A DNA stretch of 25,266 bases from a virus: positions 1-25,266 of the IMG/VR virus record IMGVR_UViG_3300037963_003835. One strand, written 5' to 3'. Made by a program: the position numbers and the translations under genes. The notes beneath the pieces are model-generated. The model saw only the letters and a list, made by a program, of their open reading frames with translations. It was not told where the DNA came from and searched no databases. Every line of letters starts with the position of its first letter. The stretch's first letter is position 1. Shown one piece after another: positions 1-25,266 of this stretch.

Positions 1-138
1 AAGATAGCACCGTGCATAGGGCATGCCTATGAATCAGATGCACGGTTAGCATGGGATAAAGTACAGTTGTGGATTCACGAGGATCAAGAATTCGTAACAT
101 ACAAAACTTATAGGGAGAGAAATGGGATTTCTATCTAA
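1..138 (+). CDS. 3' end of an unidentified gene (partial)
   Basis: The window opens inside a reading frame that runs 45 codons to a TAA at 136-138. The visible tail is polar, with aromatic residues (DKVQLWIHEDQEF), and I do not recognise a family. The frame is open from the first base, so the start lies upstream of the window. It overlaps the next small gene by 17 bases, matching the tight packing of the region. The tail alone supports no function. Confidence 0.5.
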   Translation, partial: KIAPCIGHAYESDARLAWDKVQLWIHEDQEFVTYKTYRERNGISI

Positions 139-268
139 GATAGGTAATTTTTTTATAGCGGCATTTAGGGTACAAGCGGAAAATGAGGCACGTTTGCGTG
201 GATTTTATAGAAGGGAATACACTACAGACACCGAAAATGAAGAAAAAGAAAGGGCGGATAAAGCATAA
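122..268 (+). CDS. small hypothetical protein, 48 aa
   Basis: A 48-codon frame starts with ATG at 122, four to five bases after a strong ribosome binding site (AGGGAG at 112-117), and ends with TAA at 266-268. The N-terminus (MGFLSKIGNFFIAAFRVQ) is hydrophobic and amphipathic; the rest is highly charged, rich in Arg and Glu. It could be a short membrane-associated helix followed by a soluble charged tail. No family is recognised. It overlaps the following gene whichever start that gene uses. The good ribosome binding site is the main reason to believe it. Confidence 0.5.
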   Translation: MGFLSKIGNFFIAAFRVQAENEARLRGFYRREYTTDTENEEKERADKA

Positions 269-920
269 AAGCAGAGAAGGAGAGCCAAAGCCTGTATCAA
301 TTACCCCCAGGTATGAAGATAGAGTAGGAATTCTTTTTGCTTCTGGTCCAAGTCTTACGGAAGAAGTAGTAGAAACAATCAGACCTTTTCATGAAAGTGG
401 AAAGGTGATTGCGTTCGGCTGTAACGACACTTACAGACTAGTAAATTATCTTGATGAGTTTTATGCTTGCGACAAGCATTGGTGGGATTACCATAAAGAT
501 AGATTTTTTGATGCTCGAGATATGGACAAAGCTCGACTGTGGACTCAAGATGGTGCTACAGCACAAAGTTTAGGAATAAACTTTATAAAAGGTAGATACT
601 CGAACAAGGGTCTGAGCCAAGACCCTGCTCTCATACACTTTGGTTCAAACTCAGGATTTCAGTTACTAAACATAGCCATGCTTATGGGTATTCGCAAAGC
701 TATACTAGTTGGCTACAATATGCAAAAAGTAGATACTGTAAGTCACTTTTTTGGAGATCATCCTGGTAAACTAAATAAAAACAGTCCTTATGATAAGTTT
801 AGAGATGCTTTCAAACAAATCAAAGACAATCAAAAAGAAATGATAGTTAATTGTACACCGGACTCAGCACTAAAATCATTTAGAAAAGCAGATTTATTAG
901 AGGAATTAAATTCACTATGA
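237..920 (+). CDS. DUF115/MptE-like Rossmann-type protein of a glycan cassette
   Basis: The protein has about 227 residues. Near the N-terminus it has a glycine-rich loop in the segment LFASGPSLTEE. Further features are a VIAFGCNDTYRL strand-loop, a DxxWW-type segment (CDKHWWDYH), and a central GSNSGFQLLNIA helix followed by AILVGYNM. This layout resembles the DUF115 / 6-hydroxymethylpterin pyrophosphokinase-like fold, which includes the flagellin glycosylation factor Maf. Similar phage proteins carry the uninformative label 'norphogenetic protein' (from memory). I prefer ATG 237 because it reduces overlap with the upstream small gene; ATG 183 in the same frame is the alternative and has a slightly better upstream purine stretch. 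It sits first in a run of sugar-transfer genes, so a role in glycosylation is inferred. The biochemical activity is unknown. Confidence 0.6.
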   Translation: MKKKKGRIKHKSREGEPKPVSITPRYEDRVGILFASGPSLTEEVVETIRPFHESGKVIAFGCNDTYRLVNYLDEFYACDKHWWDYHKDRFFDARDMDKARLWTQDGATAQSLGINFIKGRYSNKGLSQDPALIHFGSNSGFQLLNIAMLMGIRKAILVGYNMQKVDTVSHFFGDHPGKLNKNSPYDKFRDAFKQIKDNQKEMIVNCTPDSALKSFRKADLLEELNSL

Positions 921-1138
921 AAAACAAATTACTAAGGTACTACGGAGTTTGCCTAGGATTTATAGTACTAATCTTTTTGGCAGCCTGTGACACAACATAC
1001 ACAAAACCATTTGAGTATCCAATTCAATGCAAACCTGTAGAAATAAAATACTGTGAAGGTTTCAATACTGGGTCAATGAAATGTAGATGTATTAATCCTG
1101 ATTTTGAAACAATCGGTAGTAATTTTAGGATGGCTTAA
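917..1138 (+). CDS. predicted small lipoprotein
   Basis: This 73-residue protein starts with a positively charged MKNKLLRYY segment, then a hydrophobic stretch (VCLGFIVLIFL) ending in the lipobox LAAC, with Cys at about residue 24. That is a typical signal peptidase II site, so the mature product should be lipid-anchored in the host envelope. The mature part is short and has four further cysteines, which could form disulfides in the periplasm. It starts by ATGA overlap with the previous gene and its stop overlaps the next start (TAATG). Phage lipoproteins are sometimes superinfection-exclusion factors or lysis-related. Nothing here shows which, and exclusion is only a guess. Confidence 0.7.
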   Translation: MKNKLLRYYGVCLGFIVLIFLAACDTTYTKPFEYPIQCKPVEIKYCEGFNTGSMKCRCINPDFETIGSNFRMA

Positions 1139-1359
1139 TGCAAGTATATGTAATGGAAATACTTTCAGCGGATGTGCAAGAAACTCCAAGAATTTATGGG
1201 TTTACACCTTACAGCAATCTAGCGCATAGATGGGCAAAAGAAATAGGAAGTACAAATATAGCGCACGGAAATAGAACAACATACTACTCAGATGGAGACG
1301 ATCTTTCTAGAAGAGTGACCAAAGTTGATGAAATAGAGAAATGGGATATGGTAAAATGA
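1138..1359 (+). CDS. hypothetical protein, 73 aa
   Basis: This is a small soluble protein with no recognised domain. The sequence has several Tyr and Trp residues and a charged C-terminus (SRRVTKVDEIEKWDMVK). ATG 1138 overlaps the preceding stop as TAATG; a second in-frame ATG at 1153 is possible and would remove five residues. The stop at 1357-1359 overlaps the next gene's ATG (ATGA). Translational coupling on both sides supports it being real. It may be an accessory protein of the sugar cassette, but nothing specific can be said. Confidence 0.55.
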   Translation: MQVYVMEILSADVQETPRIYGFTPYSNLAHRWAKEIGSTNIAHGNRTTYYSDGDDLSRRVTKVDEIEKWDMVK

Positions 1360-2012
1360 TTAGAGTATTTGCAGGAACAGGAACTGGCACAGACGATTAT
1401 GAAGCTGAGATAACACTTGAACATTCTTTGAAGAAAAACTCTTCAGAGGAAGTTGAAGTAATATTTATGAGAAACGATAAAGATCCTGACAACTTTTTTG
1501 GTAACTTCAATCAAAAGGGATGGTTCACTCCATTCACAGGATTGCGCTGGGCTATATCTGAGTACTGTAACTTTGAAGGTAGAGCGATATACATGGATAC
1601 AGATCAAGTAAACTTTCGAGATATATCAGAGCTTTACAATATGGATTTACATGGTAAGCCTTTTGGTTGTAGATATAATAGACTTTGTGTTATGGTTTTT
1701 GACAATGAAAAAATGAAAGACAAAGTTCCTTCCGTATCAAAACAGAAAAAGATGGCAGGAAACTATACTGCTCAAATATACTGGACATTTTTAGGGCAGG
1801 CAGCGCACTTTGATGATAGATGGAACTGTCTTGATGGAGAAGGTAGAAAGCCAGAAGATATATATCATTTGCATTTTACTGATGTGCCAACTCAACCGTG
1901 GCAACCTCAGTGGGCAAAAGATAAAGGGCATAAACACCGCCCGCATCCTCGAAAAGACTTAGTAGAAATTTGGAAGCAATACAGGGACGAAGCTCTTGCG
2001 AATATTAATTAG
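1356..2012 (+). CDS. GT-A glycosyltransferase (GT8-like)
   Basis: About 218 residues. It has a Rossmann-like start (MIRVFAGTGT) and a DxD metal/nucleotide-sugar motif at residues 81-83 in the context RAIYMDTDQVNF. Near the C-terminus, HLHFTDVPTQPW resembles the His and PW motif that ends GT8 catalytic domains. The enzyme should transfer a sugar from a nucleotide sugar using a divalent metal; donor and acceptor cannot be read. I prefer ATG 1356, which overlaps the previous stop as ATGA; ATG 1341 in the same frame is the longer alternative. It is related in layout to the proteins at 4340 and 7265. It overlaps the next gene by 17 bases. Confidence 0.72.
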   Translation: MIRVFAGTGTGTDDYEAEITLEHSLKKNSSEEVEVIFMRNDKDPDNFFGNFNQKGWFTPFTGLRWAISEYCNFEGRAIYMDTDQVNFRDISELYNMDLHGKPFGCRYNRLCVMVFDNEKMKDKVPSVSKQKKMAGNYTAQIYWTFLGQAAHFDDRWNCLDGEGRKPEDIYHLHFTDVPTQPWQPQWAKDKGHKHRPHPRKDLVEIWKQYRDEALANIN

Positions 2013-2925
2013 TACAAAAACTCTTCTCAAGCAGAAGAGAAACAAACAAAACGAAATTTTTAGATGTTTTATGAGCATAGGCAAAGCTTGCCAAGCTCTG
2101 GGACATGAAGTAATTATGAATGACAAGATCATTACAGATGTTGATCTTGCTTTTGTCTTTGCTACACACTCTCCTAAAAATCCAACTATGGAGAGATCAC
2201 AAATAATTTTGCCTCTCAGAGAAGCAAAAGTACCCACCTTTCATATAGACTCTAGTTTCTTTGGAACTTACATTCGTAATGCTTTGAACGCTCCTGAGAC
2301 GGGTATGTTTAGAATTGGATTAAATGAGTCCACTGGAGAAGCTGATTGGTTGATAGATCATGTTAGTCACCATAGATTTGATGAGTTCAAGAGAAAGTTT
2401 AAATTCGAAGAACAATACCCCAGACTTCCAAATGATTATCCTATAATGATTCTTGGACAGCCAAATGGTAATTTTCAGTACGATGATAAAAGAACTTTTG
2501 ATACTTATGTTAAAGAAGAGATAATGCCTGTACTATTAGAAAAAACAGACAGAGTAATTATTTTTAGACAACATCCAATGGTTACAGCAAAACCAAACTT
2601 AGATGGAGTAGACTTTCAAAAAGCAGACCGTGCTAGAAGAACTTTACTAAAAGATATGCTTTACTGTAGTGCTGTAGTTACCCACAGTAGTTCGGGGGCT
2701 GTGGAAGCATTAGTGGAGGGACTACCTACTTTTGCAACAAGTCCAAGATGTATAGCATATGAAGCGTGTGGAGATTTAAATGATATTGTTGAACCTTTTG
2801 ATTGGTCAAAAAGAGAAAAAGCTATGTGGAAATGGGCACATACTACTTGGTCAATAGAAGAGTTTGCAAATCCGGAGCTGATAGATAGTTATATACAGCG
2901 AGCAAAAGACAAAGGGTATTTATGA
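1996..2925 (+). CDS. GT-B/capsule-polysaccharide-type glycosyltransferase (KpsC/KpsS-like)
   Basis: 309 residues, starting at TTG 1996 behind a GGGACGAAG stretch, inside the end of the previous gene. The C-terminal half has a pattern typical of GT-B and capsule transferases of the KpsC/KpsS kind: a RQHPM segment, then THSSSGAVEALVEGLP, a glycine/serine loop with a conserved Glu, and TFATSP. The C-terminal TWSIEEFANPE is echoed in the protein at 5542 (QWTLEEIRSGQ), so the two look like distant paralogs. The likely role is transfer of a sugar, perhaps Kdo-like or another surface sugar, onto a glycan. Donor and acceptor are unknown. The next gene starts by ATGA overlap. Confidence 0.6.
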   Translation: MRILISTKTLLKQKRNKQNEIFRCFMSIGKACQALGHEVIMNDKIITDVDLAFVFATHSPKNPTMERSQIILPLREAKVPTFHIDSSFFGTYIRNALNAPETGMFRIGLNESTGEADWLIDHVSHHRFDEFKRKFKFEEQYPRLPNDYPIMILGQPNGNFQYDDKRTFDTYVKEEIMPVLLEKTDRVIIFRQHPMVTAKPNLDGVDFQKADRARRTLLKDMLYCSAVVTHSSSGAVEALVEGLPTFATSPRCIAYEACGDLNDIVEPFDWSKREKAMWKWAHTTWSIEEFANPELIDSYIQRAKDKGYL

Positions 2926-3539
2926 AAAGAACAAAGTTCAAAAGCAGTCACTTCAAGTGGGCATGGTATGACAGAGACTTTTTCTACTCTATGGACGGCA
3001 TAGGAGAACATCCAGATCACCATTGTAAAAAGACTTGGATAGTAAGTAAACCTTTTATTACTACAGCAAGAAATGCAATAGACATAGGATGCAGAGACGG
3101 AGAATATACTAGGTATCTGATGAAAGATTTTGAGCATGTGTATTGTTTTGATTACAGAGAGCGACAGTTCTTTCCACACAATGTAGATTTAAAAAAAGTA
3201 TCTCATTATGAGTGTGCTTTGGGAAACGAAAGCAAGACAATAAAAGCAAGTGGAAGAGGCAGAATAGATAAGCAAGTAGCCAAAAGAGGCTACAAAGTAC
3301 GACAGTATACACTAGATGAGTTTGAACTAAAAGATATTGATTACATAAAAATTGATGTTGATGGGTACGAAGAAAAAGTTTTGAAAGGATCTCACAATAC
3401 CATTGAAGAGTACAATCCTATACTAGTGCTGGAAGCAGAGAATGGAGACTTACGAGGCATACACTATTGTCAAAAGTTTTTTGGGTACAAACCTCAAGCT
3501 TGGGATGATAAGCACAGAAATGTGGTAATGACAAAATGA
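2922..3539 (+). CDS. FkbM-family SAM-dependent methyltransferase
   Basis: 205 residues. The AdoMet-binding motif I is AIDIGCRDGEYT (about residues 52-63), followed by an acidic strand end at VYCFDYRE. The FkbM hallmark comes later: YTLDEF then IDYIKIDVDGYEEKVLKG (about 129-156) and a strand with NPILVLEAE. FkbM enzymes O-methylate sugars or polyketides. Next to six glycosyltransferase-type genes, the likely substrate is a sugar hydroxyl on the glycan made by this cassette. The N-terminal 45 residues are basic and aromatic without a recognised domain. It overlaps both neighbours by ATGA. Confidence 0.85.
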   Translation: MKRTKFKSSHFKWAWYDRDFFYSMDGIGEHPDHHCKKTWIVSKPFITTARNAIDIGCRDGEYTRYLMKDFEHVYCFDYRERQFFPHNVDLKKVSHYECALGNESKTIKASGRGRIDKQVAKRGYKVRQYTLDEFELKDIDYIKIDVDGYEEKVLKGSHNTIEEYNPILVLEAENGDLRGIHYCQKFFGYKPQAWDDKHRNVVMTK

Positions 3540-4255
3540 AAATACACTGGTTATTTGATGTGGACGGCACATTGACACCCCCAAGAGAAAAGATGAATGA
3601 AGAGTTTCAGGAATGGTTTAGAGGCTTTATGCTTAAAAACTCAGTGTATTTAGTAACAGGAAGTGATTATTCAAAAACTATACAACAGTTAGGAACTCAC
3701 ATATGTGAATTTGTAAATGCAGTATACTGTTGTTCTGGAAACGATAAAAAGGTTAATGCAACAACAATTAGAAAATTTGATTGGGAACTGCCAGACCTAG
3801 CAAGTATCTTTTTAAAACTTGCACTTGTTGATAGTGAGTATCCTATCAGAACTGGAAACCATATAGAGCAAAGACAGGGCAGCATAAATTTTAGTATTGT
3901 AGGTAGAAATGCAAACCTTGAACAAAGAAAACACTATTTTGAATATGATAAAACAACTGGGGAAAGACAAAAGATTGTAGATGAGTTTCAAGAATTATTT
4001 CCAGACTTAGATGCAGTTATCGGAGGAGAGACAGGAATAGACATCTATCCTTCAGGAAAAGATAAATCTCAAATAATAAATGATTTCTCTGTAAATGACC
4101 ACACAATATTTTTTGGAGATAAAATATTTCCAGGAGGTAACGACTACACACTATCATTACAAGTTGATAGTTCTATACAAGTAGATGGGTGGCAAGATAC
4201 ATGGGATAAGATACGCCTCGTTGAGGATATTATGGAGGAGATGTATGACGGGTGA
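3536..4255 (+). CDS. eukaryotic-type (HAD) phosphomannomutase
   Basis: 239 residues, close to the usual size of about 245 for this family. HAD motif I is LFDVDGTLT, with Asp8 as phosphoryl acceptor and Asp10 as acid/base. The segment RQGSINFSIVGRN (113-125) and the following EQRKHYFEYDK match the PMM signature with its substrate-binding Arg and Asn. The C-terminal part has GGETGIDIYPSGKDK (163-177) and FFGDK...PGGND (192-203), the metal-binding HAD motif. The expected reaction is mannose-6-P to mannose-1-P, the precursor of GDP-mannose. This fold is unrelated to the usual bacterial ManB mutase. A phosphomannose isomerase-like gene lies at 16250. It overlaps the next small gene by 11 bases. 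Confidence 0.85.
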   Translation: MKIHWLFDVDGTLTPPREKMNEEFQEWFRGFMLKNSVYLVTGSDYSKTIQQLGTHICEFVNAVYCCSGNDKKVNATTIRKFDWELPDLASIFLKLALVDSEYPIRTGNHIEQRQGSINFSIVGRNANLEQRKHYFEYDKTTGERQKIVDEFQELFPDLDAVIGGETGIDIYPSGKDKSQIINDFSVNDHTIFFGDKIFPGGNDYTLSLQVDSSIQVDGWQDTWDKIRLVEDIMEEMYDG

Positions 4256-4343
4256 CGGACAAGAATTAATGGCATGGGTTTTAGCAGTAGGCCTAATATT
4301 ATGGTTAGTAAGGGTTTTATATGATCCGAGGGGTAAAAAATGA
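4245..4343 (+). CDS. single-span membrane microprotein, 32 aa
   Basis: This is a 32-codon gene with a near-perfect ribosome binding site (GGAGGAG at 4234-4240) four bases before ATG 4245. Its TGA at 4341-4343 overlaps the next gene's ATG (ATGA). The product has a short acidic N-terminus, one hydrophobic helix (MAWVLAVGLILWLVRVL) and a basic tail ending RGKK, so it should insert with the tail in the cytoplasm. No family is recognised. The strong translation signals make it one of the better supported tiny genes here. It may help anchor the neighbouring glycosyltransferases, but that is inference. Confidence 0.65.
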   Translation: MTGDGQELMAWVLAVGLILWLVRVLYDPRGKK

Positions 4344-5089
4344 AAGTATTTATTGGTTGGGATAGTAGAGAACAAATTGCTTATCAAGTAGCAAAGTACT
4401 CTATACGAAAGTATAATAAAGAGGTAGAAATTATACCCATCAAACAGCATGAGTTGAGAAACAAAGGAATTTATACTAGGCCAGAAGATGCTTGGGGCTC
4501 TACTGAGTTTTCACTTACTCGATTTTTAACTCCGTATTTAGCCAACTACGAAGGTATGGCAGTCTTTATGGATTGTGACGTGTTGGTTCAAACAGACATA
4601 GAAAGTATACTTGATGATATTGATATGCGTAATGTTGTTAGTTGTGTAAAGCATGACTATACTCCGTACACTCACAAGAAGATGGACGGAAAAGTACAAC
4701 ACGTTTATCCTAGAAAGAATTGGTCTTCTGTTATGGTTTTTAACTGTAAAGAATGTGATATTTTGCAACCAAGTAGTGTAAATGTTAGGGCTCCTAAATA
4801 TTTGCACAGAATGGAATGGGCTAGAGAGAAGATTGGTTCTTTACCTCATACTTGGAATTATCTAGCAGGATACTATGATGATATTGAAAAGCCTAACGTC
4901 ATACATTATACAGACGGTGGGCCTTGGTTTGAGAATTATAAGTTTTGTCCTATGGCAAAAGAGTGGGAAGATATGAAGGATGAAATGCTTTCTCTTCCTG
5001 CTGACTTTAAACAAAGACAGAGAAGTATGACAGAACTAAATTGGGATGGTAATGACACAAGAGGTAGGTATGGAGAAGACGAATCGTAA
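4340..5089 (+). CDS. GT-A glycosyltransferase (GT8-like)
   Basis: 249 residues. The N-terminal MKVFIGWDSREQIAYQVAKYS is the typical first strand of GT8-like enzymes. A conserved DxD is present as DCD at 78-80 in AVFMDCDVLVQTD, and a conserved NVIHYTDGGPWF follows near residue 195. The enzyme should use a nucleotide-sugar donor with a divalent metal to extend a glycan. The C-terminus (from about 215) is charged and probably flexible. It starts by ATGA overlap with the membrane microprotein and overlaps the next small gene by 20 bases. Donor specificity cannot be told from sequence. Confidence 0.78.
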   Translation: MKVFIGWDSREQIAYQVAKYSIRKYNKEVEIIPIKQHELRNKGIYTRPEDAWGSTEFSLTRFLTPYLANYEGMAVFMDCDVLVQTDIESILDDIDMRNVVSCVKHDYTPYTHKKMDGKVQHVYPRKNWSSVMVFNCKECDILQPSSVNVRAPKYLHRMEWAREKIGSLPHTWNYLAGYYDDIEKPNVIHYTDGGPWFENYKFCPMAKEWEDMKDEMLSLPADFKQRQRSMTELNWDGNDTRGRYGEDES

Positions 5090-5186
5090 GCCTTGGTACA
5101 TGAAACCAACAGCACAAGAGCAGAAAAAAGCTCATAAAGAAGAACTAAACGATGTACAAAAACTAATAAAGAAAATGATGAAATGA
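5070..5186 (+). CDS. small basic hypothetical protein, 38 aa
   Basis: A 38-codon frame begins at ATG 5070 just after GAGGTAGG and ends with TGA at 5184-5186, overlapping the next ATG (ATGA). The product is lysine-rich (TNRKPWYMKPT, then a predicted helix EEQ/K-rich to KKMMK). It lacks hydrophobic or catalytic features and no family is recognised. Overlap with both neighbours and the upstream GAGG support translation. An adaptor role or a simple coupling peptide are both possible. Confidence 0.45.
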   Translation: MEKTNRKPWYMKPTAQEQKKAHKEELNDVQKLIKKMMK

Positions 5187-5545
5187 AGAAAACAATAATA
5201 TGTGATATTGATGGTACAATATTTGATTATCCGCCAAGTGGTTCTGCACATATTTTTCATAAAGTAAGACTATTGCCAGGAGTACTAGAGAGATTTGCTA
5301 AATGGGAAGCTACAGGACACAATATTATACTTATTACTGGTAGAAGAGAAAGCCTGAGAAAGAGAACAGAAGCATCTTTGATTCGTCATGGAATAGCTTT
5401 TGACCAGTTAATTATGGGTTGTGCAGATACAGGAAGAGTACTAATCAATGACAATAGCCATGAAGGTACAGTCAAAGCTCATGCGGTAGCTTTAGTACGA
5501 GATGATGGAATGGATAACTTTAACTGGGAAGAAGTAGGATTATGA
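5183..5545 (+). CDS. small HAD-superfamily phosphatase
   Basis: 120 residues. HAD motif I is CDIDGTIF (catalytic Asp8 and Asp10). Motif II is probably in LITGRRES (about 51-57), and a late acidic strand is VLINDNS. There is no large cap domain, so this is a minimal HAD resembling those found next to capsule or LPS genes. It probably removes phosphate from a sugar phosphate or similar small molecule in the cassette. It is not close to the phosphomannomutase at 3536 beyond the shared fold. It overlaps both neighbours by ATGA. Confidence 0.7.
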   Translation: MKKTIICDIDGTIFDYPPSGSAHIFHKVRLLPGVLERFAKWEATGHNIILITGRRESLRKRTEASLIRHGIAFDQLIMGCADTGRVLINDNSHEGTVKAHAVALVRDDGMDNFNWEEVGL

Positions 5546-6318
5546 AACCAGTAGTATTGTGTACTTTTAGCGGTAGAAATGTTCCTCTAGCAAGAGCTTT
5601 TTCTTCTGGCTGTAAATCAAGAATAGTAGATGTACAAGAATTCAATGCTAAGAGTATGCCGAGCATAGCATCTTATGGAGTGTTGAGAGGCACTGCTGAA
5701 TGTTTTAAACAAGCAGAAGAGTTTTGGTATATGGATCACGGCTATCTTGGTGGGTCTGAGGATTTTTGGAGAGTAACTAAGAATGAAGTGATACACAGTG
5801 GGCGGGGTCAATACCCCACGGATAGACTTCAACAGTTCAATCTCAAGTTTGAGCCTTGGAAGAAAACAGGTAAGTACATAGTCTTGAGCCCTCCAAGTGC
5901 ACCTCAAAGAAAGTTTTTAGAAATAGAAAACTGGCTTGAGGACACCATACTAAATATACGAAAGCATACCGATAGAGAGATAATACTGAGTAGAAAACCT
6001 CTCAAGCATAAGAATGGAAAGCCTAAGAAACTTGAAGCCCTGCCGGAGATTGCAAAATCTTTACGAGTAATTCCCTTTGGAGAAGCAGTTCATGATGCGT
6101 GGACAGTCATAACGGATCATTCTCGAGTAATGAATGATGCGTTATGCCTTGGTGTGCCTATAATTTGTACTAACAGAAATCGACAGATAGGTTCGATAGA
6201 AAGTATCGAATCTCCAGAATACATTGATAGAGAAGAGTTTTTTGCAGCTCTATCATATAATCAATGGACACTCGAAGAAATACGAAGTGGACAAGCATGG
6301 AGAGAATTGAATGGATAG
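5542..6318 (+). CDS. GT-B/capsule-type glycosyltransferase-like protein
   Basis: 258 residues. The N-terminus MKPVVLCTFSGRNVPLARAF looks like a Rossmann first strand and helix. The middle has YIVLSPPSAPQRKF and EIILSRKP, and the C-terminal half has AWTVITDHSRVMNDALCLGVPIICT, the position where GT-B capsule enzymes carry their donor-binding loop with a small-residue/Glu pattern. The final QWTLEEIRSGQAW matches the C-terminus of the protein at 1996. In this copy the Ser-Gly-Glu residues of that loop are changed to SRVMNDAL, so its activity or donor may differ. It starts by ATGA overlap. The call rests on similarity to its neighbour and on context. Confidence 0.5.
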   Translation: MKPVVLCTFSGRNVPLARAFSSGCKSRIVDVQEFNAKSMPSIASYGVLRGTAECFKQAEEFWYMDHGYLGGSEDFWRVTKNEVIHSGRGQYPTDRLQQFNLKFEPWKKTGKYIVLSPPSAPQRKFLEIENWLEDTILNIRKHTDREIILSRKPLKHKNGKPKKLEALPEIAKSLRVIPFGEAVHDAWTVITDHSRVMNDALCLGVPIICTNRNRQIGSIESIESPEYIDREEFFAALSYNQWTLEEIRSGQAWRELNG

Positions 6319-6475
6319 ACAAGTAAAAGACTGGATTAATTTTTGGGCTCTTGAGATGAGAAACCCCCACAATGATGGTTTTACAGCTCAGATGTATAGA
6401 GATAAACTGGTAGAGATAAAAGAATATATAAATATGCAACTAGAAACTGCTCCAACTTTTGTCGGAGACGATTGA
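6311..6475 (+). CDS. small hypothetical protein, 54 aa
   Basis: A 54-codon frame from ATG 6311 (eight-base overlap with the previous stop) to TGA 6473-6475, which overlaps the next gene's ATG (TGATG). The product is helical and amphipathic, with aromatic residues near the start (KDWINFWALEM) and a second helix (YRDKLVEIKEYINMQLE). No family is recognised. It fills the gap between two glycosyltransferase genes exactly, which is the main support. It also carries the ribosome binding site (GGAG at 6463-6466) for the following gene. Confidence 0.55.
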   Translation: MDRQVKDWINFWALEMRNPHNDGFTAQMYRDKLVEIKEYINMQLETAPTFVGDD

Positions 6476-7272
6476 TGGGAATGGGCGATGAGATCATGGC
6501 AACTGGTATTGCAAAGAAGCTTCACGCTGAAACAGGCGCAAAAGTTGCTTTTGGCAATCCAAAAGGACAGTTGAAACCCAACATATATCCTGCCATGCAC
6601 GCTCATAACCCAAAGATAATTAAGAATGAAGAAGAGTTGAGAGAAGCAGAAAAAGTTGTGTGGGACTCTTACTGTAAAGGAAACAGAACTTACATAGCAA
6701 ATATAACAACTGCAAAGAAAGAAAAAAGATATAAGTGGAACTATGACTTCAAAGCATTGCCAGGAGAGTTTTTCTATACGTCAGAGGAGTTAAAGAAGTA
6801 TAAAAACAATGCAGTAAAAGAAAAGTATATAGTTGTAGAACCACACTCAAAACAAGGTGGAGCAGCAGATAACAAGCAGTGGATTTGGAAAAGATTCCAA
6901 GAAGTAGTAAACATACTATCAAAAGATATAAAAGTGTATCAACCACACTACGGAAAACCACAACTAAAAAATACAACGCCTGTAATTAGTAAAGGTTTGA
7001 GAATGTTATCTTTGTTTTTAAAAGATTCAGCTGCTTTTCTTTGTAATGAAGGAGGAGTTCATCACACAGCAGCCACAGTAGAAGCAAAGGGTGTAGTAAT
7101 ATTTGGAGGCTTTATTCCTCCAGAAATAACAGGATACGACTTTCACACAAACTTATTTACAGGAGGAGAGGCTTGTGGTTCTAGATACTCTTGTAAGCAC
7201 TGCAAGGCTGCTATGGAAGCAATAGGAGTTGATGAAGTAGTAGAACACATGAGGAAAATAATAGATGTATAA
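6475..7272 (+). CDS. GT9-family glycosyltransferase (heptosyltransferase-like)
   Basis: 265 residues. It begins with MGMGDEIMATGIAKKL, matching the GxGDxxxxT start of GT9 LPS heptosyltransferases. A central strand (YIVVEPHSKQGG) precedes NKQWIWKRFQEVV, like the conserved region where GT9 enzymes bind the ADP-heptose phosphate. Near the C-terminus, LCNEGGVHHTAATVEAKGVVIFGG matches the GGxxHxAA nucleotide-sugar loop. It should transfer a heptose or related sugar from an NDP-sugar. It starts with ATG 6475, eight bases after GGAG. At under 270 residues it is shorter than cellular heptosyltransferases (about 320-350). The nucleotidyltransferase at 8379 could make its donor. Confidence 0.75.
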   Translation: MGMGDEIMATGIAKKLHAETGAKVAFGNPKGQLKPNIYPAMHAHNPKIIKNEEELREAEKVVWDSYCKGNRTYIANITTAKKEKRYKWNYDFKALPGEFFYTSEELKKYKNNAVKEKYIVVEPHSKQGGAADNKQWIWKRFQEVVNILSKDIKVYQPHYGKPQLKNTTPVISKGLRMLSLFLKDSAAFLCNEGGVHHTAATVEAKGVVIFGGFIPPEITGYDFHTNLFTGGEACGSRYSCKHCKAAMEAIGVDEVVEHMRKIIDV

Positions 7273-7984
7273 TGTATTTACAACATTTGGGCCACAACAC
7301 CAAAAATTATACGGTAAAAACTTTGTTGAGACTTTTATCAGAAACTGGCCTGAAGAAGTACACTTGTATGTGTACTATGAAAAAGATGGTTTTGTAGAGA
7401 ACGAAAGAGTACACTGGTTAGATTATCATACAGAATGTCCTGGTCAAGCTGACTTTCAGTATAGAAATAAACATATAGAACAAGATTCCTTTTATAAAGG
7501 AGCTACTAGGTTTTCGTACAAAGCATTTGCTTGGATTCATCACTTAGAAAAAAGACTAGATAGATATAATATATGGCTAGATGCAGATATTATAACAACA
7601 AAACCAATTCCTTATGATTGGTTGAAGAAGGTACACAAAGAAGATCACGCGATTACAGCTTTGATGAGGCATAAAACTTATCATGCAGAAACAGGATTTG
7701 TATTGTTTGATAACTCTATGGAGCATTTCAATATATTTTTAGAACACTACAAAGATTTTTATGAAAGAGATTTATTATTTAAACTACCACAATGGCATGA
7801 TGCTTACATTTTTACAGTAATAGCACACGACATGGTAAAAGAAGATGATTTAAAAATACTAAATCTATCAGGAGATTTAAACTGGCATCCATTCGTAACT
7901 GGTATACTAGGCGAATATATGGATCATTTAAAAGGAGAGAGAAAGAGATTTGGATTTTCAAAAGAAAGGAAGAGGTGGACTTAA
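7265..7984 (+). CDS. GT-A glycosyltransferase with DxD motif
   Basis: 239 residues. A DAD motif at 106-108 lies in NIWLDADIITTKPIP, after FSYKAFAWIHHLEKRL, the usual arrangement of a GT-A metal site. A middle strand (AETGFVLFDNS) probably covers the acceptor region. The C-terminal 30 residues are very basic (GERKRFGFSKERKRW), which may give membrane or nucleic acid contact. The product should transfer a sugar from a nucleotide donor; donor and acceptor are unknown. It overlaps the previous gene by 8 bases and the next by one (TAATG). This is the third GT-A enzyme of the cassette. Confidence 0.68.
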   Translation: MYNVFTTFGPQHQKLYGKNFVETFIRNWPEEVHLYVYYEKDGFVENERVHWLDYHTECPGQADFQYRNKHIEQDSFYKGATRFSYKAFAWIHHLEKRLDRYNIWLDADIITTKPIPYDWLKKVHKEDHAITALMRHKTYHAETGFVLFDNSMEHFNIFLEHYKDFYERDLLFKLPQWHDAYIFTVIAHDMVKEDDLKILNLSGDLNWHPFVTGILGEYMDHLKGERKRFGFSKERKRWT

Positions 7985-8382
7985 TGAAGGCAGGTAAAGT
8001 ATGGGGTGAAACAGAATTAATTCATGCAAACGGAGTACTAGAGTTTCACAGAATACAAACAGTAAAAGGTGGGGTATGCTCAAAGCATATGCACGGTTTT
8101 AAATGGAATGGATTTTTTGTTGAGAAAGGAAAGCTACTGATAAGAGTATGGAAAAATGATTATGATTTAGTTGATGAGACTGTCTTAGAAAACGGAGACT
8201 TTACTCAAGTAAAGCCAGGAGACTTTCATCAATTTGAAGCACTCGAAGATACTATAGCTTTTGAACTGTATTGGGCTGAGTTTGATCATAATGATATCAT
8301 CAGAGAAAGCGTAGGTACTATGAAGATATTTAACGGAGACCCTGAAAGAGATCCTACTAATAAACAATACTTAGTACGATGA
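7984..8382 (+). CDS. cupin-domain protein, likely sugar-related
   Basis: 132 residues with a single double-stranded beta-helix. Likely metal ligands are in CSKHMHGFKWNGFFVEKG, giving an HxH pair, and in VKPGDFHQFEA, giving a later His. This short cupin type is common beside sugar-nucleotide and LPS genes, where it acts as an isomerase or epimerase or binds a sugar ligand. I chose ATG 7984, eight bases after GAGG and overlapping the previous stop as TAATG, over an in-frame GTG at 7975. It precedes the nucleotidyltransferase by ATGA overlap, so it may act in making that enzyme's substrate. The exact reaction is not readable. Confidence 0.7.
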   Translation: MKAGKVWGETELIHANGVLEFHRIQTVKGGVCSKHMHGFKWNGFFVEKGKLLIRVWKNDYDLVDETVLENGDFTQVKPGDFHQFEALEDTIAFELYWAEFDHNDIIRESVGTMKIFNGDPERDPTNKQYLVR

Positions 8383-8861
8383 GTAAAGCAACCAACATAG
8401 CAGACTGGAGAGACTCCTCTCCTATATACACAGTAGCTTTGGTAACAGGAGGATTCGATCCTGTACATTCTGGGCATGTAGCTTTGATGAGAGAAGCTAA
8501 AGAATTTGGAGATGAGTTATGGGTGGGAGTAAACTCTGATAGTTGGTTATCGAGAAAGAAAGGAAAACCTTTCATGTGCCTAGAAGAGCGTATGGTAGTA
8601 GTGTCCTCAATCAGATATGTGAGCAAAGCTTTAGACTTATTTGATAAAGATGATACCGCAAATCATCTTATACAGTTTGTACTCGATACTACAAACTATA
8701 ATATTGTATTCGCTAACGGAGGTGATAGAGCAAAAGGCAACACTCCTGAGTATATGACCTATCATAAGAATCCTAGAGTTGAATTTGCTTGGGGAGTTGG
8801 TGGCTCGGAGAAAATGAACAGTAGTAGCAAAATACTAGATGACTGGAAAAATAGTCCTTGA
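8379..8861 (+). CDS. cytidylyltransferase-like (HIGH-type) nucleotidyltransferase
   Basis: 160 residues. The core GGFDPVHSGHVALM (24-37) contains the HxGH catalytic motif (HSGH, 30-33) of the nucleotidyltransferase superfamily that includes RfaE/HldE C-terminal and TagD enzymes. Further conserved features are WVGVNSDSWLSRKKGKPF, the EERM segment, a FANGGD strand and, near the end, NSSSKILDDW, close to the ISTT-like nucleotide loop. It should join NMP or AMP from an NTP to a phosphorylated sugar or alcohol. A heptose-1-phosphate adenylyltransferase role would pair well with the GT9 enzyme, but this is inference. Its stop codon lies inside the -35 box of the next promoter, marking the likely end of the cassette. 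Confidence 0.75.
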   Translation: MSKATNIADWRDSSPIYTVALVTGGFDPVHSGHVALMREAKEFGDELWVGVNSDSWLSRKKGKPFMCLEERMVVVSSIRYVSKALDLFDKDDTANHLIQFVLDTTNYNIVFANGGDRAKGNTPEYMTYHKNPRVEFAWGVGGSEKMNSSSKILDDWKNSP

Positions 8862-8886
8862 CATTCGACCTCAATGCTTGTATAAT
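8858..8886 (+). promoter_or_regulatory. consensus sigma-70 promoter P1
   Basis: TTGACA at 8858-8863 and TATAAT at 8881-8886 are separated by exactly 17 bases, a perfect consensus promoter. Transcription should start near 8893, about 20 bases before the ATG at 8913. The -35 box contains the stop codon of the preceding gene. It separates the glycan cassette from the next unit. Confidence 0.88.
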
Positions 8887-8912
8887 AATTAGTGAAATCG
8901 GAAAAGGTAGAT

Positions 8913-9509
8913 ATGAATCTTTTTTATTTAGACGAAGACATTGACAAGTGTGCAGAATATCACGTTGACAAGCATATTGTCAAAATGCAATTAGAAGCTG
9001 CACAGCTTATCACTACAGCTCTATGGGTAGACCATGCGTTGGGCTATGTTCCTAGAGCACTCAATAAAGAAGAACGGAGAGTTATAGACGATGAGAAAGT
9101 GACACTCAAAAATCTAGACATGAGAGATCGAGCTATCTCTCCGTACCTTCCTTCTTTTTACAATCATCCCTGTAGTATATGGGTAAGAACATCCTTAGAT
9201 AACTTTGAGTGGACTTACGCTTATGTCAGTGCTCTGAACTCAGAATATGGGTACAGGTATGGTGGCAAGAGCCACAAATCTGCAGAAGTTGTCAATCAAC
9301 TACAGGAACCAAAAAACCTACCAAGACTAGGGTTGACTCCTCATGCGCAAGCAATGCCAGATGAATTGAAGAGACAAGATGCAATACTTGCATACAGAGA
9401 CTTCTATATGCTGGATAAAGCTGTGTTCGCTTCATGGAAGCACAGAGATAGACCTAACTGGTGGGATGATTCAATAGCAGACTATGAGAGGAGAATAAGC
9501 GGAAGATGA
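8913..9509 (+). CDS. conserved phage protein of unknown function with HVDKHxVKM motif
   Basis: 198 residues. The start is MNLFYLDEDIDKCAEYHVDKHIVKM, giving a dense His/Asp/Lys motif at residues 17-25 that suggests a metal or phosphate site. A second conserved region reads SFYNHPCSIWVRTSLDNFEW, then EYGYRYGGKSHKSAEV, and near the C-terminus APxLP-like text is replaced by TPHAQAMPDE. I recognise the pattern as recurring in large marine phages without a known function. I chose ATG 8913, after AAAGG, rather than GTG 8892, because the promoter P1 would put the transcript start near 8893. It is the first gene after P1 and is joined to the zinc ribbon gene by ATGA. Confidence 0.7.
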   Translation: MNLFYLDEDIDKCAEYHVDKHIVKMQLEAAQLITTALWVDHALGYVPRALNKEERRVIDDEKVTLKNLDMRDRAISPYLPSFYNHPCSIWVRTSLDNFEWTYAYVSALNSEYGYRYGGKSHKSAEVVNQLQEPKNLPRLGLTPHAQAMPDELKRQDAILAYRDFYMLDKAVFASWKHRDRPNWWDDSIADYERRISGR

Positions 9510-9664
9510 GCGAAGAGCTTCCACCTCCCGAATGGAGACAAAACAAACCTATGTGTCCTCTTTGTAAATCACACTTAGTGCATGAAGATGACTTCTATGA
9601 CTGTGATTACTGTGGATACTTATGGGTTGGCACAAATGACTTTCCAAAGTATGTGGCTCAATGA
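9506..9664 (+). CDS. small zinc-ribbon protein, 52 aa
   Basis: 52 codons from ATG 9506 (ATGA overlap) to TGA 9662-9664, which itself overlaps the next ATG. The product has two CxxC knuckles, CPLC at 17-20 and CDYC at 33-36, spaced as in zinc ribbons, followed by GYLWVG. Small zinc ribbons of this kind bind nucleic acids or proteins and occur in phage transcription or replication factors. No other domain is present. Complete start/stop coupling on both sides supports it. A role with the helix-turn-helix protein next to it is possible but not shown. Confidence 0.72.
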   Translation: MSEELPPPEWRQNKPMCPLCKSHLVHEDDFYDCDYCGYLWVGTNDFPKYVAQ

Positions 9665-10299
9665 AGAGAGGCACAAAAAAGAAAAGTCATGAGAATCTAA
9701 CAGACAGTAACATCAAGAATGTTATTTCTTTGTTAGAAGCAGAAAAGCCAATAACTAAAAAAGAAGCGTGTGATATACTAAATATATCATACAATACCAC
9801 TCGACTAAATAAAATTATAGAAGAGTGGAAAGAGAATCAAGAGTATAGAGCAAGAAGAAAAGCTGAGAAGCGAGGCAAACCAGCCAGTGATTCTGAGATT
9901 TCTAATGTAGTTGAAAGTTACTTAGAAGGAGACAGCATATCAAATATAGCAAAAAGACTTTTCAGATCTTCTATATTCGTAAAAAATATTATACAAAGAG
10001 TGGGTGTACCTGAGAAGGGAGATGGTAACTATTCAATAGCAACCTATCTACCTGACGAATGTGTAGCCGAAGACTTCTCTGATAATGAGACAGCTTGGTC
10101 GGCCATATACGACTCACCTTGTATTATAGTTAAAAAATGGAAAGATAGTAGTGATGGTTCAAAAGTATACCATATATATGTAAAACAAGAATCAGAACTA
10201 TATCCAGGAATGGCGGGGTTTTACGCATATTCAGCAGCATACGACCTAGGCAAACTAGAACACCTAAAAAGCTATGGAGTGAACACTGAACGACTATGA
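9661..10299 (+). CDS. putative DNA-binding protein with two helix-turn-helix regions
   Basis: 212 residues. The first helix-turn-helix candidate is TKKEACDILNISYNTTRLNK (about 33-52) and the second is DSISNIAKRLFRSSIFVKNI (about 91-110), separated by a basic linker (ARRKAEKRGKP). The C-terminal half (about 115-212) is a separate alpha/beta domain with VYHIYVKQESE, without recognised homology. The layout suggests a sequence-specific phage regulator, possibly acting on the promoters in this window. It overlaps both neighbours by ATGA. Base composition matches its neighbours, so recent transfer is not indicated. Confidence 0.55.
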   Translation: MKRGTKKKSHENLTDSNIKNVISLLEAEKPITKKEACDILNISYNTTRLNKIIEEWKENQEYRARRKAEKRGKPASDSEISNVVESYLEGDSISNIAKRLFRSSIFVKNIIQRVGVPEKGDGNYSIATYLPDECVAEDFSDNETAWSAIYDSPCIIVKKWKDSSDGSKVYHIYVKQESELYPGMAGFYAYSAAYDLGKLEHLKSYGVNTERL

Positions 10300-10538
10300 T
10301 AGAACTATACGCAATATTTTGTTTGACAACGGCACTGACGTTGTTTATAACAGTGCAGTTTCCAATCTTTATGGCAGAAAAGCCTAAAGATGCACCTATG
10401 CTTGGAGTGATAACATTTTGGTTGACTACTGCAGGAGTAAGTGTAGTATGTGCACCTTTGATGTTTGCATTTATTTTTTCACCCCACATCTATGCAGAAA
10501 AGTTTGGAAATGCAGTTAGAAATCTTGGTCAATATTAA
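10296..10538 (+). CDS. two-span membrane protein, 80 aa
   Basis: 80 residues with two predicted membrane helices: LYAIFCLTTALTLFITVQF (about 4-22) and a longer one over LGVITFWLTTAGVSVVCAPLMFAFIF (about 36-61). The linker MAEKPKDA carries positive charge and would probably stay in the cytoplasm. No family is recognised. It starts by ATGA and ends by TAATG overlap. Small two-helix proteins in phages can be lysis or exclusion factors; there is no partner lysis gene nearby, so no function is assigned. Confidence 0.6.
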   Translation: MIELYAIFCLTTALTLFITVQFPIFMAEKPKDAPMLGVITFWLTTAGVSVVCAPLMFAFIFSPHIYAEKFGNAVRNLGQY

Positions 10539-10621
10539 TGGGCTATAGATTTTACACACAACAATTAGAAGCGACAGGTAATTGTCCTGGAGCACCACTA
10601 ACCAACAGGAGAAAGAGAAAA

Positions 10622-10987
10622 ATGGCTTGGACAGATGAGTCACGACAGCAGGCAATCGAAGCATATGAAGCGGCTGGACCAACTCCAGAAAACTCAATGG
10701 AGATAGTCAAACAGATTGCAGAGGATATGGGAGAGAGTCCTAACGGAGTTAGAATGATTCTCACAAAAGCAGAAGTATATGTAAAGAAAGCTCCTGCAGA
10801 AGGCAAATCCTCTTCTAGTTCCAGCAATGGAGGAGGCACTAGAGTAAATAAAGAGTCGGCTCAACAAGCTCTGATAGCGGCTCTTACTGATGCTGGTGGA
10901 GAGATTGATGAAGACATCATCTCTAAGTTGACCGGCAAGGCAGCAGTTTATTTCACTACGGAAATAAATAAAATCTTAGACAAGTAG
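10622..10987 (+). CDS. small DNA-binding protein with one WTDE/HTH repeat and Ser-rich linker
   Basis: 121 residues from ATG 10622, which follows AGGAG; an in-frame ATG at 10538 would add 28 residues and is coupled to the previous stop. Residues 1-50 (MAWTDESRQQAIEAYEA..., then IVKQIAEDMGESPNGVRMIL) form a helix-turn-helix unit that resembles the repeats of the protein at 14071. A Ser/Gly-rich linker (GKSSSSSSNGGG) follows, then a helical C-terminal domain ending TTEINKILDK. I infer a DNA-binding or nucleoid role. Codons have more C and G in the third position than the neighbours, a sign of strong expression. A double hairpin follows the stop. Confidence 0.6.
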   Translation: MAWTDESRQQAIEAYEAAGPTPENSMEIVKQIAEDMGESPNGVRMILTKAEVYVKKAPAEGKSSSSSSNGGGTRVNKESAQQALIAALTDAGGEIDEDIISKLTGKAAVYFTTEINKILDK

Positions 10988-11065
10988 TAATGCGGGCATA
11001 GCCCGCGCTTACTGTCCATTACTGCGGCAAAAGAGGTTTTGCGCAAAGTAATAGGAGCTGTAAGC
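10988..11065 (+). promoter_or_regulatory. intergenic double hairpin before the GTG-started gene
   Basis: Two hairpins lie between the genes. The first pairs GCGGGC (10992-10997) with GCCCGC (11001-11006) around an ATA loop, without a U-run after it. The second pairs GCAAAA (11027-11032) with TTTTGC (11037-11042) and carries the purine tetraloop GAGG, a Shine-Dalgarno-like sequence, and can be extended by further GC pairs with one bulge. The first could be an attenuator or RNA-processing site. The second could control access to a ribosome binding site. Both readings are inference. Confidence 0.45.
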
Positions 11066-11332
11066 GTGAGAAAAGAAGAACTAAGAAGAGTGCTGACTGA
11101 GCAAGGCGACTCTGTAATAACTTATAAGAGTGCCAACTCAGGTAAAACAAAATATAATGTCTGTACGCTAGATTTCGATACTCCTTATATTCAGCAGAAA
11201 AGGAATCGAGCAAAAGACGACGATGAAACGCTTTTAATGTTCTGTTGGGACACGGATAGTTATCGGCTTATGAAAGCTAAGAATGTACTATCCGTTGTCC
11301 CATTATCATCTATCCTCAAGAATGAGAGGTAG
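11066..11332 (+). CDS. hypothetical small beta-rich protein (DUF2693-like)
   Basis: 88 residues from GTG 11066, eight bases after AGGAG (11053-11057). An in-frame TTG at 11039 would add nine residues but has worse spacing. The protein pairs a short N-terminal helix with a beta-rich domain (VITYKSANSGKTKYNVCTLDF, then ETLLMFCWDTDSYRLMKAKNVL). This resembles phage proteins of the DUF2693 type, which have a CTLD-like strand followed by a WD strand, but I am unsure. It lies downstream of the double hairpin. No enzyme motif is visible. Confidence 0.5.
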   Translation: MRKEELRRVLTEQGDSVITYKSANSGKTKYNVCTLDFDTPYIQQKRNRAKDDDETLLMFCWDTDSYRLMKAKNVLSVVPLSSILKNER

Positions 11333-11334
11333 AT

Positions 11335-11613
11335 ATGGACATTTATTCAAAAGTAATTCACGAAGAGCCTCACAGAGAAGTTAGACTAACCATAAACGAA
11401 TTCAATGGGATAGAATACCTACACCTAAGAGAATACTATCAAGACTTTGACGAAGAGTGGAAGCATGGAAGTAAAGGAATAGGTATACCATTGGATATAG
11501 AAAATTCTAAACAACTATTCACTGCACTAGCAGAAATCATATCTTTAGCAGAAAGTAAAGAAGTAATAGAAGAGTTTTTTGGAGAGACGATTAGGGATCT
11601 TTACGAAAAATAA
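11335..11613 (+). CDS. PC4/Sub1-like single-strand DNA-binding protein
   Basis: 92 residues. The segment from EVRLTINEFNGIEYLHLREYY (about 15-35) through WKHGSKGIGIPLDIEN matches the PC4 domain, in which a curved beta-sheet binds single-stranded DNA: F-x-G-x-x-Y, then I/LREYY, then a lysine/glycine KGI turn. A C-terminal helix (LFTALAEIISL) completes the fold and would form the dimer. PC4-like proteins bind unwound DNA in transcription and replication, and phages use them the same way. It starts at ATG 11335, after GAGG. It sits at the end of the unit upstream of promoter P2. Confidence 0.8.
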   Translation: MDIYSKVIHEEPHREVRLTINEFNGIEYLHLREYYQDFDEEWKHGSKGIGIPLDIENSKQLFTALAEIISLAESKEVIEEFFGETIRDLYEK

Positions 11614-11616
11614 ATC

Positions 11617-11645
11617 TTGACTTTTTTATATTCATCCTTTATAAT
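11617..11645 (+). promoter_or_regulatory. sigma-70 promoter P2 for the LigA-like gene
   Basis: TTGACT at 11617-11622 and TATAAT at 11640-11645 with a 17-base spacer. A start near 11652 would leave about 19 bases of leader before ATG 11671. It shares the flanking CTTGACTTTT text with P3 and P5. The leader carries only a weak purine stretch (GAGAAAG) as ribosome binding site. Confidence 0.85.
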
Positions 11646-11670
11646 ATTCTCAAATAATTGAGAAAGTATT

Positions 11671-12618
11671 ATGTCAAAATTTTTAGATTATGCCGCTCAA
11701 ATGTACTATGAAGGTACACCAATTATCAGCGATGAAGAGTTCGATAAATTGGCAGAACGTAGTAACTACGTTAGTGTAGGATATACTGGCGGGGATATAG
11801 AACATACCTATCGTATGTACAGCTTACAGAAAAAGGTTGTAGGCGATAATATTGATTCTATGCTAGAAGGAAGTGTAGTATGGACTCCTAAACTAGACGG
11901 AGCAGCAGTATCACTAACTTATGTCAGTGGTCGTTTACGCCTTGCTTTGACCAGAGGAGACGGCATAAAAGGTAAAGACATAACAGAAAAAATGAAATGT
12001 CTTGTGCCTGATAAAGTAGTTTCAAGAATGTCTAGTGTTTACATGGGCAGAATAGCCCAGATAACAGGAGAGGTCGTAGCTAAAAAAGATATACCAAATG
12101 CTAGAAACTATGCAGCAGGTTCTCTTAATTTAAAAGATATTGAAGAGTTTAAAACAAGAGAACTTAAATTCATTGCATACGGAGTACAGCCTAGTCTGAG
12201 TGATATAACTTGGTCACAAGATATGAAGTGGTTGAGAGACTTTGAACACTTTTCTACAGTAATAGATTCTGATTGGAAAGAGTACCCACACGACGGTAAA
12301 GTAGCTAGACTAGACAATGTACGAAGCTTTGATATGATGGGATACACAGCACACCACCCTAAAGGAGCTTTTGCTCTTAAAGAAAAACAAGAAGGTGTAG
12401 TTACAAAATTATTAGATGTAGTATGGCAAACAGGAAAGAGTGGAATAGTATCTCCAGTAGCCATACTAGAACCAGTTACAATAGGAGAGGCGTTGATTTC
12501 TAGAGCGACTCTTCACAATATCGGTTATATTAGAGAATTAGAACTCGAGATCGGGTGTCAAGTAGAGGTTATAAGATCTGGTGAGATCATACCTCGTGTA
12601 GTTAAAAGGATAAACTAA
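11671..12618 (+). CDS. ligA: NAD-dependent DNA ligase, LigA-like subunit (adenylation and OB domains)
   Basis: 315 residues, the front half of a bacterial-type ligase. Residues 1-30 (YYEGTPIISDEEFDKL) look like the short NMN-binding Ia part. The catalytic KLDG is at 74-77, with TRGDG (94-98), GEVV (133-136), NARNYAAGSLN (143-153) and FIAYG (168-172). The end has the OB-fold text ISRATLHN and VIRSGEIIPRV. It should form the enzyme-adenylate and seal nicks. Zinc finger, helix-hairpin-helix and BRCT domains are missing and are found in the gene at 13320. Phage T5 also has a split ligase, as I recall. Promoter P2 lies directly upstream. Confidence 0.92.
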   Translation: MSKFLDYAAQMYYEGTPIISDEEFDKLAERSNYVSVGYTGGDIEHTYRMYSLQKKVVGDNIDSMLEGSVVWTPKLDGAAVSLTYVSGRLRLALTRGDGIKGKDITEKMKCLVPDKVVSRMSSVYMGRIAQITGEVVAKKDIPNARNYAAGSLNLKDIEEFKTRELKFIAYGVQPSLSDITWSQDMKWLRDFEHFSTVIDSDWKEYPHDGKVARLDNVRSFDMMGYTAHHPKGAFALKEKQEGVVTKLLDVVWQTGKSGIVSPVAILEPVTIGEALISRATLHNIGYIRELELEIGCQVEVIRSGEIIPRVVKRIN

Positions 12619-12902
12619 TGACAACAAATCAACTTCCACCGTTTGAAAAAGTATTCGGTTGGCTTGGGTTACAAGATGACGATAAGTATTATAAAGCAGC
12701 AGCAGCTCTGCCTGCTCTTTTCTTTGCAATGAAGCAGGAAGATAGAGAGAGGTTGCTAGAAGGATGGATAGAAGCCATAGAAGCGTTCAAAGATTTTTCT
12801 GAACCATTTCCTACATACGATGAGGTTATTATCTCTGAAACCTTGAGCAATGTAGGCGAAAAAGGAAGCGCAGAAATTATACCTTTCAAGCCTAAGAAAT
12901 AA
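12618..12902 (+). CDS. hypothetical protein inside the split ligase region, 94 aa
   Basis: 94 residues, starting by TAATG overlap with the LigA-like gene and ending by TAATG overlap with the GIY-YIG gene. The sequence is helical and acidic: an aromatic start (PPFEKVFGWLGLQDDDKYY), then YKAAAALPALFFAMKQEDRERLLEGW. It has no recognisable domain. Position and coupling say it is translated together with the ligase part. It may be an accessory protein, or cargo that moved with the nuclease gene that follows. Confidence 0.6.
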   Translation: MTTNQLPPFEKVFGWLGLQDDDKYYKAAAALPALFFAMKQEDRERLLEGWIEAIEAFKDFSEPFPTYDEVIISETLSNVGEKGSAEIIPFKPKK

Positions 12903-13264
12903 TGGCAGGAGTATATAATCAAACATTTTTTGACAATCATCCAGACAAAGCTAATTCTGATGGAGTCCTTTATTGCGTAGTTTTAGTAAATCAAAAAACT
13001 ATGAAACGAGAGTGCTTAAAAATTGGTATAGCTTCTGGAAAAGATTGGAGACACGTTATAAAGCGTGGGCGGGGTTTCAAAGGGTATGAGATACGGATTC
13101 AAAAAACATACCACGACACGCTATATAATGTATGGAAACTAGAACAGAGTTTACATGAAGAGTTCAAGAAGTACCATTACTGGCCACAACAAACTTTTGG
13201 AGGATACACAGAGTGTTTCGAAATTCGAACCGAAATTATCAAAGCCATACCTTCAAAAAAATAA
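12902..13264 (+). CDS. GIY-YIG-type nuclease (T5orf172/MUG113-like)
   Basis: 120 residues. The GIY element appears as VLYCVVL (22-28) and the YIG element as LKIGIASG (39-46). A following Arg (50), Glu81 in the helix KLEQSLHEEF and the C-terminal FGGYTECF (99-106) complete the pattern known from the T5orf172/MUG113 branch. GIY-YIG enzymes cut DNA and are frequent as free-standing homing or restriction-type nucleases in phages. The Gly of GIY is replaced by Val, normal for this branch. It lies between the ligase halves, just before promoter P3. The call is good; the biological role is uncertain. Confidence 0.72.
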   Translation: MAGVYNQTFFDNHPDKANSDGVLYCVVLVNQKTMKRECLKIGIASGKDWRHVIKRGRGFKGYEIRIQKTYHDTLYNVWKLEQSLHEEFKKYHYWPQQTFGGYTECFEIRTEIIKAIPSKK

Positions 13265-13267
13265 TTC

Positions 13268-13296
13268 TTGACTTTTTAACTATCATCCCGTATAAT
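13268..13296 (+). promoter_or_regulatory. sigma-70 promoter P3 for the LigB-like gene
   Basis: TTGACT at 13268-13273 and TATAAT at 13291-13296, with a 17-base spacer. The start would be near 13303, giving a leader of about 17 bases before ATG 13320 with GGAGAG as ribosome binding site. It shares its upstream text (ATAATTCTTGACTTTT) with P5. It lets the LigB-like gene and the DNA-binding gene be transcribed apart from the LigA-like gene. Confidence 0.87.
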
Positions 13297-13319
13297 AACC
13301 ATTCACAGTCGGAGAGTAG

Positions 13320-14069
13320 ATGAAACAAATTTTTGCACCAACATTTTGCCCCTCTTGCGAGGGTCTTCTGGAGTGGGAAAAAGAATTGCTATACTGCAGG
13401 AATCCAGACTGTGGGAGTCAGGTTGCAAAAAAGATTGAGAATTTTGCAAAAGTTCTCAAGATAAAAGGACTAGGAAAAGCAACCATTGAAAAACTAGAGT
13501 TGAGAAGTGTAAATGATATATACGAATTGACTCTTGAAGAAGTAGAAGAAGTTATCGGAGAAAAATTAGCTATCAAACTAATCGCTGAAATTACTAAGAC
13601 GGCATATTCCGTTTCGTTAAATGACCTATTGCCCGCTTTTAGTATACCTTTGATCGGAAAAACAGCGTCTAACAAACTATGTTCAGTAGTTAATTGTCTA
13701 TTCGATATTACAGAAGAAACTTGTAAAGAAGCAGGTTTAGGGCCGAAAGCCACAGAAAGTCTTCTTGATTGGTATAATAGTACCTTTATGGACAATTTGT
13801 GCAACCTTCCGTTCCATTTCAAATCTGAACCTAAACAAGATACTAAACCCAGGTGGGTGGTGTGTATTAGCGGACGCCTATCCTCCTTTAAAACTAAAGC
13901 AGAAGCCGAGAAAGAGTTGTTGCGGAATGGGTATTCCACAAAGGATTCTGTTACCTCCAACGTCAACTATCTTATAAATGAGAGTGGCGTTGAATCCGCA
14001 AAAACGAAAAAGGCTAGGGATCTAGGTATCCCTATTATCACTAACATTCAAAAACTAATAGGAGCCTAA
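13320..14069 (+). CDS. ligB: NAD-dependent DNA ligase, LigB-like subunit (zinc finger, HhH, BRCT)
   Basis: 249 residues, the back half of a bacterial ligase. A four-cysteine zinc finger comes first (Cys10, Cys13, Cys26, Cys31), then VLKIKGLGKATIEKL, a helix-hairpin-helix unit, with further HhH elements through about residue 155. A BRCT domain covers about 175-249 (WVVCISGRL, then KDSVTSNVNYLI). These domains clamp the ligase on DNA. It should act with the LigA-like subunit at 11671. A separate promoter and two genes divide them, so balanced expression must be arranged at assembly. Domain order exactly continues where the LigA-like protein ends. Confidence 0.9.
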   Translation: MKQIFAPTFCPSCEGLLEWEKELLYCRNPDCGSQVAKKIENFAKVLKIKGLGKATIEKLELRSVNDIYELTLEEVEEVIGEKLAIKLIAEITKTAYSVSLNDLLPAFSIPLIGKTASNKLCSVVNCLFDITEETCKEAGLGPKATESLLDWYNSTFMDNLCNLPFHFKSEPKQDTKPRWVVCISGRLSSFKTKAEAEKELLRNGYSTKDSVTSNVNYLINESGVESAKTKKARDLGIPIITNIQKLIGA

Positions 14070-14070
14070 T

Positions 14071-14793
14071 ATGGCACTACCAAAGTGGACAGATGAAAGG
14101 ACTGATACTCTTACAGAGTTTGTAGGAGAAGAAAGTCCTGTATCACAATCAACCGTTATCGAAGCGGCAGACGAGCTAGAGACTTCTCCTCGTTCTGTAG
14201 CGTCAAAACTTCGAAAAATGGGCTATGAAGTAGAATCTGCGGTTGCAGCTACTACTCGTACCTTTTCTGAGAACCAAGAAGCTACTCTTCAAACTTTTGT
14301 TACTGACAATGCTGGTCAGTATACTTATGGCGAAATCGCTGAAGCTTTTGAAGGCGGAGCTTTCTCTCCGAAGCAAATCCAAGGTAAGCTATTGTCAATG
14401 CAATTGACTGAGCACGTTCGACCTACTCCTAAGCAAGAAAGTGTAAAAACTTTCTCAGACGCTGAGGAAGCCACTTTTATCAAGATGGCAGGAAGCGACT
14501 CTTATCTTGAAGACATCGCTGAAGCATTGGGCAAGCAAATCAACCAGATCCGAGGAAAGGCATTGTCTCTTCTCAGAAGCGGTTCAATTGACTCTATCCC
14601 TGCACAGCGGGACACTAAAGGACCATCTCGTGTTGATCCTCTAGAAGGCGTAGACGTAGCAAGTATGTCTGTTGCCGACATCGCAGAACAGATCGGCAAG
14701 ACTGTTCGTGGTGTTAAAACCATGTTAACTCGTCGTGGTCTAGCTGCAGTAGACTATGATGGTGCTGCAAAACGAGAAAAAGCCGCAGGCTAG
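14071..14793 (+). CDS. DNA-binding protein with four tandem HTH/Myb-like repeats (probable T5 D5-like factor)
   Basis: 240 residues made of repeats: WTDERTDTLTEFVGEES...PRSVASKLRKMGY (6-53), FSENQEATLQTFV...SPKQIQGKLLSM (65-112), FSDAEEATFIKMA...NQIRGKALSLL (128-168) and a shortened VADIAEQIGKTVRGVKTML (201-219). Each has an acidic helix and a recognition-type helix ending in a K/R-x-L/M pattern. Codons are less AT-rich than neighbouring genes, which suggests high expression. In position (after the ligase, before the helicase) it matches where, from memory, T5 carries its abundant DNA-binding transcription factor D5; homology is inferred from place and type, not shown. AGGAG precedes ATG. The UAG stop is followed in frame by further open codons. 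Confidence 0.68.
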   Translation: MALPKWTDERTDTLTEFVGEESPVSQSTVIEAADELETSPRSVASKLRKMGYEVESAVAATTRTFSENQEATLQTFVTDNAGQYTYGEIAEAFEGGAFSPKQIQGKLLSMQLTEHVRPTPKQESVKTFSDAEEATFIKMAGSDSYLEDIAEALGKQINQIRGKALSLLRSGSIDSIPAQRDTKGPSRVDPLEGVDVASMSVADIAEQIGKTVRGVKTMLTRRGLAAVDYDGAAKREKAAG

Positions 14794-14819
14794 TCTCGTA
14801 TCACGGTAAAGATAGGGGT

Positions 14820-14922
14820 ATGGCTTGAAGAGATTCGTAGCCTCAACCGCAAGCTCGGAGTCGGCAAGTATGCGACTGCCCTGCCCTTCTCTTACATTTC
14901 TTTCATCGGAGGGTCTCTTTGA
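14820..14922 (+). other. possible frameshifted or cryptic small reading frame before the helicase
   Basis: The 125 bases between two genes contain, in the frame of the upstream gene, 42 open codons after its UAG stop, ending with TGA at 14920-14922. That TGA overlaps the helicase TTG start, just as real genes here do. No standard start codon exists in that frame. An ATG at 14820 lies in the neighbouring frame, and leaving out one T of the TT at 14825-14826 would give MAEEIRSLNRKLGVG... to the TGA. This could be a +1 frameshift at an early UGA, a one-base sequence error, or stop readthrough of the upstream gene. Codons look as GC-richer as in the upstream gene. Confidence 0.35.
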
Positions 14923-16253
14923 ATATTTCCAGTGTCCTACTAAAACAAGTAATCGCCAACAGCGATATAGATACTTGGGGAGACTGTCAGCAACATTATT
15001 TTCCCTCCGAATATCATTCAATACACAGTGCCATAGGAAGGTATGTAACTGACTATGGCCGTCTTCCAACTTTTGATGACTTACAGTTATCGATAAGAGA
15101 TTCCGCACTCAGAGATAAGTTTTCTGCAATAGAAACGGTTGATCTAATAGAGATCGAACCAAATATTCTGCTTGAGTATTTGAAAAATGAGTATACTCAA
15201 TCAGAGATAATGGGTCAACTTGAAAAGTACCTAGAAAATTCTATTGCTATGGAATCTGCAAAGGAGAATATTGACTCTCTTCAAAACATAGTTCTAGACC
15301 TAGAAACTAAGATTGACCTGAGAGATCCTGAAGAAAATATGCAGAAGATGCCATTATTTGATTCTACGGATGATATGGAGAGAAGTATATCTCTTGGGCT
15401 AAATTCAGACTACGACAATGTTGTTCGATTTAGTCCAACGGATATGGTTCTTATTGGAGGAAGAAGAGGGGCTGGAAAGTCCTTCACCTGCTCTAATATT
15501 GCATCAAATACTTTTGATGCAGGAGATTCAGTAATATATTTTACAATAGAAATGACATCTCGACAGATAATGCAAAGATGCTGTTCTGTGTCAACTGGTG
15601 TGCCAATTAATGCCTTGAGAAATAGAAATCTATCTATCGGGGAGTGGCAACTAGTAGCAGAGTGGTGGGCAAACAGATTTGAGGATGGAGAACACGCTTT
15701 TAGAGAATATCTAACTCATAGAGACTTTGATAAGTATCATTCTGAACTTACAGTAAAACCACTACGAGAACGTCAGTTAGATATAGTTTATGATCCTACA
15801 CTTACAATAGGAAATATAAGAACAGAACTTGATAAAAAAGTATCTACACTAAAACCTAAAGTAGTTATTGTAGACTATGTAAACCAAGTAAAAAGAGCTG
15901 CTGTATCTAACAGTAGAATGGGACAGTATGATTGGACAGAACAAATAGAAGTAAGTAAGTCACTGAAAGCTATGGCTCAAGACTACGGAGTGGTTATGAT
16001 TTCTCCGTATCAAACGGATGCCACAGGAGAAGCTAGATTTGCAAAAGGTATTCTTGATGCCGCAGATACTGCATTTGCTTTAGATGCACATCAAAAAGAA
16101 GACAATGCAATCACTTTCAAATGTGTAAAGATGAGAAACGGTGAAGAAACTGACTTTACTTCAACAATGGATTGGGCTACTCTAAAGATAGGCCCAGAGA
16201 CAGGAAGAATACAGACGGAGGAGGAATCAGATGAAGATCCCTATGATATATGA
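14919..16253 (+). CDS. replicative DNA helicase, DnaB/RecA-like
   Basis: 444 residues. An N-terminal helical region (1-140) precedes the ATPase core. Walker A is GGRRGAGKS (180-188), the DnaB-type EM motif is IYFTIEMTSRQIMQR, and Walker B is in PKVVIVDYVNQVKR (around 320). A late conserved GVVMISPYQ and DAADTAFAL follow, and the C-terminus is acidic. It should form the hexamer that unwinds DNA at the fork with the primase at 17186. It starts with TTG 14919 five bases after GGAGGG, and the next gene starts by ATGA overlap. The N-terminal domain is unlike that of typical DnaB, as in other phage helicases. Confidence 0.9.
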   Translation: MNISSVLLKQVIANSDIDTWGDCQQHYFPSEYHSIHSAIGRYVTDYGRLPTFDDLQLSIRDSALRDKFSAIETVDLIEIEPNILLEYLKNEYTQSEIMGQLEKYLENSIAMESAKENIDSLQNIVLDLETKIDLRDPEENMQKMPLFDSTDDMERSISLGLNSDYDNVVRFSPTDMVLIGGRRGAGKSFTCSNIASNTFDAGDSVIYFTIEMTSRQIMQRCCSVSTGVPINALRNRNLSIGEWQLVAEWWANRFEDGEHAFREYLTHRDFDKYHSELTVKPLRERQLDIVYDPTLTIGNIRTELDKKVSTLKPKVVIVDYVNQVKRAAVSNSRMGQYDWTEQIEVSKSLKAMAQDYGVVMISPYQTDATGEARFAKGILDAADTAFALDAHQKEDNAITFKCVKMRNGEETDFTSTMDWATLKIGPETGRIQTEEESDEDPYDI

Positions 16254-16663
16254 GTGACCATCATTTAGGACAGGTAGTTGTTAGACCTTGGGGCCAATAT
16301 CAAGTTATTGGTCAAGGTTTTGGTTTTTACTCTGCATCTTCTCATATGTACAAAATTAAAACCATTACTATAGAGCCTGGCAAGTCTATAAGTTTACAGT
16401 ATCATCTTCATAGAAAAGAAATATGGACTGTGCTACATGGAGCCGGTAAAGCAAAGATAGGTGGTGAGAAGAAAATAATATTAGAAGGAGATACAGTGAC
16501 TGTGCCTGTGGGAGTAGTGCATAAACTTTCCAATCCGGGTAAAACTAAACTAATAATTTTGGAATCTCAAATGGGCTCTTACTGCGAAGAAGATGATATA
16601 GTAAGACTTAATAAGCCCACAGAAGTAGTAAAGCCCGATGAACTACCTGAGGAGAAAAAATAA
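16250..16663 (+). CDS. type II phosphomannose isomerase-like cupin
   Basis: 137 residues. RPWGQY (12-17), PGKSISLQYHLHRKEIW (43-59), then VPVGVVHKLSNPGK (85-98) and DDIVRL match the C-terminal isomerase domain of bifunctional type II enzymes. Probable metal ligands are His52, His54, Glu57 and His91. The expected reaction is fructose-6-P to mannose-6-P. The guanylyltransferase half of the bifunctional enzyme is absent. With the phosphomannomutase at 3536 it would supply mannose-1-P. It is oddly placed between helicase and primase. It starts by ATGA overlap with the helicase, so it should share the replication transcript. Confidence 0.85.
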   Translation: MSDHHLGQVVVRPWGQYQVIGQGFGFYSASSHMYKIKTITIEPGKSISLQYHLHRKEIWTVLHGAGKAKIGGEKKIILEGDTVTVPVGVVHKLSNPGKTKLIILESQMGSYCEEDDIVRLNKPTEVVKPDELPEEKK

Positions 16664-16664
16664 C

Positions 16665-16693
16665 TTGACAATTCTGTGGGAATGTAGTATAAT
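16665..16693 (+). promoter_or_regulatory. consensus sigma-70 promoter P4
   Basis: TTGACA at 16665-16670 and TATAAT at 16688-16693 with a 17-base spacer, a perfect consensus. Transcription should begin near 16700. The leader holds AAGGAG (16709-16714) five bases before ATG 16720. It would drive the unknown gene, the primase, polymerase, PhoH-like and helicase genes. Confidence 0.9.
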
Positions 16694-16719
16694 ACTTAGA
16701 ACAAATATAAGGAGTGACC

Positions 16720-17016
16720 ATGATAATCCAGGGTTCTTTGAATCACAGCGTTTCGGGGCGCAAGAAAAAGTCTATTGGAAGAAAGGGGAAATCGACCTAC
16801 CAGATGAAAAGGGAGGACCTTTCCCGTTCTACATGGTCTCCGCCGCCTCCTATGGCACATACTATCCGGCCAGAGTACCCATCAGCCCCACCTTCTACGG
16901 CTCAGACTCCGCGTATCGAGAGAGAAAAGTCAGAAAAATACACGGTGGCTATAGCGTACAACAAAGGTGCGTACCAAGTTATCCCTAATGAGGATATAAA
17001 ATATATTGGAAAATGA
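16720..17016 (+). CDS. hypothetical basic protein with conserved C-terminus, 98 aa
   Basis: 98 residues from ATG 16720. It has a very basic N-terminus (SGRKKKSIGRKGKSTYQMKR), a proline-rich middle (SPPPPMAHTIRPEYPSAPPS) and a conserved-looking end (KYTVAIAYNKGAYQVIP). The basic and proline-rich parts suggest a flexible nucleic acid- or partner-binding region. I have a memory of similar proteins in marine phages without function. It is the first gene after promoter P4, with an excellent ribosome binding site, so it is probably made in quantity. The next gene starts by ATGA overlap. Confidence 0.65.
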   Translation: MIIQGSLNHSVSGRKKKSIGRKGKSTYQMKREDLSRSTWSPPPPMAHTIRPEYPSAPPSTAQTPRIEREKSEKYTVAIAYNKGAYQVIPNEDIKYIGK

Positions 17017-17189
17017 GAGAGACAAGCATACTTATTGCAGACGTTGGGTGGACACTCATCTTTTTTAGTCTGTTCTATTTTAAGTTTACCGGAGAATATC
17101 TTATGGAGGAGTTTCCTCAGATAAGAAAAGGGCTGCTAACTGTTGTAGGATACTACTTCATGGCAGCCATGCTATGGCAATTAACATGA
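17013..17189 (+). CDS. small membrane protein, 58 aa
   Basis: 58 codons from ATG 17013 (ATGA overlap) to TGA 17187-17189 (ATGA overlap with the primase start at 17186). Two hydrophobic stretches are visible: ADVGWTLIFFSLFYF (about 9-23) and LLTVVGYYFMAAMLWQL (about 41-57), joined by a charged loop (TGEYLMEEFPQIRKG). It should span the membrane twice. Being locked between the two coupled genes supports it. No family is recognised. Membrane anchoring of the replication complex is one idea, unproven. Confidence 0.6.
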   Translation: MRETSILIADVGWTLIFFSLFYFKFTGEYLMEEFPQIRKGLLTVVGYYFMAAMLWQLT

Positions 17190-18013
17190 CACCAGTTGAA
17201 GAATTATTAGTAGCAAAAGATATACCTTATAAAGTATCAGGTAAAGATGTAGTTATAAAATGTTTAAATCCTGACCATGACGATACCAATCCTAGTCTTA
17301 GGGTAGATAGATACATGGGAATGTTTAATTGTTTTGCCTGCAACTTCAAAGGAAATATATTCAAACACTTTGATGTAAGTGTTAGTCAAGTAGGAATAAA
17401 AAGAGAAGGATTACTAAGACTCATATCCTCACTAAGAGCATCAAGTATAGGACTATCAGTTCCCGAAGATGCAATGCCCTATGCGGGTGGATGGCGGGGA
17501 ATCAAACCAGAAACATATGTAAAGTTTGGAGCTTTTAAACATCACGCATCACATTTCCTAGGAAGAATAGTATTTCCTATAAAAGATGCCTCTGGTAGAA
17601 TAGTATCTTTTCAAGGCAGAGATGACTCTGGTACTCTAAATAGTAAGTATATGTTTTGGCCCTCGGGAGCAAAGCTTCCTCTTTTTCCTCAAGTAAAACC
17701 AGTACAAGGAAAAGTAATTTTAGTAGAGGGAATATTTGATATGCTAAACTTACATGATAAAGGATTAGAAAATGCTGTATGTTGTTTTGGAGCAAAAAAC
17801 TTTACAAAAGAAAAATTAAATCACTTAAAGATAAGTGGTGCTCAAGGAATGGACATACTATTTGATGCCGATGACGCAGGGCAAGATGCAGCAGAACAGA
17901 TAAAGAAACTGGCAGAAGACTTTCCAGTGAGAACAATTAAACTAAAAAACGGTGACCCTGCAGAATTTAATGAGGCTCAGGTACAAGGACTAAGGAGAAA
18001 ATTATATGGCTAA
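17186..18013 (+). CDS. DNA primase (CHC2 zinc finger and Toprim domain)
   Basis: 275 residues from ATG 17186 (ATGA overlap); ATG 17174 is an in-frame alternative adding four residues. The zinc ribbon has Cys26, His31, Cys49 and Cys52 (the CLNPDH and FNCFAC segments). A Toprim domain follows, with acidic residues in ILVEGIFDML and ILFDADDAGQDAA, the metal-binding motifs for RNA primer synthesis. A central AFKHHASHFLGRIVFPI matches the catalytic core. It should make primers for the polymerase at 18006. Length is small, close to stand-alone phage primases. It overlaps the polymerase by 8 bases. Confidence 0.92.
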   Translation: MTPVEELLVAKDIPYKVSGKDVVIKCLNPDHDDTNPSLRVDRYMGMFNCFACNFKGNIFKHFDVSVSQVGIKREGLLRLISSLRASSIGLSVPEDAMPYAGGWRGIKPETYVKFGAFKHHASHFLGRIVFPIKDASGRIVSFQGRDDSGTLNSKYMFWPSGAKLPLFPQVKPVQGKVILVEGIFDMLNLHDKGLENAVCCFGAKNFTKEKLNHLKISGAQGMDILFDADDAGQDAAEQIKKLAEDFPVRTIKLKNGDPAEFNEAQVQGLRRKLYG

Positions 18014-20279
18014 AATAGCTTTGATAGAAGCTAAACCTAGTAAAAATGACTATATCAGACTTTTTGATAATGAGTTTGAATTTGATGAGTTCAAGCTATG
18101 CTCTACTTCTGTAGCAAAAGTATTGAAGAAAGATGTTGATATAGAGTTTGATCCTGACCAGTATGATTGGGTTATACTTGTCGGTTCTGAGCCTCTTAAA
18201 TACTATACTAAAGTTACTCAGGTAATGCAATATGCAGGCACTATCGTAGACGATAAATTCTTGCCTACAATTAATCCTGCTATGCTTTTATTCAAGCCTG
18301 AAAGTAAAAAGGTGTGGGAAGATGCAAAAACAAATATTCTAGCTTACATCTCTGGAGACAAGAAAAAAGCAGAGATAAACGATGATAAGTTTGAAGGTAT
18401 AGAAGATTCTCAAAGAGCCTTAGAGTATGTGCAAATGTGTATAGATGCTCCAGGAGAGTATGTTGCAATAGACACAGAGACTACAGCTTTATACCCCCGT
18501 GACGGGTATGTTCTGGGTATCAGCCTTTCTTGTTCAGAAGATGCAGGGTGTTACATCAATTCTGATTGTGTTGATGAAGATGTAGAAAAGAAACTACAAG
18601 AACTATTCGACACTAAAAGAATGGTGTTTCACAACTCCAAGTTCGATATTCCAATGATAGAGTTTCACTTCGATCTCAAGATTACTAGATACGAAGACAC
18701 TATGCTTATGCACTATGTACTTGATGAAGTTCCTGGAGGGCATGGTCTAAAACAACTTGCAATTAAGTACACAGACTACGGTGATTACGAAAAGCCAATG
18801 TACGAGTGGATGGACGAGTACAGAAAACAAAATAAAGTACTCAAAGATGATTTCAAGTGGGAATGGATTCCCTTTGACATTATGAAAACTTATGCAGCCA
18901 TTGATGCTTGTGTAACTTTCATGCTTGCAGAAAAGTTTCTTGGAGCACTCAAAAGAGGCAACCCAAACCTACTAAGAGTATATCAAACTATACTTCTTCC
19001 AGGAGTAAGATTTCTTATAGAGGTGCAAGATAATGGTGTACCGTTTGACAGAGAAAGACTAGCTGCAAGTCAAAATCTCATGCAAGAAGAAATATATGCG
19101 GCTGTAGAAGAACTTAATCAGCACGAAGCAGTAAAGAAGTTCGAGCAAGATCAAGGAAAAGAGTTCAACCCCAACAGCGTTCTTCAACTAAGAAAGTTGT
19201 TGTTTGACTATATTGGTTTGACTCCTACAGGAAAAATGACAGAGAAAGGTGAAAACTCTACAGATGCAGAAGTTTTGGACAAGTTATCGTTACAACATGA
19301 AGTTCCAAAACTAATACTAGAAGTTCGTAAAAAGAACAAGATAAAAAATACATATCTTGATAAAATTATTCCACAACTGGATCAAGATAGTCATCTCAGA
19401 ACTAACTTCAATCTACACGGTACAACTAGTGGTAGACTGAGTAGTTCTGGCAAACTAAATATGCAACAGTTACCTAGAGATAATCCTATTGTGAAAGGAT
19501 GTATCAAAGCATCTCCAGGCCATAAAATAGTTGCAATGGACTTGACCACTGCAGAAGTGTATGTAGCAGCAGTTTTGGCAGATGACTTAGAACTGCAAGA
19601 TATATTTCGGTCAGGAGGTAACTTTCACTCATCGATTGCTCACAAAGTATTTGGACTAGATTGTCCTGTCGAGGAAGTTGCAGAAAAGTATACAGGGTAC
19701 AGACAGGCTGCAAAAGCTGTAACCTTTGGTATTATGTACGGAGCAGGACCACATAAGATCAGTGAACAAGTTACAAAAGATGGTGGAAAGCTGTCAGTAG
19801 AGCAAGCTAGAAAAGTTATCAAAGATTACTTTGGTACATTCTGGAAGCTAGAAGACTGGATAGAAAGTAACAAGAATCTTATACAAAAAGAAGCGTCAGT
19901 GTACTCTTTCTTTGGTAGAAAAAGAAGATTGCCAAACGTCAAGTCTGACAACAAAGGAATCATAGGTCATGAAGTAAGATCAGGTCTTAACTTTTTAGTT
20001 CAGTCTGCTGCTTCTGACATCAACTTGATCGGGGCTATGGAAGCTCAACAAGAAATAAAAACAAGAAACATGAAAAGTAAAATTTTTGGTCTAGTGCATG
20101 ACTCTGTACTAGCAGAAGTTCCAAACGAAGAGGTAGATGAATACAGCGAACTTCTTTTAAGATGTATACAAAAAGACAGAGGATTATCAATTAAAGACTG
20201 CCCGATAGGGTGTGACTTTGAGATTGGAGAAGATTATTCGATGGGTAAGTTTGTAAGCAAGTATGCTTCCATCGCTTAG
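18006..20279 (+). CDS. DNA polymerase, family A with 3'-5' exonuclease
   Basis: 757 residues. Residues about 1-120 include WVILVGSEPLKYYTK and TINPAMLLFKPE, resembling a degenerate uracil-DNA glycosylase-like domain (inference). The exonuclease has Asp156/Glu158 (IDTET), HNSKFD (209-214) and Tyr296/Asp300 (YAAID). The polymerase has Gly/Arg in SGRLSS (475-480), motif A MDLTTAEVY (511-519) in place of the usual DYSQIELR, motif B RQAAKAVTFGIMYG (566-579) with Phe574 at the Klenow 762 position, and motif C VHDSV (697-701). It is the replicative polymerase, T5 D9-like. No 5'-3' nuclease domain is present. Downstream, the next gene starts 17 bases before the stop. Confidence 0.95.
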   Translation: MAKIALIEAKPSKNDYIRLFDNEFEFDEFKLCSTSVAKVLKKDVDIEFDPDQYDWVILVGSEPLKYYTKVTQVMQYAGTIVDDKFLPTINPAMLLFKPESKKVWEDAKTNILAYISGDKKKAEINDDKFEGIEDSQRALEYVQMCIDAPGEYVAIDTETTALYPRDGYVLGISLSCSEDAGCYINSDCVDEDVEKKLQELFDTKRMVFHNSKFDIPMIEFHFDLKITRYEDTMLMHYVLDEVPGGHGLKQLAIKYTDYGDYEKPMYEWMDEYRKQNKVLKDDFKWEWIPFDIMKTYAAIDACVTFMLAEKFLGALKRGNPNLLRVYQTILLPGVRFLIEVQDNGVPFDRERLAASQNLMQEEIYAAVEELNQHEAVKKFEQDQGKEFNPNSVLQLRKLLFDYIGLTPTGKMTEKGENSTDAEVLDKLSLQHEVPKLILEVRKKNKIKNTYLDKIIPQLDQDSHLRTNFNLHGTTSGRLSSSGKLNMQQLPRDNPIVKGCIKASPGHKIVAMDLTTAEVYVAAVLADDLELQDIFRSGGNFHSSIAHKVFGLDCPVEEVAEKYTGYRQAAKAVTFGIMYGAGPHKISEQVTKDGGKLSVEQARKVIKDYFGTFWKLEDWIESNKNLIQKEASVYSFFGRKRRLPNVKSDNKGIIGHEVRSGLNFLVQSAASDINLIGAMEAQQEIKTRNMKSKIFGLVHDSVLAEVPNEEVDEYSELLLRCIQKDRGLSIKDCPIGCDFEIGEDYSMGKFVSKYASIA

Positions 20280-20760
20280 ATTTAGACAAGTTGTAAATTT
20301 AACATATCCTGTATTTATACTAAACACAGAAGAGGTATCTTACAGAGATGGACTACTGTTTGCAAATGACCTAGTAATTGATGATAAAAATCAAGAAGCC
20401 CCAACACTTGGGCAAAGGAGACTACTAACTACGCACAAACTATATCCGCTGAGAAGAACTTTAGTTGATTTTAGTGCTGTTATAAGAAGCGGAAAGAAGT
20501 GGTTTATAGACTCAAATGGAGTTGCTTTTGAGTACGAAAAAGTTAAGTACACGGCTGTAAAAGCTCATAAAATATTACGAAAGATACCGAAGGGGTCTGC
20601 AACGGTCTTAGTTATTGAAAAACTAAACTTTAGAGTAGCAGTGCCAAGACCACCCCCTCGTAGTTTTGAATGGGCACTTATGATGTATTTAGACAAGTAT
20701 CCTTGGAGAATCTTTGGATATGCTGATGAAAAATTGCCCGATAGTAGAAGGAAAATTTAA
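20263..20760 (+). CDS. hypothetical protein, 165 aa
   Basis: 165 residues. The N-terminal half is beta-rich (RFRQVVNLTYPVFIL, then YRDGLLFANDLVIDD) and the rest contains WFIDSNGVAFEYEKV and many basic residues, with a proline run (VAVPRPPPRSFEW). No domain or catalytic motif is recognised. It starts inside the end of the polymerase gene and its TAA overlaps the PhoH-like start (TAATG), so it is coupled at both ends. No clear ribosome binding site precedes ATG 20263, consistent with coupling. It may be a polymerase or helicase partner, by position only. Confidence 0.62.
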   Translation: MLPSLRFRQVVNLTYPVFILNTEEVSYRDGLLFANDLVIDDKNQEAPTLGQRRLLTTHKLYPLRRTLVDFSAVIRSGKKWFIDSNGVAFEYEKVKYTAVKAHKILRKIPKGSATVLVIEKLNFRVAVPRPPPRSFEWALMMYLDKYPWRIFGYADEKLPDSRRKI

Positions 20761-21434
20761 TGGCTAAGAACTATGGAAAGAACGCTTTAAATGCTTTGAA
20801 CTTCTCAATATGTGATATTGAACCTCTAACAAAAAGTCAGTTATTGGCTTTTGACTCTGAAAAACATATGATACTGCATGGATGTGCAGGCACAGGAAAA
20901 ACTTTTATCTCTTTTTATATTGCCTTTGACGATATAATAAAAGGACTTTACTCTAATATATTAGTTATAAGAAGTGCAGTTCCTACTAGAGATATAGGGT
21001 ATCTTCCAGGAAACGAAGAAGAAAAAACTAGAATATATGAGGAACCTTATAAAGATATAACTAAAGAGTTATTTCAAAGAGGAGATGCGTATAAGACTTT
21101 AAGAGAGAAAGGTTTAATTGACTTTATGACAACCTCATACATACGAGGATTAACTTTTAATAACTCTGTAATAATAGTCGATGAGTGTCAGAATATGAGC
21201 TTTCATGAATTAGATAGTATTATTACTAGGGTAGGGCATAATTGTAGAATTATATTCTGTGGAGATTTCTTCCAGTCTGATCTCAAACAAAATGGACTAA
21301 AAAGTTTTCTACAGATAACAAAAGCTATGAACGAATTTGACTTTATAGAGTTTGGAATATCAGATATAGTTAGAAGTGATTTTGTTAAAAATTATCTAAC
21401 TTGTAAGCATAGCATAGAAGGTCTTAGTCCGTGA
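20760..21434 (+). CDS. PhoH-like ATPase
   Basis: 224 residues. Walker A is HGCAGTGKTFIS (40-51), the Walker B strand is SVIIVDECQNMS, and IIFCGDFFQSDL is the third motif near the sensor region. Together they match the PhoH family, with RSAVPTRDIGYLPG as the conserved stretch after motif I. PhoH proteins are RNA helicase-like ATPases, common in marine and T5-like phages; the role in phage infection is unsettled. It starts by TAATG and its stop overlaps the next GTG (GTGA). The size fits phage members. Confidence 0.85.
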   Translation: MAKNYGKNALNALNFSICDIEPLTKSQLLAFDSEKHMILHGCAGTGKTFISFYIAFDDIIKGLYSNILVIRSAVPTRDIGYLPGNEEEKTRIYEEPYKDITKELFQRGDAYKTLREKGLIDFMTTSYIRGLTFNNSVIIVDECQNMSFHELDSIITRVGHNCRIIFCGDFFQSDLKQNGLKSFLQITKAMNEFDFIEFGISDIVRSDFVKNYLTCKHSIEGLSP

Positions 21435-21592
21435 AAAAGATTTGGACTATATGGAAGTATACCATAGGCTCATTTTCAGACGAAAAAACTGCTGATTATG
21501 ATGATATAGTAGCCGTACTAAGAACTACTATAGTAATAGTTAATTTTGTAACTTGTTTCTTTATTATGGGGAATATAATACATAACTGGTAA
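21431..21592 (+). CDS. single-span membrane protein, 53 aa
   Basis: 53 codons from GTG 21431 (GTGA overlap) to TAA 21590-21592 (TAATG overlap with the helicase). The N-terminus is soluble and amphipathic (MKKIWTIWKYTIGSF), followed by an acidic SDEKTADYDD segment and a membrane helix (TTIVIVNFVTCFFIMGNII, about 32-50). The ribosome binding region (AAGG) is weak. Complete coupling on both sides is the evidence. No function is readable. Confidence 0.55.
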   Translation: MKKIWTIWKYTIGSFSDEKTADYDDIVAVLRTTIVIVNFVTCFFIMGNIIHNW

Positions 21593-22881
21593 TGAAAGCA
21601 GTAATATCTAACAGAATATACATGGACTGTGATGCGTTCATGGAGCAGAAACTTGATGAGGAACTAACTTATACTATTCCTTCATACAAGAAAAATGCTG
21701 CACCTCAGATTATCAAAAATATGAGAAAGATAAATAGTAGTGTAGTATCTATTCCGGTTGGAAGAACTGACTTGATACCAAGTAACTATGAAATAAAAGA
21801 TAAGAGAGTTTATTCTTCTGCTTACTTTCCAGAGTTTAGATTCTCGTTAAGAGAAAGCCAGCAGGAAGTGCACGATCAACTAAATGATAATGCAATAATA
21901 AATGCTTGGGTATCTTGGGGCAAAACATTTACAGCTCTTGCAATAGCTAAAAAATTGCAACAAAAAACACTAATAATTACTCATACCATTGCTCTTAGAA
22001 ATCAATGGGAAGAGGAAGTTCAAAAGGTGTTCGGGGTCGAAGCGGGTATAGTCGGCTCAGGAAAATTTAATATTGATAGCTTTGTGACAGTCGGAAACAC
22101 TCAAACACTATATCGCAACATAGAACAACTTGCGAAACAGTTTGGAACAGTGATCGTGGACGAAATGCACCACCTTCCTGCTAAAAGTTTTAATGCTCTT
22201 GTGGACAGTAACTATGCTCGATACAAGATTGGACTGTCAGGAACTGTTGAACGAAAAGACGGAAAACACGTTATATTTAGAGATTTCTTTGGCGATAAAA
22301 AATTTACGCCACCAAGAGAAAACTATATAGAACCTACTGTTGATGTTATTCGTTCAGATATTAGATTCATGGATGGAGCGCACGTACCGTGGGCAATACG
22401 AGTAAATGATCTGGTACAGCAAGAAGAGTATGGACAACTTGTATCCATGCTAACTGCTGTATACCATAAAAAAGGTCACAAAATACTCGTACTGAGTGAT
22501 AGAGTAAACTTTCTGAAAAGGTGTGCACAAACACTCGGACAAAAGTGCGTAACTATAACTGGAGAAGATCCGCTAGAAGTTAGACAGAAAAAGATAGAGT
22601 CTGTAGTATCTGGAGAAAATACAATAATCTTTGGAACTCAGGCAATCTTTTCAGAGGGTGTTAGCATAAATCCTCTAAGCTGTCTTATACTTGCTACTCC
22701 AGTTAACAACGAACCATTGCTCACGCAATTAATAGGTCGGGTAGTTCGTCACTCACCCGGTAAACTGAAACCTGTGATAGTGGATATAAATTTGAAAGGG
22801 AAAACAGGAGCTAGACAAGCCAATTTAAGGCTTGGACATTATCTTAAAGAAAGCTACCAAGTACAATTTATAGATATGTGA
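21592..22881 (+). CDS. SF2 helicase (UvsW/T5 D10-like)
   Basis: 429 residues. The N-terminal 85 residues have no known domain. Motif I is degenerate: WVSWGKTFTAL (106-116) in place of the usual TGSGKT. Motif Ia/Ib are in TLIITHTIALRNQW, motif II is DEMH (190-193), motif III is GLSGT (about 214-218), and motif VI is QLIGRVVRHSPG. Downstream, the C-terminal RecA-like half contains KILVLSDRVNF and IIFGTQAIFSEGVS. UvsW-type helicases remodel recombination and replication forks. The order polymerase, helicase, SbcD/SbcC parallels T5 D9, D10, D12/D13. It starts by TAATG overlap and ends just before promoter P5. Confidence 0.88.
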   Translation: MKAVISNRIYMDCDAFMEQKLDEELTYTIPSYKKNAAPQIIKNMRKINSSVVSIPVGRTDLIPSNYEIKDKRVYSSAYFPEFRFSLRESQQEVHDQLNDNAIINAWVSWGKTFTALAIAKKLQQKTLIITHTIALRNQWEEEVQKVFGVEAGIVGSGKFNIDSFVTVGNTQTLYRNIEQLAKQFGTVIVDEMHHLPAKSFNALVDSNYARYKIGLSGTVERKDGKHVIFRDFFGDKKFTPPRENYIEPTVDVIRSDIRFMDGAHVPWAIRVNDLVQQEEYGQLVSMLTAVYHKKGHKILVLSDRVNFLKRCAQTLGQKCVTITGEDPLEVRQKKIESVVSGENTIIFGTQAIFSEGVSINPLSCLILATPVNNEPLLTQLIGRVVRHSPGKLKPVIVDINLKGKTGARQANLRLGHYLKESYQVQFIDM

Positions 22882-22891
22882 AAAATAATTC

Positions 22892-22920
22892 TTGACTTTT
22901 CAACTCATTTACTTTATAAT
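22892..22920 (+). promoter_or_regulatory. sigma-70 promoter P5
   Basis: TTGACT at 22892-22897 and TATAAT at 22915-22920 with a 17-base spacer. A second TATAAT-like repeat follows at 22922-22927. The start would be near 22926-22928, only about five bases before the GTG at 22932. It shares ATAATTCTTGACTTTT with P3. Confidence 0.86.
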
Positions 22921-22931
22921 ATATAATATTC

Positions 22932-23327
22932 GTGGAAAATTTAATTTTATATAATTGGCCTAAAATAGTGTCAAACTCAAATGGCAGAGTATCCAAGATG
23001 TTGGAGATTCTGTCACACTTAACTTTTAGATTACTCCCCGAAAACGAAGAAGACTTTAGATACCAAATATCTCAACAGGATTGGTCTGGAGATAGTTTTC
23101 TATTGAATCCTTCAAAAATATTTATACATAGGCATCAGTTCAAACACCAAGAGATCGCTGAGTATGTGGCACTTGCATCTCTTAGGTCTTATGCTGAATA
23201 TAAAGCCACACGAAAAACAACTTTAAATCTAATCGAGTGTCCTGTAGAGCAGGTCCAGATAAAAGATAACAGGCTACTATCCTTCTGGAATAATGAAATT
23301 TATTTCTGTTGGGAAGAAGTCCACTAG
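22932..23327 (+). CDS. conserved hypothetical protein, possibly leaderless
   Basis: 131 residues from GTG 22932. No ribosome binding site precedes it, and the P5 transcript would start only a few bases upstream, so the mRNA may be leaderless. In-frame GTG 22968 or ATG 22998 are alternatives. The sequence includes ISQQDWSGDSFLLNP, RHQFKHQEIAEYVALASLRSYAEYK and a Trp-rich end (LLSFWNNEIYFCWEEVH). I have a memory of related proteins in phages with unknown function. It lies between the helicase and the single-strand binding gene, near the T5 D11 position. No domain is recognised. Confidence 0.62.
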   Translation: MENLILYNWPKIVSNSNGRVSKMLEILSHLTFRLLPENEEDFRYQISQQDWSGDSFLLNPSKIFIHRHQFKHQEIAEYVALASLRSYAEYKATRKTTLNLIECPVEQVQIKDNRLLSFWNNEIYFCWEEVH

Positions 23328-23336
23328 GAGAAAATA

Positions 23337-23975
23337 ATGGGAATTAAGTTCGGAGCAGCCAAGGGACAGGCTAAAAAGTCCAATATAGAGCAGTATACTT
23401 ACAAAAACGGAGACAATGTTGTCCGTATGACTGGCGATTTATTGCCACGGTATGTTTACTGGGTTACAGGCGAAAACAACAAAAACCTGCCTGTAGAGTG
23501 CCTTAGCTTTGACAGAGAAGCTGAAGCATTTCTCAACAAGGAAAAGGACTGGGTAAGAGAGTACTTCCCCGATCTAAAATGCGGATGGTCATACTGCATT
23601 TCTTGCATAGACCCAAGCGACGGAAAGGTAAAAGTTTTGAATCTCAAAAAGAAGTTAATGGAGCAAATTTTAGTTGCTGCAGAAGACTTGGGCGATCCTA
23701 CAGACAATGAAACTGGTTGGGATGTTCACTTCAAAAGAGTTAAGACTGGCCCCTTGGCTTACAATGTAGAATACCAACTACAAGCACTAAAGTGCAAGCC
23801 TCGTGCACTGACTGTTGAAGAAGCAGCAGCAGTAAGCGCAGCTACCCCTATCGATGAGTTACTTCCTCGTCCAACTCCAGACGCTCAAAAAGAGTTACTG
23901 GAAAGAATAGTAGGAGCGTCCAGCTCTGAAAATACTGATGACGAAGTTCTTGAAGAAGAATTCGACGTAGCGTAA
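23337..23975 (+). CDS. single-strand DNA-binding protein, gp32-like
   Basis: 212 residues. The basic start (KFGAAKGQAKKSNIEQY) is followed by a core with WSYCISCIDPSDGKVKVLNL and LGDPTDNETGWDVHFKR (118-134), text typical of phage gp32-type cores where DPT-x-x-ETG-x-D is conserved. The C-terminus is acidic (ENTDDEVLEEEFDVA), as in proteins that use the tail to recruit partners. It should coat single-stranded DNA and interact with polymerase and recombination proteins. Codons are less AT-rich than in neighbours, fitting high expression. AGGAG precedes ATG. A strong terminator follows. It lies beside SbcD/SbcC-like genes. Confidence 0.78.
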   Translation: MGIKFGAAKGQAKKSNIEQYTYKNGDNVVRMTGDLLPRYVYWVTGENNKNLPVECLSFDREAEAFLNKEKDWVREYFPDLKCGWSYCISCIDPSDGKVKVLNLKKKLMEQILVAAEDLGDPTDNETGWDVHFKRVKTGPLAYNVEYQLQALKCKPRALTVEEAAAVSAATPIDELLPRPTPDAQKELLERIVGASSSENTDDEVLEEEFDVA

Positions 23976-23990
23976 CACCTCAATATCTGG

Positions 23991-24020
23991 GAGGAGCTTC
24001 GGCTCCTCTTGGATTTTTTT
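23991..24020 (+). terminator. rho-independent terminator after the single-strand binding gene
   Basis: The stem GAGGAGC (23991-23997) pairs with GCTCCTC (24002-24008) around a TTCG loop, very stable, followed by TTGGATTTTTTT to 24020. This is a canonical intrinsic terminator. It would end the P5 transcript or lower expression of the recombination genes relative to the binding protein. Confidence 0.9.
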
Positions 24021-24042
24021 AACTTAAATTCAGGAGTAATAT

Positions 24043-24990
24043 GTGAATATACTTTTTTCCGCTGACTGGCATCTGAAGTTAGGAGCGAAAAATATACCTA
24101 ATGAGTGGGCAAAAAATAGATATTTAGAATTTTTTGACAGACTGCATGAACTAGAGAAAGAAGTATCCTTACATATTATTGGTGGTGATATTTTCGATAG
24201 AGTACCTAACTTAGAAGAGTTAGAACTTTATTTTGAGTTTGTAAGAAATGCAAAGATAGAAACAATAATATTTGACGGTAATCATGAAGCTACTAGGAAG
24301 AATAAAACTTTTCTTAGTTCTCTAAAATCAGTAACAGAAACTCTCAATCCTATGGTAAAGATCATAGATGACATCTATCAGGATGAGCGGGGTTTCAGTA
24401 TACTGCCCTACTGTCATTTGCATAGAAAAGGTGCTATAGAGGAGTTAAATCAAGACTTACCTCTATTTACTCATGTAAGAGGAGAGATTCCTCCTCATGT
24501 TACACCGGAAGTAGACCTAGAAAGGTTTGACAGATTTCCTGTTGTTTTTGCAGGAGACTTACACGCTCAAGAAAATTCACAAAGAAATATTGTGTATCCT
24601 GGCAGTCCTATGACTACCAGTTTTCACAGATCAAAAGTAAATACGGGAGTTCTGGTAATTTTAGATGACTGGGAGTGGGCGTTCCAATACTTACCCTTAC
24701 CACAACTGCTAAGAAAAACTGTTACAGATGAAGAAGAAATGATTCCTGGCACTTACGATCATGTGATATATGAAATACAAGGCGATTTGAGTGACTTAGC
24801 TCAAGTAAAAGATAATGAACTGCTCGATAAAAAAGTTGTAAAACGAAGTTCAGAAGCTACTTTGTTGCTGTCAAAAGAAATGACAGTAGCAGAAGAATTA
24901 TTTGAGTATCTAACTTACGTCTTGGAAATATCTGAAGAAAAAATACCTGCAATTATAGGAACATTTAATGATTACGCTAAAAACGCTTAG
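24043..24990 (+). CDS. SbcD/gp47-like nuclease subunit (T5 D12-like)
   Basis: 315 residues. The metallophosphoesterase motifs are SADWHL (6-11), GGDIFDR (47-53), GNHE (79-82), a His in FTHVRGE, and AGDLHAQ as the last motif with Asp and His. These bind two metals for 3'-5' exonuclease and endonuclease activity. It should pair with the ATPase at 24968 as an SbcCD complex. It starts with GTG 24043 after AGGAG, downstream of the terminator. Its length is close to phage gp47. No promoter is seen between the terminator and the gene, so it depends on readthrough or an unseen promoter. Confidence 0.9.
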   Translation: MNILFSADWHLKLGAKNIPNEWAKNRYLEFFDRLHELEKEVSLHIIGGDIFDRVPNLEELELYFEFVRNAKIETIIFDGNHEATRKNKTFLSSLKSVTETLNPMVKIIDDIYQDERGFSILPYCHLHRKGAIEELNQDLPLFTHVRGEIPPHVTPEVDLERFDRFPVVFAGDLHAQENSQRNIVYPGSPMTTSFHRSKVNTGVLVILDDWEWAFQYLPLPQLLRKTVTDEEEMIPGTYDHVIYEIQGDLSDLAQVKDNELLDKKVVKRSSEATLLLSKEMTVAEELFEYLTYVLEISEEKIPAIIGTFNDYAKNA

Positions 24991-25266
24991 ATGGGATAAC
25001 TGTTTTTCTTACGGTGAAAATAATCAAGTAGACTTATCTGATAACAAACTTACTCAGATAATTGGTATAAATGGTGTAGGCAAGTCTTCTATACCACTTA
25101 TTCTTGAAGAAATATTATTTAACAAAAACTCCAAAGGAGTTAAAAAAGCAGACATTGCAAATAGAAATGTAGGAAAAGGCTACACTATATTTTTGTCGTT
25201 TGAAAAAGACGGAGAAGAGTACGAGATTCACTTAGATAGAAAAAATAATCTAAAGCTAAAATTACT
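24968..25266 (+). CDS. SbcC/gp46-like ATPase subunit, N-terminus only (T5 D13-like)
   Basis: The first 99 codons are visible; the frame is open to the window end. A Walker A motif GINGVGKSS (33-41) sits after an N-terminal strand (MITLKTLRWDNCFSYG), the layout of Rad50/SbcC family ATPases. The rest would have a long coiled coil and the Walker B half. It should use ATP to control the SbcD-like nuclease. It starts at ATG 24968, overlapping the previous gene by 23 bases, and is coupled to it. Truncated by the window edge, not broken. Confidence 0.88.
   Translation, partial: MITLKTLRWDNCFSYGENNQVDLSDNKLTQIIGINGVGKSSIPLILEEILFNKNSKGVKKADIANRNVGKGYTIFLSFEKDGEEYEIHLDRKNNLKLKL

Follow-up and report, generated by a model that had tools for sequence, protein, structure and literature searches.

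A virus genome fragment of 25,266 nucleotides (IMGVR_UViG_3300037963_003835, analysed whole and hereafter called the window) opens with a series of sugar-related genes next to a T5-type replication block, which raises the question of what glycan these genes could build and on which acceptor. The computational analysis shows that the glycan-enzyme genes form an operon on a single strand, placed at a site that is constant in position but hypervariable in content within a clade of T5-like marine phages. The favoured reading, given a probability of about 0.5, is that the cassette may equip the virion proteins of the phage itself with a short, methylated chain of sugars, rather than remodel the host surface.

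The re-examination of ORFs, strand and coordinates bore out the compact, co-oriented run of 8.6 kb at 237–8861 reported in a first-pass annotation (Table 1). Its genes mostly overlap, generally by 1–19 bases and by more for one small ORF, and only one intergenic gap is longer than 30 bases (93 bases, before 5183). Seven transferase-like proteins and one methyltransferase are encoded. The cassette is no assembly artefact of one record, since a near-identical second copy, contig L040, covers about 1732–15580 of the window; a near-identity DNA search of cultured phages gave no match to the window. The left end of the window is cut short, and the structural region of its own genome lies outside it. 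Chance was also considered as an explanation of the cassette and was rejected, several families being above curated cut-offs and the same kit recurring in unrelated phages.

Table 1. Features of the cassette, its downstream flank and the outlying cupin gene.
Gene	Coordinates	Strand	Feature	Basis or context
a	237..920	+	Maf_flag10/MptE-like (PF01973) putative glycosyltransferase	phrog_4603, E 6e-31
	917..1138	+	Putative lipoprotein, 73 aa, lipobox LAAC, hydrophobic N-terminus	Sequence
	1138..1359	+	73-aa ORF	ORF reading
c	1356..2012	+	GT8-like GT-A glycosyltransferase, DxD YMDTD	Pfam GT8; 57% to G007
d	1996..2925	+	KpsC/KpsS-like GT-B protein	Aligns with KpsC/KpsS family
e	2922..3539	+	FkbM-family methyltransferase	PF05050, TIGR01444
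f	3536..4255	+	Eukaryotic-type (HAD) alpha-phosphomannomutase (PMM)	PF03332
	4185..4343	+	52-aa ORF with one hydrophobic segment	Sequence
g	4340..5089	+	GT8-like glycosyltransferase, DxD FMDCD	PF01501; 65% to G007
h	5183..5545	+	Small HAD phosphatase	Pfam HAD
i	5542..6318	+	KpsC-fold protein	AlphaFold2 model and alignment
	6311..6475	+	54-aa ORF	ORF reading
j	6472..7272	+	GT9 (heptosyltransferase-like)	PF01075
k	7265..7984	+	GT-A glycosyltransferase, third DxD enzyme	AlphaFold2 model and fold search
l	7975..8382	+	WbuC-like cupin	Cupin_2, TIGR04366; 52% to G007
m	8379..8861	+	HIGH-type nucleotidyltransferase (RfaE domain II / glycerol-3-phosphate cytidylyltransferase-like)	Weak CTP_transf_like
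	8858..8886	+	Sigma-70 promoter, 12/12 consensus (TTGACA-17-TATAAT)	Cassette 3' end, just upstream of replication block
	8892..9509	+	Pyrimidine-dimer-glycosylase-like gene, probable start 8913	First gene of replication block, flank
	16250..16663	+	Type II mannose-6-phosphate isomerase (MPI)-type cupin, SxQxH motif	PF01050, E 3.6e-31

By its replication genes, the phage, which is uncultured and marine, is assigned to the T5-like group (Demerecviridae), as first proposed: the T5 order D2-D3-ligA-ligB-D5-D6-primase-pol-D10-D11-D12 is present, and pol shows 44–45% to T5. T5-like portal, TerL, capsid and tail proteins are present in the relatives G007 (circularly closed, 91.8 kb) and G005; tblastn detected no homologue of the T5 A1 pre-early gene, oad or ltf in these two, for which divergence or missing sequence is possible. 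No bacterial genome gave a match to the tag peptide encoded by the tmRNA of G007. The first-pass annotation described T5 itself as lacking sugar genes of this kind, and this holds: it has no annotated glycosyltransferase, and the cassette proteins and profiles matched neither T5 nor the compared segment of Vibrio phage PG07. For genes a, f, g, j and k, no cultured T5-like phage is among the matches listed. The gene-content comparison suggested earlier also showed that sugar-related genes occupy the site in each of the six records reaching it (the window, G007, G001, G002, G003 and G005), and that their combination varies.

The promoter at the 3' end of the cassette has a sigma-70 counterpart of at least 11/12 at the same position in five of five relatives. 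In G007 and G001, a 12/12 promoter also lies upstream of the cassette. Early expression of the cassette is suggested, because such promoters precede it in these two relatives and are denser outside the structural region.

All three DxD GT-A enzymes of the first-pass annotation were recovered. Genes c and g are GT8-like by Pfam: c, whose ATG at 1356 is supported by homologue starts (ORF 1341–2012), scores just under the cut-off (E 4.9e-5, 23.5 bits against 24.3), and g scores over it (E 1.9e-6, 28.1 bits). Both Asp residues of the gene g DxD motif are invariant in A4, and its profile matches include WbbM, GlyE and glycogenin. Gene k has no Pfam match and was placed by fold search only, with a profile search of PDB sequences giving one chance-level match. 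Its AlphaFold2 model (pLDDT 85) shows a GT-A fold, with Z 14.5 to a GT6 enzyme, and the fold of the PBCV-1 capsid glycosyltransferase is among the GT-A enzymes resembling it. The gene k family carries a near-invariant YMDHLKG motif (YLDHLKG in G007) and is not known to have a characterised member. Judging from scans whose peptide patterns differed slightly between viral and bacterial sequences, the family is mainly viral. A virus-only family was rejected because four copies occur in genome G117, spread over two unclassified contigs; the other "bacterial" contig with gene k shares 88% identity with phage contig L045. Gene j exceeds the Pfam cut-off (25.4 bits against 22) and shows 31–32% to a Caulobacter phage GT9.

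The two KpsC/KpsS-like assignments also stand, i by fold (AlphaFold2 model, pLDDT 84; Z 11.1 to KpsC, 231 residues aligned) and d by family alignment. In profile alignments, d retains the HP motif and has Gly158 at the position of the KpsC catalytic nucleophile Asp160, and i has Pro121 there and KP instead of HP. The fold of gene i is like that of the KpsC/KpsS/WbbB Kdo transferases, but neither d nor i has an Asp aligned with Asp160, an outcome that depends on the alignment; Kdo transfer by these two proteins therefore cannot be assumed. The Asp is kept in other phage homologues, such as L048:8985-9995.

Pfam profiles likewise match the methyltransferase (PF05050, E 2.5e-11; TIGR01444, 44.4 bits, over the curated cut-off of 37.7), the phosphomannomutase (PF03332, E 1.4e-27; solved PMMs, E 7e-30, with the catalytic motifs DVDGT and GDK..GGND aligned), the HAD phosphatase and the GT9 protein, all named in the first-pass annotation. 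Its cupin and nucleotidyltransferase were found again through weaker matches: for gene l, Cupin_2 (E 2.6e-5) and TIGR04366 (E 1.4e-4) are both under cut-off, and candidate substrate types for gene m are phosphoheptose, glycerol-3-phosphate or ethanolamine-phosphate. The MPI-type cupin, outlying between the DnaB helicase and primase genes, matches the C-terminal part of TIGR01479 (E 1.4e-30, short of the cut-off set for the full-length protein) and forms with the phosphomannomutase a mannose branch in the window. Since no GDP-mannose pyrophosphorylase was identified in the window, where gene m is the one HIGH-type nucleotidyltransferase, sugar donors must come from the host or from genes outside the sequenced fragment. 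The earlier statement that the gene set suffices both to build a methylated sugar chain and to transfer it was an overstatement, because no complete sugar-nucleotide pathway is visible in the window and both KpsC-like proteins lack an Asp aligned with Asp160. The PMM and MPI-type enzymes, together with the MPI genes known in cyanophages (PMC9602691), would also suit a block whose main role is auxiliary metabolism, drawing off hexose phosphates, with glycan transfer incidental. This is improbable, given that transferases outnumber sugar-phosphate enzymes and that the relatives retain transferases, with no PMM found there.

Gene a, the first of the cassette, had been left unnamed. Its start at 237 agrees with its homologues, and its PHROG match is labelled "alpha-2,3-sialyltransferase". 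The window copy scores 13.7 bits against PF01973, under the Pfam cut-off of 34.6, and the G007 copy, 46% identical, scores over it (37.8). A viral scan with gene a by itself found no relative; homologue comparison relates it to P1 PmgO and D3 orf7. Maf enzymes attach O-linked glycans to Ser/Thr residues of flagellin, and the Maf_flag10 domain (pfam01973) is similar to the sialyltransferase Cst-II (PMC11339370). Cst-II was absent from a PDB profile search with gene a, which returned chance matches only. Gene a probably shares its family with the Maf enzymes, as the G007 score indicates, but unlike them comprises the Maf central domain only (about 210–230 aa).

The lipoprotein gene at 917–1138, the small ORFs starting at 1138, 4185 and 6311, and the cupin at 16250–16663 had not been described in the first-pass annotation. 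No relative of the lipoprotein occurs in those parts of G001–G003, G005 and G007 that were compared, and none of the ORF at 1138–1359 in the T5-like records compared; a role of the lipoprotein in superinfection exclusion is a guess.

The comparative context points first to virion proteins as the target, because gene a homologues lie in or beside virion-assembly genes in six viruses. They are found between the major head protein and the head–tail adaptor in D3, after head closure in PAJU2, in the head operon of Tetraselmis virus S20, as pmgO in P1, and between tail and lysis genes in a Brevundimonas phage and in Caulobacter phage CcrColossus. In CcrColossus, homologues of five cassette genes are involved, in the order tail, a, two KpsC/S-like, GT8, small ORF, GT9, lysis; the related phages C1 and OP620777 have an FkbM-annotated gene at the position of the GT9 match or next to it. 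CcrColossus and its kin (Dolichocephalovirinae) thus resemble the window in holding these families in one block, but theirs belongs to a jumbo siphovirus and, in the region examined, shows no match to PMM, k, cupin or nucleotidyltransferase. Elsewhere, podovirus ctDrO704 has FkbM and g homologues between capsid and head genes, and in ct7QV12 a TibC-like gene, k, a methyltransferase and a KpsC/S-like gene adjoin TerL.

If virion proteins are the target, the MPI-type cupin, phosphomannomutase, HAD phosphatase, nucleotidyltransferase and WbuC-like cupin would supply further activated sugars, partly with host enzymes. In the cytoplasm, gene a would place the first sugar onto a Ser/Thr residue of a protein that the phage encodes, just as Maf of bacteria does on flagellin; the GT8, GT-A, GT9 and KpsC-fold enzymes would extend the chain and FkbM would cap it by methylation. 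One or more virion proteins of the tail or capsid would be the likeliest acceptors, and the shifting gene content could give each phage a different coat glycan. The absence of membrane spans from the cassette transferases was counted in favour of this target, as were the absence of an identified flippase or polymerase in the window and the resemblance of gene k to the PBCV-1 capsid glycosyltransferase fold among other GT-A enzymes. Against it were counted the location of the cassette outside the structural genes in this T5-like clade, the suggested early expression, the sub-threshold score of the window gene a, the lipoprotein in the operon, and the many enzymes with lipid or glycan acceptors among the GT-A fold matches. 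The same applies to Mosig, where k, g, KpsC/S-like and FkbM homologues lie together near RNR and RuvC genes, and to Eowyn and DLP_6, whose homologues are not adjacent to recognised structural genes.

Several of these observations would suit an early remodelling of host-surface glycans (LPS core, O-chain or capsule) that blocks adsorption of competitor phages, perhaps with the small lipoprotein, a reading regarded as possible but less likely. GT8, GT9, RfaE-like and KpsC-like families are typical of LPS and capsule pathways, early-type promoters lie upstream in G007 and G001, and the gene g homologue of S-SCSM2R is near KdsA/KdsB genes. Pelagimyophages and cyanophages (Mosig, S-SCSM1) carry LPS-related cassettes (PMC7029224, PMC9602691) in which GT8 and RfaE-type genes have been reported (PMC7029224). 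These cassettes are read as host O-chain modification, and published authors interpret the GT8-rich ones of pelagimyophages in this way (PMC7029224). These phages are T4-like, and the Mosig region examined, unlike the window, shows no match to a, PMM or GT9. Opposed to a host-surface role are the Maf-like character of gene a, the homologues in virion-assembly operons of several lineages and the unconserved KpsC nucleophile. Moreover, the window genes covered by family scans or ORF reading yielded neither an initiating lipid transferase nor a flippase, a polymerase or an export gene, in a left-truncated window whose host could supply them.

Transfer to a non-virion target such as a small molecule, host protein or secreted glycoconjugate is unlikely: cupin, HAD and nucleotidyltransferase genes occur in small-molecule pathways too, but the set of transferase-like proteins and a methyltransferase fits an oligosaccharide better, and enzymes that would make a scaffold, PKS or NRPS for example, were not found among the window genes. 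Modified DNA bases can be targets of phage glycosyltransferases (Pyle 2024, as cited in PMC12619734), but glycosylation of hypermodified DNA is the least probable alternative here, a thymidylate-synthase-family protein (dCMP/dUMP hydroxymethylase family) being found in none of seven records, circular G007 included, with positive controls.

Virion glycosylation has been shown by experiment in mycobacteriophages (Freeman 2023, as cited in PMC12619734); the cassette in the window would have the same biological role. Glycan cassettes were already known in T4-like marine phages. It is tentatively proposed that a, g, k, KpsC-fold and FkbM genes form a portable, phage-specific kit for virion O-glycosylation, spread among T5-like, T4-like pelagi-, Caulobacter jumbo, podo-, D3- and P1-type phages, with a coat glycan differing by phage and P1 PmgO/PmgQ as its laboratory representative. 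If the virion is the target, coat glycans would occur on phages much more widely than the handful of proven examples suggests. The pmgO/pmgQ genes of P1 and the "sialyltransferase" gene of D3, so far unexplained, would then gain a function that laboratory strains allow to be tested directly. P1 pmgO-pmgQ and D3 orf7 share a gene a homologue with the window, but in far smaller gene sets. In P1, pmgQ is annotated as a glycosyltransferase, and both pmgO and pmgQ are non-essential (PMC10695390), a dispensability that fits decoration and shows no function.

Rightwards from about 8.9 kb, the window, a virus record of 25,266 bases, contains a T5 replication module whose genes keep the T5 order (D2, D3, ligA, ligB, D5, DnaB-like D6, primase, polymerase, D10, D11, D12). 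The polymerase shares 44–46% identity with those of T5-like phages. To the left of this module lies the glycan cassette, and re-examination of the window bore out the open reading frames, spacing and strand given for it in the first-pass annotation. The scores for FkbM, phosphomannomutase, GT9 and GT8 (gene g) exceed the curated cut-offs. The second GT8-like gene, c, reaches 23.5 bits, slightly under the cut-off of 24.3. The product of gene f can be aligned to solved phosphomannomutases, including the catalytic motifs.

Fold comparison adds to the assignment of two further products. For gene k, a sequence search of the PDB returned no convincing match. Its model (pLDDT 84.9) nevertheless has a GT-A fold; the Z value is 14.5 with a GT6 enzyme, and values of about 13 are obtained with GlyE, LARGE1, WbbM, LgtC, glycogenin and the PBCV-1 capsid glycosyltransferase. 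The model of gene i (pLDDT 83.8) has KpsC as its first fold match (Z 11.1), with WbbB next. When genes i and d are aligned with KpsC by profile, its nucleophile, Asp160, corresponds to Pro121 in gene i and Gly158 in gene d; some phage homologues retain the Asp. On the strength of the model, the KpsC fold of gene i can be taken as established, but Kdo chemistry should not be assumed for either protein.

Features of the window and of related loci
Feature	Location	Assignment or observation
Glycan cassette	window 237-8861	genes a–m, co-oriented
Gene a	window 237-920	Maf_flag10-like
Cys-rich ORF	window 917-1138	small putative lipoprotein
Gene c	window 1356-2012	GT8-like
Gene d	window 1996-2925	KpsC/KpsS-like
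Gene e	window 2922-3539	FkbM
Gene f	window 3536-4255	phosphomannomutase (PMM)
Gene g	window 4340-5089	GT8-like
Gene i	window 5542-6318	KpsC/KpsS-like
Gene j	window 6472-7272	GT9
Gene k	window 7265-7984	GT-A
Gene l	window 7975-8382	cupin
Gene m	window 8379-8861	nucleotidyltransferase
Promoter match	window 8858-8886	sigma-70 consensus, 12/12
T5orf172-domain gene	window 12902-13264	probable GIY-YIG endonuclease
MPI-type cupin	window 16250-16663	mannose-6-phosphate-isomerase type
Promoter match	window 16665-16693	sigma-70 consensus, 12/12
Hsp20 gene (G007) and similar ORF (G001)	L068:3644-4129 and L071 (G001)	
Polymerase insert, G005	L031:11729-12793	probably intron or intein
Identity jump, L034	L034:1-5105	
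Permuted tmRNA, G007	L067:11772-12115 (~71.8-72.1 kb)	

Polymerase scans yielded 37 viral loci. Two contigs, L040 and L004, are nearly identical to the window and span most of its cassette or its right part. The T5-like relative G007 is 91.8 kb long and has homologues of the T5 portal, TerL, capsid and tail proteins; it is taken as circularly closed because its start and stop both fall within D5, at residues 120 and 118. At the cassette site it carries homologues of a (46% identity to the window), c (57%), g (65%), k (56%) and the cupin (52%), together with FkbM and two other methyltransferases. At the same site, a is accompanied in the relative G001 by a sulfotransferase and FkbM, g is present in both G002 and G003 (adjoined in G002 by a weak GT29 match), and G005 encodes a KpsC-like protein. 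Sugar-related genes are thus found in all six records that reach the site (the window and these five relatives), in a mix that varies. No PMM, GT9 or nucleotidyltransferase gene was found in the cassettes of these relatives, and the compared T5-like records contain no relative of the putative lipoprotein encoded within the glycan operon.

Gene a, which was missing from the first-pass description of the cassette, matches phrog_4603, named alpha-2,3-sialyltransferase. In Pfam (PF01973), the window copy scores under the cut-off and the G007 copy over it. This domain, Maf_flag10 (pfam01973), resembles Cst-II, and Maf enzymes, which can use Kdo, O-glycosylate flagellin at Ser/Thr (PMC11339370). At E 1e-3, relatives of gene a were found in 69 records. 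They lie within or next to virion-assembly genes in D3, PAJU2, Tetraselmis virus S20, P1, CcrColossus and a Brevundimonas phage; in Eowyn the surrounding genes are not recognisable. In CcrColossus, homologues of a, g and GT9 occur with two KpsC/S-like proteins between the tail and lysis genes; in Mosig, two KpsC/S-like proteins are encoded near the RNR genes, together with FkbM, k and g. No cultured T5-like phage is among the matches listed for a, g, f, j and k. The target of the glycan in this phage is something we infer, and one candidate acceptor is the phage's own particles. This would be consistent with the Maf-like nature of gene a, with the repeated placement of homologues in virion-assembly operons and with the lack of any lipid-linked machinery among the genes seen. 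In P1, pmgO and pmgQ are dispensable (PMC10695390), which would fit decoration, although it is no proof of it.

Transcription bears on a second candidate. A scan for the sigma-70 consensus gave two 12/12 matches in the window and none in 60 Markov shuffles of it. In each of the six records, the pyrimidine-dimer-glycosylase gene is directly preceded by a match of at least 11/12, and G007 and G001 have a further 12/12 match ahead of an hsp20-like gene, itself preceding gene a. Positions 1-8857 of the window contain no match of 11/12 or better. From this pattern, we infer that the cassette is transcribed separately, from a promoter of its own that lies left of the window. Promoters of early type, the putative lipoprotein and enzyme families of LPS type would suit modification of the host surface, as does the published interpretation of pelagimyophages (PMC7029224). 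A role of the cassette in DNA modification is unlikely.

Other observations concern individual loci. The T5orf172-domain gene lies between the two ligase subunit genes, a place kept in several relatives. In G005, the polymerase gene is split by about 1.07 kb containing an open frame of 280 residues whose sequence resembles that of homing endonucleases. In another genome, G117, contigs C57 and C77 (L175) hold four copies of gene k relatives, with a KpsC/S-like ORF alongside on C57; these copies may be phage or bacterial. In DnaB, contig L034 shares about 59% identity with the window, and from the MPI-type cupin on the figure rises to 99–100%; either recombination with a sharp junction or chimeric assembly would account for the change. 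Finally, the G007 tmRNA (RF04321, 94.9 bits; alpha_tmRNA, 60.3 bits) encodes the tag ANDEVYDLAIAA, which had no match in the genome collection searched; the tmRNA itself hints at an alphaproteobacterial host.
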